Source of the DNA: a virus
Virus record (IMG/VR): IMGVR_UViG_3300030107_006096
Coordinates: 1 to 64,000 of that record
DNA length: 64,000 nucleotides
Direction: 5' to 3' (one strand)
The position numbers were made by a program, and so were the translations under genes. The notes beneath the pieces were generated by a model. That model ran no database searches. It saw nothing but the letters and a program-made list of their open reading frames with translations, and had not been told where the DNA came from. Positions 1 to 64,000 of the stretch are shown one piece after another; within the stretch, counting starts at the first letter, position 1; each line of letters begins with the position of its first letter.

Positions 1-1
1 A

Positions 2-3000
2 AAATTAGGAGCATGTTGTTGCGAGTCATGTGAATGTGTTGATAATGCAGAATCAGCAGCCTGCACATCAAGCGACGAGTGTGGTAACTGTACTTGGTAT
101 CAAGAAAAATCATGTGATTTAATTTGTGATTACGAACCAGAGTGTCCGAATTGTCCTCAAGGAAACAACAGAATTTCATGGCATATTTTTGTTTCTACTG
201 GTGATGCATTTGGGGGCGAAAAAAGAGTATGGGGCGGATATGATGAAGGTGATACAGTACATGAGTTTGGTCCGGCAATAACGAGAGAAAATGATGGGTT
301 CTGGAATACCTATGGTTGGTATTCTTACTCTGGTGCTTGGTCACAGGTGCAAGCTCCGCAAGCGGAAAGGATGTTCTGGTTTAATAATCCATACACTGGT
401 CTTCATCGTCTCATTGCAAATATTGAAGGCCAAGAGGCTTGTCATAATCAAACATTAATGACCATCACCACAAATGATTGGGGAACAATAGGAATACAGG
501 ATGAGAATAATGGAACGCATTATGTCTCTGAAAGAGGATTGGTGTCCCATGCTATTTTAAGACCAGGTGAAACCATATGGGAAGAGGATAATAGCGATTG
601 GTTATTTTGGGATATCACTGGATTAGATTTACCATTTATTCTGCCATATATACCATCATTGAATGAAATGGCATTTGTAAACAATCAAATGAATCAAAGT
701 CCAGCATTAAATGTTGCGTTGAGTAATTCAGGATTCAGTGGCAAATATTGGACATCATCAACACCAAAAGGTGAAAATTATTCAACAACCGCGTACACTT
801 ATTACCTTGGAATTGGTGGATTAGTTGAGGATAGATTAGTCATTGAAAATAATACGGCGAATCCACCTGCAAATGAAAATAAGAGTAGAAAATTTGTTAG
901 AGTAATGGAAACCCAACAACTTCCATTTAATATTGAGGGCGATTTAGAGATTGGTCAGAGTTATGGATCAGGTTTAATATATGCGGGTGAGTTTACTCCC
1001 GGCTGCTCAAGAATATATGACGGGCAAGCAGGAGGGGAAGTTTGTAGCAATCCACTTCCAAGCGGTCCTTGCTGTAATTGTAAAAATTGTAGTGAGGTTT
1101 CAAACTCATATACTTGTCTCCATAAAGGAACTGATAGATATTGGCCTTGGGAATCAACTGATGTTGAACATGGGTATATGTGGAGAGGTGATAAATTTGA
1201 CACTGAAAATATGACCTCTTTTGGTGGCGCTGTTTGTGATGTGGATTGTGATACTGTAATTGAAAATAATATAAAATGGGAAGTTACAGCAGATGATGCA
1301 CTTGTCACATACTCTCCAGCAATCGCGTGTACCGACGCGACATTATACTTAGATAATTCTTCAAATCAAAATACATACTTTCAACATTTACTTCCAACTG
1401 GAACATGTTGTAAAGGAGATGGAACTTGTCCGGAATCAAAGAAGTGTGATTGTGATGGTTACAAATGGGAGCCGGTTACTGATTTAGGTGGCGACTGCTT
1501 GGCAACATGTGGTGAACCGCCCGTTGAACCTAATTGTTGTGATGATAATGATGACGGAACAAGTGACTATTGGTGTTTAGATTGTCCAGGCGGAAATTGT
1601 TCTGGATGTTTTTCCGGCACTTCTAATGGAGATTTAGACTTAAATTCATATTCTGGATGTAGATCAATATATTCTGCATCTGGTGTAAACGCGATCATTG
1701 CAAATGAAACCACTTTCGATACTACCAATCCCGGAGTTATGAAAAAGGACACTACAAATCCCGTTGATTTGAATCCGTATGAAGCAAGTGGTTGTCCCTG
1801 CACCGAGAAAGTAAGTCTTAGAGATTGCTTAGAAGATCAAGACAATCCAGACTGTGATGTGAAGTGTTGCGAATGGCACGGTCATACTGATGGCGACTAT
1901 GATTGGAATGGAAATAATATTTACAATGATAATTTCCCAGATCCAATCAACTATCCTTTCTCAGAAGTCCCCGGAAGAAATCCAACTAGCGGAAGAGATT
2001 ATGTCAAACCTACTGAAAGTCAATCAGATAAAGATCTTGGACTTTGCCCAACTTGGTCATTTGAAACTGACGGAACAATAAACACTTGGCCAGGAAGTAA
2101 TCTTCCTTACGGTGGCTGGAATGATTCGGTTAGTTGTGATGCGGATGGTTATTCAGACAATGAATACTCGGCGTTTGTTTCCGGAACTGCTTTTGATTCG
2201 TTCTCATATCGTTGCACTCCATACTCTGGAATACTGCAATCAGGAGACACTGACTGGTGGACCGTTGATGCAGATGGAGATGGAACTTTCGATAGTTGGG
2301 AAATTCCAGTAGGCAATAACGCAATTAATCCATCATATGCAAGAAAGTTTAAACTATCATATCAAACAAATAATGCTAAAGATCACGTTCAGGTTATTCA
2401 ACTTCCTTGGCCAAAGGGAGCGAAAGATGAAAATGAAGCATGGTCAAGAGTCAGATGTTATTTAAATTCTATCAGAACCGGAATTTGCAATAGTCAAGTT
2501 GATCCAATGGTAAATGGTGATTTACATAGTTGGTTGAATGGATTTATAATTGATGATCATAGCCAAGATAGTTCTGTAATTAAACAGTCAAATGATTCTG
2601 TTAAATTCTTAGGATATGCTCCTTCTGAACATTGGGTTCTTTATGATTCTGGTTGTGTTAACACTACTGAGTCTATTCCTAATAATGGAGACAAGGGGGA
2701 AGTTGAAGTAGACACAGGAACATACTCAGTGTGCGTTCCTTACAACTACACCGCTTGTCCATTGAGAATAGACGAAAAACAAATTAGATCACATCACTTT
2801 GCAACTCCTAGAGAAAATGAAATAAATGAAAGAATAAAAGAAGGTTATGGACCTGGTGGTCAAGGACCTCTTCCGGCGATTGTAATAAACTTTAATGACT
2901 GCGATAATTCAGGATCTTCTACAGATTGGTATGCTAGAGTTTCTGAATGCGGAGGAAGAAGTTGCCTCTTTGGTCCGGATAGCACCATCAGCATTGGTTC

Positions 3001-5479
3001 AAAGCCAAGTTCAGTTTGTGAAATATTAGAAGATGCATATGGCGGCCAGTTGCCGCCTGGCATTCAAAGTCCTTGTTCAGATGAAGCATCCTTTAGAAGA
3101 GACTCCTGTAAAACTGGATTAGATTCAGAAGGAAACATTAAAGGTTATTGTGCATGTGATAATAATCAAATTGGTTATCTCAGTGCAAAAGAGTGTTCAG
3201 AATATTCGACTGCTTCGTCGGTGACTTGTAATTGGATTTCTGACAATATTGATACTAGAATTGATGATTCATTGTGTGATTGTGATTGTGCTGATTGTCT
3301 CTATCCGAATCCATCATTGAATGCTGATGGAACCGGAGACGATCTAGACTATCTTGAGAATGAAAAATATTATCCTTCTTCTTGCTGCATGTGTATGGGA
3401 GAGAATGGATGGCCTGGAAATGTTGGCCAACCTTTAACTTTACCTTTCTCAAATCTTACTGGAAGTTATGGTTCATGGAACGATTTCTTTGAATCATCCA
3501 GCGAATGGTCTTCCTCTAATTATAAAGGACCAGACTTAGTTGGTTGGTTATGTGGATGGAACAGCATTGCTCACCAATTTGCAAAAGATCCACAGGTCTG
3601 GTTAACAGACCAAGGTTGCTGGGCAAAAACTTTTAGAAATTGTTTAGATGTCACCACATGTCCTGCTTTGTTTGGAGTTAATGGTTGGGATAATTCTGAG
3701 GATGTCGGATGTTACAGTCCAGGCACTCATGGAAACTTCTGCAACGGTGAGTTTATTACAAATGTAATGAAATTAAATACTCCTTTAGATTGTGAAGGTT
3801 GTCAGTTAGGATCCATATCAATGAGTGATGGAGAACCTGCAAGATCGATTGATAATACTCAAGGAAATGATTTAACAGGAAGAAATTTAAGAGGCGTTCC
3901 AAAGAGAAATGAAATATGTTCTTTATCTTCTGCGCCTCCGCCCGATGATGATGATTCGCGTGCCTATGGTGCTTGTTTCGCTCATGATCCAGAGCAGTTT
4001 ATTTGCTGTAGATCTAATAATCCGGGAGATTCGAGTTGTGATTATAACTACAATGTTTGCACCAATCCAAATATTAATTTCTTTGAATATAAAGAAGATG
4101 GTTCAGTACAGTCAATTAACTCTGGCAGATTTGAACAGGGTTGGGGATTTGTAGAGTATTCATGCCCAGATGGTTATGAACCGAGATCATATTTTGGAAG
4201 CGCCGGCGATACATCTTTCCCTCCGTTTGTAGATTTTTGGAATGATTACAGAAGTGCTAGTAGATGGGACTATAATAAAGATCCTCGAAGTCAAGAGTAT
4301 CTAAAACCAGACGGAACTTACCGGTCTGATTCATTGCCTGCTGTTTATCTTCCGTATGATATACAAAGAGTTTGTTTTGACGAGTGGACACCTTACGGTA
4401 CAGACATTCCTCAGTTCATGACAAGGGAAATGTGTGAATCCAAATACAATCCAAATCTGCAAGGTTTAGATGGTATTAATAGATCAGAAGAATTTAGACC
4501 AATCTTCTTTGAAGATGCCCAAATTAACGGTGCTTGTGCTAGACATGGTGTTGCAGATTTAGGAAATGAAGAAGGTGATTTCAGAACAAAATGTGAACCA
4601 ATATATGAGGGAATTGCATGTAGCACACCAATGGATTCAAATATTAATGATAATCCTGGTCTTGGTTGCGGTCAACTTTGGCATGGCGCTGGCCTTGACA
4701 AACCTAATATAATTAAAATACCAGCAAGAACAATCGAAGGTATCGATGATGATATGTGGCAACCTTACGGTAAACATGTTGGGGTGGTATCACACACTGA
4801 TTATCACTGGAGTAATAAAAGATGTGGCTTATTTTGTTGTCCTGAAGCCTACGAAGCGGCCGAATGTCCACCATATGCCAAAAATGTGCGCAAGACGCCC
4901 ACTATTGCAAGTTGGAATAGTATTATTCCCGGTCACCATCTTTTGAGTTGTTCCGGCAACCAAGAAGCCTGTCGAGATTGGGCAAATCAAGGCGGATATA
5001 TTACAAGTTGTTTACCAGCCTCTTTCGATGATCCATTTGGATTGGGTGAGGCCGTGATTGGACCAAACGGAGAATATATGGCTCAGTTTGGTTTCTTAGA
5101 TGGAAAATATAAATGGGTTGGTGAAGCAACAAATTACACCGGAGCATGTGACGGGTGGGGAAGAACATCAGATACTATGGATGATGATTTCCCAGAGGCT
5201 ACAGAGATTGATGAATGCCCCGCTGCGTCATGCGTACCCGATCAGGTCCCCTTCTCGGGGTTCTGGTCAGGTCTGACTGTATGTCCCAATTGGCATCAAG
5301 ATTATGGCGTTGACGAACAAGGTTGCCAGGCGCCATGTGAGTTTTCAAGTTGTATAGATCACTGCACCTCTGGACAATGTTGCTGTGATAGTGAGGAATG
5401 TTCCGGCCAAGGTCAAGGATTGGGTCAGTGTACTGATGGTTGTTGTGAATCAACTGGTGGTGGGGGACCAAACCCCTGA
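2..5479 (+). CDS. Large cysteine-rich virion/adhesin-like protein (5' truncated by window edge)
   Basis: The reading frame is open from base 2, with residues LGACCCESC in frame upstream of the first GTG at 347, so the gene starts before this window. At least 1825 residues are present. The product is very rich in Cys, Asp, Asn, Gly and Trp, with GxCC units at the visible N terminus and again near bases 1062 and 1402. Around bases 640-920 a segment with the pattern LPxxxELN...GFSGKYWTSS...KFVRVM resembles the DUF1566/Lcl C-terminal carbohydrate-binding fold. The C terminus ends in a Cys cluster and a Gly-Pro tail. It heads a run of similar genes that leads into the neck genes, where T4-like marine phages keep tail fibre and whisker genes. 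A host-binding structural protein is inferred; no enzyme motif is seen. Confidence 0.75.
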   Translation, partial: KLGACCCESCECVDNAESAACTSSDECGNCTWYQEKSCDLICDYEPECPNCPQGNNRISWHIFVSTGDAFGGEKRVWGGYDEGDTVHEFGPAITRENDGFWNTYGWYSYSGAWSQVQAPQAERMFWFNNPYTGLHRLIANIEGQEACHNQTLMTITTNDWGTIGIQDENNGTHYVSERGLVSHAILRPGETIWEEDNSDWLFWDITGLDLPFILPYIPSLNEMAFVNNQMNQSPALNVALSNSGFSGKYWTSSTPKGENYSTTAYTYYLGIGGLVEDRLVIENNTANPPANENKSRKFVRVMETQQLPFNIEGDLEIGQSYGSGLIYAGEFTPGCSRIYDGQAGGEVCSNPLPSGPCCNCKNCSEVSNSYTCLHKGTDRYWPWESTDVEHGYMWRGDKFDTENMTSFGGAVCDVDCDTVIENNIKWEVTADDALVTYSPAIACTDATLYLDNSSNQNTYFQHLLPTGTCCKGDGTCPESKKCDCDGYKWEPVTDLGGDCLATCGEPPVEPNCCDDNDDGTSDYWCLDCPGGNCSGCFSGTSNGDLDLNSYSGCRSIYSASGVNAIIANETTFDTTNPGVMKKDTTNPVDLNPYEASGCPCTEKVSLRDCLEDQDNPDCDVKCCEWHGHTDGDYDWNGNNIYNDNFPDPINYPFSEVPGRNPTSGRDYVKPTESQSDKDLGLCPTWSFETDGTINTWPGSNLPYGGWNDSVSCDADGYSDNEYSAFVSGTAFDSFSYRCTPYSGILQSGDTDWWTVDADGDGTFDSWEIPVGNNAINPSYARKFKLSYQTNNAKDHVQVIQLPWPKGAKDENEAWSRVRCYLNSIRTGICNSQVDPMVNGDLHSWLNGFIIDDHSQDSSVIKQSNDSVKFLGYAPSEHWVLYDSGCVNTTESIPNNGDKGEVEVDTGTYSVCVPYNYTACPLRIDEKQIRSHHFATPRENEINERIKEGYGPGGQGPLPAIVINFNDCDNSGSSTDWYARVSECGGRSCLFGPDSTISIGSKPSSVCEILEDAYGGQLPPGIQSPCSDEASFRRDSCKTGLDSEGNIKGYCACDNNQIGYLSAKECSEYSTASSVTCNWISDNIDTRIDDSLCDCDCADCLYPNPSLNADGTGDDLDYLENEKYYPSSCCMCMGENGWPGNVGQPLTLPFSNLTGSYGSWNDFFESSSEWSSSNYKGPDLVGWLCGWNSIAHQFAKDPQVWLTDQGCWAKTFRNCLDVTTCPALFGVNGWDNSEDVGCYSPGTHGNFCNGEFITNVMKLNTPLDCEGCQLGSISMSDGEPARSIDNTQGNDLTGRNLRGVPKRNEICSLSSAPPPDDDDSRAYGACFAHDPEQFICCRSNNPGDSSCDYNYNVCTNPNINFFEYKEDGSVQSINSGRFEQGWGFVEYSCPDGYEPRSYFGSAGDTSFPPFVDFWNDYRSASRWDYNKDPRSQEYLKPDGTYRSDSLPAVYLPYDIQRVCFDEWTPYGTDIPQFMTREMCESKYNPNLQGLDGINRSEEFRPIFFEDAQINGACARHGVADLGNEEGDFRTKCEPIYEGIACSTPMDSNINDNPGLGCGQLWHGAGLDKPNIIKIPARTIEGIDDDMWQPYGKHVGVVSHTDYHWSNKRCGLFCCPEAYEAAECPPYAKNVRKTPTIASWNSIIPGHHLLSCSGNQEACRDWANQGGYITSCLPASFDDPFGLGEAVIGPNGEYMAQFGFLDGKYKWVGEATNYTGACDGWGRTSDTMDDDFPEATEIDECPAASCVPDQVPFSGFWSGLTVCPNWHQDYGVDEQGCQAPCEFSSCIDHCTSGQCCCDSEECSGQGQGLGQCTDGCCESTGGGGPNP

Positions 5480-5501
5480 GCAGATCAAGGTAAAATAAAT
5501 A

Positions 5502-8500
5502 ATGAAATTCAGAAAAAGATATAACAATCAAGAAAATATTTTAAAAAGATCTACGAATCTTCAGAACAATAACGAAAATGGATGGAGTGTTTCCCAAGAA
5601 AATCCATTAGTGCCACCTTCGTATCATAAGCAAAATAATCAAGGGCCACAGAAAAGTTTTCCACCGCAAAATTCAAACACCTGTAGGACCTCTATTGAAA
5701 ATATAAATCCAAATCCTGGCGGAGAATTGAATTTTACACCACTTGAATGTAAAGCAGGAAGTAATCAAAGTAATCCTATTCTTGGAAGTTTTTGTTCAGA
5801 TTTTCACCAATGGAATGATCCTTTAATGATTGAGTTTTTTGGTGGTGAACAAAATGATATTATTTATATGGGAGGCAACTACGATGAAACTTGCGTCGAG
5901 GACGATGGCGATAGACTAGGAGCTTGTTGTCAAGATAATGGCGCTTGTTCGGCTTGGGATGAATCTACTCAAGGCCCATGTCCCGGACAGTTTCATCCTG
6001 GCGCTGATTGTGCTGATGGCCCATGTGAATATAATTTCGATGGTGGAAAGTGTTGGATATTCGGAAGTCATGTGGGTTATCTAGATGGAAAGAACTCTGA
6101 CGATCAATGGTCTGGTCAAAATGAATATGATTCGTATTATCATGGATATTATGGAGTTAAAGGTCCAAGAGATGCTTATCATTTAAATGAAGACAATGCT
6201 TTCAGAAACACTCTTGTAAATTATGAATCTCTATGGTATGGTTGGAAAGATCCCACCGTCGAAGGAGCAGAAGGAGCCGATGGCACTGAAGTTCCTTATA
6301 TGCCCCATAGAGAATATTGGGGAGCTAGAAAATTAATCGCAAACGGTCACGAATATCCTTGCTGGGATTCTGATATGGGAGCAACCAAAGAATTATGTGA
6401 AAGATACTTTAATTATACAAATGGAGACTTAACCGCTGTAGGTATTTGGGTCAGTGATGATGATTTTATTGAAATGCGAAAATCTCATTTAAGCAGGTTC
6501 ATGACGGAAAGTGAAGCAGAACAGCGAGCATTTTTGGATCTCACCGGTCATACAACTGCGGAGATTCCGAAATATCCTAATCAACCTCAAACTAAAGAAG
6601 AGATGCAAATATATAAGTTTCATGGTTTACCTCCCGGAAACAGATGTTTCGAATCGGGTCGATTTGCTCCAGGCGGCGAATCCACTATGTCTCCAACAGA
6701 TTTTGGCAATAAACTGCAAAAAATGCAAATGTTTCTTGAATCTGGAATTCCTGAAGATTTAGTAACAATACCACTATATCAGCAAGAGTATTATGGTGCT
6801 ACAAACTTAGAAGAGTTGTGGGATCATTGCTTGGACTCGATTCCCGATGATTTAGAGACAAGGGCTAGTAAAAATTTATGGATGTTTGGGATGAGGAATT
6901 CGGTGCTTCCGGAAGATTGGCCGACGACCGGAGGTCCGCCCGATCCCCACGGGGGGTTGCCTGATGAAGATGAGAATCCATATGAAGGATTTAATATACA
7001 ATCGTACTTATGGTGGAGAAATCTTACACCAGAATGTACTAGGTGGGCTAATTTTATAGGAAATAAAACGATTTACTCTGGAATAGATTTTAGAGATGTT
7101 ACAAATTATGCCACTAAAAGTTCTCATCCCGATGATTATTATGAGATTGGCCATCACACTTGGCATTCCCCAACGAAATTGTGTTGCGTGCAGGAAGACG
7201 GATGGGGCATTGGGTGTTTGCAATGTGCTAATGATGTTAGTCTCGGATGCCAAAATTGCGATGGTGCCAATCCTGACCCCTGCTGTGACTGGATAGGTGG
7301 TAACTGTTTCGAAGGCGACGGCGAAGACGGCGGTTCAATTTTCAAATGGAATGGGATGAAGACAATGGTAGCGAACACATTAACTACATTAGCCCATTGG
7401 GGTCATTTTCCTTGGAAGTGTAGGTTAGGTAGATGGTGCCCTGACTGCTCGCATGGACTGGAAGCCCTCGCTGCTCCTCAGTGGAGGGATCTCGCCGAAT
7501 CTTTTGTGCGGCATACTGGCACAGATAATGAGAATGATCTAGACTCTGTGCCTGCAAGGAGGGGATCATTGGTAGGAATGGGCATGGGATATAGTAATGA
7601 GTGGACTGCTTTTACTTCCAATTATGGCTATCCTGGCATTGGCAATGCCGTGGGTGCAGCGAGGAGAATGATTGGCGAATTGATGCAGCAGTATCATTGG
7701 GCAAGTGATATGTATCAATCACTTGCAGAAACCTTCGATCCGATGTATAGTAATGCGTGGAGAATATTTGAGAGGGAACTAGAAGAAAGAACTTGTAATT
7801 ATTTTCATAATTATGTTTCCCCGTTACATCCAGATAATATATGTCTTTCAAAATGTAACAAGGTGATCTGGGAACAGACAGATGAAGGCGATTGGGAGTC
7901 CGGTCAAGATGGCAAGGCATTAATAGGAAGTTTAATAACAAATTTTGCCGACTCGGTTTACTGGGATCGAGCCAGGAGGTGGTTGAATTTAGCCTCTGCT
8001 GCTTGTGCTGGTTTTGGCGGAATTGGAGGCGGATTTGGGTCGGACGAGGATGATGTGTGGACTACCCACGAACAGCTGGTCGGCAATATTGTGAATTGTA
8101 TCAAAAATGGCGGTGGTTGGTCTAAAGGCTCCTCATACGCGAACACATGTGCTTCGGCCCAACACCATATACAATATGTCATGTGCGGAGGCGAAAATGG
8201 GCTGGGGCCAGCATGGCAATTTGGTTGTGGTGGTGGTCTCGGTGGTGAGGACAATATGAGGTACATGATGCCATATTCTGGTGGAATAAAGGCCGGAAAC
8301 TTCTTTTCAGATTCCATTGAATGGGATGAAGTATGGGGATATCCATATGGAGGCAAACCCTTTACAAATCGAGAGCTTCCAAGATTTGCTGATGAAGATG
8401 GTGAGGGGACAAGTACATTGAGGCAAGGATCTTGTTACTTAGCCGATGATCGTTGTATTGCGACAACAGAATGGATGTGTAATAATCATCTAAAAAGAAC

Positions 8501-8624
8501 TGTAGGACTCGGGGACGGATGGAAAGCAATTGGCACAATCTATACCGAAAACGGCACTGTGTGGGATTATGATATCGGTGCCCGGCCGGACGCATGTAAT
8601 CCGGAGTGGTGGGCAGAACCGTGA
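5502..8624 (+). CDS. Cysteine-rich structural protein, tandem paralogue A
   Basis: The 1040-residue product starts at an ATG 22 bases after the previous stop. Its N-terminal 120 residues (FRKR, then NGWSVSQENPLVPP, NTCRTS, and LNFTPLECKAGSNQSNP) and its C-terminal 60 residues (GSCYLAD, TEWMCNNH, RTVGL) closely match the protein at 9747-12515. The middle is more diverged. One GACC unit lies near residue 143. There is no signal peptide or membrane segment. Aromatic, Gly and Cys content suggests an extracellular, disulfide-capable structural protein such as a fibre or baseplate decoration. I do not recognise a named family. Its role is inferred from location among adhesin-like genes upstream of gp13. 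Confidence 0.75.
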   Translation: MKFRKRYNNQENILKRSTNLQNNNENGWSVSQENPLVPPSYHKQNNQGPQKSFPPQNSNTCRTSIENINPNPGGELNFTPLECKAGSNQSNPILGSFCSDFHQWNDPLMIEFFGGEQNDIIYMGGNYDETCVEDDGDRLGACCQDNGACSAWDESTQGPCPGQFHPGADCADGPCEYNFDGGKCWIFGSHVGYLDGKNSDDQWSGQNEYDSYYHGYYGVKGPRDAYHLNEDNAFRNTLVNYESLWYGWKDPTVEGAEGADGTEVPYMPHREYWGARKLIANGHEYPCWDSDMGATKELCERYFNYTNGDLTAVGIWVSDDDFIEMRKSHLSRFMTESEAEQRAFLDLTGHTTAEIPKYPNQPQTKEEMQIYKFHGLPPGNRCFESGRFAPGGESTMSPTDFGNKLQKMQMFLESGIPEDLVTIPLYQQEYYGATNLEELWDHCLDSIPDDLETRASKNLWMFGMRNSVLPEDWPTTGGPPDPHGGLPDEDENPYEGFNIQSYLWWRNLTPECTRWANFIGNKTIYSGIDFRDVTNYATKSSHPDDYYEIGHHTWHSPTKLCCVQEDGWGIGCLQCANDVSLGCQNCDGANPDPCCDWIGGNCFEGDGEDGGSIFKWNGMKTMVANTLTTLAHWGHFPWKCRLGRWCPDCSHGLEALAAPQWRDLAESFVRHTGTDNENDLDSVPARRGSLVGMGMGYSNEWTAFTSNYGYPGIGNAVGAARRMIGELMQQYHWASDMYQSLAETFDPMYSNAWRIFERELEERTCNYFHNYVSPLHPDNICLSKCNKVIWEQTDEGDWESGQDGKALIGSLITNFADSVYWDRARRWLNLASAACAGFGGIGGGFGSDEDDVWTTHEQLVGNIVNCIKNGGGWSKGSSYANTCASAQHHIQYVMCGGENGLGPAWQFGCGGGLGGEDNMRYMMPYSGGIKAGNFFSDSIEWDEVWGYPYGGKPFTNRELPRFADEDGEGTSTLRQGSCYLADDRCIATTEWMCNNHLKRTVGLGDGWKAIGTIYTENGTVWDYDIGARPDACNPEWWAEP
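5574..5640 (+). repeat. 67-bp perfect direct repeat, copy 1
   Basis: These 67 bases inside paralogue A are identical to 9849-9915 inside paralogue B. They encode the NGWSVSQENPLVPPSYHKQNN segment. The flanking sequence is diverged, so this is a local island of identity. Confidence 0.95.
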
Positions 8625-8643
8625 TACTAGAAAGGACAAATAA

Positions 8644-9726
8644 ATGGCAAAACCAGTAAAACAATACAATCAAGATAATCCTTTAGGAAGCTGCTGTTAT
8701 TATGATGAAAATAAAAATAAAGCAGTTTGTGAAGACGGTATCACTAAAATAGAATGTCGAGAAAAAAATAAAAACTCTAAGAACAGATGGAACTCAAGAA
8801 AATGCAATAAACGAATTGCAATGAAAGATGATCTTTGCTGTAACACTTGTGGACAAGGAAGTAAGGATGCCGACGTTGTTAAAAAATTAAGTAAAATACA
8901 AAAAGGAAAAACTCAATTTAGATCAAGAGTTGATGAGGGATCAATCATCCTAAGCGAAAATCCCAATATAGATTGTAGAAATTCAGCAGAAGACAGATAT
9001 AGAAAAGAATTAATGTTAACGGCGATGAATTGTAGAGGAACAGAAATTTGTCAGCAAGAGGCAAGAGATGTTGCTAACTACATTAGAAATATTTCTAAAG
9101 AAAAATGTGAAGTTTGTGCCAATAGAAATAAAGAAAATTTAATTTCAGATCTCAAATCTTACTATAGTTGTCTTTGCGTTCTAAACCAAACGAAAGAACA
9201 ACAGTTGTTTGATTTGTTTAAAGAAAATGTTTGTCTATGCAATTCTTCTGAAGAGACATTTGAAGAAACCATATTATCAAAAGAACTAAATAAACTTATT
9301 TTGGAATGGAAAAGTTTAGACGACAAATGTAAATCTATTCTTCCAGAAGACGGGCCAACAAAATTAAAAGAAGAAATAACTGAGGGGTGTTGTTGTCATT
9401 ATGTGAAAAGGGGAAGATCGGAAAAAAATTATAATTCAGAACAATTAAGAAGATGTTTACCAATGACGAAAAGAGACTGCAAAAAGGTAATAAATTACCA
9501 AACTATCTGGAAGGATTGCAAGGACTCTGATTGTTCTAAAAATTGTGTGGCTGCAAACAAACCAGCAAAGTGTGGTTCATGTGATCCTACTTATAGTCCG
9601 ACTCCTGTTTCTACTCCAAGAAGATCAACTCCATCGGCTCCATCGACGCCATCAACTCCATCGACGCCATCGGCCCCTTCGGCGCCTTCGGCTCCTAGCA
9701 CTCCGAGCTACGGTGGTGGATACTAA
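8644..9726 (+). CDS. Cysteine-rich basic protein with Pro/Ser/Thr-rich tail
   Basis: The 360-residue protein lies between the two paralogues and starts at ATG 8644 behind an AAAGGA ribosome site. Residues 17-60 form a GSCC unit, and a second GCCC unit lies near residue 248. The middle is charged and Lys/Glu-rich, probably helical, with CxxC pairs. The last 45 residues are a low-complexity run of S/T/A-P triplets ending in YGGGY, a typical flexible linker or surface stalk. It is smaller and more charged than its neighbours, so it may be a connector or chaperone for the flanking proteins. The function is unknown. Confidence 0.7.
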   Translation: MAKPVKQYNQDNPLGSCCYYDENKNKAVCEDGITKIECREKNKNSKNRWNSRKCNKRIAMKDDLCCNTCGQGSKDADVVKKLSKIQKGKTQFRSRVDEGSIILSENPNIDCRNSAEDRYRKELMLTAMNCRGTEICQQEARDVANYIRNISKEKCEVCANRNKENLISDLKSYYSCLCVLNQTKEQQLFDLFKENVCLCNSSEETFEETILSKELNKLILEWKSLDDKCKSILPEDGPTKLKEEITEGCCCHYVKRGRSEKNYNSEQLRRCLPMTKRDCKKVINYQTIWKDCKDSDCSKNCVAANKPAKCGSCDPTYSPTPVSTPRRSTPSAPSTPSTPSTPSAPSAPSAPSTPSYGGGY

Positions 9727-9729
9727 ATA
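9722..9729 (+). promoter_or_regulatory. Possible variant late-promoter box ACTAAATA
   Basis: ACTAAATA differs from the NATAAATA late box at one base and lies 17 bases before the TTG start of paralogue B. The same octamer precedes the gene at 12580 by a similar distance. The transcription start would fall very close to the ribosome site, which weakens the call. Confidence 0.25.
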
Positions 9730-9733
9730 TAAG

Positions 9734-9740
9734 AAGGAGA
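9734..9740 (+). promoter_or_regulatory. Ribosome-binding site selecting a TTG start
   Basis: AAGGAGA lies 6 bases before TTG 9747. It supports TTG rather than a downstream ATG, because the residues right after TTG (EFRKRH) align with the ATG-started paralogue (KFRKRY). Confidence 0.75.
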
Positions 9741-9746
9741 TTCCTT

Positions 9747-12515
9747 TTGGAATTTAGAAAAAGACATAACAACCAAGAAAAAAAGGTTAGAAGATCTGAT
9801 TACAGCACCAAGAAAAGTGGTGGTGAAAACAGATTAAATATGTCATATGAAAATGGATGGAGTGTTTCCCAAGAAAATCCATTAGTGCCACCTTCGTATC
9901 ATAAGCAAAATAATCGAGGGGCCCAAAAAAGTTTTCCGCCTCAAGTTTCAAATACTTGCAGGACTTCTGTTGAAAATATAAATCCAAATCCTGGCGAACA
10001 ATTGAATTTTACGCCACTTGAATGTAAAGCAGGAAGCAATCAAAGTAATCCGATGTTGGGCAGTTTCTGCTCAGATTTTCATCAGTGGAATGATCCTTTA
10101 ATTATTAATATGACTCCTAATGAAACCACTGCAATTTACATGGGAGGCAACTACGATGAAACTTGCAGTGACAAAGATTTAGGTGGAGCTTGTTGTAGCA
10201 CAGAGAATAGTACATGCACAGATGTTGCTGACGCAGAAGAATGTGCAGATCTAGGAGGCGATTATCAGGGAAGCGGAACTTCATGTGACGCAGAGGGAAT
10301 TTGCGAATATGATTTTGAAGGCGGAAAGTGTTGGTTCTTTGGGGGACATGATGGTTATGTTGAACATGAAACATATTCCGATTTCTCTACTCTCACAGGA
10401 TTCTATCACGGATATCCTAGCTTGACAATCGCCGAGGACGGAAGACCAGTACATCTTAGTGGCGGCCCAGGAGGAACAGAAAATCCTTATGCGTTTGAGA
10501 AAACTATTGGTGAATTAAGTTGGTTTGATATTGGTTGCTGGGATTCTGACATGGGAGCAACCAAAGAATTATGCGAACAATACTTCAATTTCACAAATGC
10601 AAATCTGGAGAGTCAGGAAGTTGTAGGTCTTTGGCTCACTGATCAAGAATTTTATGATAAAAGAAAATCTACTTTGATGGCCGTGCATAATTTAGAAGAA
10701 CCTGAGGCAGAAAGAAGAGCGATGTTGGATCTTACTGGTTATCCTGCTCCTCCTTTGCCATATGGAGTCGATGCTAATAATATTGAATTTCATGGTCTAC
10801 CTCCCGGTAATAGATGTTTTGATGGAAATCCTAGAAATTCTCAGGGCGGTTCATTGGCACATGTTCAATCACAAGGAATGTACCGAATATGGGCCCAAAA
10901 ATCAGACATGGCAAGATTTTTCCTTTCCTCGGGAATTCCTGAAAATTTAGTAACAATACCACCTGCTTTACGACCTAATTATGGTGACGCAGCAAACATG
11001 AAGGAGTTGTGGGATTTATGTCAAGAAGAAGGAGGAGACAAAAACTTACCTCACTTTGGTTTAGTAGGTATAGATGGTTTTACTAATCGTTATAATGATC
11101 AGATTTTACCATACAACAAACCATACTGTAGTAAGTATATCGATTACCTAAGTAGACTTTCTTATTCAGGACAAGAATTTAGAGATTATGATTACCTTGA
11201 TGAAGGTTTGCCTAATTATCTGTATGGATCGGAAGGATCATATAGGTCTTTCAGGTTCACAACTTGTGAACGTGAAGGGGGCTTTTGGGTAAACTGTCAT
11301 GTATGTCCCGCAGTTAACTGCGATGATCCTCCTCCCGGCGTTCCGAGAGAGTGCTGCGAAAATGCACAGTATTTTAGTTTTCCTTGGAAGAAGTCTGGGG
11401 CCGAAATTGTTCATGCCCCCACCAATCCTATGATGGTGCCTTGGGCAATTACATCTCATGATGTCCATGAGTGCGATGGCGAGGATTGTGGTCATTATGG
11501 AACTTGTCATATGGATGTGACTAGAGATCATTTGAAATGGAACATGGATAATCGTGTAACGGACGAGGGCCTCCTTCAGAGGGGTCCCGGACTTTATGAG
11601 TCATATTATGCAGACATTTATAACTTAGGAAGCCCAGGCGGAGTTGATGCTTCACCATACAATCTAACTCAAATACGTTTATGGTATTTGTTCGCCGGTT
11701 TTGGATTTGCACATATAATAGATGGATTTCTTTTTGGTTCTGATCAGCCAGAGTATCAATATGATGATCAAACTTGGATAAATTTCTTAAATACTTATAT
11801 AGAACAGTCATGTGATGAATGGGCTCAATACTATGGACCAGTGCATCCCAATAATATCTGTGTTAAATTTTGCCCCTATGCGGCCGCAGGCTCTCCGCCA
11901 GGATCTTTTAGGAATCTTCGCTTTCTTGATCCTTGGAATATTTATGGAGGGAATAATGGTTGGTATAGCTGGTTCCCAGGCTGTGAGAATCTTACTTTCT
12001 TCGGTGGCGTATTTGGGGATGCCGGTTGGGGATGGTCTCCTGGCTTTAATACTGCGGAAGAAGTCGAGGAATGGTATGAGACAATTTACGATATGCATGA
12101 TTGCCTTCGTACAGGTGGTATATATGAAACAACATCATGTAATAATATGGGAGGCCTGGATTGTGGTATCGGAGGTTGGGGCTGGTGGAGCCACTATTGG
12201 GATTATGCTTGGGGTCTAGTGGCGCCATGGGAGTTGGATTCGACATCTAACGGATATGCTTACAAGCGATCAAAGACTGGATATTTTCCGTATGATGGAC
12301 AAGGAAACCTCGATGAAACTGGAACAGGAACAAGCACAAATCGAATGGGATCTTGTTACTTAGCTGATGGTCGTTGCATGATGACAACAGAATGGATGTG
12401 TAACAATCATATAGAAAGAACTGTAGGACTTGAAGAAAGAGGATGGGAACCTCTTTCTAATTATAGTCAAAATTCTGACAATATTCCAAGTGCTTGTCCG
12501 CCTTATATTCCATAA
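9747..12515 (+). CDS. Cysteine-rich structural protein, tandem paralogue B
   Basis: The 922-residue paralogue of the protein at 5502-8624 starts at TTG 9747, chosen because of the AAGGAGA site 6 bases upstream and because residues 2-7 align with the paralogue's N terminus. It shares the N-terminal block (NGWSVSQENPLVPP, LECKAGSNQSNP, DFHQWNDPL), the YMGGNYDETC and CWDSDMGATKELCE motifs, the FHGLPPGNRCF motif and the C-terminal GSCYLAD/TEWMCNNH block. One GGACC unit lies near residue 146. The centre is shorter and divergent, with Trp/Gly-rich stretches near residues 735-835. Common ends with variable centres suggest conserved attachment and assembly parts around a host-recognition core. That reading is inference. 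Confidence 0.75.
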   Translation: MEFRKRHNNQEKKVRRSDYSTKKSGGENRLNMSYENGWSVSQENPLVPPSYHKQNNRGAQKSFPPQVSNTCRTSVENINPNPGEQLNFTPLECKAGSNQSNPMLGSFCSDFHQWNDPLIINMTPNETTAIYMGGNYDETCSDKDLGGACCSTENSTCTDVADAEECADLGGDYQGSGTSCDAEGICEYDFEGGKCWFFGGHDGYVEHETYSDFSTLTGFYHGYPSLTIAEDGRPVHLSGGPGGTENPYAFEKTIGELSWFDIGCWDSDMGATKELCEQYFNFTNANLESQEVVGLWLTDQEFYDKRKSTLMAVHNLEEPEAERRAMLDLTGYPAPPLPYGVDANNIEFHGLPPGNRCFDGNPRNSQGGSLAHVQSQGMYRIWAQKSDMARFFLSSGIPENLVTIPPALRPNYGDAANMKELWDLCQEEGGDKNLPHFGLVGIDGFTNRYNDQILPYNKPYCSKYIDYLSRLSYSGQEFRDYDYLDEGLPNYLYGSEGSYRSFRFTTCEREGGFWVNCHVCPAVNCDDPPPGVPRECCENAQYFSFPWKKSGAEIVHAPTNPMMVPWAITSHDVHECDGEDCGHYGTCHMDVTRDHLKWNMDNRVTDEGLLQRGPGLYESYYADIYNLGSPGGVDASPYNLTQIRLWYLFAGFGFAHIIDGFLFGSDQPEYQYDDQTWINFLNTYIEQSCDEWAQYYGPVHPNNICVKFCPYAAAGSPPGSFRNLRFLDPWNIYGGNNGWYSWFPGCENLTFFGGVFGDAGWGWSPGFNTAEEVEEWYETIYDMHDCLRTGGIYETTSCNNMGGLDCGIGGWGWWSHYWDYAWGLVAPWELDSTSNGYAYKRSKTGYFPYDGQGNLDETGTGTSTNRMGSCYLADGRCMMTTEWMCNNHIERTVGLEERGWEPLSNYSQNSDNIPSACPPYIP
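9849..9915 (+). repeat. 67-bp perfect direct repeat, copy 2
   Basis: Identical to 5574-5640. Synonymous sites are unchanged here while adjacent codons differ, consistent with recent recombination or gene conversion between the paralogues. Confidence 0.95.
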
Positions 12516-12552
12516 AAAGTTTTGTGTTGTTAATTAAGTTTTAATTATATCA

Positions 12553-12560
12553 ACTAAATA
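12553..12560 (+). promoter_or_regulatory. Possible variant late-promoter box ACTAAATA
   Basis: The same octamer as at 9722, here 19 bases before ATG 12580 in the 64-base AT-rich gap after paralogue B. It is the only gap of this size in the cysteine-rich region, so a promoter here is reasonable but unproven. Confidence 0.3.
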
Positions 12561-12579
12561 TAGTAAAAGGAAATAATTT

Positions 12580-14934
12580 ATGCCTCTTGGATATACAGCT
12601 TACTTTGGAACCAGTGCGTTAGTGCCTTATACTGGGCCTACTGGTTCTATTGGAAAACAGCCAAGAGGAAAAGATGGAACTGGTGGTGCTACAGGCGGAA
12701 CAGGAAACACAGGACCGAGAGGAATAACAGGTCCCACCGGAACCACAATTATTGGAACTTATCTTCAAGATGATCCTTCAAAACCTGCATATGGTTATCA
12801 TGTAATTGAATTTGGAACTATTGGTCCGGTTCTCGGAGGAAGTCGAGTTGTAGCGACTGCCGCTCCAAGAGGTCTTACAGGTAAATATGGAGTTGTGGTT
12901 GGAACCACGGCAAATATTGGAAATACCGGAGGCGGTCAAACAGGATTTGTTAGAGGATTTACTTGGGGAACATATAATCCAGTAACAGGAATTTGCGGCG
13001 GAACATTAAGTTTTGCTAGAATATGTGCCAGTGGAGACTTTGTTCTTTACTCAGATTCTTCTCTTGGAATAGGAACCGGCGATTCGGATACGATGATAGG
13101 AATCAGTGGTCCAGCAGCGGCATATTATGGAACAGTGATCGGACAGTCTGTTGGCGAAATTGCATATCTTTCAGATAGAAAAAATGCAAAGGACGCTTAT
13201 GGTTTAACTGCAAGTAGTGGTGCTACTGCTCTGAGTGGTTTGACTTGGGGAACAATAACAAGTAAATTTGTAAATCATTCTGAAAGATTTCATATTCATG
13301 GAAGCCCCTTAAATGGAGTTCAGAAAGATCCATTCTACATTTCAACTACCACCGGAAATGTTCACCTACTATATCCGCCGTTTAGATTAGATGGCATTAC
13401 TATGGACTTCCACACTTCCAAACATCCAATTACATATAAGCCACAATGGAGTGGAGATGATATCACGAATACGGGAAACACAGCGGAATATGGAGAGTCA
13501 ATTAATGTAACTCTGATTGTAGATGGTGGTCCTAGAGGAATTGCTTTCGGTGATGGTTTCTTCTTCACAGAGGAACCAAGTTTTACTCATGGAAGAGATA
13601 TTCTTAATTGCTTGAGTTATGATAACGGAAAGAATTGGTTCGTAACTATGGCAGGAGCAGGCTACGGTGTGTCCGGACCAAAGGAGTCTGAAGCAGCCGT
13701 AGGATCTTGTTGTAATACAGAGTTACAAGACTGTCAAGATTTTGTAAGAAAATCAGAGTGTCCATCAAATTATAGTTGGTTAGAAAATGTATCTTGTGCT
13801 TCTAGGCCTCATTGTGTTGCAACAGAAGATATAGATACAGTTTGGGGTTCATGTTGTGTAAATAAAAACACAGAAACAGAATCTACAGAATCTTTATGCG
13901 TAGGTGGTCTTGGCCCATTAGATGATCCTAATTATATGACTCAAGAAAAGTGCGAAAGGTTTGGAGGACTGTTTAGAAGATTTGTTCCTTGCGATCCAGA
14001 GTTATATCCATGTGGAGATCCATGTGATGAAAACTTTGGCAAACTTGGAGCTTGTTGTGAATATGATGCAAATGGACAGAGTGTTGGTTGTTCTCGTTTG
14101 ACTGCGTTTGAGTGTGGATTGTTGCTTGAAGCACCAGCATTTACCGTATATAACGGAGATAATACTTTCTGCACAAACAGTTCATGTTGTCAACATGAAT
14201 TACAGGTTGGAGCTTGTTGTCTTGGAGAAAATTCTTGTTTAGATCAGGTGAAACCAATTGAATGTGTAAATACGTTTAATGGAACATACATGGGTCACAA
14301 TACTAGTTGTGAAACTGTTTCTTGTACATGTCCGCCTGAAAATGAAATAGGTCCAGGCTATTGTATAGCGTGTTATAGGGCCCTTGGAGGAATTGAAGAA
14401 TGTCACTGTTGTAATCACGTGCCGGTAGATGGTTGTATTCGTTATGAAGTATATGGTTATGATTATGCAGATACAGTATTAGGTTATAGTTGTAGTGATA
14501 TTGATCAAACAAATTGGGGACAAGATACTGAAGGTATATTTGATACCTCTCTACCACAGCACCCAGTCATTCAAGAAGAATATCAGGATCCAATTGTAAT
14601 AATGGGAACATGTTGTTATACTTTCTTCACAGAAGATGAAGATACAGGCGAACAAACCGTTCACTTAAATTGTGAAGGAAATGTTCCAAAGGGAGACGAT
14701 GGAAATGATGCCGGATCTTGTTACGCTCTTTGGGCTGGAGGAAATAATGGTGAATTTGATCCTCAAGCCAAAATAGACTGGTGGTGGAATGAAGAAACAT
14801 GTTCATGTGTCGATCCTTGTTATGGAACTGCTGGTGATGTAGGACTTCCCGGTTCAGATTGTTCATGTCGTCCTTATGATTTAGATACTGGATGTTTCAC
14901 GCCTGAAACTGGAAATTGTGAACCATTAGAGTAG
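12580..14934 (+). CDS. Collagen-like fibre protein with C-terminal GxCC repeats
   Basis: The 784-residue protein has three visible parts. Residues 17-58 are Gly-rich with G-x-y triplets (GPTGSIGK, GNTGPRGITGPTG), a short collagen-like stretch typical of trimeric phage fibres. Residues 60-365 are Gly/Thr/Ser-rich with beta-strand character and few cysteines. From about residue 370 there are at least four repeats beginning GSCC, GSCC, GACC and GACC, each with four to six further cysteines. The start ATG has an AAAGG site. A trimeric tail fibre or whisker carrying disulfide-stabilised tip modules fits the layout. I infer a host-contact role; no catalytic motif is visible. Confidence 0.75.
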   Translation: MPLGYTAYFGTSALVPYTGPTGSIGKQPRGKDGTGGATGGTGNTGPRGITGPTGTTIIGTYLQDDPSKPAYGYHVIEFGTIGPVLGGSRVVATAAPRGLTGKYGVVVGTTANIGNTGGGQTGFVRGFTWGTYNPVTGICGGTLSFARICASGDFVLYSDSSLGIGTGDSDTMIGISGPAAAYYGTVIGQSVGEIAYLSDRKNAKDAYGLTASSGATALSGLTWGTITSKFVNHSERFHIHGSPLNGVQKDPFYISTTTGNVHLLYPPFRLDGITMDFHTSKHPITYKPQWSGDDITNTGNTAEYGESINVTLIVDGGPRGIAFGDGFFFTEEPSFTHGRDILNCLSYDNGKNWFVTMAGAGYGVSGPKESEAAVGSCCNTELQDCQDFVRKSECPSNYSWLENVSCASRPHCVATEDIDTVWGSCCVNKNTETESTESLCVGGLGPLDDPNYMTQEKCERFGGLFRRFVPCDPELYPCGDPCDENFGKLGACCEYDANGQSVGCSRLTAFECGLLLEAPAFTVYNGDNTFCTNSSCCQHELQVGACCLGENSCLDQVKPIECVNTFNGTYMGHNTSCETVSCTCPPENEIGPGYCIACYRALGGIEECHCCNHVPVDGCIRYEVYGYDYADTVLGYSCSDIDQTNWGQDTEGIFDTSLPQHPVIQEEYQDPIVIMGTCCYTFFTEDEDTGEQTVHLNCEGNVPKGDDGNDAGSCYALWAGGNNGEFDPQAKIDWWWNEETCSCVDPCYGTAGDVGLPGSDCSCRPYDLDTGCFTPETGNCEPLE

Positions 14935-14945
14935 AGGAGTAATAT

Positions 14946-17009
14946 ATGCCTGTGAAAACAAATAAAACTAGAAGACGACCTTTTGGATCGTGCTGCATAT
15001 ATCCCTTAGAAAATTCTTGCACAACAGAATTAGATTTTTCATGTTTCAATGTTACATCATCAACATGTAATAATATAAAAGAAAAATTAGAAAGACAATA
15101 TGGTTATGGTTCTTATGGTGTAAACTTTACAGAAGGAAAGTGCTGTTGCAGTACTGAAGATTGTGGAGGATCAACAAAAGCTCCACCGAAAGATTTTATA
15201 GGTCTTAATTTCAATCAATGTATGACAAAACTTAACGGTCCAAATGCATTTGAATGCGGCGGACCTTGTAAAGATAATGATTGTCAGTATAGAAGAACTG
15301 GCTCTGGATATGATTGTGTTTTTGATTGTAACTGTTCAGCAGTCAGTTCAAACAATACAAATGACGACTCTGCTTTTGTTCAAAATGAATGTTGCTCATG
15401 TAATCCTGATTGCAACTCTAGTAAGTCTAAAAATAATTTCTGTTCTACAACAGAGTCTAATTGTGAAACCTCTTGTGAAAATTGTCCTCCTATTGCATTC
15501 GTTCCGGGAGGCGCTTGTTGTTGTCAGGACGCATCGTCTAATGGTTTTCCTTCATGCGATGATTGCATCTCATGTTCATATACCACAGAAATGCAATGCA
15601 GAGAAATACAAAATCATCCAAATGATTGCGAAAATCCGTTAGGACAACCGGGTTCATATCCATGTAATTGTACATTTTATCCTGAACAGACTTGTAATGA
15701 AACAGGAGTTACAGGATGTGTGGGATATAATGGCACAGATGAAGAAAAATATACCCCATTGATAGTGCCTGTTCTTGGAACGCGAGTCCCTCCAAAAATG
15801 ATTTCAGTATCAGGAATAACTCCAGTTCCAGTTTCAAGAGAACAATTATCAGGAATTTTATGCTCGAATGGAGATTGTCAAGTCATATACGATTTATATG
15901 AGTACATAATGGAAAATGGAACATTTCCTCCCCAGATAGATTCAAATGAAAACTATCAATACTTCTTACCTTATGTTCCTGAGATTTATTCAGAACTTGA
16001 AAGGACAATTCTTCCGACTAATCAGAATGGCAGAGAACATTTCTGTCAAATGGCAACAATTGGAGGTCATGGAATAAACAGAAAACTGACACCAGAAGAA
16101 ATGGCTAACAATCATTCATTGGTATCTGTGGATCATTTCAAAGCAATGTGGTCTGTTTATGAAGCAGAGAAAACAATAACACATTCTGACCCTGCTGGAA
16201 AATATGACTGGTTCCCCGGTTCAAGTGATGTGGATGGTCATTGTGGATGCTCGAATCCATATGTCGGAGATTCTATGCAATCTGCGGCAGTATATTTCCC
16301 GGTTACTGTTTCTCCTATATCTGGTGGAAATTGTATAAATATTCGTGTTCCCAAACATACTGAACATTTTGTTGCGAGAAAACTGGGAGGAATTGTTAGT
16401 GGCGAATCTTGTCCTATTGAGGACAGGGCGAGAGAATACAATAAATTTGGAAACAACAAAAAAATAGAAAATGAAATTGGTGGAGAACAAACAAGAATAG
16501 CAAAACAAAAAATGATGGGGCCTTCTGGTTTATGTTTATTAGAAGATGGAACTTTTGTTGATTGTGATAGATCCTACTGTGAAGAAGGACTTGGTGGAAC
16601 TTTTAGAGAGAAAAAAACAATTCCTAATGAATATATTAAACACACTTTTGGCAACAATGGAATAAATTTCCGAAGAAGAGATATCATCTCTTCTAGAAGA
16701 GAGGGGCCGCCTGGTGGATGGGAACCAGAGTTCATGGCGCATTGTGTTGTTTCTAATCAAACATATGATAGTTGTAAAAACTGTGTAACACAGCAAAGAA
16801 AAACATGTACTGATAAATGCATGGATTTGCCTAGCAAGGAACGTGCTGCATGTGGAAAATATTGTAGATGTGAGGAAGCAAAATATCTATTAGAATGTTG
16901 GAAAAGTAATGGAAAGCCGGCAGGGAAAAAGAATAAAATTTGTAGGAAAATCTCCTCGAACTGTGGACGCAATTATCCTACTCCACCAGAATGTAAGGCG
17001 GGAATATAA
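14946..17009 (+). CDS. Cysteine-rich virion-like protein
   Basis: The 687-residue protein starts at ATG 14946 behind AGAGGAG. The N-terminal 230 residues are packed with Cys pairs (FGSCC, CCCS, GGACCC). The central 220 residues, from about 250 to 470, are nearly free of cysteine and contain LIVPVLGTRVPPKM and a likely globular domain. The C terminus is Lys/Arg-rich with CxxC motifs. The next gene begins on the base after the stop. This alternation of disulfide-rich ends around a globular centre is seen in several neighbours. Function unknown; a structural or adhesin role is inferred from company and composition. Confidence 0.7.
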   Translation: MPVKTNKTRRRPFGSCCIYPLENSCTTELDFSCFNVTSSTCNNIKEKLERQYGYGSYGVNFTEGKCCCSTEDCGGSTKAPPKDFIGLNFNQCMTKLNGPNAFECGGPCKDNDCQYRRTGSGYDCVFDCNCSAVSSNNTNDDSAFVQNECCSCNPDCNSSKSKNNFCSTTESNCETSCENCPPIAFVPGGACCCQDASSNGFPSCDDCISCSYTTEMQCREIQNHPNDCENPLGQPGSYPCNCTFYPEQTCNETGVTGCVGYNGTDEEKYTPLIVPVLGTRVPPKMISVSGITPVPVSREQLSGILCSNGDCQVIYDLYEYIMENGTFPPQIDSNENYQYFLPYVPEIYSELERTILPTNQNGREHFCQMATIGGHGINRKLTPEEMANNHSLVSVDHFKAMWSVYEAEKTITHSDPAGKYDWFPGSSDVDGHCGCSNPYVGDSMQSAAVYFPVTVSPISGGNCINIRVPKHTEHFVARKLGGIVSGESCPIEDRAREYNKFGNNKKIENEIGGEQTRIAKQKMMGPSGLCLLEDGTFVDCDRSYCEEGLGGTFREKKTIPNEYIKHTFGNNGINFRRRDIISSRREGPPGGWEPEFMAHCVVSNQTYDSCKNCVTQQRKTCTDKCMDLPSKERAACGKYCRCEEAKYLLECWKSNGKPAGKKNKICRKISSNCGRNYPTPPECKAGI

Positions 17010-19646
17010 ATGAGTATTCAATTTAGAACAAGATCCGAAACATTTAAAATTGATCCAGAAACTTTAACTGGAGCATGTTGTAATTTTGATGGCACTTGTT
17101 CAGTCGAAACTCTTAAAAAGTGTTATGAAAACGGAGGAAGATTTAATCCAAATCAATCTTGCGAAAAAGTAGATTGCGATAGAGGCGTTTGTTGCAAAGA
17201 AGGACTTTGTTATAGTGTAACACGCTTGCAATGTGAAGCCATGGATGGTTTTTGGGCAGGACAAGAATTTGATTGTCATTCATATGATTGTTGTTCTAGT
17301 TCTGTAAATACGAGAGCAGAATTGCAAGCATGTTGTTTTGGTGTTATGGATCAATCTACAATAGATTCGAACGAGTCATTTGTTTGTAAAGATCTAAAAC
17401 CTTGCGAATGTTTGAATGTTGGAGGAACACCAAGAGGTCCAAGTTCAAATTGTGCAACAGTTACAGCAGCAGGAGGTTGTGGAGTAACAGGTGCAACTTC
17501 TTATGGCGTTTGTTGCACTGATGGAATTTGCAGAGACAAAGCTCCTCAAGATGATGATTTATACGGAAAGGGTTATACTCCGGGCGATTGTTCTGCTCTT
17601 GGAGGTTACTGGGGTGGCTCTGGAAGCACATGCGGATCCGGAACATCTTTCGATACATCATGGCCTTGTTCATGGCCTACAGGAGCATGTTGTTTTGGAC
17701 AGAATCCTGTTGGTGGTATAACATACTGCGACAACGGTAAAACATATGGTAGTTGTTTAGATCCAGAACCAGGCGGCTCTGGAGGCGGAGCTTGGCAAAT
17801 TGGCGTGACTTGTGGCGAAATAGGATCCATTGATGGAGTAAATTGTGCGGCTCCAAGATCTGGAGTTTGTTGTATTCCAGAAAGATTCACCATAAATGGA
17901 AAACAATATACTTATGATTATATCTGTTATCATACCACAGCCACTGCATGTCCCAGAGAAATAGGATCTTTTGTTGATGACGTTGATGGCGATGTGCCAA
18001 ATTGCGAAACATTTGATTGTTGTGAGTATCATGCAGGAGACGAACCTCTTTTCTGTGATGTGGATGAGAATTGTGATTTGTTGAATCCGCCGCCGGATGG
18101 GTTTAAAAATTGTTGCTGCGATGGAATATGTCATCAATTTCAAAATGATTTATCACAACCATGCGAAACATATTGTTCTTCAGTTGAAGAAGAAACATAT
18201 GAATATTGCACATATGGTCCGAACGGAAGATGTTGTCAAACAAATACAGCAACAGGAGAAATAACCTGTAGCAATTTGACTGCATATGAGTGTCACTTGA
18301 TTGGATCTGATCCTAATAATGACATTTCAATTATTTTCGAAGAAACTGATTCTGAAGATCCTTGTTCAGAAGATGGCGCTTGTGGAATAGTAGCAGACAA
18401 AGCATGTTGTTGTGTTTGGAGAAGTGATGGGACTTATTTTGAATCTTTCGATATTGAACTTGATCAGCCGTGTCCTCCAGTGGAATACAATAACAACAGA
18501 TACTTTTCTCAGTTGAAATATTCAGATTGTCAAACATCATCTTGTGAAAACATTTCCATAGGAGCTTGTTGTAAGGGTAGTCAATGTTTAAACACAACTA
18601 GATCTAGATGTTCTGAAATTGTTGGAACTTTTTATGAAAATTCAGATTGTAATAATTGTGAGGGCCTTCCTTGTTGTTTTGCACAATCAAATACTAAATA
18701 TGCATGTGGAATACCAGACATAACTGGCACTCCAACCGAAGGAGGGGGAGGAGGAGTGTCTTGTATTGACTATTTGTCATTCCCATCTATGGATTTCAGT
18801 GATGAATTTATCTTCGATATATATGGCTTATATAGACCTGATTTAGAGATAGATCAAATTTATCTACATCAAAATGACTTAACATGTGAATCTTGCACAT
18901 CTGATTGTGGAAGGGGAAGAGGAAATTGTTGTTGGTATGGACATTGCATTCCGAACGTAAGAGAGAGTGAATGTTTATCTTATGGTGGACAATATTCAAA
19001 TTGCACAGGCGAACCGTTTAGAAATATAGAAGAGTCCTTATCTATAGATAATCCTTGCACCGATGAAGTTTGCAATGAAAGAATAGGATCTTTTCCGAAA
19101 GCTCCGATCAATTTAAGAGCAAACTCCACTCATGGAACCGAGGGAATTGAATTTAGAAGAGGGAGGACCGATTCTCGTTCAGCTTACAATAACGAATACG
19201 CTTTAAGCGGTGAAAATCAGCACTTAACTTCAACTCCTCCTCACGTTAGATTAACATGGGATGATGAATATGTTGAAGGTGGGTATAGAAATAGAAGAAG
19301 AATGACTGGCATTCCTTGTGTAAACAATAATAAGATTGGCTGTGAAAAACCATCTGTACTAGGAACATGTTGTGTTATGGAGACTTGTGAAAACTTAGAT
19401 GATTTTGATGGAACTGAAAGATGTTATCGTTGTTATGAAAATAAATCAGAATGTGAGTGTGCAGAATTGGCAGGTTCCTCAGTTTGTAATTCTGTCAGAA
19501 ACAATCAAATGTACATGTGGAACAAAGATAAACCCAAATGCTCTGATTGTTCATGTAATGATCCCGAGGAAAAATTATATCAAGTGAATGATTGTGAAGA
19601 AAACAAAATAAATAGGCCTGATGAGATAAGACTAGGAGATCAATAA
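17010..19646 (+). CDS. Protein of at least nine tandem GxCC cysteine-rich repeats
   Basis: The 878-residue protein gives the clearest view of the repeat: G-x-C-C, a short loop with D/N-G-x-C, T-x3-C, x4-G-x-F/Y, then two closing cysteines about 10 residues on. Units start near residues 21, 53, 165, 217, 277, 404, 519, 643 and 785. A Cys-poor stretch near 690-770 separates the last unit. Repeats of this general form occur in secreted proteins of Planctomycetes and other marine bacteria, from memory rather than from a search. The gene abuts the previous stop and overlaps the next start by one base (TAATG), so it is translated as part of one unit. It looks like an extended, disulfide-stabilised rod. 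Confidence 0.75.
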   Translation: MSIQFRTRSETFKIDPETLTGACCNFDGTCSVETLKKCYENGGRFNPNQSCEKVDCDRGVCCKEGLCYSVTRLQCEAMDGFWAGQEFDCHSYDCCSSSVNTRAELQACCFGVMDQSTIDSNESFVCKDLKPCECLNVGGTPRGPSSNCATVTAAGGCGVTGATSYGVCCTDGICRDKAPQDDDLYGKGYTPGDCSALGGYWGGSGSTCGSGTSFDTSWPCSWPTGACCFGQNPVGGITYCDNGKTYGSCLDPEPGGSGGGAWQIGVTCGEIGSIDGVNCAAPRSGVCCIPERFTINGKQYTYDYICYHTTATACPREIGSFVDDVDGDVPNCETFDCCEYHAGDEPLFCDVDENCDLLNPPPDGFKNCCCDGICHQFQNDLSQPCETYCSSVEEETYEYCTYGPNGRCCQTNTATGEITCSNLTAYECHLIGSDPNNDISIIFEETDSEDPCSEDGACGIVADKACCCVWRSDGTYFESFDIELDQPCPPVEYNNNRYFSQLKYSDCQTSSCENISIGACCKGSQCLNTTRSRCSEIVGTFYENSDCNNCEGLPCCFAQSNTKYACGIPDITGTPTEGGGGGVSCIDYLSFPSMDFSDEFIFDIYGLYRPDLEIDQIYLHQNDLTCESCTSDCGRGRGNCCWYGHCIPNVRESECLSYGGQYSNCTGEPFRNIEESLSIDNPCTDEVCNERIGSFPKAPINLRANSTHGTEGIEFRRGRTDSRSAYNNEYALSGENQHLTSTPPHVRLTWDDEYVEGGYRNRRRMTGIPCVNNNKIGCEKPSVLGTCCVMETCENLDDFDGTERCYRCYENKSECECAELAGSSVCNSVRNNQMYMWNKDKPKCSDCSCNDPEEKLYQVNDCEENKINRPDEIRLGDQ

Positions 19647-22600
19647 TGGCAATGTACGGACAAAATGATTGGGGATATGATCCCTCAAAACATAATTTAT
19701 TTATGTATGGTCCTGCTGATTGGAATTCAGAGCTTGATATCCAAAAAGTCATAGGTTGGAATCCAGAAAATAATTTTATGCAAAATGGATATGATTTTTC
19801 TTGCATTCAAGTAAGAAATAGAGGCCACAATACATATCACCAAATGGGAAAGTACGGTCCTCTTCACCCTTGCGGGACTCAAGGCAATTACTGCATTGAA
19901 CAAACAGATGACTACCCAATGACCCTGCCCAGACTTACTGCAATATCAGATCGTTGGTTAGTTGGTGTTCATCACTTTACTGTTCCTTATGTTTGCAGAG
20001 AGCAGATGGGCTTAGATCCAGAGGATTGGACTGTAGAATTTTTAAATCCAGCAGGTGAAAGAATAACAAAAAGAATAGATGTTGTTAGGTTAATGGCTAC
20101 TGCAACCGATGATTGTCGGCAAGCATCGACATGGGGCGGAGCGGGAAATCAATGTGCTTCTCAGTGTCCTGAAAATGTTTGCAATCTTCCTACTGGAGTT
20201 ATAGATGCAGAACATCAAAGTTTGGCTGTAAAAGTAAATTGTCAGAGAGATATGTGTTTGATTAGATTGAAAGATCCTATCTTGCCTGGGGATGGAATTA
20301 CTCCTGCTTCTATTCCAGATGATACATTTATAAAAAAATGGTTCTTTGATCCATCAAATGACTATGAAAGATACCCTCCACATTTACAAAGAACCAATAG
20401 AAGTATGGTTGCAGTTGATCAACATTTCAGAACAGGAATTCTTCATCCTGTATTGAATTATTATGAGGGCCTTCAGCAAACTGAGTTGTGTGATGGAACT
20501 GTTGTGCCTCAAGGTCGATATAGTGAGAGATTTGATCTTGGATATAGCAACTATGATTATACTCCTCGCTCTGCGGGTGGTTCTAATCAGTCAGGTTCTA
20601 GTATAGACTATCGACAACTTTATACAGGGGATCCAGATGACGCAGAACAGAGCGAAGTTCATATTGGGAACGATGCTCATTTATCTGATTATACTCTTAG
20701 AGATAATATGAACAGCTTTTATAAAGGAGACTCTAGTAGCCCTATCTTTTATCCTCTTCCTAATGGTGAGCTAGTATTTATGGGATGTCTCACCTTTTCT
20801 AATAGTTTCGAAATACTCGGAGCAAGTAGAGGTTTTGTTGATGCATTATCTGTTATTTGTGGTGAGCATGGGGATACTTTGCCAAAGATAGTAACTGAAA
20901 ATACTGATTTGTCTTCAAAGACTCAACCATCTAACATTGATGGTTATAGAATATATAAGTCTTCCATATCAAAAGATGGACCTTTTTATGATATAACCAA
21001 TCAATACAATGGAGCAGACTCTTATGGTCTAGGGAGTAGAACAATTTGTGAGAATTATTCCGGAGTCCCTTGTCGAAGATTAGGAAAAGATTTTGTAGAT
21101 CTTAACGTGGTTCCGGGAGAAACTTATCACTACTATACAACAAGTGTAAATGTATTTGATTCTAGCAATTCAATTTACGAAAGTAATCCAAGTCAAGTTG
21201 TGAGCATCACTGTTCCATCAACGAAATCAGGATTAGTCAATCAAGGAAATTATCGTAACATATTTGATCCAGATGATGGAAACTCTTCAAGTTCAGATCA
21301 TATTATTTATGATGACGGAATCGTACCAATAGAAAATACATATGCAACATACTTTGATTTAATTGAAGGGTATAGATTGGGAAATAATAACCTATCAATT
21401 CCTTTCTTTGGTTTTGTAAATCCTTTTGAAAGTCCTTTACAGCCTGGCGTAGATCATACGAACTTCCCATTATACTATAGAATATCCGGAGACGATCTAA
21501 ACTACGATCCTATTGGTATTCCAATGCCAACTGATCCAACATCATATCAATATATCATGGGATATTCTCATGAAACTGACAGTGATATTACTGGTATTGA
21601 TTATGAATCTAATTATAAGTTAGCATTGGGATCTTCAAATCAAAATGGTCTTGCATTAATTAATTATCTAGATTCAATAGAAACTTTATGGTTGACAAGA
21701 AATTTTCCAAATCCAAATAATGAAAATCTTAGGAGTAAACTTGAACCTTACTACCATTCAAAAATTCATTTTAGCAACATCAAAAATCTTAAAAAGTTAG
21801 TAATTAATCCAGCTAGATATGGAAACGGAAGAAACGATTATGGAGAGGATTGGTCATATAGTGGTTCTTCTTCTCAGGGGGACTCGCCCGAAACATACTT
21901 AGGTTACTATAGTGGAGTATACTTAGAAAATGATATCGATATACTTGGTAACTTAGAAGTTTTAATTGCTAGAGATTCAAATCTAGATACCTCCTTCCAA
22001 AGCATGGAATATTTTAATTTCTATGACTTAAAATCCGTAAAGCATTTGGACTTGTCAAACAACAAATTGTATGTTGTTGATTATGATATTGACTCCACAC
22101 ATGGCATACACAATTTAGAAAAATTATATCTAAACAACAATAAAATAGGATCAAACAGTACAGCATGGATAGAGGACTCAGCATATCCCGATCAAAATGA
22201 TTCTATGCCTTTGTTTACACAATCTTTTAGTAATTTAAATATATGTGACGTTAGTAACAACGACATAAGAACTTTAAATAATACAACTGATATAGATACC
22301 GAAGAAACATTTATGGAAAATTTAAATGCTTCTAGTAATCCAAGACTAGGAATAGACGGAGAGTTTTTGATGAAATCTCCAAACTTGAAATACTTAAATT
22401 TAAACTCTACAAATCTTCAACAAGGGGTAAGAATTAAGAATGCTTCTAATCTAGAATTTGCCACAATCAAAGGTGGTCAACTTAGAAGGTTATCAGTTTC
22501 TTCTAATACAAGACCAGATACATTTTCAAATCTTGAGCATTTAATTCTAGGATCATCAAATGCAGAGTTCACAACATTAAACTTGAGATACGGTAATGGA

Positions 22601-23011
22601 AACAATCCTCAAGGCGAATATGCAGCCGCAGGAGGAGAGGGAAATTATTACGACTATGGTTTTTCGACATATAATTTAAGATCATTAGATGTTTCCGATT
22701 GTCCTACACTACAAAGTTTACATTTACCGCATTCAAGTGACTCTTACAGTGATGTTGCGAAAAAATACTTAGAAGTAGTTAACATTAGTAATACTAAATT
22801 AGGACTGCAAGCATCATTAGATTCCTTTATGGATAATGAAGCATTTTCTCCTACAAATTATCCATCGGGTCATGTTTTAGAAGTAATAGCAAAAAATGTT
22901 AAAGATGTAAGTAATAATCCTTGTTATTTGTCTAATGGAAAGTATAATGAATTGATTTCTGCCTGGGCTTCTACAGGGAGAACTATATTGTTAACCATTG
23001 ATGTTTTATAA
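19646..23011 (+). CDS. Trypsin-like protease / Fn3-like / leucine-rich-repeat fusion protein
   Basis: The 1121-residue protein has three parts. Residues 90-410 look like a chymotrypsin-fold peptidase: His109 or His110 in VGVHHF after TAISDRW, Asp202 in RDMCLIRLKDPI, and Ser363 in GDSSSPIF, followed by ELVFMGCLTF as the expected strand. The Gly after the catalytic Ser is replaced by Ser. Residues 432-525 resemble a fibronectin type III domain (GYRIYKS, GETYHYYTTSVN). From about 690 to the end there are leucine-rich repeats with LDLSNNKL and LEKLYLNNNKI. No signal peptide is seen. It ends the cysteine-rich cluster and overlaps its upstream neighbour by one base. Protease activity is plausible from the triad but untested; it might process fibre proteins or act on host surface proteins. 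Confidence 0.7.
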   Translation: MAMYGQNDWGYDPSKHNLFMYGPADWNSELDIQKVIGWNPENNFMQNGYDFSCIQVRNRGHNTYHQMGKYGPLHPCGTQGNYCIEQTDDYPMTLPRLTAISDRWLVGVHHFTVPYVCREQMGLDPEDWTVEFLNPAGERITKRIDVVRLMATATDDCRQASTWGGAGNQCASQCPENVCNLPTGVIDAEHQSLAVKVNCQRDMCLIRLKDPILPGDGITPASIPDDTFIKKWFFDPSNDYERYPPHLQRTNRSMVAVDQHFRTGILHPVLNYYEGLQQTELCDGTVVPQGRYSERFDLGYSNYDYTPRSAGGSNQSGSSIDYRQLYTGDPDDAEQSEVHIGNDAHLSDYTLRDNMNSFYKGDSSSPIFYPLPNGELVFMGCLTFSNSFEILGASRGFVDALSVICGEHGDTLPKIVTENTDLSSKTQPSNIDGYRIYKSSISKDGPFYDITNQYNGADSYGLGSRTICENYSGVPCRRLGKDFVDLNVVPGETYHYYTTSVNVFDSSNSIYESNPSQVVSITVPSTKSGLVNQGNYRNIFDPDDGNSSSSDHIIYDDGIVPIENTYATYFDLIEGYRLGNNNLSIPFFGFVNPFESPLQPGVDHTNFPLYYRISGDDLNYDPIGIPMPTDPTSYQYIMGYSHETDSDITGIDYESNYKLALGSSNQNGLALINYLDSIETLWLTRNFPNPNNENLRSKLEPYYHSKIHFSNIKNLKKLVINPARYGNGRNDYGEDWSYSGSSSQGDSPETYLGYYSGVYLENDIDILGNLEVLIARDSNLDTSFQSMEYFNFYDLKSVKHLDLSNNKLYVVDYDIDSTHGIHNLEKLYLNNNKIGSNSTAWIEDSAYPDQNDSMPLFTQSFSNLNICDVSNNDIRTLNNTTDIDTEETFMENLNASSNPRLGIDGEFLMKSPNLKYLNLNSTNLQQGVRIKNASNLEFATIKGGQLRRLSVSSNTRPDTFSNLEHLILGSSNAEFTTLNLRYGNGNNPQGEYAAAGGEGNYYDYGFSTYNLRSLDVSDCPTLQSLHLPHSSDSYSDVAKKYLEVVNISNTKLGLQASLDSFMDNEAFSPTNYPSGHVLEVIAKNVKDVSNNPCYLSNGKYNELISAWASTGRTILLTIDVL

Positions 23012-23021
23012 TGGAGTTGAA

Positions 23022-23495
23022 ATGGAAGATAAAAATTTTAAGAATTCATCGTTTAAAGAAAAACTAGGAATGGCAAAAAGTTTTGCTCAGTCAGTAATTT
23101 CTAGGGGAATCACCAACAAAAAAGTAGATGCTACCACAAAACAGTTAAGGGTTATTAGTTGTTTTGGTGATGGGGGAGAACTCGTTCCATGTGAGTATCT
23201 AAGAGAAAGTAAAGAAGATTCCACTAAAAGTTTTTGTGGTGGTTGTGGCTGCGGAGATAGAAAAGGAACTTGGTTAAACGCTGATGCTTCTGAGTATAGT
23301 AAATTAGATTACCCAAAAGTTTCTTGTCCCTTACAAATGCCTGGTTTCACTAACTACGAAGAAAGTGAACCCGACGAAGCAGAAGAGCCAGTTACCAGAA
23401 GATACTATATTGAAAAAATGGAAATTGAAAGAATATCTAAAGTAAAGGTATCGCTGCCTGATCCCCCAAAACAGGAAAAGAAAGAGTCTGACTGA
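23022..23495 (+). CDS. Small cysteine-containing protein of unknown function
   Basis: I place the start at ATG 23022, because GGAG lies 5 bases upstream and this avoids overlapping the previous gene. The product has 157 residues. The middle contains SCFGDGGELVPC, then CGGCGCG, then SCPLQMPGF, a pattern that could bind a metal or form disulfides. The C terminus is acidic, then basic, with repeated charged residues. It is the last gene before the neck genes and shares the cysteine richness of the cluster upstream. I do not recognise the family. Confidence 0.6.
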   Translation: MEDKNFKNSSFKEKLGMAKSFAQSVISRGITNKKVDATTKQLRVISCFGDGGELVPCEYLRESKEDSTKSFCGGCGCGDRKGTWLNADASEYSKLDYPKVSCPLQMPGFTNYEESEPDEAEEPVTRRYYIEKMEIERISKVKVSLPDPPKQEKKESD

Positions 23496-23544
23496 AAAAT
23501 AGGGTTGCTCCAACTTATACATAATATGAAAACAGGAGTTTCAT

Positions 23545-24351
23545 ATGGCAACCCCAAACTCAGTAGATTCTCTAATTGATTACTGTTTCAGACGATTGGG
23601 AGATCCAGTAGTCGATATAAATGTTGACAGGCAGCAAGCAGAAGAACGTGTTGAAGATGCTTTGGATTTCTTTGCTGAAAGACATTTTGATGGAGTTGAA
23701 AGACATTACTATAAGTATAAAGTAACTTCCGACGACATCACAAATGGTTATATAGACACTTCAGGATTGACTGCTGGCAGCGGTGCAGGCTATACGGCTG
23801 CACCAGCAGGTGATAAAATTTTATCCGTCGTGAGGGTATATCCATTTGGAAGTCAAACTAAAAACATGTTTAGTGTTCGATACCAAATGTCTCTTCAGGA
23901 TTATTTTGGTGTCAATCGTGGATTGAATGCTAGTAGTTCTATGGGAATCGCTAGTTTTGATTCTGCAAAAAGATTTATTAGTCTTGTAGAACAAATGTTT
24001 AATCCTGAAAAGCAGTTTAGATTTAGTAAAGTTACAAATAGACTATACATTGATATGGATTGGGATGAAGATATTGATGCAGGCGATTTCATAGTATTTG
24101 AGGCTTATTCTTTATTGAACGCAACAACATTCACTGAAATTTACAATGACAGGTTATTAAAAGAATATGTTACCTCTTTAATAAAACGTCAGTGGGGAGC
24201 AAATCTTTCTAAGTTTGAAGGTGTTCAATTGCCGGGTGGAGTTACTGTAAGGGGCGGAGAACTATTTAGAGAAGCACAGGAAGAGATTCAGAGAATAGAA
24301 GAGAGAGTTCTTTTAGAGTATGAATTACCCCCTGATTTCATGGTTGGATAA
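23545..24351 (+). CDS. 13: Neck protein gp13 (head completion)
   Basis: The 268-residue protein begins with DSLIDYCFRRLGDPVVDINV and ERVEDALDFF, a signature of gp13 in T4-like marine phages. In T4, gp13 sits with gp14 at the portal vertex after packaging, closes the head and forms the tail docking site. Length is close to T4 gp13 (309 residues) and its cyanophage relatives. ATG 23545 has a GGAG site. gp14 follows after 4 bases, the order seen in T4. This marks the start of the morphogenesis block. Confidence 0.88.
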   Translation: MATPNSVDSLIDYCFRRLGDPVVDINVDRQQAEERVEDALDFFAERHFDGVERHYYKYKVTSDDITNGYIDTSGLTAGSGAGYTAAPAGDKILSVVRVYPFGSQTKNMFSVRYQMSLQDYFGVNRGLNASSSMGIASFDSAKRFISLVEQMFNPEKQFRFSKVTNRLYIDMDWDEDIDAGDFIVFEAYSLLNATTFTEIYNDRLLKEYVTSLIKRQWGANLSKFEGVQLPGGVTVRGGELFREAQEEIQRIEERVLLEYELPPDFMVG

Positions 24352-24355
24352 TTAA

Positions 24356-25282
24356 ATGGCAAGAAATCCCTATTTCAAAGACTATAGTGGCGAACAAGAC
24401 GTTGCGGAAGATCTGACCATTGAAACGATAAAGGCAATGGGAAGAGATATGGTTTATATACCCAGAACCATTCTCACCAAAGACGATATTTTTGGCGAAG
24501 ACATTCTTTCGAAATTTTCCGATGGATATGACATTGAAATGTACATTCAGTCTGTAGATGGTTTTGAAGGTGAAGGAGACATCATATCAAGATATGGATT
24601 GCAGGTCAAAGATAGGGTAGAACTTTTAGTTTCAAGAAGAAGATTTGAACAAGAGGTTACGACTGTCGCTGGAATTAATAGGCCGCGAGAGGGAGATTTA
24701 ATTTATTTTCCCCTAAGCAAAAGTCTTTTTGAAATTCAATTTGTTGAACACGAAAATCCTTTTTATCAACTAGGAAAACTTTACGTTTATAAATTATCAT
24801 GTGAACTGTTCCTCTATGATCAGAAACAAGAAATTGATACAGGAATCAGTGACATTGATAGTGTTGAGGACGAAAGAAAAGAATATGTTATCAAACTAAC
24901 TCTTGGAGATAGGGTCAGTGGCACGTCTTATGTAAATTACTTAGAGGGAGAGGAAGTATTTCAGGTATTGGGAGTCAATGGAGCAACTGCTGCCGACGCC
25001 ACTGCAACAGCAACAGTTATTGACTGGGACTCTACGGGCAAGATTCTTCAAATTTCAAACGTGTCAGGAACGATTGCTACTGGATCAACAGAGAGTATAA
25101 AGGGATCTTTGTCTGCAACAGAATACAAAGTTACATCGAAAGATACTACAAATATTATTGCTCCAACTGAACCAGAAAATAGTTCAATGATGGGAGATAA
25201 TGAAGATCTCGAATATGGAATTGATTTTGATAACATCTTTGACTTTACAGAAACAGATCCATTCTCGGAAGGTGATTATTAA
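24356..25282 (+). CDS. 14: Neck protein gp14
   Basis: The 308-residue protein follows gp13 and precedes gp15, as in T4. The N terminus NPYFKDY and the segment GRDMVYIPRT..DDIFGEDILSKF are typical of gp14, which forms the lower ring of the neck connector. The C-terminal quarter is Ala/Thr/Asp-rich and looks like a variable extension. The stop overlaps the start of gp15 by one base (TAATG), implying coupled translation. Confidence 0.88.
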   Translation: MARNPYFKDYSGEQDVAEDLTIETIKAMGRDMVYIPRTILTKDDIFGEDILSKFSDGYDIEMYIQSVDGFEGEGDIISRYGLQVKDRVELLVSRRRFEQEVTTVAGINRPREGDLIYFPLSKSLFEIQFVEHENPFYQLGKLYVYKLSCELFLYDQKQEIDTGISDIDSVEDERKEYVIKLTLGDRVSGTSYVNYLEGEEVFQVLGVNGATAADATATATVIDWDSTGKILQISNVSGTIATGSTESIKGSLSATEYKVTSKDTTNIIAPTEPENSSMMGDNEDLEYGIDFDNIFDFTETDPFSEGDY

Positions 25283-26166
25283 TGTTTAGATCTTTTTACA
25301 ACGAATCTATTCGAAGATTAGTGGTCGCTTTTGGATCCCTTTTCAATGATATTACTTTGAAATCTACTAACTCATCTGGCAATGAGGAAATTATAAGAGT
25401 TCCTTTATCCTATGGACCAAAAGAAAAGTTTCTTCGAAGAATAGAGGAAGCAAGTTCAATATCAGGCACATCAAAGGTGCAAATGACATTACCTAGACTT
25501 GGGTTTGATATAACAGATATTTCATATGATCCTCAAAGAAAAAGAAATACTCTGCAACAAAGAAGAGAAATATTGCCTGGAGGCACTGGAGGCCAGGCCT
25601 CATATTCATATGCTGAAGTCCCTTATAATTTTAACTTTTCTCTTTACGGTTTTGTTAAAAATATGACAGACGCTCTTCAAATGACAGAGCAAATATTGCC
25701 CTATTTTACACCAGAATTCAATGTCACAATAAGATTCAATGACATCAATAAAAAAGTAGATGTTCCAATTATATTGAACAGCGTTTCAATTGAAGAAGAC
25801 TATGAAGGAGATTTTGAATCTCGAAGAAGCATAATAACTCAATACGACTTCACGGCGAAATCATATGTATTTGGAGAGACACGAAAGAAAAATACCATTC
25901 TCTATACAGAAAATACTTTCTACAATCTTGTCGGAGATAATTATACAAGAAGTGGAGTAAGTGGTGCAATTTCAAGAGTGGATGTTGGAGTAAGTGGTGC
26001 TTCTGTTGATGGATCATATACTGGCTATACTATGAATAATTACACAACTTACACTAACATATATACAGTTGGACCCAGCGGATCAACAGTTGACGGTCAA
26101 AGATATATGGATACTTATGGAAATACATATTCGGGTGCGACGTATAATCCTCCGAATCCAACTTAG
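25282..26166 (+). CDS. 15: Tail terminator / sheath stabiliser gp15
   Basis: The 294-residue protein matches gp15 in position and in motifs such as MFRSFYNESIRRLVVAFG, LGFDITDISYDPQRK and NFSLYGFVKNMTDALQMTEQ. In T4, gp15 forms a hexamer that caps the finished tail tube and sheath and joins the tail to the neck. The last 60 residues are Ser/Gly/Thr/Tyr-rich and probably disordered, longer than in T4 gp15 (272 residues). It starts within the gp14 stop codon. Confidence 0.88.
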   Translation: MFRSFYNESIRRLVVAFGSLFNDITLKSTNSSGNEEIIRVPLSYGPKEKFLRRIEEASSISGTSKVQMTLPRLGFDITDISYDPQRKRNTLQQRREILPGGTGGQASYSYAEVPYNFNFSLYGFVKNMTDALQMTEQILPYFTPEFNVTIRFNDINKKVDVPIILNSVSIEEDYEGDFESRRSIITQYDFTAKSYVFGETRKKNTILYTENTFYNLVGDNYTRSGVSGAISRVDVGVSGASVDGSYTGYTMNNYTTYTNIYTVGPSGSTVDGQRYMDTYGNTYSGATYNPPNPT

Positions 26167-26173
26167 GTGAATT

Positions 26174-28329
<2,156 letters not shown>

Positions 28330-28331
28330 GT

Positions 28332-28339
28332 TATAAATA
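28332..28339 (+). promoter_or_regulatory. Late promoter box TATAAATA before gp18
   Basis: A perfect TATAAATA, the -10 element read by gp55-type late sigma factors, lies 57 bases before the gp18 start, in an untranslated leader that also holds an AAGGAG ribosome site. Confidence 0.85.
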
Positions 28340-28396
28340 TCGTAGATAAAAGATATAATTTCCAAATGAAATGATCATTCTACAAGGAGAATTCAA

Positions 28397-30523
28397 ATGC
28401 CATTTAGTGTTAGCCCTAGTGTTACCGTAACAGAACTAGATCAAAGTTCAATCATCCCTCAAATCGCAACCACAACTGGTGCATTCGTGGGAAGATTTGA
28501 CAAAGGTCCCGTGGATAAAATCGTCGATATTTCAAGCGAGAAAGAACTTTTCGCAATTTTCGGAAAACCATCAGCAGGAGAAAGAGGAACAGACTGGTGG
28601 ACATGCGCCAACTTCTTAAACTACAGCGATAAATTAAAGGTCGTTAGAGTTGATGAAGGTGGGGATCAATATAGCACGGCATTGGGCGGCGGTGTTGGTT
28701 TGACTGCCGGTCGTCCTGCGGCACTTCAAGGAATAACCACTGGAGGAGTAACAACTCTTCCTAGAGTAGAATTTAAAGAACCGGGACAAATAGGAAATAG
28801 TTTAAGATTAGTTGTTTTCCCTGCCGGTGCAGGAGATCCTACTATTCTTTCTGGTACTGGTATTCGATCAGCAGCAGGAGGTATTGGAAATATTGGAAGT
28901 GTTGCAGATTGGAATACTGGCGGAACTGACACCTTTTCTGCCGGCGTCATGGTGAATCCTCTGGGTGGTTTCTATGCTCCCACTGATACTGATCTTTTCT
29001 CCTATAGACCGACAACAACGGGAGAAGTATATAAATCTCATAGAAATGGAATTTTAGCATCTGGAGTTAACAACACCACGAACGGCGCAACTATGGATGA
29101 AGTTCATATTGCTCTTATTGATGAGAAGGGCTTGATTGCTTCGAATGAAGGAATTACTGGAACAGTCCTTGAAAAATGGGAAGGTCTCTCTATGTGGAGA
29201 GGTGTTTACGACGGTGCAGGTAAAAACATCTACTATAAAGATGTAATCAATAATGAATCTAATTACATTACAATCGAAGAGGATATTGATAAGAGTTTGT
29301 TTGTAGCACAACATAAGCGTGGCAATGATCTGCCTTGGATAGGCGAAGATTCTACTTTTGGTCATGCAGTAACCGGCCACACGTTCTCAAATAACGATCC
29401 ATTGTGGAGTCCCGGCACTACTTTCATGCCGATGCTTCAGTTCTCTGACATGTATACTAATGCGGGTGACAGTGTTAATCATAATGGCATATCCGCAGGT
29501 TATACTGCTTCACCATTAGCATATAATGTAGTATTCAGTGGTGGTCTAGATAGTGGAATCACTTGGCCATATGAAGGTGCAGGAACCGACAAGGGTAGTG
29601 GATTGTTCAATCCGCATCTGGCTGCGATTAAGAACGCATACAGAAAGCACTTTAGAGATTCAGAACAAGTTGATATAGATTTGATTCTCGGTGGTGCCGC
29701 TGGAAAGATTCTTTCGGCAGATCTCATTGATATAGCAGAACATAGAAAAGATTGTGTCGCGTTTATCTCACCTCCAATTTCACCAACTGAAACCGAATAT
29801 AATTCTGTGGTTTACCAGTCAGAATTACATGGTTTCTCAGGACCTACAAATATCATTAATTATAGAAACGCAAATAACTTAAATTCATCTTACGCAGTAA
29901 TGGACACTGGATGGAAGTATATGTTTGATTCATATAACGGATTCTTCCGATGGGTTCCATTGAATGCAGATGTTGCTGGACTTTGTGCAAGAACTGAAAA
30001 TACACAGGAAGCATGGTTCTCTCCTGCTGGATTTAATAGAGGAAGAGTTCAGGGTGTAGTCAAACTTGCAATCAATCCAGATAAAGCTGAACGAGATAGA
30101 CTGTATGCCGCAGGAATTAATCCTGTAGTTTCTTTCCCCGGAGAAGGAACAGTATTGTTTGGTGATAAGACTCTACAAAGAAGACCAAGTGCATTGGATA
30201 GAATTAATGTACGAAGGTTGATGATTCACTTGGAGAAAGCAATCGCTACTGCTGCCAAGTTCCAACTCTTTGAGTTTAACGATGTCTTCACTCGAAGATC
30301 TTTCGTTAGCACGATCACTCCTTTCTTAAGAAGAGTTCAAGCGAAGAGAGGAATTACAGACTTTAGAGTTGTATGTGATGAAACAAACAATGATACTTCT
30401 GTTATCGAAAATAATCAATTCGTAGCAGACATATTCATCAAACCAGCAATGTCAATCAACTTTATAAATCTGAACTTCGTGGCTGTTCGACAAGATGCAA
30501 CTTTCACAGAATCTACTACCTGA
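28397..30523 (+). CDS. 18: Contractile tail sheath protein gp18
   Basis: The 708-residue protein has the conserved sheath N terminus (SPSVTVTELDQSSIIPQIATTTGAFVG) and C-terminal segment (DRINVRRLMIHLEKAI, FEFNDVFTRRSFVSTITPFLRRV, VVCDETNN), which form the core that packs on the tube. The middle 300 residues are the more variable outer domain. It polymerises around gp19 and contracts on infection. T4 gp18 has 659 residues. It has its own late promoter and AAGGAG site, as expected for a highly made protein. Confidence 0.97.
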   Translation: MPFSVSPSVTVTELDQSSIIPQIATTTGAFVGRFDKGPVDKIVDISSEKELFAIFGKPSAGERGTDWWTCANFLNYSDKLKVVRVDEGGDQYSTALGGGVGLTAGRPAALQGITTGGVTTLPRVEFKEPGQIGNSLRLVVFPAGAGDPTILSGTGIRSAAGGIGNIGSVADWNTGGTDTFSAGVMVNPLGGFYAPTDTDLFSYRPTTTGEVYKSHRNGILASGVNNTTNGATMDEVHIALIDEKGLIASNEGITGTVLEKWEGLSMWRGVYDGAGKNIYYKDVINNESNYITIEEDIDKSLFVAQHKRGNDLPWIGEDSTFGHAVTGHTFSNNDPLWSPGTTFMPMLQFSDMYTNAGDSVNHNGISAGYTASPLAYNVVFSGGLDSGITWPYEGAGTDKGSGLFNPHLAAIKNAYRKHFRDSEQVDIDLILGGAAGKILSADLIDIAEHRKDCVAFISPPISPTETEYNSVVYQSELHGFSGPTNIINYRNANNLNSSYAVMDTGWKYMFDSYNGFFRWVPLNADVAGLCARTENTQEAWFSPAGFNRGRVQGVVKLAINPDKAERDRLYAAGINPVVSFPGEGTVLFGDKTLQRRPSALDRINVRRLMIHLEKAIATAAKFQLFEFNDVFTRRSFVSTITPFLRRVQAKRGITDFRVVCDETNNDTSVIENNQFVADIFIKPAMSINFINLNFVAVRQDATFTESTT

Positions 30524-30528
30524 TAGAG

Positions 30529-30536
30529 TATAAATA
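30529..30536 (+). promoter_or_regulatory. Late promoter box TATAAATA before gp19
   Basis: A perfect TATAAATA lies directly after the gp18 stop, 22 bases before the gp19 start, with AAGGAG in between. It gives the tube gene a promoter separate from the sheath gene. Confidence 0.85.
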
Positions 30537-30558
30537 GTAACAGTCAAGGAGAATATAA

Positions 30559-31077
30559 ATGTCAATAGATACTTTTGCTGACAAGTTTAGAGGGGGAATG
30601 AGACCTACACTCTTTAGAGTGGATGGTAACATTCCAGGCCAAAACACATCAAGTGAGGATAGAACTTTCTTCATTAAGTCATCTCAATTCCCCGCATCTA
30701 CTGTGGGTGTAATTGAAGTGCCATATAAAGGAAGAAAGATTAAAAGACCCGGAGATAGAACATTTGCTGAATGGTCAATTACTGTTTTAGCAGATGAAGC
30801 GGGAAGTATTCGAGCAGATTTTGTTCATTGGTTGGAAAGAATTAATTCCCATCAAAATATTACAGTTTCTGATAATGTAAATGATATCTTTGCTGAGTGG
30901 AGTATAACTGCTCTTGGTGTTAATGATCAACCATTAGATACAATTACACTTGTGAGATGCTTCCCAACAGAAGTTGGAGCAATGGATTTCAGTTACGAAA
31001 CTACAGATTCGGTAGCAGAGTTTACTGTAACGCTGCAATACGATTACTGGTTAGGCGGCGGTGCAGCCGGCTCCTGA
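30559..31077 (+). CDS. 19: Tail tube protein gp19
   Basis: The 172-residue protein follows gp18, as in T4, and is close to T4 gp19 in length (163). It shows the tube-protein pattern: FFIKSSQFPAS, VPYKGRKIKRPGDRTFAEWSITVLADE, and a C-terminal FPTEVGAMDFSYETTDSVAEFTVTLQYDYW. It stacks as hexameric rings inside the sheath and forms the DNA channel. A second, diverged tube-like protein is encoded at 37166. Confidence 0.95.
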   Translation: MSIDTFADKFRGGMRPTLFRVDGNIPGQNTSSEDRTFFIKSSQFPASTVGVIEVPYKGRKIKRPGDRTFAEWSITVLADEAGSIRADFVHWLERINSHQNITVSDNVNDIFAEWSITALGVNDQPLDTITLVRCFPTEVGAMDFSYETTDSVAEFTVTLQYDYWLGGGAAGS

Positions 31078-31097
31078 TTAATTGAAAGGTTTACATT

Positions 31098-32654
31098 ATG
31101 CCATTTGACCTCTTTGGATTTACTATTGGAAAGAGGGGAAAGGAATCCCCTAAACCAACTACATTTGAAAATCAGGCCGACAAAAGCATCAAGTCTTTTG
31201 TCGGTCCTGATGATTATGATGGAGCCATGACAGTTGAAGCTGGTGGTGTCTTCGGAACATATATTGATTTTTCCGGAGCAGTAAAAAACGAAAACGATTT
31301 AGTTCGTAGATTTAGATCAATGTCACTATTTCCAGAAGTGGATATGGCAATAACTGACATTGCAAATGACGCAATCGTTTTTGATGATGAGAAAAAACCA
31401 GTTCAAATAAGTCTGGGCGAAACTAATCTATCAGATAATATTAAGAAAAAGATAGAGGATGAATTCGAATCAATCCTTTATCTTTTAAATTTCAATAACA
31501 AAGGTTATGATATATTCAGAAGATGGTATGTGGACAGTAAATTATTCTACCACATCATTATCGATGAGAATAATCCTAAAAAGGGAATAAAAGAATTACG
31601 ACCGATCGATCCTGTTAAAATTCAAAAGATAAGAAAAGTTAATAAACAAAATCTAAAAGCTAATGGAGCGTCTGTTCCCATAGTAACAGACGTTGAAGAA
31701 TTCTTTCTTTACGTTGAAACTGATAAACAGGCTTTATACCAAACATCAACGCAAGGTTTAAAAATTGCACCCGATTCAATTTGTTACGTTCATTCAGGAC
31801 AAATAGATACCGGATCTAAAAGAGTAATAGGTTATCTACAAAAAGCAATTAGACCTTTAAATATGCTTCGTCAGATCGAGGATGCTGTCGTTGTATATAG
31901 AATCTCCCGAGCGCCGGAAAGAAGAATTTTCTATATCGATGTTGGTAACTTACCAAAACAAAAAGCAGAACAATATCTCAAAGGAATTATGAATCGTTAT
32001 CGTAATAAGATAACGTACAATGAAACAACTGGTGAAATTGAAGACGATAGAAGGCACATGAGCGTTCTTGAAGATTACTGGTTGCCAAGACGAGAAGGTG
32101 GCAGAGGAACAGAAATTTCTACTCTTGATGGTGGACAAAACTTAGGAGAGATGGAAGATGTCATGTACCTACAGAAAAAATTATATCGTGCGTTGAATGT
32201 TCCTCCTTCAAGATTAGAAGCAGAGAATGGCTTTAATATGGGAAGATCTGCTGAGATTACTAGAGACGAAGTAAAGTTTTCAAAGTTTGTAGATCGACTT
32301 AGAATGAGATTTTCTGAATTATTCTTAAGATTGCTTCGTTCACAGTTAATATTAAAGGGAATAATTAAGCAGGAAGACTGGGATAAAATTTATCAAAACA
32401 TTGCTTTTAAATTTAAGACAGACTCTTATTTCCAAGAATTAAAAGAGAATGAAATTCTTAAAGAACGAGCAGAGATGTTAAGAGATTTGGATGAATATAT
32501 TGGAAAGTATTATTCGATTGAATATATTCGAACGAGAGTATTACATCAAACTGAAGAAGAAATAAAAGAAATAGATTCACAGATAAAACAAGAAACCGAT
32601 CAAGGTTTAATAGATTCGGGTGAAGAACCTGAAGGAGAGGAAGATTTTGAATGA
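31098..32654 (+). CDS. 20: Portal vertex protein gp20
   Basis: The 518-residue protein matches T4 gp20 (524 residues) in length, order and motifs such as DMAITDIANDAIVFDD, FRRWYVDSKLFYHIII, RPIDPVKIQKIR and LPKQKAEQYLKGIMNRYRNK. It forms the dodecameric ring where the prohead starts to assemble and through which DNA is packaged. The Glu-rich C terminus overlaps the next start by 4 bases (ATGA). Confidence 0.96.
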   Translation: MPFDLFGFTIGKRGKESPKPTTFENQADKSIKSFVGPDDYDGAMTVEAGGVFGTYIDFSGAVKNENDLVRRFRSMSLFPEVDMAITDIANDAIVFDDEKKPVQISLGETNLSDNIKKKIEDEFESILYLLNFNNKGYDIFRRWYVDSKLFYHIIIDENNPKKGIKELRPIDPVKIQKIRKVNKQNLKANGASVPIVTDVEEFFLYVETDKQALYQTSTQGLKIAPDSICYVHSGQIDTGSKRVIGYLQKAIRPLNMLRQIEDAVVVYRISRAPERRIFYIDVGNLPKQKAEQYLKGIMNRYRNKITYNETTGEIEDDRRHMSVLEDYWLPRREGGRGTEISTLDGGQNLGEMEDVMYLQKKLYRALNVPPSRLEAENGFNMGRSAEITRDEVKFSKFVDRLRMRFSELFLRLLRSQLILKGIIKQEDWDKIYQNIAFKFKTDSYFQELKENEILKERAEMLRDLDEYIGKYYSIEYIRTRVLHQTEEEIKEIDSQIKQETDQGLIDSGEEPEGEEDFE

Positions 32655-33169
32655 ATAAAAATCTAAAAGACATGTTGAGTGCATCTATTAATAATGACAT
32701 CGATTCTTTTACAGCATCCTTTGAAGCTGAAGTTAATGATAGAATTTCTTCGAAGATAGCACAAAAGCATTCTGAGGTTGCTCAGAATGTGATGAAAGAT
32801 GAAACACAAGTAGAAGAGGCTTTTTCGAAACAATCTAGATCAAATAATTATGACTTCAGAAGCAAAAATGATTTGAATAAATTTGTAAAAGCAGTTATGA
32901 AAGCTGGAGTTAAAAAAACTAATTTAAAGATATCAGGTACGAATGTTGTAGTGAAAGATTTGGATGATGGTGACATGGGAGAGATTATTTATTTTATGGC
33001 AAAAGATATGAAAGCAGTCACCGAATCTAAAGATACTAAAATAGAAAAAAACCTAAATAATTGGCAAAACGATGAAGATCTAATAAGCAATTTAATGAAT
33101 TGCATAGAGTCCGAAGATTATAGTAATATCTTAGATTTAGCAGAGGAACTATCAAATGACATTAACTAA
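32651..33169 (+). CDS. Prohead core-like protein (gp67/gp68 region)
   Basis: The 172-residue protein lies between the portal and the prohead protease, where T4 encodes core proteins gp67 and gp68. It starts LKDMLSASINNDIDSFTASFEAEVNDRISSK, an amphipathic helical opening common in core proteins of T4-like marine phages. It is acidic, Lys/Asp-rich and lacks cysteine apart from one residue near the end. The neighbours overlap at both ends. Assignment to the internal scaffold is by context; I cannot equate it securely with gp67 or gp68. Confidence 0.6.
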   Translation: MNKNLKDMLSASINNDIDSFTASFEAEVNDRISSKIAQKHSEVAQNVMKDETQVEEAFSKQSRSNNYDFRSKNDLNKFVKAVMKAGVKKTNLKISGTNVVVKDLDDGDMGEIIYFMAKDMKAVTESKDTKIEKNLNNWQNDEDLISNLMNCIESEDYSNILDLAEELSNDIN

Positions 33170-33704
33170 AAGAATTATAGACTTACTTCAAGAAAATAAA
33201 TTAGTTGAAGCCACAGACATGACTGAGACTGTTTTATATTCCAAACTTACAGAAATTTTAGCAGAGAAGTATGAGGAAATTTCTCCCACTCTCTTTGGTG
33301 AGGCTAAGAAAGCAAAAGTCACGGACAAAGATGATGATGGTGAAGGAATGGATCCAGTTGGACATGGTGATGATGATATTGATAATGATGGCGATTCTGA
33401 TGATTCTGATGAGTATTTAAAGAACCGAAGAAAAGCAATCGGTAAAGCCATTAAGAAAGAACAAACAGAAGTTGAGGAGCAAGAAGAACCAAAAGCTCAA
33501 AAGAAAGGAACCGTTTACGGAATTTCCAAAGGTGCTTATAAAGCTAAATCTCCCGAACAAAGATCTTTAATTAAACAGAAGCATCATAGAGATGCCGAGA
33601 AGTCCGAAAGAGAAGCAGAAAGAGAACGTGTCAAGAAAGCAAGAGAACGGTCTCAACAGCAAAGGGTTGATCAGGAAAGAGACATGGAGGCAGGTCGAGG
33701 ATGA
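33156..33704 (+). CDS. Prohead core-like protein with EF-hand-like acidic loop
   Basis: The 182-residue protein overlaps the previous gene by 14 bases and gp21 by 4. Residues 54-90 are Asp-rich and include DIDNDGDSDDSDEYL, a D-x-D-x-D-G pattern like a single EF-hand or dockerin calcium loop. The second half is highly basic with an Arg/Glu/Gln coiled-coil tail. Alternating acid and basic regions suit an internal prohead protein cut out by gp21 during maturation. Calcium binding is only suggested by the motif. Confidence 0.6.
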   Translation: MTLTKRIIDLLQENKLVEATDMTETVLYSKLTEILAEKYEEISPTLFGEAKKAKVTDKDDDGEGMDPVGHGDDDIDNDGDSDDSDEYLKNRRKAIGKAIKKEQTEVEEQEEPKAQKKGTVYGISKGAYKAKSPEQRSLIKQKHHRDAEKSEREAERERVKKARERSQQQRVDQERDMEAGRG

Positions 33705-34348
33705 AATTAATTACAGAAATGACAGAGGACATTCAACTTCTCGCAGAGGTAAATGAAAAAACCGGCGAGAAGAATTATTTCATTGAAGGTGTCTTCATGC
33801 AAGCCGGTCAGAAAAATCGTAATAATAGAATCTATCCTTCTGAGATTTTGAACAAAGAAGTTGGTAGATACACTAAAGAGTATGTTAATAAGAATCGAGC
33901 CATGGGTGAATTAAATCACCCACAAGGTCCCACAGTAAATCTTGATCGTGTATCCCATATTATCAAAGAGCTTCGTGTGGATGGAAATGACATCTATGGG
34001 AAGGCAAAAGTGATGGACACACCTATGGGCAAGATTGCAAAAAATCTTATTGATGAGGGTGCTAAACTTGGCGTATCTTCCCGTGGAATGGGTTCTTTGA
34101 AAGAAAAAAATGGAATCAATGAAGTCCAAAAAGACTTCATGCTTGCTGCTGTAGATATTGTTGCTGACCCATCAGCACCAAACGCTTTCGTGAATGGAAT
34201 AATGGAAGGCGCAGAGTGGGTTTGGGATAACGGACTATTGAAGCAAAAACGAATTGAAGAATATAAAGCAGAGATAGAAAAAACGTCTAGAGCAGATTTA
34301 GAAGAAAAGGCTCTAAAATTGTTCACAGATTTCATGTCAAACTTATAA
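33701..34348 (+). CDS. 21: Prohead maturation protease gp21
   Basis: The 215-residue protein is nearly the same length as T4 gp21 (212). It carries the herpesvirus-assemblin-like catalytic elements: His73 in GELNHP and Ser126/Ser127 in GVSSRGMG, with a following DIVADPSAPNAFV motif. It cuts scaffold, core and capsid proteins inside the prohead at (L/I)-x-E sites and finally digests itself. It sits before the scaffold gp22 and capsid gp23, as in T4. Confidence 0.95.
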   Translation: MKLITEMTEDIQLLAEVNEKTGEKNYFIEGVFMQAGQKNRNNRIYPSEILNKEVGRYTKEYVNKNRAMGELNHPQGPTVNLDRVSHIIKELRVDGNDIYGKAKVMDTPMGKIAKNLIDEGAKLGVSSRGMGSLKEKNGINEVQKDFMLAAVDIVADPSAPNAFVNGIMEGAEWVWDNGLLKQKRIEEYKAEIEKTSRADLEEKALKLFTDFMSNL

Positions 34349-34352
34349 AAAC

Positions 34353-34360
34353 TATAAATA
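34353..34360 (+). promoter_or_regulatory. Late promoter box TATAAATA before gp22
   Basis: A perfect TATAAATA lies 5 bases after the gp21 stop, 32 bases before the gp22 start, followed by AAGGAG. Confidence 0.85.
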
Positions 34361-34391
34361 CTAAGATATATCGTCTACAAGGAGAAGTCAA

Positions 34392-35537
34392 ATGGAATAT
34401 ATGGATCCAATCGAAACAGCAAGAGCCATTCTTGCAGGAGAACTTTCTGAAACTCTAGATCCCGAAGAGGATCTGGAAGATACCGCTATTGATGCTGAAA
34501 TTGAGGAAGACCTCGAAGAAGCAAAGCATAAGAATAATGATGATGAAGATGAAGACAACGATGACGAAGATGATGAAGAAACTGATGAAGATTACGATGT
34601 TCGTCGTGGCAAAAAGGTCAACAAAGAAGCTGTTGTAAATCCTAAGAGCGAGGAAGATAAGGATCTTTATAAAGATGCTCAGGGTAAAGGTGCTAAGGTT
34701 GCTAAACCAACTGGCAATGCCTCTGGAAAAAACAAAAGCGGCATCAAAGCAAAAGCATCTTCTGCTTCAGGAAAGATAGACACACCCACTGCCAGCGGAA
34801 GCTCACAGGAAAGATTAGAGCAGCATATGACTACTCTCTTTGATGGTGAAGAACTGACTGAACAGTTTAAGACTAAGGCTTCTACCATTTTTGAAGCAGC
34901 AATAAACGAAAGAGTTAGTGAAGTCGAGGCTTCTTTACTTGAACAGTATGAAGAAGTTATTGAAGAGCATACTGAGGCTATCTCTAAAGAATTAGCAGAA
35001 AAAATCGATAACTATCTCACCTACGTTGTTGAGAAGTGGGTTGAGGAAAATGAAATTGCAATCGAGACTGGCATTCGTGCTGATATTGCAGAAGATTTTA
35101 TGACTGGTCTTAAAGAACTTTTCGAGAACTCATATGTTGATGTTCCTGAAGAGAAGAATGATTTAGTTGAGCAACTCGCAGAAGCAGTTGTTGATCTTCA
35201 AGATAAATTAGAAAACGAAATTGCTAGAAATATTGATCTCAAATCAAACGTAATGGAAAGCCGTTGCGAAACAATTCTGAGTGAAGTTTCTGAAGGACTT
35301 GTAGACACAGAAGCAGAAAAACTTCACTCTCTCGCAGAGGGAATTGAATTTGAAGATGAAGATCAGTATCGTGAGAAGTTAAACATTCTTAGAGAAAGTT
35401 ATTTTGGAGAATCAGCAGTTTCATTAAATGAAGAAGATTCTTCTAACAATCAAATCGAAACACCCGCTGGTATGGAAAGATACATGTCTGCTCTTTCTAA
35501 ATCAGCAAAACTTAGCAAAGAGAACAGGCTATCCTAA
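34392..35537 (+). CDS. 22: Major prohead scaffold protein gp22
   Basis: The 381-residue protein lies between protease and capsid genes. The first 85 residues are extremely acidic (runs of Asp/Glu), followed by a Ser/Ala/Gly-rich linker, then a long helical, Glu-rich region from about 140 with heptad-like spacing. T4 gp22 (269 residues) is similarly acidic and coiled. It assembles the core around which gp23 polymerises and is later cut up by gp21. The extra length is mostly the acidic N terminus, as in marine relatives. Confidence 0.9.
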   Translation: MEYMDPIETARAILAGELSETLDPEEDLEDTAIDAEIEEDLEEAKHKNNDDEDEDNDDEDDEETDEDYDVRRGKKVNKEAVVNPKSEEDKDLYKDAQGKGAKVAKPTGNASGKNKSGIKAKASSASGKIDTPTASGSSQERLEQHMTTLFDGEELTEQFKTKASTIFEAAINERVSEVEASLLEQYEEVIEEHTEAISKELAEKIDNYLTYVVEKWVEENEIAIETGIRADIAEDFMTGLKELFENSYVDVPEEKNDLVEQLAEAVVDLQDKLENEIARNIDLKSNVMESRCETILSEVSEGLVDTEAEKLHSLAEGIEFEDEDQYREKLNILRESYFGESAVSLNEEDSSNNQIETPAGMERYMSALSKSAKLSKENRLS

Positions 35538-35552
35538 ATTTTAAATCTTATA

Positions 35553-35560
35553 GATAAATA
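35553..35560 (+). promoter_or_regulatory. Late promoter box GATAAATA before gp23
   Basis: GATAAATA fits the NATAAATA consensus described for late genes of T4-like cyanophages. It lies 26 bases before the gp23 start, with AAAGGAG between. Confidence 0.75.
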
Positions 35561-35586
35561 GTATACTTAAACAAAGGAGATACGAA

Positions 35587-37080
35587 ATGGACTTTAACGG
35601 AGTTACCCCCTACGACCAGTTAGTAGAAAAGTGGTCACCCATCCTTGAACATCCTGAAATGGATGGAATTGAAGATGGTTATAGAAGAAAATGTACTGCT
35701 GCCATGCTTGAAAATCAGGAAAGAGCATTAGCAGAAGAACGAGGTTATCAGCACAATCTTAGCGAAGCATATCCTTTAAATGCTGTAGATAGAGCCGGAG
35801 ATACCGGACTTGCAGGTGTAAATGGTTCACAGCGCCCAATGGGTGGTTATGATCCTATTTTAATCAGTCTCGTCCGTCGTGCTATGCCTAACTTAATGGC
35901 ATATGACATTTGCGGTGTTCAGCCAATGAGCGCCCCAACTGGACTTATCTTTGCACTTAAGGCACAACATTCTGGTGGTGCTGCCGCTGGTGATCAAGAA
36001 GCACTCTTCCACGAAGCAGGAAACCGTGGTGGTACTGCTGCTGCTGCTAATGGTGCTACTGCTGCTGCTGACTGGGATCCCCTGCTCGGTTTCACTGGTT
36101 CTGATATCTCTATCGCTAGAGCAATGACCAGAAATGATGCTGAAGGTTTAGGTGGAGGTTCAATCGGTTTCGCAGAGATGGCATTCAGCATTGAGCGTAC
36201 ATCCGTTACTGCGAAGACTCGCGCCCTCAAGGCTGAGTATACGACAGAACTTGCTCAGGACCTTAAAGCAGTTCATGGACTCGACGCAGAGAGTGAACTT
36301 GCTAACATCCTTAGCACTGAAATTCTTTCAGAAATTAACCGTGAAGTCGTTCGTACAATCTACGGTGTTGCTAAACTTGGTGGTCAGCAGAGAGATCTGA
36401 CTTACGCCGGTGCAACAGCCGCTGCTGAACACGCTTATGGTGTTCCTGCCGGTCGTGGACTGGATGGTACAGTTCATGGTGGTGGTATCTACGACATCGT
36501 AAACGATGCCGACGGACGTTGGAGTGCAGAGCGTTGGAGAGGACTTATGTTCCAGATCGAACGTGAAGCAAACGTAATCGCCAAAGAGACTCGTAGAGGA
36601 AAAGGTAACGTCATCATGTGCGACAGCGACACTGCTTCAGCACTCGCAATGGCTGGATTCCTTAACATCTCACCTGCTCTTAACAATAACTTAGACATTG
36701 ATGATACTGGAAACACTTTTGCCGGTATGCTTAATGGTAAGTTTAAAGTTTATATCGATCCTTATGTTAACGCAAACTCAAGTGCATATAGCACTAACAC
36801 TGCTCAGAACTTCGTTTGTGTTGGATACAGAGGAACAAATCCATATGACGCTGGACTCTTCTACTGCCCATACGTTCCACTCCAGATGGTTCGTGCAGTT
36901 GGTGAGAATACCTTCCAGCCCAAGATTGGATTCAAGACTCGTTACGGATTAGTCAGCAACCCATTCGTCACCACAAATGGTGCAAACAATGGTACGCCTG
37001 ACGGAGAGACATTAACAGTTCGTGTTAATCCTTATTATAGAATTATGCGTCTGATTAATCTCCACGGACAGGGTTCGTGA
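35587..37080 (+). CDS. 23: Major capsid protein gp23
   Basis: The 497-residue protein matches T4 gp23 (521 residues) in order, length and conserved segments such as YDPILISLVRRAMPNLMAYD, GVQPMSAPTGLIFALK and EYTTELAQDLKAVHGLDAE. The propeptide probably ends at Glu60 in NLSE|AYP, a fit to the gp21 (L/I)-x-E cleavage rule. Codons look more GC-rich than in neighbouring genes, consistent with strong expression. The gene has its own late promoter and is followed by a strong terminator. Confidence 0.98.
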   Translation: MDFNGVTPYDQLVEKWSPILEHPEMDGIEDGYRRKCTAAMLENQERALAEERGYQHNLSEAYPLNAVDRAGDTGLAGVNGSQRPMGGYDPILISLVRRAMPNLMAYDICGVQPMSAPTGLIFALKAQHSGGAAAGDQEALFHEAGNRGGTAAAANGATAAADWDPLLGFTGSDISIARAMTRNDAEGLGGGSIGFAEMAFSIERTSVTAKTRALKAEYTTELAQDLKAVHGLDAESELANILSTEILSEINREVVRTIYGVAKLGGQQRDLTYAGATAAAEHAYGVPAGRGLDGTVHGGGIYDIVNDADGRWSAERWRGLMFQIEREANVIAKETRRGKGNVIMCDSDTASALAMAGFLNISPALNNNLDIDDTGNTFAGMLNGKFKVYIDPYVNANSSAYSTNTAQNFVCVGYRGTNPYDAGLFYCPYVPLQMVRAVGENTFQPKIGFKTRYGLVSNPFVTTNGANNGTPDGETLTVRVNPYYRIMRLINLHGQGS

Positions 37081-37108
37081 TCTCCTAACTCGTAACTCCG
37101 AGTAAATG

Positions 37109-37137
37109 GGGGAGTCCTTCGGGACTCCCCTTTTTTT
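37109..37137 (+). terminator. Intrinsic terminator after gp23
   Basis: GGGGAGTCC (37109-37117) pairs perfectly with GGACTCCCC (37122-37130) across a TTCG loop, giving the very stable C(UUCG)G tetraloop. Seven Ts follow. It lies 28 bases after the gp23 stop. Confidence 0.95.
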
Positions 37138-37138
37138 A

Positions 37139-37146
37139 TATAAATA
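37139..37146 (+). promoter_or_regulatory. Late promoter box TATAAATA after the gp23 terminator
   Basis: A perfect TATAAATA begins one base after the terminator T-run and 27 bases before ATG 37166. Transcription is ended and restarted within about 40 bases. Confidence 0.8.
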
Positions 37147-37165
37147 GTATTATGGAGGGAACATC

Positions 37166-37729
37166 ATGCCAGGATATACAGCAGAAAATGAAGTAGCGAT
37201 TGATGTTAAATATCAAAATTCTGCCTATAAACAACCAGCAGATGATAACTATCTCTTAAATAATGCTTTCAGATTTAATTTACAAAGGACTCCAACTGTA
37301 ACTTATTTCTGTCAAAGGGCAGCAATACCTCAACTATCTTTCAATATCATTGAACAGCCCACTAGATTTGGAGCAAAGGTTTATAAGGCTGGAACCTCTT
37401 ACGAATATTCTGAACTTGAAATTGAATTTATAGTTGATGAAAGAATGAGAAATTGGCTAGAGTTGCATGATTGGATGAGATCATTAAGTAACGCCGAAGA
37501 CGCATCAGAATTTATTCCATACGAACAACAAACATCTACAGCAGAAATAATAGTCTTAACCAGTGCTTATAAGCCCTATCTTGCAGTAACATTTAAAGAT
37601 GTATTTCCGACATCGTTAGGACAGATAAATTTTGATTCTACAATATCAGAAACAGAACCAGTTATATCTTCTGCAACATTTAGATATTCGACGTATTCAA
37701 TAAGAACCTTAGGCGATTTTCGCCCTTGA
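37166..37729 (+). CDS. Tail tube-like protein (gp3- or gp19-related)
   Basis: The 187-residue protein resembles gp19-fold proteins: FRFNLQRTPTVTYFCQRAAI, a Gly-rich turn, YSELEIEFIVDERMRNWLELHDW, then VFPTSLGQINFDS and a closing beta strand ATFRYSTYSI. In related marine phages a tail protein, often annotated gp3, occurs between gp23 and uvsY; that is from memory. It could be a tube terminator, initiator or minor tube protein. It has its own late promoter and GGAGG site, so it is expressed with the structural genes although the next gene is early/middle. Confidence 0.65.
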   Translation: MPGYTAENEVAIDVKYQNSAYKQPADDNYLLNNAFRFNLQRTPTVTYFCQRAAIPQLSFNIIEQPTRFGAKVYKAGTSYEYSELEIEFIVDERMRNWLELHDWMRSLSNAEDASEFIPYEQQTSTAEIIVLTSAYKPYLAVTFKDVFPTSLGQINFDSTISETEPVISSATFRYSTYSIRTLGDFRP

Positions 37730-37753
37730 CTTGTTTTAAAATTATGCTAAAAT
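37726..37753 (+). promoter_or_regulatory. Sigma-70-type promoter for uvsY-uvsW
   Basis: TTGACT (37726-37731), a 16-base spacer and TAAAAT (37748-37753) lie just upstream of uvsY. The -35 box overlaps the end of the preceding late gene. This looks like a host-RNA-polymerase promoter for early or middle expression. Confidence 0.75.
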
Positions 37754-37778
37754 GAAACTCCCATTACAGGAGTCCTAT

Positions 37779-38213
37779 ATGCGTTTTGATGAAATTAAAA
37801 AAATGATTGAAGAAGATATTGTGATGGATTCGACAGAGCTTGATAAAGAGGCTTTAAAGACACCACAACTGCATGGAAAATATCTAAATATACTGATTGA
37901 TGAAAAGTTAAAACTATCAAAGTATGACAGTGATTTCAAAAAACTAAAGAGAAAGAAATGGCTTTACTATACAGGAAAGATGAGTCAAGAAGAATTAAAT
38001 GAACTGGGTTGGGATCCGTTTGATTTAAATATACTTAAAACTGATATAGATAAGTTTCTAGATTCTGATGATGATTTAATCGTATTGAACGATAAGATTT
38101 TATTTTTAAAAGAAAAGGTGAACTACCTAGAAACCACTTTGAAGATGATTTCAAATAGACAGTGGTTGATAAGAGAGGCAATCGATTGGGTTAAATTTAC
38201 GCATGGAACATGA
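37779..38213 (+). CDS. uvsY: UvsY recombination mediator
   Basis: I start at ATG 37779, because an AGGAG site lies 6 bases before it and the earlier ATG at 37752 overlaps the promoter -10 box. The 144-residue product is near T4 UvsY (137). It begins MRFDEIKKMIEEDIVMDSTELDKEA, matching the UvsY pattern of an acidic helical N terminus, and has a basic centre (KKLKRKKWLYYTGKM). UvsY helps load the UvsX recombinase onto single-stranded DNA coated with gp32. uvsW follows with an 11-base overlap, an order kept in T4-like cyanophages. Confidence 0.85.
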   Translation: MRFDEIKKMIEEDIVMDSTELDKEALKTPQLHGKYLNILIDEKLKLSKYDSDFKKLKRKKWLYYTGKMSQEELNELGWDPFDLNILKTDIDKFLDSDDDLIVLNDKILFLKEKVNYLETTLKMISNRQWLIREAIDWVKFTHGT

Positions 38214-39684
38214 TAGTATTCACATAAAACCATATGATGATGTTTACATAAAAGTAGACTGTGAACGGGGAGTTGCAAAAGAACTTTCTGATTTTTTCAC
38301 ATTCAAAGTTCCTAACTATCAATACACTCCCGCTTTCAAGAATAAAGCATGGGATGGGCAAATAAGACTTTATAACATCTACAAGCAAACGATATACAAA
38401 GGTCTTTTAGATTATATCTTAAAGTTTGCAGAAGATAGGGATTATAAAGTAACGTCTTCTTTAGATATACAGGATTACAATTTCACGAAAGATGGAATAA
38501 AGTCCTTCATTGAAACACATTTAAATATTCCATATTCGCCATATGAACATCAAATAGATGCCGTTCATCATGCAATTAATAATGATAGGTGTCTTCTTTT
38601 ATCTCCTACTGGTTCTGGTAAATCTTTGATCATATATTCTTTAATGAGATACTATTCTGATAAGATAAATGATGATAAGAAAATACTAATCATAGTTCCT
38701 ACAACAGGGCTGGTATCTCAGATGATAAGTGACTTTAAAGATTATTCGAAAGATACAAAATGGAATGCAGGTAAAAATTGTCACGCTATATTCTCTGGAC
38801 AAGACAAATCTACCGATAAGAAAATAGTAATATCAACATGGCAAAGTATTCATAATATGAATGAGAAATATTTTGATCAATTTGAAGCTGTGTTTGGGGA
38901 TGAGTGTCATTTGTTCAAAGCAAAATCATTAACAAAGATAATGAGTAAACTTAAAAAATGTCCCTATCGTTTTGGTACAACTGGCACATTGGATGATTCG
39001 CAGACACATAAACTTGTAATTGAAGGACTCTTTGGAAGAGTATTTAAAGTTACTACAACGAAACAATTAATGGAGGAGAATCTTCTTTCTGAACTCAAAA
39101 TAGATTGCATCACCCTTTCTTATAGCGATGAAGAAGTGCAGGAAATAAAAAGAGCAAAGTATATTGAGGAAATTAAATGGCTTATTGCAAGTGAAAAGAG
39201 AAACAAATTCATACAAAATTTAGCATCAAATGTTGAAGGGAATACTCTTCTTTTATTCAACTATGTGAAAGAACATGGTGTTCCTCTATACGAAAATCTA
39301 AAAAAGAAACACAAGGACAAACCCATCTTTATGATTCATGGAGGAACCAGTGTAGAGCAGAGAGAAGAGATTAGGAATATTGTAGACAAGGAAAAAAATG
39401 CTATTTTAGTGGCTTCATATGGAACATGTTCTACGGGAATCAACATCAAAAACATTCACAATATCATATTTGCTTCTCCCTCCCGTTCAGTTATTCGTGT
39501 CCTACAGTCCATAGGTCGCGGCCTAAGGACTTCGAAGACTAAAAATAAGGTAAGACTATATGATATCAGTGATGATTTGAAGTATCTGAAATATGTGAAT
39601 CATACATACAAACATTTACACGAAAGAATTAAGATATATAATAAAGAGAGATTTGATTTTAAAAGAATCTCTATAAAACTATAG
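38203..39684 (+). CDS. uvsW: UvsW DNA/RNA helicase
   Basis: The 493-residue protein is a superfamily-2 helicase. Walker A is SPTGSGKS at residues 134-141, the DExH box is DECH at 233-236, and motif VI appears as QSIGRGLRTSK near 447. The N-terminal 100 residues (YDDVYIKVDCERGVAKELSDFF) match the UvsW substrate-binding domain. In T4 it unwinds R-loops and branched DNA, shifting replication from origin- to recombination-dependent. It is cotranscribed with uvsY from the sigma-70-type promoter at 37726. Confidence 0.95.
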   Translation: MEHDSIHIKPYDDVYIKVDCERGVAKELSDFFTFKVPNYQYTPAFKNKAWDGQIRLYNIYKQTIYKGLLDYILKFAEDRDYKVTSSLDIQDYNFTKDGIKSFIETHLNIPYSPYEHQIDAVHHAINNDRCLLLSPTGSGKSLIIYSLMRYYSDKINDDKKILIIVPTTGLVSQMISDFKDYSKDTKWNAGKNCHAIFSGQDKSTDKKIVISTWQSIHNMNEKYFDQFEAVFGDECHLFKAKSLTKIMSKLKKCPYRFGTTGTLDDSQTHKLVIEGLFGRVFKVTTTKQLMEENLLSELKIDCITLSYSDEEVQEIKRAKYIEEIKWLIASEKRNKFIQNLASNVEGNTLLLFNYVKEHGVPLYENLKKKHKDKPIFMIHGGTSVEQREEIRNIVDKEKNAILVASYGTCSTGINIKNIHNIIFASPSRSVIRVLQSIGRGLRTSKTKNKVRLYDISDDLKYLKYVNHTYKHLHERIKIYNKERFDFKRISIKL

Positions 39685-39694
39685 AGGAGAGTAC

Positions 39695-40417
39695 ATGAAA
39701 AGTAAGTACAGAATCTTAAAGTTGAAAAGTGGGGAAGAGATTATTGCTAGAATTGTTGGCTCCACAAGAGAGAAAATGACTCTAGAAAGACCTATGGTTT
39801 TTAGGACTACTTTTCAAATGGATGGTTTTGGAAGAAAGAGAGAAATTACTTTCCTCCGAGACTGGTTACAAAATACCAACGATATTAAAATAGAAATTCC
39901 TAAAGATCATATAGCTTCATTTCTTGCTCCCAATAGTGAAGTTTCGAAATTATATGAAATGGAAAAGGAACGAGATGACGTTCCTCCAAGTTTAAAATCT
40001 CCGGAGATTCCGGACATGAATAATGAAAGTCAATCTTCTGTATCTTCTATATTAGATGAGTTATTGAAAGAAAAGATAAATGATGAAGAAGAAAAGTTAG
40101 AAGACTTATTGGCAAGTATGGAAGATTTTAAAGAAGATTTCCCAGATCAAATGATGGAAGAAAACGATCCGACTACTCAGGAGTTCATAGTTATGAATAT
40201 GTTATTTCCCCCGTCTATGCTAAAGGATATGATTGATAGGGGAATAATTGATCCAATGGAACTGGGTTCCATACTAGATTCATTCGGTCCAAAGGAAAAT
40301 GAACATCCGGAAGGAATGAGTGATAAATATACTGGTGATGAAAATGATAGAGAAGATTTTGGCAATAAGTGGTCAGATTGGTCGCCTGATATTAATGATT
40401 ATTTAAAACCAGAATAA
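39695..40417 (+). CDS. Conserved phage protein with LSm/Hfq-like N terminus
   Basis: The 240-residue protein begins KYRILKLKSGEEIIARIVGSTREKMTLERPMVF, which follows the Sm-fold pattern (a strand, then SGEEIIARI as Sm1-like). The remaining two thirds are acidic with long Glu/Asp/Lys stretches and a hydrophobic segment near 165-190 (EFIVMNMLFPPSMLKDMI). Proteins of this kind sit between uvsW and gp55 in several marine T4-like phages, from memory. An RNA-binding role is possible but unproven. It ends 15 bases before the promoter region of gp55. Confidence 0.6.
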   Translation: MKSKYRILKLKSGEEIIARIVGSTREKMTLERPMVFRTTFQMDGFGRKREITFLRDWLQNTNDIKIEIPKDHIASFLAPNSEVSKLYEMEKERDDVPPSLKSPEIPDMNNESQSSVSSILDELLKEKINDEEEKLEDLLASMEDFKEDFPDQMMEENDPTTQEFIVMNMLFPPSMLKDMIDRGIIDPMELGSILDSFGPKENEHPEGMSDKYTGDENDREDFGNKWSDWSPDINDYLKPE

Positions 40418-40431
40418 TTGTTCTTCAATCC

Positions 40432-40459
40432 TTGACAAAGGCGATTTTAATCGTACAAT
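40432..40459 (+). promoter_or_regulatory. Sigma-70-type promoter for gp55-gp47-gp46
   Basis: TTGACA (40432-40437), a 16-base spacer and TACAAT (40454-40459) lie in the 79-base gap before gp55. Consensus -35 and near-consensus -10 imply recognition by the host housekeeping sigma factor. Confidence 0.8.
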
Positions 40460-40496
40460 AAAAAGTGTCAAGAAAAAAATATAAGGTTGAAGAAAA

Positions 40497-41078
40497 ATGA
40501 GTAAAAAGAAAAACGCAAATCATTACATTGATAACAAAGTTTTTTATCAAGCGATGATAGAGTGGAAAGAGAAAATAAAAGAAGCAGAAGAGGTGGGAGA
40601 TCCAAGACCTGCTGTTACGGAATATATCGGAAAGTGTTTCATGGATATAGCAGAACACTTAGCATATAGACCTAATTTTATGAACTATCCATATAAAGAT
40701 GAAATGATTGGCGATGGAATAGAAAATTGTATTCTGTACGCTCACAATTTTAATCCAGAAAAATCAAAAAATCCTTTTTCATATTTCACACAGATCATAT
40801 ACTATGCATTCTTGAGAAGAATAGAAAAGGAAAAGAAAAATTCATACATCAAATATAAGATGTTAGAAATGAATGATCCTGAAGGTCTATTTTCGAAATA
40901 CTTTAAGGATAATTTTTTCAAAGGTGAAGATGATGATAAAAGTATTAAAGACATTTTCAACCTTTCAGAAAAAGATATAGAAAAGTTTGAACCCAAAAAG
41001 AAAAAGAAAAGAAAGAAAAAGGCATCTCTTGATGATGTCATGGAAGATGAAGTAAATGAAGATAGCACTAATAAATGA
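40497..41078 (+). CDS. 55: Late-transcription sigma factor gp55
   Basis: The 193-residue protein is close to T4 gp55 (185). The central region (MIGDGIENCILYAHNFNPEK, NPFSYFTQIIYYAFLRRIEKEKK) matches sigma region 2, which melts and reads the -10 element. The Lys-rich C terminus is in the place of the gp33/clamp-contact segment. It directs host RNA polymerase to the TATAAATA boxes found before gp18, gp19, gp22 and gp23, and works with the gp45 clamp encoded further along. It overlaps gp47 by 23 bases. Confidence 0.93.
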   Translation: MSKKKNANHYIDNKVFYQAMIEWKEKIKEAEEVGDPRPAVTEYIGKCFMDIAEHLAYRPNFMNYPYKDEMIGDGIENCILYAHNFNPEKSKNPFSYFTQIIYYAFLRRIEKEKKNSYIKYKMLEMNDPEGLFSKYFKDNFFKGEDDDKSIKDIFNLSEKDIEKFEPKKKKKRKKKASLDDVMEDEVNEDSTNK

Positions 41079-42099
41079 CACGCATTTTGGAGCTAGAGGC
41101 GATTCACAATTATTCCTAGACTACTTTATGAAATTTTTTGATGAAGTATTCTTTCCCTATGTAAAAGAAAATAATATTAAAACTATCATTCATGCAGGTG
41201 ATTTGATGGATCGCCGCAAGTTTGTAAACTTTAGTATTCTAAATCAAGTTCGCAATCGATTCATCAAACAACTCGAAGATGAAAATATTCAGATGCATTG
41301 TATTATTGGCAATCATGACATCTACTACAGAAATACTAATGATGTTAATTCTACAACAGAGTTGTTCAAGGATGATATTTCAATATATGAAAAGCCCACT
41401 GTGATAGATTTTGATGGCTTAAATATTGGATTTTTACCTTGGGTAAATAAAGAAAATTATGAAGAGTCAATTCAATTTATTAAGACGGCAAATGCAGCAA
41501 TTCTAGTCGGACATTTAGAGTTGGATGGATATCAGGTTCTCCGTGGAGTAAAGTATCACGGAGGAATGGATTCTAAATTGTTTGATCGTTATGAGAAAGT
41601 TCTTTCGGGACATTTTCATTGCCGTCAAGAACAAGATAACATTTACTATCTTGGCACACAATACCAGATGACATTTGCCGACTTGAATGAAAGAAAAGGC
41701 TTTCATATTCTTGACACTGAAACTAGGGAAGTAGAGTTCATCGAAAACCCATATCAAATGTTTCATATACTAGAATATAATGATGAAGATGGTCCAATTG
41801 ATGTTGATAAGTTAGATTTGGATTACTTAAAAGATTGTTATGTCCGTCTGGACATTCACCATAAGAAACATGCTTACAGTTTTGATCGATTTATGGATCG
41901 GCTTTACGACGTTGGAGCCGCAAAGATCACAACTGTAGAAGAATCAATAGATGAAAATGAAGAGGAAGAACTTGTTGACTTAGCTCAGGATACTGTTACA
42001 CTAATCAATAACGAAATCGATTTATTGGATGAAGTAGAAGACAAACCAAGAATGAAAAAGATAATTAAAGATCTTTACATGGAGAGTTTATCGCTGTGA
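41056..42099 (+). CDS. 47: gp47 recombination nuclease subunit (Mre11-like)
   Basis: The 347-residue protein has the five metallophosphoesterase motifs: NDTHFG (Asp8, His10), HAGDLMDRR (Asp49), GNHD at 85-88, GHLELDG near 152 and GHFH at 185-188. Length matches T4 gp47 (339). With gp46 it forms the Mre11/Rad50-type exonuclease that resects DNA ends for recombination and helps degrade host DNA. One conserved phage gene separates it from gp46. Confidence 0.96.
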   Translation: MKIALINDTHFGARGDSQLFLDYFMKFFDEVFFPYVKENNIKTIIHAGDLMDRRKFVNFSILNQVRNRFIKQLEDENIQMHCIIGNHDIYYRNTNDVNSTTELFKDDISIYEKPTVIDFDGLNIGFLPWVNKENYEESIQFIKTANAAILVGHLELDGYQVLRGVKYHGGMDSKLFDRYEKVLSGHFHCRQEQDNIYYLGTQYQMTFADLNERKGFHILDTETREVEFIENPYQMFHILEYNDEDGPIDVDKLDLDYLKDCYVRLDIHHKKHAYSFDRFMDRLYDVGAAKITTVEESIDENEEEELVDLAQDTVTLINNEIDLLDEVEDKPRMKKIIKDLYMESLSL

Positions 42100-42650
42100 A
42101 TATTTTTGTACTGGATGAGAATCCACAAACCGCCGCACAAATGATGTGCGACAAGCATGTAGTAAAAATGATTGTAGAGTCCGGACAAATGCTTTCTACG
42201 GCATGGAGAGTTCTAGATGGAGACCAATATACGGAACTGTCTGCAAACAATCGCCGAATCAAAAGATGGAAATTACCTTACGAAATGTTTGAGGAGATGT
42301 TATACAAAGCCTCATTTGTTGGACATCCATGTACCCAATGGACAATGGAAAATCAAAAGAACTATTATTGGTTAGCAGAACACGCATATGCTTTGTGTAG
42401 AGAATACACTTACAGATATAAAGGTAAAGAACATAAAGCACAAGATATGATTTCTTATATGCGTTATCGTAAACCTGCGAACATAAAAATGTCAGAGTCT
42501 ATGACTCCATTTGCTCAAGCGATGCCCGATACATATAAGAACAAAGATGCTGTGAAAGCCTATCGTGCGTATTATCTCGGCGAAAAAACTGGGTTTGCAA
42601 AATGGAGTCACAGAGAAACTCCTACTTGGTATGAGGAGGCATTAGTTTGA
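42096..42650 (+). CDS. Conserved phage protein of the CDKHVVKM type
   Basis: The 184-residue protein starts at GTG 42096 and overlaps gp47 by 4 bases. It opens MNIFVLDENPQTAAQMMCDK followed by HVVKMIVE, with later conserved WTMENQKNYYWL and a TPTWYEE ending. Proteins with this opening are widespread in T4-like and other phages as conserved hypotheticals. Some entries call them pyrimidine-dimer glycosylases, but I cannot confirm similarity to T4 DenV from the residues here. The location between gp47 and gp46 hints at DNA metabolism. Conserved Cys, His and Trp residues could mark an active site. Confidence 0.7.
   Translation: MNIFVLDENPQTAAQMMCDKHVVKMIVESGQMLSTAWRVLDGDQYTELSANNRRIKRWKLPYEMFEEMLYKASFVGHPCTQWTMENQKNYYWLAEHAYALCREYTYRYKGKEHKAQDMISYMRYRKPANIKMSESMTPFAQAMPDTYKNKDAVKAYRAYYLGEKTGFAKWSHRETPTWYEEALV
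42633..42639 (+). promoter_or_regulatory. Ribosome-binding site selecting TTG start of gp46
   Basis: GAGGAGG ends 7 bases before TTG 42647. No in-frame ATG lies near, and the residues after TTG (IIFQTLSWRNFLSTG) are the conserved gp46 N terminus. Confidence 0.8.
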
Positions 42651-44359
42651 TAATATTCCAAACATTAAGTTGGAGAAACTTTCTCTCAACAGGAAACTAT
42701 AAGACAACTGTTGATCTAACTCGTCATGATAATACACTTGTGTCTGGCGAGAATGGTGCAGGCAAATCTACAATGCTAGATGCATTGACGTTTTCTTTGT
42801 TTGGAAAATCATTTCGTGGCATCAAAATCCCACAGCTACCAAACTCTATTAATGAAAAAGACTGTGAAGTAGAAATTAATTTTACAATCGGAAAAGATGA
42901 GTACCGAGTTGTTCGTGGACTTAAGCCTAAAAAGTTTGAGATATACAAGAATGATGATTTGCTTCCACAAGATGCAAAGTCCAAGGACTATCAAAAAATA
43001 CTTGAAGAACAGATTCTCAAGATGAGTTACAAATCATTTTGTCAGGTTGTAATATTGGGATCATCAAACTATGTCCCTTTCATGCAACTTAGTGCCGCAG
43101 ATCGTCGAGCGGTGGTTGAGAACCTTCTAGACATTGATATATTTTCTGCCATGAATACCCTTGTAAAGATGAGACTTCAGATAACGAAAGAGTATATCAA
43201 GGATGTTGATTATAAGATCGAGATTACAAAGAGTAAGGCTGAAGATAAACAAAAACTCATAAAGACACTTGAAAAGAAATCAAGTGATTCGGTTGAAAAG
43301 TATGAAGAGGAAATCAAAGAGAATCGAAAAATGATTTCCGAATACAATCATATAATCGAATCATATCAAACTAATATTGAACATCTAATGAGTCAAATAA
43401 AGGATAAAGATATTATTCCTAAGTCTCTATTGAACATGGAGTCCGATGAAAAGGAATTGAAGAACAAGATTAAAACTATTCAGAAGAACGTAAAGTTTTA
43501 TGAAGAGAATGATACCTGTCCTTCATGTAAGCAAGATATACAACAACATCATCGTGATAGTGTCTTTGCAGAAAAGAAGAAAGAAAAAGAATCTATTGAT
43601 TCACAATTAGAGGAACTGTCCGAGACAATCGATTCGGTTCAAAAAAGATTGAATGACATCAATGCAGTATTGACTACTATAGAGGGAATTGAGAAGGCAA
43701 TCTCAACTAAACAAAATGAGATTTCAGTTTCTTCACAATACATTGACAAGATGCAAAAGAATATTGAATCAGTTCTTACTGAAGGAAAAGAGGTTCAAGA
43801 AACCAAAGATGAATTGAACCAACTGATTGGTGAGGGAAAGAATCATGTCACAAGAAGAAAAGAGTTGGTCGAAGATAAACATTATTATGGTATTGCTTCT
43901 ACTCTTTTGAAAGACAGTGGAATCAAATCAAAAATTATCAAGCACTACTTGCCGATTATGAACAAACTGATTAACAAGTATCTTGCGGACATGGATTTCT
44001 TTTGTCAGTTCAACCTTGACGAAAACTTCAGCGAGACAATTAAGAGCCGACATCGTGACGAGTTTACCTACCATAGTTTCAGTGAAGGTGAACGATTGCG
44101 TATTGACTTGTCGTTGCTTCTTGCATGGCGAGAGATTGCACGGTTAAAGAATAGTGTGAATTGTAATCTTTTGATTCTTGATGAGGTGTTTGACTCTAGC
44201 CTTGACGGAGTTGGCACAGAAGAGTTCTTAAAGATATTAACATCGTTCGGTAATCGTGCTAACATATTTGTAATCAGTCACAAGTCTGATTCAATGACAG
44301 ACAAGTTTCAGAATCATATTGTGTTTGAAAAGAAGAACAACTTCAGTAGGATAAAATGA
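42647..44359 (+). CDS. 46: gp46 recombination ATPase subunit (Rad50-like)
   Basis: The 570-residue protein starts at TTG 42647 with a strong GAGGAGG site. It has Walker A GENGAGKST at residues 34-42, a zinc hook CPSC at 291-294 flanked by two coiled-coil arms, the ABC signature FSEGERLR at 478-485 and Walker B LLILDE at 508-513. This is the full SMC/Rad50 layout, near T4 gp46 in length (560). It powers and gates the gp47 nuclease. It overlaps the upstream stop (TTGA) and the next start by 4 bases each. Confidence 0.97.
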   Translation: MIIFQTLSWRNFLSTGNYKTTVDLTRHDNTLVSGENGAGKSTMLDALTFSLFGKSFRGIKIPQLPNSINEKDCEVEINFTIGKDEYRVVRGLKPKKFEIYKNDDLLPQDAKSKDYQKILEEQILKMSYKSFCQVVILGSSNYVPFMQLSAADRRAVVENLLDIDIFSAMNTLVKMRLQITKEYIKDVDYKIEITKSKAEDKQKLIKTLEKKSSDSVEKYEEEIKENRKMISEYNHIIESYQTNIEHLMSQIKDKDIIPKSLLNMESDEKELKNKIKTIQKNVKFYEENDTCPSCKQDIQQHHRDSVFAEKKKEKESIDSQLEELSETIDSVQKRLNDINAVLTTIEGIEKAISTKQNEISVSSQYIDKMQKNIESVLTEGKEVQETKDELNQLIGEGKNHVTRRKELVEDKHYYGIASTLLKDSGIKSKIIKHYLPIMNKLINKYLADMDFFCQFNLDENFSETIKSRHRDEFTYHSFSEGERLRIDLSLLLAWREIARLKNSVNCNLLILDEVFDSSLDGVGTEEFLKILTSFGNRANIFVISHKSDSMTDKFQNHIVFEKKNNFSRIK

Positions 44360-44829
44360 TGCTTGTGAAACATGGCACCGAATCTCAAATAAAAGAAATA
44401 TACGATACCTTTCGGTTGTATAAAGATATATTTCCACATCTACGATTTGATTATCTTACTCGCAAGGTTAAATCAGATAGATGCATTTATGAAGATGATG
44501 TTGCCATCACTTACACAATCTATCAAAGAAAAAATAAAGTAGGAACGTCTTATGAGAATTTAGAGTTGAAAGCCTCCAAGGGTGATGTTATGATACATCA
44601 ACTTGCAAATGCAAATCCAAGTAACGGCAAGAGCAAGGAGATCGTGCAAAGATTTCTCGAAGAGAATTGTCATGGTAAAAGAGTATGGTTGACTGTTCGT
44701 CAAAACAATGATCGTGCCGTACGCTTTTATGAAAAGATGAATTTCAAAAATGTCGGAACTGTACATTGGATGAAAGGAAAACTACCCGGATATGTCTTCT
44801 GTTATGTCACAAATAAAACCATACTATGA
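44356..44829 (+). CDS. GNAT-like acetyltransferase
   Basis: The 157-residue protein ends with the pattern VWLTVRQNNDRAVRFYEKMNFKNVGTVHW in two blocks (VWLTVRQNNDRAV and FYEKMNFKNVG), the usual strand-helix-loop of the GNAT C-terminal half. A pyrophosphate-binding loop may be NPSNGKSKEIVQRF near residues 92-105, with GKSKE in place of the usual R/Q-x-x-G-x-G/A. The substrate is unknown. The weak loop means it could be a degenerate or specialised acyltransferase. The 3' end overlaps the DNA methyltransferase gene by 38 bases or less. Confidence 0.65.
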   Translation: MMLVKHGTESQIKEIYDTFRLYKDIFPHLRFDYLTRKVKSDRCIYEDDVAITYTIYQRKNKVGTSYENLELKASKGDVMIHQLANANPSNGKSKEIVQRFLEENCHGKRVWLTVRQNNDRAVRFYEKMNFKNVGTVHWMKGKLPGYVFCYVTNKTIL

Positions 44830-46396
44830 ACGCAACAACCATGTGATTGATTCGCATGTGAATTGCAACTTTGAAGATTTACTTGAGATGACTCCAGACG
44901 AGTTTCGTGAATGGGTCATCGAAATGCGTAAGGCAGTAAAACAAGCATGGGACACTTACGGCTGTCCTCCACGAACCGGCAAAGATGAACAAGACATCAT
45001 TGATTCTTTCAATAAGATTGCCGAGTATCCAGTTCATAAATTCACACACACCGATGAACTGTCTGACATGGACGATGATGTAATCATCAACAAGTCTCGT
45101 CTTGGAGTGGAAGTTGATCAATGGTTCTCGAATATGTTCAAGACAAGAATCAACTACACCGAAAAAGATAATGGATATTCTATCTATGATCTGGTAGCCG
45201 ATGATAAGAGATTGGATCAGGTTGTGAAGGGAGCGATGCGTCATCTTCGTCGTGATTCATTTTACACTCATGCACTTTCCGCGATCAAGCATGATAAGAA
45301 ATATGCTGTCGTAGATGTGGGAAGTGGCGATGAATGGATGGAAGCATTCTTCAACAATCCAAATATATTTCGAGGATATGATTTCCTACTTGAACAGGTG
45401 AAGATTCGTGACGGGGCGAACACTGGATATTTTCAGTTAGAACAGGACGACATTCTTCAGCTAACGAAGGATCAGGTGGAGAAGTGGAAGAATAAAATGG
45501 AATACCGCCATTACTCTACTTTTGATATTTCTGCAATGCCTGATGATAAAGTGTATGCAATCCGTATATATAGAAAAGGGAGAAAGGTATTTCCTGCTGC
45601 TTTTAAGTCTTTTAGGATAGGATATATTCAACCTGCGGTAAACTTTCCGCCAATGACTGCGAAATATTTGTATGAAAGATTCACAGAAAATATTAAAGAT
45701 CAAGAACGCATTGTTATATACGACCCGTCAAGTGGGTGGGGCGGCCGCATACTCGGTGCTATGGGTTGTCGGGATGATCGTCGGATTCACTATGTTGGCA
45801 CTGACCCAAATCCTGATAATTTTCTTGATGGCGATTCTTACAGTAAGTATGAGTCTCTCGCTGATTTTTACAACACCAAAACTTATCGCGGAAATCCATT
45901 CTTTTCCGAAACGAACTCTTACCATATTTTCAAAGAGGGTTCGGAGGAGATTGGCAAACACTCTGATTTCCAACAATATAAAGGGAAAACAGATCTTATT
46001 TTTACATCGCCACCCTATTTCAACAGGGAAGCATACTCAGAAGACGAAAATCAATCGTACAAAAAATACGGATCGTCATATGAATCATGGAAAGAAGGTT
46101 TTCTTCGACCAACATTAACAACTTGTGTTGAGTGGTTAAAGGAAGATAGATATTTATTATGGAACGTAGCCGATGTTTTAGTGAGTGGTAAATATTTACC
46201 GATAGAGCAAGATAGTATTGACATATTAGAATCTTTAGGTATGATTTATAAGTATACTTTGAAGATGGGACTGGAAGGAATGCCAGGTCAAAATAGAGTG
46301 GGAGAAGATGGAAAGCCCAAATGTAAAAATTTCTGTCAGGTGAATGGAAAATATTTAAAGTACGAACCAGTATTTGTTTTTTATAAAGGAACTTGA
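44792..46396 (+). CDS. DNA methyltransferase (N6-adenine/N4-cytosine type)
   Basis: The 534-residue protein has motif I DPSSGWGGR at residues 311-319 and catalytic motif IV TSPPYF at 405-410, followed by an HxH-free C-terminal half with LLWNVADV. The I-before-IV order fits the amino-methyltransferase group. The N-terminal 280 residues are unlike common methyltransferases and may contain a target-recognition or ParB-like domain (GSGDEWMEAFF, LEQDDILQLTKDQ). No restriction enzyme gene is adjacent, so it probably protects or marks phage DNA. An alternative start is ATG 44804. Confidence 0.85.
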   Translation: MSSVMSQIKPYYERNNHVIDSHVNCNFEDLLEMTPDEFREWVIEMRKAVKQAWDTYGCPPRTGKDEQDIIDSFNKIAEYPVHKFTHTDELSDMDDDVIINKSRLGVEVDQWFSNMFKTRINYTEKDNGYSIYDLVADDKRLDQVVKGAMRHLRRDSFYTHALSAIKHDKKYAVVDVGSGDEWMEAFFNNPNIFRGYDFLLEQVKIRDGANTGYFQLEQDDILQLTKDQVEKWKNKMEYRHYSTFDISAMPDDKVYAIRIYRKGRKVFPAAFKSFRIGYIQPAVNFPPMTAKYLYERFTENIKDQERIVIYDPSSGWGGRILGAMGCRDDRRIHYVGTDPNPDNFLDGDSYSKYESLADFYNTKTYRGNPFFSETNSYHIFKEGSEEIGKHSDFQQYKGKTDLIFTSPPYFNREAYSEDENQSYKKYGSSYESWKEGFLRPTLTTCVEWLKEDRYLLWNVADVLVSGKYLPIEQDSIDILESLGMIYKYTLKMGLEGMPGQNRVGEDGKPKCKNFCQVNGKYLKYEPVFVFYKGT

Positions 46397-46398
46397 AA

Positions 46399-47832
46399 AT
46401 GGCAAAAAAGAAAAAGGGAAACCTTCTCTACATCATGAACCCTAATTGTGGATGGTGCAAGAAAGCTGATCCTGTAGTTGAGGAATTGGTCAAAGATGGA
46501 TATAAAATTAAGACATTAAATGTCCAGAACCAAGATGATGCAATAAAGGCAAGAGAAGCTATTACAAAGCATGGTATTCAATGCGGAACTCCATTGTTCC
46601 TAGATTCAAAGACAGGTAACATGGTATGTGGTTTTAGGGAAAAAGATATTCTTGAAAAATGGGCAAATGGAGAAGAGATGCCTGCTCCGCCTCCAAGAGA
46701 ACAACCTCAACAGCCTCAACATGTTGAAAAAGAGACTAGAGTTAGATTGGAATATATTTGGCTGGACGGTAAAGAGACAACTGGTATCAGGTCAAAAATT
46801 AAATTTGAAAACATTAAACTGCCTCCTGTGAATCCCCATGCTCCACCTCCTATTGATGAACTCATGGGAAAAATTCCTGATTGGTCATTTGATGGTTCAA
46901 GCACATCTCAGGCAGAAGTAGAGAATAGTGATTTAATTTTGAAGCCTGTTAAGATTGTAAGAAATAGTTTAGAACGACAACAGCCTGGGGGTCAAATATC
47001 ATTAATAGTTTTATGTGAAGTTTTCAATGTAGATGGGACGCCCCATGAGTCAAATGCTCGATATAACTTGAGATCTTTTGTTGATGAAAATGAAATGGAC
47101 GATTTGGTAGTTTCCTCAGAGCAAGAGTATGTATTTTGGAACCATGACTTAGATTTGCCATCTGGTTGGGAGTCTTCGGATAAAGATGGTTCAATGGGCG
47201 AACCTTCAAATGAGGGAGATTACTATTGTGGTTTTGCATTAGACAACTCTACCGTTGGTGGTACTCATAGAATGATTGCAGATTTCCACGCAAATGTTTG
47301 TGGTATGTGTGATATTAGTTTAAGTGGATATAATGCAGAGGTTATGAAATCCCAGTGGGAGTATCAAACAGCACCATCTGATGTTTTAACTTCGGCAGAT
47401 AATCTTTGGATTAGTAGATATCTTTTAATGAGAATTTCTGAACAAAGAGGACTAGGTATTTCTTTTGATCCTAAACCTGTTGACGGAAATTATAATGGTT
47501 CTGGTTGTCATATTAATTTTTCCACCAAGACAATGAGAGAAGGATCAAACGAAATCGTAGAAGAAATCTGTGAGTCACTTGCTTTAAATCACGAAAAAGC
47601 AATTTCATCTTATGGTGTGGGAAATGATAAAAGACTAACAGGAAAAAATGAAACTTCTAAAATTGATAAGTTTACATATGGTAAAGGTGATAGATCTTGT
47701 TCTTTAAGGATTCCAGTTGGAGATTATCTTGAAGATAGAAGACCTGCTGCAAACGTAGATCCCTATGTTGCTTTTCTTAATCTGTCAGAAGTTTTGACAG
47801 ATGTTAATAATAAAGTTTTAGAAAGAGTGTAG
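46399..47832 (+). CDS. Thioredoxin-type domain fused to GSII glutamine synthetase
   Basis: I start at ATG 46399, 8 bases after AAGGA, rather than at TTG 46393. Residues 1-90 of the 477 form a thioredoxin/glutaredoxin-like domain with CGWC at 17-20 and a cis-Pro motif CGTPLF. A Pro/Gln linker follows. Residues 115-477 are glutamine synthetase of the eukaryote-type GSII class: IPDWSFDGSSTSQA, EQEYVFW (metal-binding Glu), NAEVMKSQWEYQ, NGSGCHINFSTK, RLTGKNET and YLEDRRPAANVDPY. All main catalytic motifs appear intact. It would make glutamine from glutamate, ammonia and ATP; the redox domain may regulate it. A phage nitrogen-assimilation role is inferred. Confidence 0.92.
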   Translation: MAKKKKGNLLYIMNPNCGWCKKADPVVEELVKDGYKIKTLNVQNQDDAIKAREAITKHGIQCGTPLFLDSKTGNMVCGFREKDILEKWANGEEMPAPPPREQPQQPQHVEKETRVRLEYIWLDGKETTGIRSKIKFENIKLPPVNPHAPPPIDELMGKIPDWSFDGSSTSQAEVENSDLILKPVKIVRNSLERQQPGGQISLIVLCEVFNVDGTPHESNARYNLRSFVDENEMDDLVVSSEQEYVFWNHDLDLPSGWESSDKDGSMGEPSNEGDYYCGFALDNSTVGGTHRMIADFHANVCGMCDISLSGYNAEVMKSQWEYQTAPSDVLTSADNLWISRYLLMRISEQRGLGISFDPKPVDGNYNGSGCHINFSTKTMREGSNEIVEEICESLALNHEKAISSYGVGNDKRLTGKNETSKIDKFTYGKGDRSCSLRIPVGDYLEDRRPAANVDPYVAFLNLSEVLTDVNNKVLERV

Positions 47833-47837
47833 ACTAA

Positions 47838-48197
47838 ATGCCAAGGAAAAAAAGAATTGATAATATCACTGGTTTGAGTGATAATACTAACCTATCATAT
47901 GAAGGATATCTAAAGGCTGCTTTGGCTTTAATGTCAGATCAGTTTTCAATCAGAGTTTATAAGTTGGCTCCCAAAAATGAATATCCAATATTCGAGAGAG
48001 GGAAGGATATCAGAGTTCAATTCTACTGCAACAAAAAAAGAATATATGAATTTATCATAGAAAAGATGTTCTATTACCAAAGCAATAGAAACAAGGAGGA
48101 CAGGGCATGGATGAGAACTCATGCTTCTGTTCACCTAAATATGGTAAAGAATGCCATTATTAGGAAAGAGAAAAATGTCTCTAAGATACCCGGATGA
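47838..48197 (+). CDS. Small basic protein of unknown function
   Basis: The 119-residue protein follows glutamine synthetase after 5 bases and overlaps the next gene by 23 bases. It is Lys/Arg-rich with hydrophobic stretches (GYLKAALALMSDQFSIRVYKL, IYEFIIEKMFYYQS), probably alpha/beta. No motif identifies it. Its place between metabolic and DNA genes is uninformative. Confidence 0.55.
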   Translation: MPRKKRIDNITGLSDNTNLSYEGYLKAALALMSDQFSIRVYKLAPKNEYPIFERGKDIRVQFYCNKKRIYEFIIEKMFYYQSNRNKEDRAWMRTHASVHLNMVKNAIIRKEKNVSKIPG

Positions 48198-48675
48198 AAT
48201 TTCTTTTTTAAAAGAACAAATATCAGAATTGTTAAGATACAATGATGTTATTTTAGATGACATTGTTTACATGTACTATGTCTATAGAGAACCTGAAAAT
48301 GTTTTTGTTGCAAGAAGAAACTCAAGAAAGCCATCTACTGCTAGACAGACTCCAAAGACTGCTTTTAGTTCATTAGACATCATCGGTAATCAACTAGTAA
48401 TTAAAATTTTTGAAGCATTACACGGCCACAACAAATTTTCCAATAATGAAAATATTGGAGGAAAATTTAACATAGTCGGAAAGTTTAAAATGGTTGATGA
48501 AAGTGGAGATTATGTTCGCTATAACATGGGAGATGTGGTATACTTCAATGGTAAAACTTATATCGCTACCAGAAATACAACAGGCTGTACGCCAGGACAT
48601 AAACATCCATATTGTGATTCGTGGAAAGTGATTGGTTTAGATGATAGTGTGGGTTACAAGGAAAGTGGTTTTTAG
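48175..48675 (+). CDS. Protein with C-terminal chitin-binding-like (CBM5/12) module
   Basis: I use ATG 48175, since AGGAAAGAG lies 4 bases upstream; an earlier in-frame GTG/ATG-type start at 48151 lies deeper in the previous gene. The product has 166 residues. The N-terminal 60 are helical (EISFLKEQISELLRYND). The C-terminal 60 contain YNMGDVVYFNGKTYIATRN and WKVIG, the pattern of short carbohydrate-binding modules of chitin-binding type (G-D-x-V-x-x-N-G-x-x-Y, then W-x-x-x). Such modules also occur on phage fibres. The ligand is unknown. Confidence 0.55.
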   Translation: MSLRYPDEISFLKEQISELLRYNDVILDDIVYMYYVYREPENVFVARRNSRKPSTARQTPKTAFSSLDIIGNQLVIKIFEALHGHNKFSNNENIGGKFNIVGKFKMVDESGDYVRYNMGDVVYFNGKTYIATRNTTGCTPGHKHPYCDSWKVIGLDDSVGYKESGF

Positions 48676-48678
48676 GAG
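48674..48678 (+). promoter_or_regulatory. Ribosome-binding site before the non-ATG RNase H start
   Basis: AGGAG overlaps the upstream stop and sits 8 bases before ATT 48687 and 5 before GTT 48684. There is no ATG, GTG or TTG in the right frame at a usable distance. Confidence 0.5.
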
Positions 48679-48686
48679 TTTTCGTT

Positions 48687-49517
48687 ATTATTCTTTTAGA
48701 TAACAATCAAATACTTTTTGCTAATGTTTTTCAGTCTATAAAATATTCTTCTACTGTTGATGAAGATTTTTTGAGACACATGACTCTAAACACATATCGC
48801 TTCTACAGAAATAAATTTCAGTCTGAATATGGTGAACTTGTAATTTGTAACGACTCTAAGAATTATTGGAGGAAAGACATTTTTCCATATTACAAGCACA
48901 GTAGAAAACAAAAAATTAAGTCTTCTGAATTGGATTGGGATTCCATCTTCAATAGCATGACAAAGATAAGAGAAGAAGTTAAAAATACTTTCCCCTATAA
49001 AAATATAACTGTTGAAAGAACAGAAGCCGACGACATCATATCAGTGATTTGTAAAAACTATAACGATGAGAAGATGTTGATAGTTTCAAGCGATAAAGAC
49101 TTTCAACAACTTCAAAGATATCCCAACGTAGAACAATATAGCCCAATAAGAAAAGATTTTCTTGTGTGTGATGATCCGGAGACATTTTTATTGGATCATA
49201 TAATTAAAGGTGACTCTTCAGATGGAATACCTAATATTCTATCTGATGATGATGTTTTCACAATAGAAGACAAAAGACAAAAAGCATGTGGTAAAAAAAG
49301 AATGACCACAATCAAAGAAGACATTTCCCAGTGGTCGAATACAGATCATTGGAAAAGAAATCAAAGTCTAATTGATTTAAATCTTATTCCAGAACAGTAT
49401 CAGTCTGCTATAATTAAGGAATATGAAAAAGAACCTATTGGTAAAAGAAGTAATATATTGAATTACTTTATAACAAACAAATTAAAAAATTTAATGTCTA
49501 ACATAGAGGAGTTTTAG
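48687..49517 (+). CDS. rnh: RNase H / 5'-3' exonuclease (T4 Rnh, FEN-1 family), non-canonical start
   Basis: The open frame continues upstream of the first TTG (48771) and encodes the conserved N terminus (IILLDNNQILFANVFQSI) that carries the first active-site Asp in T4 RNase H. Later residues fit the family: CNDSKNYWRKDIFPYYKHSR, ERTEADDIISV with the paired Asp, and SSDKDFQQL with further metal ligands, then GDSSDGIPNI. It removes RNA primers and flaps during lagging-strand synthesis. The start is probably ATT 48687 or GTT 48684, behind AGGAG; length would be about 276 residues (T4: 305). If TTG 48771 were used, the enzyme would lose its first catalytic residue. Confidence 0.85.
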   Translation: MILLDNNQILFANVFQSIKYSSTVDEDFLRHMTLNTYRFYRNKFQSEYGELVICNDSKNYWRKDIFPYYKHSRKQKIKSSELDWDSIFNSMTKIREEVKNTFPYKNITVERTEADDIISVICKNYNDEKMLIVSSDKDFQQLQRYPNVEQYSPIRKDFLVCDDPETFLLDHIIKGDSSDGIPNILSDDDVFTIEDKRQKACGKKRMTTIKEDISQWSNTDHWKRNQSLIDLNLIPEQYQSAIIKEYEKEPIGKRSNILNYFITNKLKNLMSNIEEF

Positions 49518-49522
49518 TTTCG

Positions 49523-49702
49523 ATGCCAAAGAAAAAACAGAATAATAACTATAATCAATATGAAGATTATGAAGATGTTCGAGGAAAAGGGACAAGGAAA
49601 GAGAAGAGAAGGACTCGTCGGCACAATGAAAAAAAGTGGTTAGACGAAGTTGCTAGAGGCAATCTTGATTCTGAAACATATGTTGATCACTTTGAAGAAT
49701 GA
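49523..49702 (+). CDS. Small basic protein (59 residues)
   Basis: A short ORF of 59 residues fills the gap between RNase H and gp45, starting at ATG 49523 with an AGAGGAG site 11 bases upstream. The protein is Lys/Arg/Asn/Tyr-rich (MPKKKQNNNYNQYEDYEDV, then KEKRRTRRHNEKKW) with an acidic end. It may bind nucleic acid. No family is recognised; the tight fit between genes and the ribosome site support it. Confidence 0.6.
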   Translation: MPKKKQNNNYNQYEDYEDVRGKGTRKEKRRTRRHNEKKWLDEVARGNLDSETYVDHFEE

Positions 49703-49717
49703 AACGGAGACTATATT

Positions 49718-50413
49718 ATGATTACTGCGACTAGCGTGAAATTGTCAAAAGAGACACTTTCAATTCTTAAAAACTTTTCTGCACACAACAGTAACTTGTT
49801 GGTTAAGCCGGGAAATGAAATTAATACAATCACACCTGCAAAGAACGTAGTTGCGAAGGCGACTGTGCAGGAAGATTTTCCTGTTGAATTTGGAATCTGG
49901 GACTTGAATAAGTTTCTAGGAACAATTTCTCTTTTCAACGATCCTGAATTTACTTTTGATGAGAAGTGTGTTCGTATTGAAGGCGAAGATGGTGCAAAGG
50001 TGGATTACTATTATTCCGAACCTAGACTTCTTTCTACGTTGACAAAAGATGTTAATATGCCTGAGTCAGTTGTTCACTTTTCAATAACAGAGGATAACTT
50101 TATCTCATTACAAAGAGCAGCTTCAGTTCTACAACTTCCAGATCTTTGTATTCGATCTAACGACAATAATGAAATTTTATTGGTTGTTCTTGATAAAAAG
50201 AGTTCAACATCAAATCAATTTGCTATAACTGTTGGTGAAAATGAAACTGGTGCTAGTTTTGAATTTTACCTTAAGATGGAGAATATTAGACTTCTTGCTG
50301 GCAATTATGACGTATCAGTTTCTAAGACTGTAGTTAGTAAGTTTTCTCATCAATCTACGGATTTAGTCTACTACATAGCACTAGAGAATGATTCTACTTT
50401 CAGTGGAGATTGA
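49718..50413 (+). CDS. 45: Sliding clamp gp45
   Basis: The 231-residue protein is almost equal in length to T4 gp45 (228). It starts with the clamp pattern VKLSKETLSILKNFSAHNSNLLVKPG and has DLNKFLGTISLF and a C-terminal DLVYYIALE strand. It forms the trimeric ring that tethers polymerase and also activates late transcription through gp55. GGAG precedes the start. Two fucose genes, not gp44, follow it, which breaks the T4 order gp45-gp44-gp62. Confidence 0.95.
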   Translation: MITATSVKLSKETLSILKNFSAHNSNLLVKPGNEINTITPAKNVVAKATVQEDFPVEFGIWDLNKFLGTISLFNDPEFTFDEKCVRIEGEDGAKVDYYYSEPRLLSTLTKDVNMPESVVHFSITEDNFISLQRAASVLQLPDLCIRSNDNNEILLVVLDKKSSTSNQFAITVGENETGASFEFYLKMENIRLLAGNYDVSVSKTVVSKFSHQSTDLVYYIALENDSTFSGD

Positions 50414-50415
50414 TT

Positions 50416-51315
50416 ATGAAAACTTTAGTGACGGGCGGTAATGGACTTGTAGGTTCAACAATCGATTCTGATTTTAAACCCACAAGAGAAGGCTTAGATC
50501 TCATGAACATAGATGAGATTTGTGAATATATTATTCACAATGACATAGATTCTATTGTCCACTGTGCTGCTAAGGTTGGTGGAATTAAGGCAAACACAGA
50601 ACAACTAGGTCAATTTTATTACGATAACATATCAATCAACACAAACATTCTTGAAGCGGCAAGAAAAACAAAAGTGAAGAAGGTAGTTTCTTTTCTTTCT
50701 ACTTGTGTTTTCCCAGAAGAAGCAACATACCCATTGACTTCAGATCAGATGCACAATGGAGAACCACATCCATCTAATTACGCATATGCTTATGCAAAAA
50801 GAATGCTAGAAGTTCAGAGTAGAGCTTACAGGGATGAGTACGGTTGCAATTTTATTACGGTAATACCGTGTAATATCTACGGTCCAAATGATAATTACAA
50901 TTTGGATTCCGGACATGTTATCCCGTCTCTAATTCATAAATGTTATCTAGCGAAAAAGAATAATACAGATTTTGAAATTTGGGGAACTGGAACTCCATAC
51001 CGTGAATTTATATATTCAAAAGATGTGGGATATCTTACTCAGTGGGCATTAGAGAACTATGATGATCCAGAACCTTTAATTCTTTCTCCTGATGAGGAAA
51101 TAAGCATTGCAACTATTGCTCAAGAGATTGCATGGAGAATGGGATTTGAAGGTAACATATTTTACAATCAGGAAAGAGATGGTATACATAGAAAACCATC
51201 TGATAACAGTAAAATAAAGTCACTGTTGCCTGAGTATAAGTTTGTTCCTATTGAAATGGGGCTAAAGGAAAGTATAGATTGGTTTATAAAAAATTACGAT
51301 GAGGCTAGAAAATGA
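50416..51315 (+). CDS. fcl: GDP-L-fucose synthase
   Basis: I start at ATG 50416, 7 bases after GGAG. The 299-residue protein is a short-chain dehydrogenase/reductase: TGGNGLVGS near residue 6-14, HCAAKVGGI, a catalytic Ser in SFLSTCVFP, and Tyr124-x3-Lys128 in YAYAK. CNIYGPNDNYNL and GTGTPYREFIY are characteristic of GDP-fucose synthase. It turns GDP-4-keto-6-deoxymannose into GDP-L-fucose by epimerisation and reduction, the step after the neighbouring gmd product. Its 3' end overlaps gmd by 4 bases. Confidence 0.93.
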   Translation: MKTLVTGGNGLVGSTIDSDFKPTREGLDLMNIDEICEYIIHNDIDSIVHCAAKVGGIKANTEQLGQFYYDNISINTNILEAARKTKVKKVVSFLSTCVFPEEATYPLTSDQMHNGEPHPSNYAYAYAKRMLEVQSRAYRDEYGCNFITVIPCNIYGPNDNYNLDSGHVIPSLIHKCYLAKKNNTDFEIWGTGTPYREFIYSKDVGYLTQWALENYDDPEPLILSPDEEISIATIAQEIAWRMGFEGNIFYNQERDGIHRKPSDNSKIKSLLPEYKFVPIEMGLKESIDWFIKNYDEARK

Positions 51316-52301
51316 AAAGAGCATTAATTACAGGTATAAATGGTCAAGACGGATCATATCTAGCAGAGTTTCTGCTTGAAAAAGGATATGAAGTTCATGG
51401 TATTCTCAAGAGAAACTCTGTCGCAGAAAACCAGACTGCTCGTTTGGATAATTGTTATGAAGATTTACATTTATACTATGGAGATCTAACTGATCTATCA
51501 TCTTTAATTTCGATTCTACAAAAGGTACAACCCGATGAGGTTTATAACCTAGCAGCACAGTCTCATGTTCGCATTAGTTTTGATGTCCCTATCTATACTG
51601 CGTGTGCTACAGGATTGGGAGTTCTCAATGTATTTGAGGCATGTCGTCTAATATGCCCAAAGACTAAAATTTATCAAGCATCATCATCAGAGATGTTTGG
51701 AAACTGCATTGACGATGATGGATTTCAAAGAGAAACTACTGCTATGAGACCCGTAAGCCCTTACGGTTGTTCTAAAGTTTTCGCATACAACATAGCAAAG
51801 AATTATTGTCATTCGTATGATATGTTTATATCTAATGGAATTCTATTCAATCATGAATCACCAAGAAGAGGATCTAATTTTGTAACTAGCAAAGTTGTAA
51901 AGGCAGCAGTTGCAATTAAAATGGGCAAACAAAAAGAATTAAGAATGGGCAACTTAAATGCAAGTCGTGATTGGGGTCATGCAAAGGATTATGTAAAGGC
52001 TATGTGGATGATTCTTCAGCATGACACACCGGATGACTTTGTTTGCTCCACCGGCATTTCACACAACGTAAAATATCTTTGCGAATATACTTTCAATTCT
52101 CTTGATATGAACTATGAAGATTATATAATTACAGATGAAAAGTATCTTCGTCCAGAGGAATTGGAACATCTTAAGGGGGACTCTACTAAACTCAGAGAAA
52201 CTTTAGGATGGGAACCAGATTATACTTTTGAACAAATGATAGAAGAAATGATAGACGTTGAGCTTTCCAAGCACGGATTAAAACGAGAGGATATAGTATG
52301 A
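51312..52301 (+). CDS. gmd: GDP-mannose 4,6-dehydratase
   Basis: The 329-residue protein has the NADP-binding TGINGQDGS at residues 7-15, SSSEMFG at 124-130, Tyr151-x3-Lys155 in YGCSK and the family motif NHESPRRGSNFVT. Length is slightly below bacterial Gmd (about 370). It converts GDP-mannose to GDP-4-keto-6-deoxymannose, supplying the adjacent Fcl. The two genes overlap and form a complete GDP-fucose pathway, feeding the fucosyltransferase-like gene at 58229. It overlaps gp44 by 4 bases, so it is coexpressed with replication genes. Confidence 0.96.
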   Translation: MKRALITGINGQDGSYLAEFLLEKGYEVHGILKRNSVAENQTARLDNCYEDLHLYYGDLTDLSSLISILQKVQPDEVYNLAAQSHVRISFDVPIYTACATGLGVLNVFEACRLICPKTKIYQASSSEMFGNCIDDDGFQRETTAMRPVSPYGCSKVFAYNIAKNYCHSYDMFISNGILFNHESPRRGSNFVTSKVVKAAVAIKMGKQKELRMGNLNASRDWGHAKDYVKAMWMILQHDTPDDFVCSTGISHNVKYLCEYTFNSLDMNYEDYIITDEKYLRPEELEHLKGDSTKLRETLGWEPDYTFEQMIEEMIDVELSKHGLKREDIV

Positions 52302-53251
52302 CAGTTGCAGAAGCCACAAAAGATTTTTTGTGGGTTGAAAAGTATAGACCTAAAAGCATTAATGAATGCGTTCTTCCAAACTCTATTAAAAAAACTTTCA
52401 AGCAAATGGTCGATTCTGGTGAATCTCAGAATTTGCTTTTGTCTGGAGGTGCAGGTTGCGGAAAGACAACTATTGCAAGAGCGTTGTGTAATGAATTGGG
52501 AGCAGACAATATCCTGATAAATTGTTCAGAGAATGGAAACATAGATACTCTTCGCACCACTATTCGAGAATTTGCAAGCTCTGTTTCTCTAACAAATTCA
52601 AAGAAGGTTGCTATCCTCGATGAGTTTGATTATTCGAATGCACAGAGTATTCAACCTGCACTGAGGGGAGCGATTGAAGAGTTTGCTAATAACTGTAGAT
52701 TTATTCTAACTTGTAATTATAAAAACAGAATCATTTCTCCTATTCATTCTCGTTGCACGAATATCGATTTCCAAATTCCAAACAAAGAGAAACCTATTCT
52801 CGCACTAGAGATGATGGAACGAATTAAATCTATTCTTAAAACAGAACAGGTAGATTTCGAAGACAAAGTTTTGGCAGAATTGATTCAAAAGTATTTTCCA
52901 GACTTCAGAAGAATCTTAAATGAGTTGCAAAGATATTCGGTTGGTGGTAAAATTGATGTAGGGATTCTATCTCAGATAGGAGAACTGAATGTAAAGCAAC
53001 TGATGAAGCACATGAAAGATAAAGATTTTTCAGGTGTTAGAAAATGGGTTGTTAAGAACTTGGATAATGATCAAACACAAATCTTCAGAAAGATATATGA
53101 TGGTTTGTATGATTATTTGGAGCCACAAAGTATTCCTTTAGTGGTGTTAATTCTAGGAGAGTATCAGCATAAAGCAGCTTTCGTTGCTGACGCTGAAATA
53201 AATATGGTTGCATGTCTAGTACAAATTATGATGGAAGCAGGATTTAAATAA
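52298..53251 (+). CDS. 44: Clamp loader large subunit gp44
   Basis: The 317-residue AAA+ protein has WVEKYRPKSINEC, Walker A GGAGCGKT at residues 50-57, Walker B ILDEFD at 106-111 and the SRC arginine-finger motif at 151-153. T4 gp44 has 319 residues. With gp62 it opens and loads the gp45 ring at primer ends. A methyltransferase and a co-chaperonin gene separate it from gp62. It shares one base with the next gene. Confidence 0.97.
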   Translation: MTVAEATKDFLWVEKYRPKSINECVLPNSIKKTFKQMVDSGESQNLLLSGGAGCGKTTIARALCNELGADNILINCSENGNIDTLRTTIREFASSVSLTNSKKVAILDEFDYSNAQSIQPALRGAIEEFANNCRFILTCNYKNRIISPIHSRCTNIDFQIPNKEKPILALEMMERIKSILKTEQVDFEDKVLAELIQKYFPDFRRILNELQRYSVGGKIDVGILSQIGELNVKQLMKHMKDKDFSGVRKWVVKNLDNDQTQIFRKIYDGLYDYLEPQSIPLVVLILGEYQHKAAFVADAEINMVACLVQIMMEAGFK

Positions 53252-54030
53252 TGTCTAAAGCTATAGAAAATTTTGACGAGTCTTTATACACACATAATTT
53301 CATTACAGATCTTTATGATGAGGGATTTATGGAGAGATCATATCAAGACAAAAGAGTTCAAAATATAAATTTTGCTAGAATCTTGATAGATTTTTTCAAA
53401 TTTGATAATCGAAGTGTAGTCGATTTTGGATGTGGAACAGGTGTTCATTTAAATGTGTTCAAAGAAAGAGGTTGCGAAGTTCGAGGATTTGAATATTCAT
53501 ATGACGCAGCAAAACCACAACATGAGAAGATGGGACTTACTGAAGAGGAAATTACATTTGGTGATGTTTCTGAACCGATTAAGCTGTCTAAAAAGTATGA
53601 TGTTGCAATGTCCATAGAAGTTGCAGAACATATCCCGAAAAGTAAAAGCGATAATCTAGTTTCAAATCTAGTCAACGCTACGGATGGGATTATATTTTTT
53701 ACTGCTGCTGGTCCAAACCAAAGCGGAACTGGTCATATTAATTGTCAACCAAAGGATTTTTGGAGATCTAAATTCGCAAAACATGGTTGGTATATACCAC
53801 TCGCAGAAAATAAATGGAGTTACATTGCGCCGATTGTAGATAAATTCACCCCAGTTAATTATCCCTGCACATGCAATCCAAGAGCGGTATGGTATTGGTT
53901 AGTATCTAATTTAATGATATTCCAGAAAGAAGAAAAGATACAAGAATGCTTCGCTTATATAAGAGAACTAGAACACGGACCGGAATGGAATTATGAGGAC
54001 CCATTGAAGGGTTTAAAAATTTATGACTAA
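53251..54030 (+). CDS. Class I SAM-dependent methyltransferase
   Basis: The 259-residue protein has motif I VVDFGCGTGVHLNVF near residues 54-68, motif II GFEYS and AMSIEVAEHIP as motif IV/post-I. The second half (GTGHINCQPKDFWRSKFAKH, FTPVNYPCTCNPRAVWYWL) is typical of sugar or small-molecule methyltransferases seen in phage and capsule loci. The acceptor is unknown. It starts at the gp44 stop (ATAATG overlap), inserted in the replisome operon like gmd and fcl, so it may modify the same glycan. Confidence 0.85.
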   Translation: MSKAIENFDESLYTHNFITDLYDEGFMERSYQDKRVQNINFARILIDFFKFDNRSVVDFGCGTGVHLNVFKERGCEVRGFEYSYDAAKPQHEKMGLTEEEITFGDVSEPIKLSKKYDVAMSIEVAEHIPKSKSDNLVSNLVNATDGIIFFTAAGPNQSGTGHINCQPKDFWRSKFAKHGWYIPLAENKWSYIAPIVDKFTPVNYPCTCNPRAVWYWLVSNLMIFQKEEKIQECFAYIRELEHGPEWNYEDPLKGLKIYD

Positions 54031-54050
54031 TTTACAGATGGAGACAAATT

Positions 54051-54359
54051 ATGACAGAATATAGGCCACAAGGATCATGGTTATTTTTAGAAAAAGTTGA
54101 TTACGAAGAAGAAATAACAACGGAATCTGGTATTGTATATAAAGCAAAACAGGTTCTAGATACAGTTTATGTGGAAGCAACTATCTTAGCAATGGGACCG
54201 GGATTGCCCCTTCCTAGTGGAGAGATCCCAACTCCAGAATATTCAGTTGGTGATAAAGTTCTATATGATGTCCGATCCAGAAAAGGAACATATAAAGAGT
54301 ATGATATGATTCGTATGGAGGATGTAGTTTCAATCGTGGATGAAGATGAAGCTGAGTAA
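54051..54359 (+). CDS. GroES-like co-chaperonin (gp31 analogue)
   Basis: The 102-residue protein fits the GroES fold: RPQGSWLFLEKVDYEEEI at the N terminus, a mobile-loop-like TTESGIVYKAKQ, ATILAMGPGLPLPSG and VGDKVLYDVRSRKGTYKEYDMIRMEDVVSIV at the end, given in pieces. T4 gp31 (111 residues) replaces host GroES so that GroEL can fold gp23; the same role is inferred here. It overlaps gp62 by 20 bases. Confidence 0.85.
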   Translation: MTEYRPQGSWLFLEKVDYEEEITTESGIVYKAKQVLDTVYVEATILAMGPGLPLPSGEIPTPEYSVGDKVLYDVRSRKGTYKEYDMIRMEDVVSIVDEDEAE

Positions 54360-54729
54360 TTTTTTAAATTCGATTAATCATGAAAAGAATGATCTATTCT
54401 CAGACGATACGGAGTATGCTGAGAAGATGTATCAGCCATTTGTGATAAACAGATCTCTATCTTATTTTCCTGATACTATTTTTCATGCGAACGAGATGAA
54501 TGTTTTAAATTCTCTCTCTGAAAAAATGCAGTATGATTATTTGAAATGTTCTATTCGCAAAAGAAAAAGATTCAGCAAATGGATTAAGAATGATAAAATC
54601 GATGATTTGGATCTCATAAAAGAATATTTTAACTATTCAAACAGCAAAGCTGAAGAGGCGCTGAGAGTTCTTACAGAGGATGCCATAGAGGAAATCCGCA
54701 AAAGAACATACACAGGGGGGGTTAAATAA
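54346..54729 (+). CDS. 62: Clamp loader small subunit gp62
   Basis: The protein of about 127 residues (129 if the first ATG at 54340 is used) matches the short gp62 of marine T4-like phages; T4 gp62 has 187. It contains NFLNSINHEKNDLF, YQPFVINRSLSYFPDTIFHA and a Lys/Arg-rich KRKRFSKWIKN, typical of the family. It completes the gp44/gp62 clamp loader. regA follows 43 bases later, preserving the T4 order. Confidence 0.9.
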   Translation: MKLSNFLNSINHEKNDLFSDDTEYAEKMYQPFVINRSLSYFPDTIFHANEMNVLNSLSEKMQYDYLKCSIRKRKRFSKWIKNDKIDDLDLIKEYFNYSNSKAEEALRVLTEDAIEEIRKRTYTGGVK

Positions 54730-54772
54730 TTTTATAGCATATATATTAGGTGAACTAATTAAGGAAAATGCT

Positions 54773-55180
54773 ATGAGTGATGATGTTTTTAAAGGACTTG
54801 GAGTCGAAGTAAAATTAAATAATGAAGATGACTTTTTGAAGGTGTGTGAAACTTTAACAAGAATTGGTATTTCCTCCAAGAAAGAAAATAAACTTTACCA
54901 ATCTTGTCATATCTTACATAAAAGAGGAAGATATGCAATTCTTCATTTCAAAGAGTTGTTTGTTCTGGATGGTTTAGAGACTGATATATCTGTGACTGAT
55001 ATAGGAAGAAGAAATAAGATCGCAGATCTTTTAGATGAGTGGGAGTTAGTAGAAATTATTGATCCTGAAAGATATGAGGAACCGCAAATATCTTTAGCTC
55101 AACTGAAAATTCTTCCCTATAAAGAAAAAGATGACTGGAATTTGATACCCAAATACCATATTGGGAACTATAGAAAATGA
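54773..55180 (+). CDS. regA: RegA translational repressor
   Basis: The 135-residue protein is slightly longer than T4 RegA (122) and follows gp62, as in T4. It shows the pattern VEVKLNNEDDFLKVCETLTRIGI, LYQSCHILHKRGRYAILHFKELF and DIGRRNKIADLLDEWELVEII, given in pieces. RegA binds the start regions of many early mRNAs, including gp44, gp45 and its own, and blocks ribosome entry. The 43-base AT-rich leader with AAGGAAAATGCT could be its own target. Confidence 0.93.
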   Translation: MSDDVFKGLGVEVKLNNEDDFLKVCETLTRIGISSKKENKLYQSCHILHKRGRYAILHFKELFVLDGLETDISVTDIGRRNKIADLLDEWELVEIIDPERYEEPQISLAQLKILPYKEKDDWNLIPKYHIGNYRK

Positions 55181-55186
55181 GTAACT

Positions 55187-55873
55187 ATGTCAAAATTATT
55201 AATCAAATTTCCTTCTCGGAACAGACCTGACAAGTTCAAAAAGGTTCTGAGAAAGTACATCGATTTTCTTTCAGGAAATCATGATGTTCGTTTTGTCATC
55301 TCTATGGATGAAGATGATAAAAAAATGAACACGAAAGATATAAAAACATTTCTAAAGAGACTTCGTAAAGGTGGAGTAGATCTCGTTTATCATTACGGAA
55401 ACTCAAAAAGTAAAGTTGAGGCATGTAATGCAAATATGGAAAATGAAAATGCAGATGTAATCATGTTGATCTCGGATGATATGATTCCTCAACTTAGAAA
55501 TTATGACGATGTAATTTTTGAATACTTTTCAAAGGCATTTCCAGATTTTGATGGTGGTATCAAGTTTCACGATGGACTCAGAAATGATATACTAATGACT
55601 CTTCCTATCATTGGCTGGAAAGTTTATGAGAAGTGGGGATACATCTATCATCCCGATTACACTTCTTTATATTGTGATACTGAACAAACTTTTGCTTTAC
55701 AGATAATGGGAAAGTTAGCAGCGGTTGATATTTGTCTTGCGAAACATGAATGGACACCAGAACCTTTTGATGAACTTCATGCAAGAAATGAAAATGCACA
55801 GATGTATCACAAAGATGGTGCAGTTTTCCAAAGAAGAAAAATGAATAATTTTGATGTAGGAGTTTTATCGTGA
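55187..55873 (+). CDS. GT-A fold glycosyltransferase-like protein
   Basis: The 228-residue protein begins LIKFPSRNRPDKFKKVLRKY, the usual family-2 opening, and has VISMDEDD and a DxD-like MLISDDMIP near residue 98. A later FDGGIKFHDG and PIIGWKVYEKWGYIYHPDY suit the acceptor half. It starts the glycan island directly after regA, in the place where T4 carries gp43. Donor and acceptor cannot be told. The next gene overlaps by 4 bases (GTGA). Confidence 0.8.
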   Translation: MSKLLIKFPSRNRPDKFKKVLRKYIDFLSGNHDVRFVISMDEDDKKMNTKDIKTFLKRLRKGGVDLVYHYGNSKSKVEACNANMENENADVIMLISDDMIPQLRNYDDVIFEYFSKAFPDFDGGIKFHDGLRNDILMTLPIIGWKVYEKWGYIYHPDYTSLYCDTEQTFALQIMGKLAAVDICLAKHEWTPEPFDELHARNENAQMYHKDGAVFQRRKMNNFDVGVLS

Positions 55874-56784
55874 GTGAAACTATTTTATCTTATTGTTTGT
55901 TTGAACCAATTACTATGCACTTACATAGAACTTGGGACAAAAATAGAATGGAAATGAATCGGTATTGGTATAACATACCTGCACTTCTAATTGCAAACGA
56001 AATACTATATCCTAATTTTGATACTAGATTTTATATAAGTCCCAGTGTTAAAAATAATCCTCTTTTTCCTATATTGAAAGACACAGGGGTTCAGGTGGAA
56101 GAAGTTGAATTAGAATTTGAAAGAACTTCAGAACCCATGTTATGGAGAATGATGCCTCTTTGGGATGATGTTTCTTGTTTTTTCACAAGAGATGTTGACT
56201 CAATTCCAAACAGAGAAGAGGCACAATGCACCTTGTACTTCAAGAATAGTGATCACCATATTCAAACAATAAGATCGCATGAGAATCACTATCATGAACA
56301 GGGATGTGATATGTTAGGAGGTCTTTCTGGATTTAAACCTAAACTGATAAAGAAGAAACCACAAAATTTTACAAGCTATTACAAATCTAAAAATGATATG
56401 CCTTGGGCCCAAGATCAATATCTTATGGTCAATACTTTCATATATTCACAAGAGGATAAGTATATCAATAAGAGATTTTTAGATTGTCCTATAAACAACC
56501 AGAGCAGATCAGCAAAGTTTTCTTGTTCGGAAATAAATGAGAAACAAAAAAATACTATTTCTTTCTCTCAAAAACAAGAAGAGGTTTTAGAAATAATAGA
56601 AAGAAATAACATAAGCACATGGGCAGGAGAACCTTGCGACACAAGAGGAAACATTCTAAAACAATTTTTATCATTAGATACAAAGATGGGAAGAAAGATA
56701 AATAAACTATTCAAGAGTGATGATTCTATTGCGAATTTTTATGGAGTATGTAATGAAGATTTATCTAAACAAGTCGTCGCATAA
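55870..56784 (+). CDS. Putative glycosyltransferase with RDVDS motif
   Basis: The 304-residue protein starts at GTG 55870, overlapping the upstream stop. It contains CFFTRDVDSIPNREE, a DxD-like metal/sugar-nucleotide motif near residue 108, preceded by PMLWRMMPLWDD. Later MLGGLSGFKP and PWAQDQYLM agree with an acceptor site. This resembles capsule- and LPS-type transferases of GT-A fold, but the family is not certain. The 3' end overlaps the next gene. Confidence 0.65.
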   Translation: MSETILSYCLFEPITMHLHRTWDKNRMEMNRYWYNIPALLIANEILYPNFDTRFYISPSVKNNPLFPILKDTGVQVEEVELEFERTSEPMLWRMMPLWDDVSCFFTRDVDSIPNREEAQCTLYFKNSDHHIQTIRSHENHYHEQGCDMLGGLSGFKPKLIKKKPQNFTSYYKSKNDMPWAQDQYLMVNTFIYSQEDKYINKRFLDCPINNQSRSAKFSCSEINEKQKNTISFSQKQEEVLEIIERNNISTWAGEPCDTRGNILKQFLSLDTKMGRKINKLFKSDDSIANFYGVCNEDLSKQVVA

Positions 56785-57538
56785 AGGAGATACATTCCGA
56801 GAGTTACTTGGAATGTGGGAAGAGTCTGGTTACTGTAAATTGCATAAATCCAATGACAGATTTTGTTGGGTGAATGGAGTTGGTAACATTTTGCTATATG
56901 AATATGCAAGATTTGATTTCATTCCAAACATGTGGAAATTTGGACTCTTTTCCAATAGTCAACTTTTCTATGGCAACTGCTCTCCTTGGATATTTTGGGC
57001 AAGACATCCCAGAAAGTTAGAAAAATCTATTGACGAGGGAATTCTTTCTTATTCCGAAAGAGACACCTCTTCTATTTTCCTAGGAAAAATAGAAAATCAA
57101 ATACAATATAATGGAAGAATGGGAAAGGATTGGGGCGAAGTTATAGAAGAATTTAGTATGCCAATTTCTTTTGGTGATTCTAAATCTTATCCATACACAC
57201 AAGAACAATATTTAAATAAAGTAAAAAGTTCTAAGTTCGGACTGGTGTTGCCTGGTTATGGACCTAAATGTAACAGAGAAATAGAATACTTTGGTTTGGG
57301 CACAGTTCCAATCTATACAACAGATACTGGCCTTCATTATTACGATAGTCTTAAGGAAGGTGTTCATTATTTAATGGTAGAATCACCAGAAGAAATTCCT
57401 TCTTTGTTGGAAAAAATAGACGAAAAAACTTGGAATGAACTTTCATCAAACGGTAGAGAATGGTACAATAAAAATTGTTCTCGCAAAGGATCCTTTGAAA
57501 CTACACAAAAAATTATAAAGGAACATGCCGGTGGATGA
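56753..57538 (+). CDS. Exostosin-like glycosyltransferase
   Basis: I choose ATG 56753, because GGAG lies 6 bases upstream and earlier in-frame ATGs lack a site. The 261-residue protein contains KFGLVLPGYGPKCNREIEYF and GTVPIYTTDTGLHYYDSLKEGVHYL, in two pieces; these form the GT-B C-terminal signature seen in exostosin and related families (FGLxLxGxGxKxxRExE). The N-terminal half has WARHPRKLEKSI. It overlaps neighbours on both sides and so is part of one translational unit. Confidence 0.75.
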   Translation: MKIYLNKSSHKGDTFRELLGMWEESGYCKLHKSNDRFCWVNGVGNILLYEYARFDFIPNMWKFGLFSNSQLFYGNCSPWIFWARHPRKLEKSIDEGILSYSERDTSSIFLGKIENQIQYNGRMGKDWGEVIEEFSMPISFGDSKSYPYTQEQYLNKVKSSKFGLVLPGYGPKCNREIEYFGLGTVPIYTTDTGLHYYDSLKEGVHYLMVESPEEIPSLLEKIDEKTWNELSSNGREWYNKNCSRKGSFETTQKIIKEHAGG

Positions 57539-58232
57539 TTCAATCACTGTTATACTTACAGTCTGGAAAAGACATAATTTAGAAGAGCAGTTGATTGCAA
57601 TTAAAGATCAGACTGCCAATATTGATTCTATCTACGTTTATCAAAACGAATCACATGTTGATATAAGTCATCTAAAAGAAAAGTATGACTTCAAACATGT
57701 GCAATCTAAAGACATGAACTTCAAGTTCCACGGAAGATTCACCCTTCCTTTATTATTTGAAACAAAATATACAGCAATATTTGATGATGATACTATTCCA
57801 AATAAAGGATGGTTGCAGCATTGTAAAAATCTTTGCGACAGTAAAAATTGTATAGTTGGAGCCAACTGTAGAAATAACGACGGATCGGGTCATGGCCTTT
57901 GTGATGGTAAACTAAATGCAGATCCTATCAAATGTGATATTGTTGGTCACTGTTGGTTCTTTAAAACAGAATGGATTCATCACATGTGGAGAGAACCCGC
58001 CTTCACTTTCGACAACGGAGAGGACATACATTTCTGTGCATCATGTCAAATATATGGTGGTATAGATTCTTATCTTCCTTCACAAACACAGCAGGACATG
58101 GACAACTGGGGAGATACAAGACCTCTGTTGGGAGCAGACAACCACGCTACATGGAAACGAGAAGATCACAATCCAATACGAAAACAGCTATATGAATATT
58201 GGATTTCAAAAGGATGGAAGGTTACAAAATGA
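57525..58232 (+). CDS. Glycosyltransferase family 2-like
   Basis: The 235-residue protein has the GT-A pattern ITVILTVWKRHNLEEQL, AIFDDDTIPNKGW (DxD near residue 89) and later DIVGHCWFFKTEWIHHMWRE and NGEDIHF, where GED is the usual catalytic acid region. No membrane helix is present. It overlaps the exostosin-like gene by 14 bases and the GT11-like gene by 4. Sugar and acceptor are unknown. Confidence 0.85.
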   Translation: MPVDDSITVILTVWKRHNLEEQLIAIKDQTANIDSIYVYQNESHVDISHLKEKYDFKHVQSKDMNFKFHGRFTLPLLFETKYTAIFDDDTIPNKGWLQHCKNLCDSKNCIVGANCRNNDGSGHGLCDGKLNADPIKCDIVGHCWFFKTEWIHHMWREPAFTFDNGEDIHFCASCQIYGGIDSYLPSQTQQDMDNWGDTRPLLGADNHATWKREDHNPIRKQLYEYWISKGWKVTK

Positions 58233-58933
58233 TTTCAATTAGATATTTTCCTCCGGACTGGGGCTTCGGAAACAGAATGTTGTACTACAATAACTTAAGA
58301 CAGATTGCCGAGAACAATGCAGACTCTTGGTCCTGTGTTCCTTGGGAAGGTCATGACATGTTTAGAGGTAACATGTTAGGGGAAAAGGCAATGGGAAATC
58401 TTGTACTGAATCCTTGTCTTGGGGAAAAGTTTTTTGAAATGCATAGCGTTCCAACAAGAGAGATCTTTCAACTGAATGAAGAAAAACATTTTGAAGGGAA
58501 AGTTGCCGCAGTTCATTTCAGGGGTGGTGATTTTTTCCAATGGAATCCTGATGCTGTTTTAGATAAAGATTACTATCTGAATGCAGTCGATTCTATTAAA
58601 GATGAAGTTGATAAGTTTATACTCTTCACAGAAGATGAATCTTTGCCTTCCTATTCCGCTGTTGAAAAATATTTCGAGGATGAGGGAGTTGACTACGACA
58701 TTGGTGATAATCAAAGAAGCAATTATGTTGATGATTTTAGAAACATGTCGGCTTGTGATTATATTATTTCTAGTCCATCAACTTTTTGTATTTGTTCTGC
58801 CATGATAGGAAACAAAACTAATGTAATCCATTCTAAAAAATGGATAGATAATAGAGTGAACGCTCAAGATAAATTTTGGGTAGATTTAAACAACGGCGGA
58901 AATGAAGATTATTCAATATGGAGATTAGTATGA
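58229..58933 (+). CDS. GT11-like fucosyltransferase
   Basis: I start at ATG 58229, behind GGAAGG, overlapping the previous stop (ATGA). The 234-residue protein has FGNRMLYYNNLRQ at the N terminus, the HxRxGD signature as HFRGGDF, then FILFTED and MSACDYIISSPSTFCICSAM near the end. These are motifs of the alpha-1,2-fucosyltransferase/GT11 superfamily. With gmd and fcl in the same window, GDP-fucose is the likely donor. The exact linkage is not determined. A similar HIRSGD protein begins at 63453. Confidence 0.8.
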   Translation: MISIRYFPPDWGFGNRMLYYNNLRQIAENNADSWSCVPWEGHDMFRGNMLGEKAMGNLVLNPCLGEKFFEMHSVPTREIFQLNEEKHFEGKVAAVHFRGGDFFQWNPDAVLDKDYYLNAVDSIKDEVDKFILFTEDESLPSYSAVEKYFEDEGVDYDIGDNQRSNYVDDFRNMSACDYIISSPSTFCICSAMIGNKTNVIHSKKWIDNRVNAQDKFWVDLNNGGNEDYSIWRLV

Positions 58934-59550
58934 ATTATGAGAAGTATTGGATAGATGGGATGGGACTACACTCCACCCAACTAGAAAAAATTGCACAAAT
59001 TCTAAAAACCGGAGTCAAAAATGTGGTTGAATTTGGTTCTGGTAAATCCACTGAGTTCTTAGTTGATTTCAGAGAAGAGAATGAACTAGATTATGAAATA
59101 TGTTCATTTGATCATCATCCATTTTATGGATATAAAGAGACTCATGATTTCTTAACAACACATCGTCGAGACATAGTTCGATGTAGTGATGAATGTTATG
59201 AAGAAATGTTTAATGAGAAGAAATACAATAAGTCCTGTTTTGTTAACTGTCAAAATGAAATGGATAATTTTCGAATTAAAAATTCTTTTTATGATATAAC
59301 AGAGGAATATTTACCAGAAAATATAGATTTGGTTATTCTAGATGGACCCAATGGAAATGGTAGAAGTATATCATTTCTACATTTAAAAGATAAGTTGTCT
59401 AAAGAGGCACACATTCTAATCGATGATTCAGATCATTATGATTTTGTAGAACGAAGTAAAAAAATATTAGATGTAGAGGTTATTGTTCATGAAAATGATA
59501 CCTCAATCCATCCGTTATTCAATTACGCATTATTAAAGGTGACATCATGA
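58930..59550 (+). CDS. Class I methyltransferase-like protein
   Basis: I use ATG 58930, with GGAG about 6 bases upstream; the earlier ATG 58918 is in the preceding gene. The 206-residue protein has VVEFGSGKSTEFLVDF as motif I and DLVILDGPNGNGRSISF then AHILIDDSDHYDF, a Rossmann pattern with an acidic, metal-type DGPNG/DD pair as in catechol-like and sugar O-methyltransferases. The acceptor is probably a sugar of the same glycan. Confidence is moderate, because post-motifs are weak. Confidence 0.7.
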   Translation: MNYEKYWIDGMGLHSTQLEKIAQILKTGVKNVVEFGSGKSTEFLVDFREENELDYEICSFDHHPFYGYKETHDFLTTHRRDIVRCSDECYEEMFNEKKYNKSCFVNCQNEMDNFRIKNSFYDITEEYLPENIDLVILDGPNGNGRSISFLHLKDKLSKEAHILIDDSDHYDFVERSKKILDVEVIVHENDTSIHPLFNYALLKVTS

Positions 59551-60350
59551 ATAAAGTATATCTAAAGACATATTTTTATGTCCCTCATGAAATAGATTTT
59601 TTGATTATGAATTTATTAGAGTCTTATGATCACATAGACAAATTTATCATATGTGAATGTAATAGGACACACACTGGTCAACCTAAAGAATTTATCTTCG
59701 AAGAATATCTAGATAGATTCCCAGAAGAATTCAGAGACAAAATTTTGTACATTCCTTGTAACATTGAAGATTACACTGTAGAGGCATATGAGAACGAGGA
59801 TGACATTCATAATATCAACGAACCTGTAATGAGAAGTTTCTTTATGAAACAGATGACTTTTAATGATGATGACATTATTCTTTCAGTTGATGCAGATGAA
59901 ATTATCTATAGGGATGCTTACAAATACATCATCAAAGAAGTAAAAGAAAAAGATTTGGTAAGATTCAATCTACATCAGTTCTTCTACAAAAAGACTTATT
60001 TGTGGGAAGGTAAAGATTTTGTTTCGCCAATAGCAGCGAAATATAAAGTATTTAAAAATCATTTCCCCTGTAACTGGAGAGATGTTGGACCTATTCTTCC
60101 AATAAAGGTTGGTTGCCATTTCTCATGGTGCATGACTCCAAAGGAAATGGTTCATAAACTCCACACATATAGTCATCCCAGATATAGATTTTGTGCGGAC
60201 GAAGAGGTATTGAAGAATGCTATTGATAATAAAGAATATCCGTTTGATGAAAATGTAGATTTTAATATTGTAGAACTTGATTATAATCATGAGGTGTTAC
60301 CAGAATGTCTGAAAAGTCAATCGCAATACTTGGAAAAGGCCCCAGTGTAG
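59547..60350 (+). CDS. GT17-like glycosyltransferase
   Basis: The 267-residue protein resembles family GT17 (beta-1,4-N-acetylglucosaminyltransferase III of animals and its bacterial/phage relatives): FLIMNLLESYDHIDKFIICE, DDDIILSVDADEI (Asp115 and Asp117), RFNLHQFFYKKTYLW and the GCHFSWC motif, then HKLHTYSHPRYR. The motif set is complete. It probably adds a hexosamine to the glycan built by this island. It overlaps the next gene by 46 bases. Confidence 0.82.
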   Translation: MNKVYLKTYFYVPHEIDFLIMNLLESYDHIDKFIICECNRTHTGQPKEFIFEEYLDRFPEEFRDKILYIPCNIEDYTVEAYENEDDIHNINEPVMRSFFMKQMTFNDDDIILSVDADEIIYRDAYKYIIKEVKEKDLVRFNLHQFFYKKTYLWEGKDFVSPIAAKYKVFKNHFPCNWRDVGPILPIKVGCHFSWCMTPKEMVHKLHTYSHPRYRFCADEEVLKNAIDNKEYPFDENVDFNIVELDYNHEVLPECLKSQSQYLEKAPV

Positions 60351-60898
60351 ACAAGTGTACGAAAGAGTTTATTGATTCTTTCGACGAAGTTGCTGCTTGT
60401 GGAAGACCTGTTTTTACAGGTTATGAACATCTAATTGGCAACAGAGCAAAGTATGATTTTGCAAATAGAACTGCTACTCCATACACACAAGAGGAAGCAC
60501 AGAGATTAGGCATAGAACACTTCATTGATACTGGAGGAGGCACAAAAATCAGAGAAAGATTTAGTCATGGAGACTTAGATCCTTCAACTGGCATCCTAGC
60601 TTTTCATCATTTCCTAGAAAAACCAGAGTATACTAAGATTGCCTTGATTGGTTTTGATTTGTTTCAAACAATGGAGAAGGTGTATTATTATAAAAATGAA
60701 GAATTTGATCCTGCTTTAACATGGTTATGGGAAAATGGAACATACGATTCGGAAGGAAGGTTGACCATTGTTAGTGGTCATAAGACAGAGTTGATATTTA
60801 AATATCTAAATGACATGTTTGATTTATATAAAGATAAACAATTTTACATCATGTCTTCTTATAAATTTAGTGAAAAGGAAAATTTAAAAGTATTATGA
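60305..60898 (+). CDS. Sialyltransferase-like (GT29-type) protein
   Basis: The 197-residue protein opens SIAILGKGPSVDKC, a nucleotide-sugar binding loop, and has DPSTGILAFHHFL followed by KIALIGFDLF. This echoes the sialyl motifs L and S of GT29 (a G-x-G-P-S loop, then P-S-T-G-x-x-x-L). It is shorter than animal enzymes, but phage and bacterial versions of this size exist. The C-terminal EFDPALTWLWENG and SGHKTELIFKYL are unassigned. CMP-sugar synthesis genes are not in the window, so the donor is uncertain. Confidence 0.65.
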   Translation: MSEKSIAILGKGPSVDKCTKEFIDSFDEVAACGRPVFTGYEHLIGNRAKYDFANRTATPYTQEEAQRLGIEHFIDTGGGTKIRERFSHGDLDPSTGILAFHHFLEKPEYTKIALIGFDLFQTMEKVYYYKNEEFDPALTWLWENGTYDSEGRLTIVSGHKTELIFKYLNDMFDLYKDKQFYIMSSYKFSEKENLKVL

Positions 60899-61653
60899 AA
60901 AATATAGATCTTAAGAAAAAATATGATGAGGTTTTCAAGGAAGGTTCTGAAAACTTTTTTACATGCAACGTCTTCAGAGAGGCATGGACAATCGCCGGCG
61001 CCGAAGATTGGTCGGGGAAAAAAGTAATGGACATTGGTTGTGGTGAAGGTATGTTGCCCACAATGATTGCACATGCTGGAGCTTCAGATGTAGTAGGAGT
61101 TGACTATAGCGAAGAGGCTATTGATAACGCCAATAACAAATTTGAAATTGAAAATCTACAGTTTGTTTGTGGGGACTACAGAGAAGTTGAAGGAAAGTTT
61201 GACATCATCACAATGCAAGGAGTCATGGAACATTTAGATGAACCTTGGGAGGAGTTGAAGAATATGATGGACAATTACTTAGAAGAGGATGGTGTCTTAG
61301 TTACAAGTTCTCCTTCATTCTTAAATCCCAGAGGATATGTATGGATGACTTTAGCTAAATTGTTTGATGTTCCAATGTCACTTACTGATCTTCATTTCAT
61401 ATGCCCATTTGATATGGAAAATTTTTGCGAAGAAAATGATTATGAATTAGATTATACATCTATCCATCAGGATTGGGGCTCAGGAGAAACATTAATAAGA
61501 GATTTCAACAAGAGACTTCGTAATGCCCTTCGTGATGCGGATATGGATAATAGTAAAGTTGATGATCTTTTAGAATGGTTACATCAAGCAACTCCATACT
61601 TCGAAACAAATGAAGCGTCAGGAGCTATTGTAGTTTATAGGATAACAAAATGA
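60895..61653 (+). CDS. SAM-dependent methyltransferase (UbiG-like)
   Basis: The 252-residue protein has motif I VMDIGCGEGMLPTMIA, motif II VVGVDYSEEAI, FVCGDYREV and ITMQGVMEHLDEPWEE, a complete class I set. Later SSPSFLNPRGYVW is common in methyltransferases of O-antigen loci. The likely acceptor is a sugar in the glycan made here. Start and stop overlap neighbours by 4 bases each. Confidence 0.88.
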   Translation: MKNIDLKKKYDEVFKEGSENFFTCNVFREAWTIAGAEDWSGKKVMDIGCGEGMLPTMIAHAGASDVVGVDYSEEAIDNANNKFEIENLQFVCGDYREVEGKFDIITMQGVMEHLDEPWEELKNMMDNYLEEDGVLVTSSPSFLNPRGYVWMTLAKLFDVPMSLTDLHFICPFDMENFCEENDYELDYTSIHQDWGSGETLIRDFNKRLRNALRDADMDNSKVDDLLEWLHQATPYFETNEASGAIVVYRITK

Positions 61654-62297
61654 AAATAGCATATGACATCGGAGCAAATTCTGGATCTTTTACGCAATCG
61701 TTTTTAGATGATGGGTATGAGGTCATTTCAGTTGAACCTAACCCAGATGTTTTTCAAAAACTAAAAGATAAATTTGAAGATAATTCAAACGTGATCCTAA
61801 TAAACAAGGCAGTATCATCCAGCGGCGACAAAGTTAATTTTTTTGTTCCAAAAATTAAAGGAAAACATGTGGTTGCTACTTGTTCGGAAGATTGGTTTGG
61901 GGGAAGATTTAAGTATATATTTGATCAAGGTTATGATAAAATAGAAATGGATTCAGTATCTTTAGATGAATTGATCAAAGTTCATGGAAGTCCAAGTAGA
62001 ATAAAAATAGATGTGGAAGGTTATGAATATAATGTAATAAAAAGCATGACTGAAAAACATGATTGTCTCATCAGTTTCGAATGGACATCTGAAGTCTATG
62101 AAGAAGCAAAAAAAGTTTTACTCCATTTAAAGTCCTTGGGATTTTCAAAAGGAATGATATTGAATGGAGATGATTCCTCGACATATAAGAATACACCAGA
62201 AAATAAATTAAATAGCATTGAAGAAATGATATCTTTTTTCGAGTCGGACATTTCGAAAACACATTCGGGCAGTTGGGGAGATGTTTACATTAAATGA
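61650..62297 (+). CDS. FkbM-family methyltransferase
   Basis: The 215-residue protein has IAYDIGANSGSFTQSFL, VISVEPNPDVFQKLK, NKAVSSSGDKVNFFV and RIKIDVEGYEYNVIKSM, which is the standard FkbM order. These enzymes O-methylate sugars and macrolides. It is the third methyltransferase in the island. Overlaps of 4 bases at both ends show close translational coupling. Confidence 0.92.
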   Translation: MKIAYDIGANSGSFTQSFLDDGYEVISVEPNPDVFQKLKDKFEDNSNVILINKAVSSSGDKVNFFVPKIKGKHVVATCSEDWFGGRFKYIFDQGYDKIEMDSVSLDELIKVHGSPSRIKIDVEGYEYNVIKSMTEKHDCLISFEWTSEVYEEAKKVLLHLKSLGFSKGMILNGDDSSTYKNTPENKLNSIEEMISFFESDISKTHSGSWGDVYIK

Positions 62298-63484
62298 AAA
62301 CACTAAAGCGAGACAAAGTAGTTTTAAATTTTAGGGAAACCCCCAGAGAACAAAGAGGAACTCTGGGAGGACAGTATCCTAACGTAGTTAAAGATAAAAT
62401 TTATTATCAAATGGAAGAACCAAAGGAAGTTCACTACGCAATTCAAAAGGAAAATTCTTACATTAAACCAGAATCTAATGTTACAATCAAAAAGTCTTTG
62501 TCCGCTCAAAACTTTAGTGCTTTCTATGATACAAACCCAAACATAAATGAAGATGAAAGATACAAAGCAGTTGGAGGATATCATGTTGGAAGATCGGCGG
62601 TTGAAAACTACAAGCAAGGAATCGAATCTAAATTATACAATCATCTAAATGATTGTCCAATAAGCAATGATTTAGAAGTAGTACCACATCCCGATCCAGT
62701 GTGGCCTCAATACACTCGTTTATTATTTAAAGATGACTTCCATCATCCAAGGCACGCAAACGGATTGTATGTATTCAAGTCGTCAGATGGAATAGACTGG
62801 AAAGAGTATCATGATTTGCCAGTAATTAGCAGTTTTGATTCCTGTGAAGAGAATGAGGAAAACCCAAACAATACTGGAATAGGTCATGATACTCTTCCCA
62901 GTATTTTTTATGATCATAATATAGATGAGTATGTTATGTACATCAGAGCAAATCTAAGTTTGGGTGTTAGACATGTATTTTATACACACTCAAAGGATTT
63001 AATAAATTGGTCTAAACCTTCTTTGATAAAAATAGATCCTGCATTTGATTTGAATCATGATAATTTATATTTCATGTCTGCATTCCCTTTCGGCAGAAAG
63101 TACATAGCTTTTCCCCCATACTTTAAAAATTCTGTGGTTTCACATGTAACAGGAAAAGAAAAAGTATTTGATAAAGAAAAAAGAGACTGGGTATGGGGAG
63201 ATCCCGGAGGACCAGTAAGTGCAGAAAAGAATGGGCATCAAAGAAATTATTGGGATGCAAAAACTCTAGTAATGATATCGGATGATCGTTTGAATTGGAA
63301 AGTGGTCGATACAATTTTACCCTCTGAAACTAGAGGTCATATGACCTTTCCACATGTGGTGTCTTTTAGAGAAGAAGATGATGGCTATGCTCTTTACGTT
63401 CATGAAGAGTTTATGACTTTTACAAATAAGTTGGTTCGTTACACAATAGATTATGAAGAATTGGAAAAATATCTTGATACCTGA
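62294..63484 (+). CDS. GH43/GH32-like beta-propeller protein
   Basis: The 396-residue protein has repeated blade-like motifs: RYKAVGGYH, GLYVFKSSDGIDWKEYHDLP, DTLPSIFYDHNIDEYVMYIR, FYTHSKDLINWSKPSLI and MISDDRLNWKVVDT. These S-x-D-G-x-x-W and Y-x-M-Y motifs are typical of five-bladed glycosidase-like propellers found in family 43/32-type proteins. Catalytic acids are not certain, so it may bind or trim the glycan. No signal peptide is present, unlike secreted glycosidases. It closes the complete genes of the island. Confidence 0.7.
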   Translation: MKTLKRDKVVLNFRETPREQRGTLGGQYPNVVKDKIYYQMEEPKEVHYAIQKENSYIKPESNVTIKKSLSAQNFSAFYDTNPNINEDERYKAVGGYHVGRSAVENYKQGIESKLYNHLNDCPISNDLEVVPHPDPVWPQYTRLLFKDDFHHPRHANGLYVFKSSDGIDWKEYHDLPVISSFDSCEENEENPNNTGIGHDTLPSIFYDHNIDEYVMYIRANLSLGVRHVFYTHSKDLINWSKPSLIKIDPAFDLNHDNLYFMSAFPFGRKYIAFPPYFKNSVVSHVTGKEKVFDKEKRDWVWGDPGGPVSAEKNGHQRNYWDAKTLVMISDDRLNWKVVDTILPSETRGHMTFPHVVSFREEDDGYALYVHEEFMTFTNKLVRYTIDYEELEKYLDT

Positions 63485-64000
63485 GCATACTATATTTGGA
63501 ATAACTAAATTCACGCAACTAGGAAACAGTCTAGTTCAGATATGTAACGCCATAAATGTTGCAAAGAAATCTAATTCTACATGTAGAATGCCTAGTTCAA
63601 GTGTTAATCCAGATGTAATGAATTTTTTAAAGACAATTCCAAATGTAGATGACATCAAAGATAGGAAAACAGAAGTAGAAAGAAAATTCTATTTCGAGAA
63701 TGAATGTTTTGGCTACAGAATGACAAATGAAGATAGAAGGAATATACTACACCAGTATGTTTATCCTCATCTTAATATAGGTGATGCGCCTTCTGTGAAG
63801 GATGATACATTAGTAATCCATATTCGAAGTGGAGATATATTTAACGAATGGATACATCAGAATTATGTTCAACCTCCTTTAGAATACTATAAGAAAATTA
63901 TAGACGAAAAGGAACCAAACGATGTATTGATTGTTAGTCAAAAAGATTTAAGCAATCCATGTATAGATGCCTTGATTTCTTGGGACTCTAAAGTTAGAAT
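63453..64000 (+). CDS. Glycosyltransferase with HIRSGD motif (3' truncated by window edge)
   Basis: An open frame runs from ATG 63453 to the last base, giving 182 residues with no stop. It contains NSLVQICNAINVAKKS near the N terminus, DTLVIHIRSGDIF (H-x-R-x-G-D) and then PPLEYYKKIIDE and DVLIVSQKDLSNP, the GT11/GT23-type fucosyltransferase fold. It overlaps the previous gene by 32 bases; TTG 63474 is an alternative start. Together with the gene at 58229 it gives two fucosyltransferase-like enzymes. Confidence 0.75.
   Translation, partial: MKNWKNILIPEHTIFGITKFTQLGNSLVQICNAINVAKKSNSTCRMPSSSVNPDVMNFLKTIPNVDDIKDRKTEVERKFYFENECFGYRMTNEDRRNILHQYVYPHLNIGDAPSVKDDTLVIHIRSGDIFNEWIHQNYVQPPLEYYKKIIDEKEPNDVLIVSQKDLSNPCIDALISWDSKVR

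Follow-up and report, generated by a model that had tools for sequence, protein, structure and literature searches.

A paralogous gene pair with conserved blocks and diverged centres in a T4-like phage host-recognition-type cluster, with signs that suggest recombination

Introduction

The island between VrlC and gp14 in pelagimyophages and cyanomyophages has been named the host recognition cluster (HRC), and PMC7029224 describes it as a hypervariable part of the structural region with tail fibres, in which unidentified structural proteins of the operon carry collagen repeats and carbohydrate-binding domains. A related kind of organization is found in adhesins. According to PMC6851490, the T-even gp38 adhesins are built from glycine-rich motifs and hypervariable segments, and PMC3909814 describes T7-like tail fibres of pelagiphages in metaviromic islands in which a conserved N-terminus is joined to a variable recognition part. 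A literature search on phage tail-fibre paralogue conversion and on cysteine-rich cyanophage structural proteins returned only PMC7029224 as apparently on point.

Here we describe two large genes, A and B, from the first 64,000 bases of an 84,976-base virus record (bases 1-64000, the window). The locus resembles the HRC (PMC7029224) in that an island of large proteins adjoins a gp14-type neck gene and has a collagen-like neighbour; it differs in that the VrlC border lies beyond the record and in that A and B are without a curated family. The likeness to gp38 (PMC6851490) is one of layout only, with a conserved attachment part at the N-terminus and variable segments interspersed with short conserved motifs. 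Whereas gp38 forms the tip of the long tail fibre, A and B contain cysteines, occur as a pair and resemble gp38 in layout alone. They are also several times the size of gp38. Recombination between the motifs of gp38 was reportedly described by Tetart and colleagues in 1998. The pelagiphage tail fibres share with A and B a conserved N-terminus and a variable part, but the variable part is C-terminal there (PMC3909814) and central in A and B.

Because the identity between A and B is uneven, the synonymous sites of their parts are discordant, both genes precede the neck genes and relatives have partly similar neighbouring proteins in the same slot, we favour, with roughly even confidence, the reading that A and B are a duplicated, virion-associated pair of adhesin type that a T4-like myovirus carries in its host-recognition cluster, with a shared framework and a varying centre, and that both genes are mosaic.

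Results

Genomic setting

A cluster of host-recognition type, made up of large and mostly cysteine-rich proteins, occupies positions 2..23495 on the + strand and precedes the neck-type genes. There are about 23 kb of + strand large genes ahead of gp13, with A second and B fourth. Cysteine made up at least 3.6% of the residues in eight of the nine large genes taken, and the first large gene (2-5479) is cut by the record start, with a frame that is open to base 2 and codes for at least 1825 aa. A connector gene of PHROG type Ad2 (23545) follows the cluster and one of type Hc2 lies at 24356; we take these to be T4 gp13 and T4 gp14, respectively. From 23545 onwards, T4-type homologues of the head-tail adaptor, head closure protein, tail sheath stabiliser and small and large terminase were found, and further ones of the sheath, tube, portal, scaffolding protein and Gp23 capsid. 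Annotated phage records with a match to the capsid protein numbered 2499, none of them reaching 60% identity; among the matches listed, the best (53%) were phages that infect Methylophilales and most of the others were cyanophages. The cluster thus borders a gp14-type neck gene within the structural region, as an HRC does. Its content is also variable, since it differs among 12 gp13-bearing relatives and neither A nor B was found in 50 related records, many of them short fragments.

Two other members of the cluster carry recognizable repeats. The gene at 12580-14934, near A and B, has a collagen-like stretch, and the gene at 19646-23011 (1121 aa) has a leucine-rich repeat stretch that matched PF13855 at 3.7e-6, at the curated cut-off.

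The position of the cluster bears on whether A and B recognize a host at all. They may instead be structural proteins of the baseplate periphery, collar or whisker that have no receptor specificity, with copies that diverged because they occupy differing positions. In T4 the corresponding slot is taken up by genes for baseplate and collar, as this explanation would have it, and no binding domain was found in A or B. On the other side, the region is the hypervariable host-recognition island of marine T4-like phages (PMC7029224), and the neighbours at 12580-14934 and 19646-23011 bear the collagen-like and leucine-rich stretches. We regard a purely structural role as possible but doubtful.

Organization and uneven identity of A and B

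Both open reading frames were present where the earlier note had placed them. Gene A (5502..8624, + strand, 1040 aa) starts with ATG, and gene B (9747..12515, + strand, 922 aa) starts with a TTG that pairs with the ATG of A in the alignment. The earlier note had called the two tandem paralogues. Their paralogy held, with a blastp match between A 1-785 and B 1-709 of 35% identity over 819 columns (E 3.6e-114), but they are not directly adjacent, as a 360-aa cysteine-rich gene (8644..9726, + strand) intervenes. This gene is unrelated to either: at E<=0.01 blastp matched it with neither A nor B, and its best match to a single GxCC cysteine module was 5.8e-5, with a whole-protein E of 0.52. Starting with the gene that precedes A and ending with B, the intergenic distances are 19-22 bases, and 64 bases follow B; A, B and the gene between them are therefore probably co-transcribed. 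Scans for promoters and terminators were uninformative, departing from shuffled sequence by about 1.3 standard deviations at most.

When A and B were aligned with MAFFT, 868 residues were paired at 40.7% identity. The identity was far from uniform. Windows of 30 residues had identities between 7% and 97%, with a variance of 0.047 that was about threefold the maximum of 0.016 obtained in 2000 column permutations, which contradicts uniform divergence across the alignment. A conserved N-terminal block spans aa 1-131 in A (5502..5894, + strand) and aa 1-140 in B (9747..10166, + strand); its strongest conservation covers approximately A 25-131. Two conserved islands follow. Island 1 (CWDSDMGATKELCE in A) lies at aa 286-350 of A (6357..6551) and about aa 263-332 of B (10533..10742), and island 2 lies at aa 372-444 of A (6615..6833) and about aa 347-425 of B (10785..11021), all on the + strand. 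Island 2 holds the internal motif FHGLPPGNRCF, named in the earlier note, which is identical in the two proteins (A 373-383, B 348-358). The diverged centre comprises aa 445-963 of A (6834..8390, + strand) and about aa 426-856 of B (11022..12314, + strand), and a conserved C-terminal block follows at 8394..8540 in A and 12315..12452 in B (both + strand, 71% in the alignment). The similarity is also visible in the DNA, with ungapped matches of 258 nt at 90% (5574-5831 and 9849-10106), 65 nt at 89% (6359-6423 and 10535-10599) and 83 nt at 89% (8427-8509 and 12348-12430).

Comparison with shuffled sequences gave z values of 69.5 for the N-terminal block, 16.4 for A 132-285, 62.3 for A 286-445, 7.8 for A 446-600, 11.0 for A 600-790 and 31.0 for the C-terminal block, and A 785-960 against B 709-855 was at chance level (z=-0.6). 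The conserved ends that the earlier note had described were thus borne out, with a C-terminal block of about 45-50 residues. Its divergent centres stood in part: the centre is strongly diverged and A 785-960 has reached chance, but the rest is still homologous (z=8 to 11). Judged from these alignments, A and B are paralogues whose centre is mostly homologous though very diverged.

A variable part within an adhesin-like protein might also be produced by a diversity-generating retroelement that hypermutates the centre. We rejected this candidate as very improbable. The variation covers more than a kilobase and includes length changes, and a PF00078 reverse transcriptase was absent from the 84,976-base record, which is a fragment, so that the gene may lie outside it; in the control the profile matched 3 of 14 genomes.

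Between the N-terminal block and island 1, B has a GxCC cysteine module (aa 147-188, 10185..10310, + strand) with a profile i-Evalue of 1.8e-8. The module in A (aa 140-180, 5919..6041, + strand) is weak, with a single-domain i-Evalue of 2.3e-4 and a whole-protein score under the threshold with the same profile, which was made from 96 modules with A and B left out. By eye the C-terminal block plausibly looked like a divergent GxCC module; this was rejected, as the module profile had no match there at a domain E<=1.

Synonymous sites in the blocks and in the centre

Codon differences were counted at residues that are identical in A and B, with Met and Trp excluded. The differing codons were 18/89 in the N-terminal block (A 17-131), 11/37 in island 1, 10/35 in island 2 and 8/30 in the C-terminal block (A 960-1010), or 47/191 when the four blocks were pooled, against a random-codon expectation of about 55-56%. 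In A 445-960 plus 217-285 the proportion was near random (58/102, p=6e-8 versus the blocks; 52/92 in A 445-960 alone), in a centre that is largely poorly aligned and where chance-matched residues give random codons. Outside both groups were A 1-16 (2/9), 132-216 (12/30), 351-371 (1/1) and 1011-1040 (4/5), and the non-block total with the last three included was 75/138. The Nei-Gojobori dS was 0.46 for the N-terminal block, 0.89 for each island and 0.64 for the C-terminal block. Elsewhere it was at least 1.8 or undefined, apart from 1.0 in A 351-371, with only 14 positions. Because poor alignment by itself yields random codons in the centre, a stricter recount was done at positions on which two aligners agreed and where the neighbourhood was at least 30% identical. 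The effect was smaller in this subset, with 46/188 (24%) in the blocks versus 27/60 (45%) in the centre (p=0.003) and 16/31 in A 445-960 alone (p=0.004).

The pattern of protein identity might have arisen by a single old duplication and ordinary divergence, in which protein selection kept the ends and islands while the centre was relaxed or positively selected, all without recombination. One duplication predicts a centre that is still recognizably homologous, and this was seen up to A 785. It also predicts about equal synonymous age throughout, and the codons of A and B look otherwise. The extent to which conserved stretches have fewer synonymous changes in general was gauged with the best-matching other genes of the window (24000-64000) in seven related records, with 7 to 17 genes per record that were at least 40% identical. 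For A and B the differing codons in the high, middle and low classes of local identity were 21/90, 40/132 and 63/116. The proportions in the highest and lowest classes were 0.23/0.54 for A and B and 0.37/0.44, 0.40/0.50, 0.50/0.44, 0.44/0.51, 0.51/0.54, 0.53/0.61 and 0.51/0.55 in the controls. The difference between the high and low classes was significant in none of the seven control comparisons, where the low classes hold few sites (22 to 192) and most of the controls apart from L007 and L008 are near saturation throughout, so that a trend would hardly be visible even if present. The odds ratio of 0.26 for A and B was significantly more extreme than (under) that of the control in six of the seven; the exception was L008 (p=0.07). 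A significant though mild drop in synonymous change at conserved stretches, as expected without recombination, was seen between the high and middle classes in the closest record, L007 (979/2627 versus 390/838, 0.37 to 0.47, p=2e-6), and in L008 (439/1085 versus 189/401, 0.40 to 0.47, p=0.02). We consider divergence without recombination an unlikely account, though one that deserves some weight.

Selection at the protein level may therefore be insufficient as the sole cause of the uneven identity, and the DNA of the blocks probably goes back to a more recent common ancestor than that of the centres. Since the ends and centres probably differ in age, these counts suggest recombination behind the discordance between block and centre. 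The exchange by recombination that the earlier note had raised thus gained support from blocks that are unsaturated at synonymous sites next to a near-random centre, beyond what the control genes show, and was tempered by the mildly similar behaviour of the closest records. Replacement of the centre and conversion of the blocks both yield the discordance, and the data fit either.

The same slot in related records

To compare the slot in relatives, 80 loci were kept from at least 594 portal-related viral stretches. Extra stretches were available for 14 records; that of G001 was excluded because it only repeats DNA already in the set, and 13 were used. A gp13 gene was present in the tested stretches of 12 of these 13 records, G017 being the one without. 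Neighbouring large frames shared sequence at E<=1e-8 in seven of the 12 (G004, G008, G011, G013, G020, G022 and G035). In all seven the shared part lay within about the first half; it began at or near the N-terminus in G004, G011, G013 and G035 and covered about residues 250-660 in G008, G020 and G022. The identity was 24-33% in all pairs but one, with the low-complexity filter off, so that collagen-like repeats may add to these matches. G019 and G023 had a smaller pair of another kind. No pair at E<=1e-8 was found in G025, with only about 5.6 kb upstream, in G027 or in G031, where a weaker one reached 1.8e-7. Unlike in A and B, no shared C-terminal block was seen in the pairs of the seven relatives.

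In G035 (locus L091) the adjacent large genes at 4305-7616 (1104 residues) and 7624-16626 (3001 residues) have 505 aligned N-terminal residues in common at 78% identity (blastp), and beyond these one continues with a proline-glycine repeat and the other with unrelated sequence. The dS in 60-residue windows was about 0.3-1.3 across the shared N-terminal part. The pair thus resembles A and B in being adjacent large proteins with a common N-terminal part, but it is collagen-like; within the window its family is represented by gene 12580-14934, not by A or B. This is a similar principle in a different protein family.

Relatives of A and B and the proposed function

A tblastn search of 50,697 phage records with B, with part of the N-terminal block and with A gave no relative, with chance-level matches only (E 2 or more) in one search. 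Six successive scans of viral contigs, based on A, B, the N-terminal, island or C-terminal blocks or an N-terminal pattern, gave 0, 69, 0, 18, 27 and 1 pattern matches, none of them confirmed, and none of the 51 pattern matches in bacterial and archaeal genomes was confirmed either; such scans need short exact peptide patterns, and distant relatives may escape them. The gene at 19646-23011 likewise had no match in a scan. A profile of A and B found its own record, which served as the positive control, and none of 50 of the 80 portal-related records, many of which are short fragments. In Pfam, A and B were without a family at E<=0.1, and among PHROG families there was one weak unnamed match for A (E 0.019), so that neither protein matched a known family of tail fibres or adhesins. 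No match was found among the sequences of solved structures, and an AlphaFold2 model from the two-row alignment was discarded at a mean pLDDT of 25. The A/B family is thus without relatives in the collections searched, and the arrangement itself is not a new kind of system. The pattern is real, with recombination probable, and its location is one at which patterns of this kind are to be expected.

According to the preferred reading of an adhesin-type pair, the N- and C-terminal blocks and the two islands would together make up a shared framework, probably responsible for the docking and folding of each protein, and the centre would be the varying part, which probably touches the cell surface and carries specificity, so that two genes would give two specificities. 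Either recombination by way of the conserved blocks would have replaced the centres, or the blocks would have been homogenised between the copies. The earlier note had likewise pictured assembly ends around a recognition core. The position in the cluster and the partly similar neighbouring proteins in relatives fit this picture, but no curated domain, solved-structure match, relative or usable model pointed to binding or assembly, which also counts against our reading. So does the outcome of the searches, in which no allele from another phage, and hence no swap, was seen. If it is true, the host-recognition island of T4-like viruses of this type evolves by block-wise recombination inside paired genes, beyond gene gain and loss, and synonymous discordance between blocks is a sign, readable from sequence alone, that might separate recognition cores from framework in proteins without known domains. 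A more elaborate version, which we find rather improbable, is a two-copy diversification system in which repeated conversion keeps the end and island blocks of two intact adhesin genes alike and centres from a co-infecting phage fit either copy. A single virion would then have two specificities, and exchangeable cores would be available as a reservoir.

Other features of the window

An N-terminal motif resembling M-S-I-Q-F-R-T-R was present in 11 of 50 cysteine-rich frames versus 1 of 693 others of at least 200 residues, with a pattern that was picked after examples had been seen and with A among the 11. The count covered 99 sequences including the window and took frames from both strands, whether genes or not; locus-start frames were dropped and duplicates were removed by their last 60 residues. 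The tag was located at 17010-17040 and in L034, L042, L046, L065, L079, L080, L085, L094 and L098. A starts with MKFRKRY and B with MEFRKRH, the latter uncounted because TTG reads L. The motif may act as a docking tag common to these proteins, or most of the frames may simply be a single fast-evolving orthologue whose start is conserved, and its presence in A and B may be due to chance.

Further downstream, a 479-aa protein (46393-47832) matched the catalytic domain of glutamine synthetase (8.5e-15); its N-terminus also gave a thioredoxin-like match (6.2e-5), which fell slightly short of the curated cut-off. Genes for an epimerase family protein and a GDP-mannose 4,6-dehydratase (50410-52301) lie between those for the gp45-type clamp and the gp44-type clamp-loader, and the gene at 59547-60350 matched glycosyltransferase family 17 (4.4e-17).

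Follow-up and report, generated by a model that had tools for sequence, protein, structure and literature searches.

Glutamine synthetase (GS) genes have been reported from several groups of viruses. The GOS survey contains a large viral group in the tree of type II enzymes (GSII), and reports of type II GS in marine viruses go back to 2007 (PMC1821046). Virus GS from oceanic viromes is covered in a review (PMC9083009), and GS genes are carried by SAR86 viruses (PMC10721903), moraphages (PMC12619734), and digester phages (PMC11944383). These reports contradict the suggestion of an earlier sequence-only reading of the DNA studied here, that GS in a T4-like phage was not a described auxiliary metabolic gene. 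The virus GS genes of PMC1821046, PMC12619734, and PMC10721903 likewise come from aquatic phages or viruses and are presumed to be auxiliary genes of nitrogen metabolism; however, the accessible sections of the three papers do not mention a thioredoxin (Trx) fusion, allele replacement, or a T4-like gp46–gp45 locus. In plants, GS2 is stabilized and activated by thioredoxin acting in trans (PMC8219043). Full-text searches of open-licence papers returned no Trx–GS fusion in phages, in agreement with the sequence-only reading, which had regarded the fusion as new. Thus, phage and virus GS is already known, whereas the covalent Trx–GS fusion is new as far as we found.

The fusion gene lies in a 64,000-nucleotide window, the whole stretch of DNA analyzed here, which belongs to an 84,976-bp IMG/VR virus record. 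The gene, its parts, and its surroundings are:

44792–46396, plus strand: upstream neighbor, DNA-methyltransferase-like protein of 534 amino acids
46385–46390, plus strand: AAAGGA ribosome-binding-like site, read from the sequence, 8 nt 5′ of the ATG
46399–47832, plus strand: Trx–GSII fusion gene, a single uninterrupted open reading frame of 477 amino acids plus stop
46417–46683, plus strand: thioredoxin-fold module, residues 7–95, with CGWC at 17–20, CGTP at 62–65, and Cys77
46684–46734, plus strand: Pro/Gln-rich linker, residues 96–112
46735–47808, plus strand: type II glutamine synthetase, residues 113–470, β-grasp plus catalytic domain
46399–48650, plus strand: allele-replacement island, delimited by DNA identity to loci L016 and L017
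47838–48197, plus strand: downstream neighbor, 119-residue protein with no family match, within the island

The reading frame starts with the ATG at position 46399. An in-frame TTG at 46393 is a possible alternative, but the position of the AAAGGA site favors the ATG. The AAAGGA site overlaps the 3′ end of the methyltransferase-like gene, and the two genes are therefore probably translationally coupled. The fusion gene begins 3 nt past the stop of the upstream gene and stops 5 nt short of the next one. The AlphaFold2 model of the fusion protein, calculated as a monomer from a 72-row alignment, has a mean pLDDT of 90.3, and its low-scoring parts are mainly the N-terminus, the linker, and a GS loop at approximately residues 260–290. 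It was used instead of a model from an 8-row alignment, which reached a pLDDT of only 67. The fusion of a thioredoxin fold to GSII, proposed in the sequence-only reading, is borne out by the one open frame, Pfam, a PDB search, AlphaFold2 with Foldseek, and 29 further contigs.

By sequence and predicted fold, the GS part is a type II glutamine synthetase. In Pfam, Gln-synt_C matches over the cut-off (E 8.4e-15) and Gln-synt_N just below it (E 4.7e-7), and residues 114–464 match solved type II enzymes in a sequence search of the PDB (E 4e-71). The top Foldseek match is GSII of S. coelicolor (4bax, TM 0.92 by target), followed by plant and animal GSII subunits, and nothing closer turned up in a viral fold library. 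The solved enzymes (4bax, maize 2d3a, human 2qc8, and yeast 3fky) share their length and catalytic residues with the phage GS, at TM ~0.8–0.92 by target and 36–38% identity, but those matched here lack a Trx domain, and the phage enzymes branch apart from them. The EQEY (241–244), NGSGCHINFS, and EDRRPAANVDPY motifs named in the sequence-only reading are present. Residues of the predicted metal, ATP, and glutamate sites are conserved in the window protein: the positions D63, S66, E134, E136, E203, H253, R299, E305, R319, R324, E338, and R340, in the human GS numbering that we presume for them from knowledge of the family, show no variation among 26 fused sequences. The metal ligand equivalent to E196 is D or E in 23 of the 26, the window protein having Asp, like the plant enzyme. 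The remaining three have T, T, and Q, and some of the fused proteins may therefore be weak enzymes. Among the phage loci, L041, L043, L049, and L062 have T, T, Q, and H, respectively, at this ligand in otherwise intact GSs.

The N-terminal module is, judged by its CxxC and cis-Pro motifs and by the model, a divergent thioredoxin-fold domain. The CGWC and cis-Pro CGTP motifs are invariant in a 23-row alignment of the module, as are its four cysteines, which include those of the motifs, and the alternation of strands and helices in the AlphaFold2 model fits the thioredoxin fold. The Pfam Thioredoxin profile gives 22.9 bits on the full protein (E 8.6e-5) and 18.4 bits on the module alone, below the gathering score of 23.5; we therefore refer to a thioredoxin-fold module rather than to a thioredoxin in the strict sense. 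The module has a CxxC past the first strand, a cis-Pro motif, and a predicted fold in common with Pfam Thioredoxin PF00085, Glrx-like PF05768, and PHROG 22, but matches them weakly, below the Pfam cut-off. It is set apart by its CGWC, by two more cysteines that do not vary, and by a Pro-rich tail leading to varied partners.

The partners of the module were identified in a profile search of viral contigs, which gave 64 matches, 29 with GS and 35 with other tails. Including the window, the architectures comprise GS (30), a coiled-coil tail (17), a short helical tail (11), and a basic tail (7), with similar Pro-rich linkers behind the module in all four. As 35 contigs carry the module on one of three non-GS tails, GS is not its obligatory partner. 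A tree of Trx domains rests on few alignment columns and sets only the coiled-coil type cleanly apart. An annotated phage collection had no match to the module. No separate copy of it was found in 25 records of phages with unfused GS, most of them fragments, whereas the positive controls were recovered in 11 of 11 cases. Genes resembling IMP dehydrogenase/GMP reductase and nucleoside 2-deoxyribosyltransferase, named by eye, are close to the helical-tail form in L012 (3435–4475 and 4459–4890), and L008 (3–800), another phage with this form, has the same kind of neighbor, also by eye.

Protein and profile searches of viral contigs identified the fusion in 29 IMG/VR contigs besides the window. 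The 80 closest viral GSII loci comprise 27 fused and 53 unfused forms, and at least 565 viral stretches contain GSII relatives, with host contamination possible for some. The phage collection contained no record with the fusion; its best matches, at 41%, are GSs without the Trx part from uncultured phages of very large size. The fused GSs fall within one phage-GS group, interleaved with unfused forms in a pattern that requires at least six gains or losses; a one-sided split of fused and unfused forms appeared in none of 200 bootstrap trees. The tree alone is compatible with both gain and loss of the module, and the remnant-like, Cys- and Pro/Gln-rich N-termini of the unfused L053 (MACGCNN...PPQPPQPQ) and L029 (short) favor some losses. 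The sequence-only reading had called the GSII motifs eukaryote-type, which does not imply a eukaryotic origin: the phage GSs group apart from yeast and plant sequences, and a transfer from eukaryotes was thus rejected. A GSII gene of viral contig L089 (6001–7002) has a SAR86 bacterial GS as its nearest row, a separate host-like acquisition that agrees with PMC10721903.

The window phage is T4-like by its capsid, terminase, and replication gene content, as the sequence-only reading had assigned it. Its gene order is terminase, sheath, portal, gp23, UvsW, late sigma factor, gp47, gp46, T4 RNase H, gp45, and gp44, with some of the assignments made by eye, and T4-type markers were matched for the major head protein (phrog_138, E 4e-134), terminase, late sigma factor, gp45 clamp, and T4 RNase H. 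The isolates closest to it in gp23, at ~51–53% identity, are marine myophages of Methylophilales, Pelagibacter, and cyanobacteria. The methyltransferase-like gene is the customary 5′ neighbor of GS in related phages, and most fused contigs have the fusion between gp47/gp46 and RNase H/gp45/gp44. The GS gene occupies the same position in almost every fused contig and in many relatives without the fusion, and it therefore looks like an old resident of the lineage. Elsewhere in the window, positions 347–19646, upstream of gp13/gp14, encode a run of giant Cys-rich proteins of up to 1710 residues, several with 6–11% Cys and with repeated GACC/CC motifs; similar proteins are found in G048, G002, G009, and G014. 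Positions 50410–63484 hold a large sugar-nucleotide and glycan block with GDP-fucose synthase-, GDP-mannose dehydratase-, glycosyltransferase-, and methyltransferase-like genes. L014 also has a glycan block, with sialic-acid synthase-, CMP-sialate synthetase-, and UDP-GlcNAc epimerase-like proteins recognized by eye, and a collagen-like Gly-X-Y protein (15489–16814), probably part of a tail fiber.

The fusion gene marks the start of a region in which related phages differ. The window DNA is 93–97% identical to L016 and L017 until the start codon of the fusion, 45–76% identical across the fusion and two unassigned genes that follow it (47838–48197 and 48151–48675), and ~95% identical again near 49,550. 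In many phage pairs, the GSs are 56–66% identical though the flanking proteins are 93–99% identical. Synonymous differences in GS of such pairs are ~0.6–0.7, near saturation, against distinctly smaller values in most flanking genes, such as 0.0–0.23 (L019/L022) and 0.15–0.43 (around L026/L040), which shows the replacement of whole alleles and not merely fast change of the protein. In the pairs L026/L040 and L038/L040, the Trx parts are ~85–96% identical and the identity falls at the linker. Trx and GS thus look like separate modules exchanged independently among related phages. Purifying selection is strong on both domains, dN being well under dS for GS and Trx in most close pairs.

With moderate confidence, we favor the explanation that the gene encodes a GSII that supplies glutamine and bears a portable, tethered thiol-reductase module, acquired and/or lost repeatedly. 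A flexible Pro/Gln tether would connect each GS subunit to a CGWC thioredoxin-fold domain at its N-terminus and, by analogy with solved GSIIs, the subunits would assemble into a decamer bearing as many as ten redox domains. During infection, the GS part probably combines glutamate and ammonia into glutamine. Type II enzymes lack an equivalent of the site at which type I enzymes are adenylylated, and the phage GS should therefore escape that host control. The module was presumably joined to GS inside one uncultured marine T4-like lineage and then gained or lost several times. Its likeliest job would be general thiol–disulfide exchange, for which GS would be one convenient carrier, and it may also hold GS in a reduced state; a GS-directed role is possible because the fusion is retained in many phages. 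By gene content, the gene is a putative auxiliary metabolic gene, a host-type metabolic gene carried on a phage. No GATase_2 glutamine amidotransferase was found in the ten phage records searched, so that the phage genes seen point to no use for additional glutamine.

Alternatively, the Trx domain could act on the GS to which it is joined as an inbuilt redox switch or protector and make glutamine synthesis track the redox state of the infected cell, which we consider rather unlikely. The covalent fusion is kept in 30 sequences with purifying selection on both domains, and chloroplast GS2 is activated and stabilized by thioredoxin m and thiols (PMC8219043), so that a GSII helped by thioredoxin has a precedent. 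The redox sensitivity of GS2 is, however, attributed to cysteines special to the isoform, whereas no alignment column separates a GS cysteine of fused from unfused phage GSs, and fusion-specific regulatory cysteines were thus rejected. Cys 206, 277, and 301 are invariant and Cys 391 is common in phage GSs, but the unfused forms conserve them equally. In addition, the module is also borne by non-GS partners, close relatives do without it, and the independent recombination of Trx and GS alleles is evidence against tight co-adaptation. The coupling of nitrogen assimilation to redox state put forward in the sequence-only reading consequently has no specific support from the cysteines, the other partners, the Trx-less relatives, or the separate exchange.

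We are similarly doubtful that the Trx–Pro-linker is a general tethering and redox cassette by which T4-like marine phages carry exchangeable cargo, with GS as a cargo under host-matched turnover, its alleles being replaced far more than its flanks. It is equally doubtful that, as this cassette reading would have it, GS turns over as if it met a strain-variable host factor, such as a regulator or a defence, beyond making glutamine.

It is less probable still that the module serves DNA precursor synthesis or a replication step, for example as an electron donor of ribonucleotide reductase, with GS merely its carrier. The L226 and L207 proteins (types Trx-C and Trx-D, with coiled-coil and basic tails) are encoded directly upstream of the genes for UvsX and a gp32-like ssDNA-binding protein, with the phage ribonucleotide reductase phrog_367 5–8 kb away, and the fusion of the window lineage sits among gp47/gp46 and RNase H/gp45/gp44. 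However, phrog_367 was found in none of 14 Trx–GS records, even where these reach 85 and 123 kb, versus 6 of 14 unfused-GS records, and PF02867 is absent from G000 and G048. A role as reductant of a phage-encoded reductase was thus rejected for the fused records searched; the records are fragments, and a host ribonucleotide reductase could be the partner.

That the module handles thiols or disulfides of giant Cys-rich virion proteins of the phage itself is very unlikely. G000 and G048, the only fused records that reach the region, encode several proteins of 360–1922 residues with 4–13% Cys upstream of gp13/gp14, at an overall Cys content of 2.5–3.0%, and such proteins occur in three Trx-only records as well. 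Nevertheless, the unfused G002, G009, and G014 have Cys-rich proteins and no Trx module in their contigs, G038 and G034 carry the module and no such large protein on the contig, and in this very small sample the association may merely follow phylogeny.

An assembly or annotation artefact that joined two genes by chance has a negligible probability and was rejected, as nothing was found in its favor, and the same junction recurs in 29 other viral contigs with purifying selection on either side.

The gene would be the first described covalent redox–GS fusion in phages, as far as we found, and it has spread through an uncultured marine T4-like lineage. The swaps of GS alleles between otherwise near-identical phages suggest host-dependent selection on GS. 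Together, the fused GSs, the unfused GSs, and the Trx modules on other partners offer a natural test of an old question, the control of type II GS by thioredoxin.
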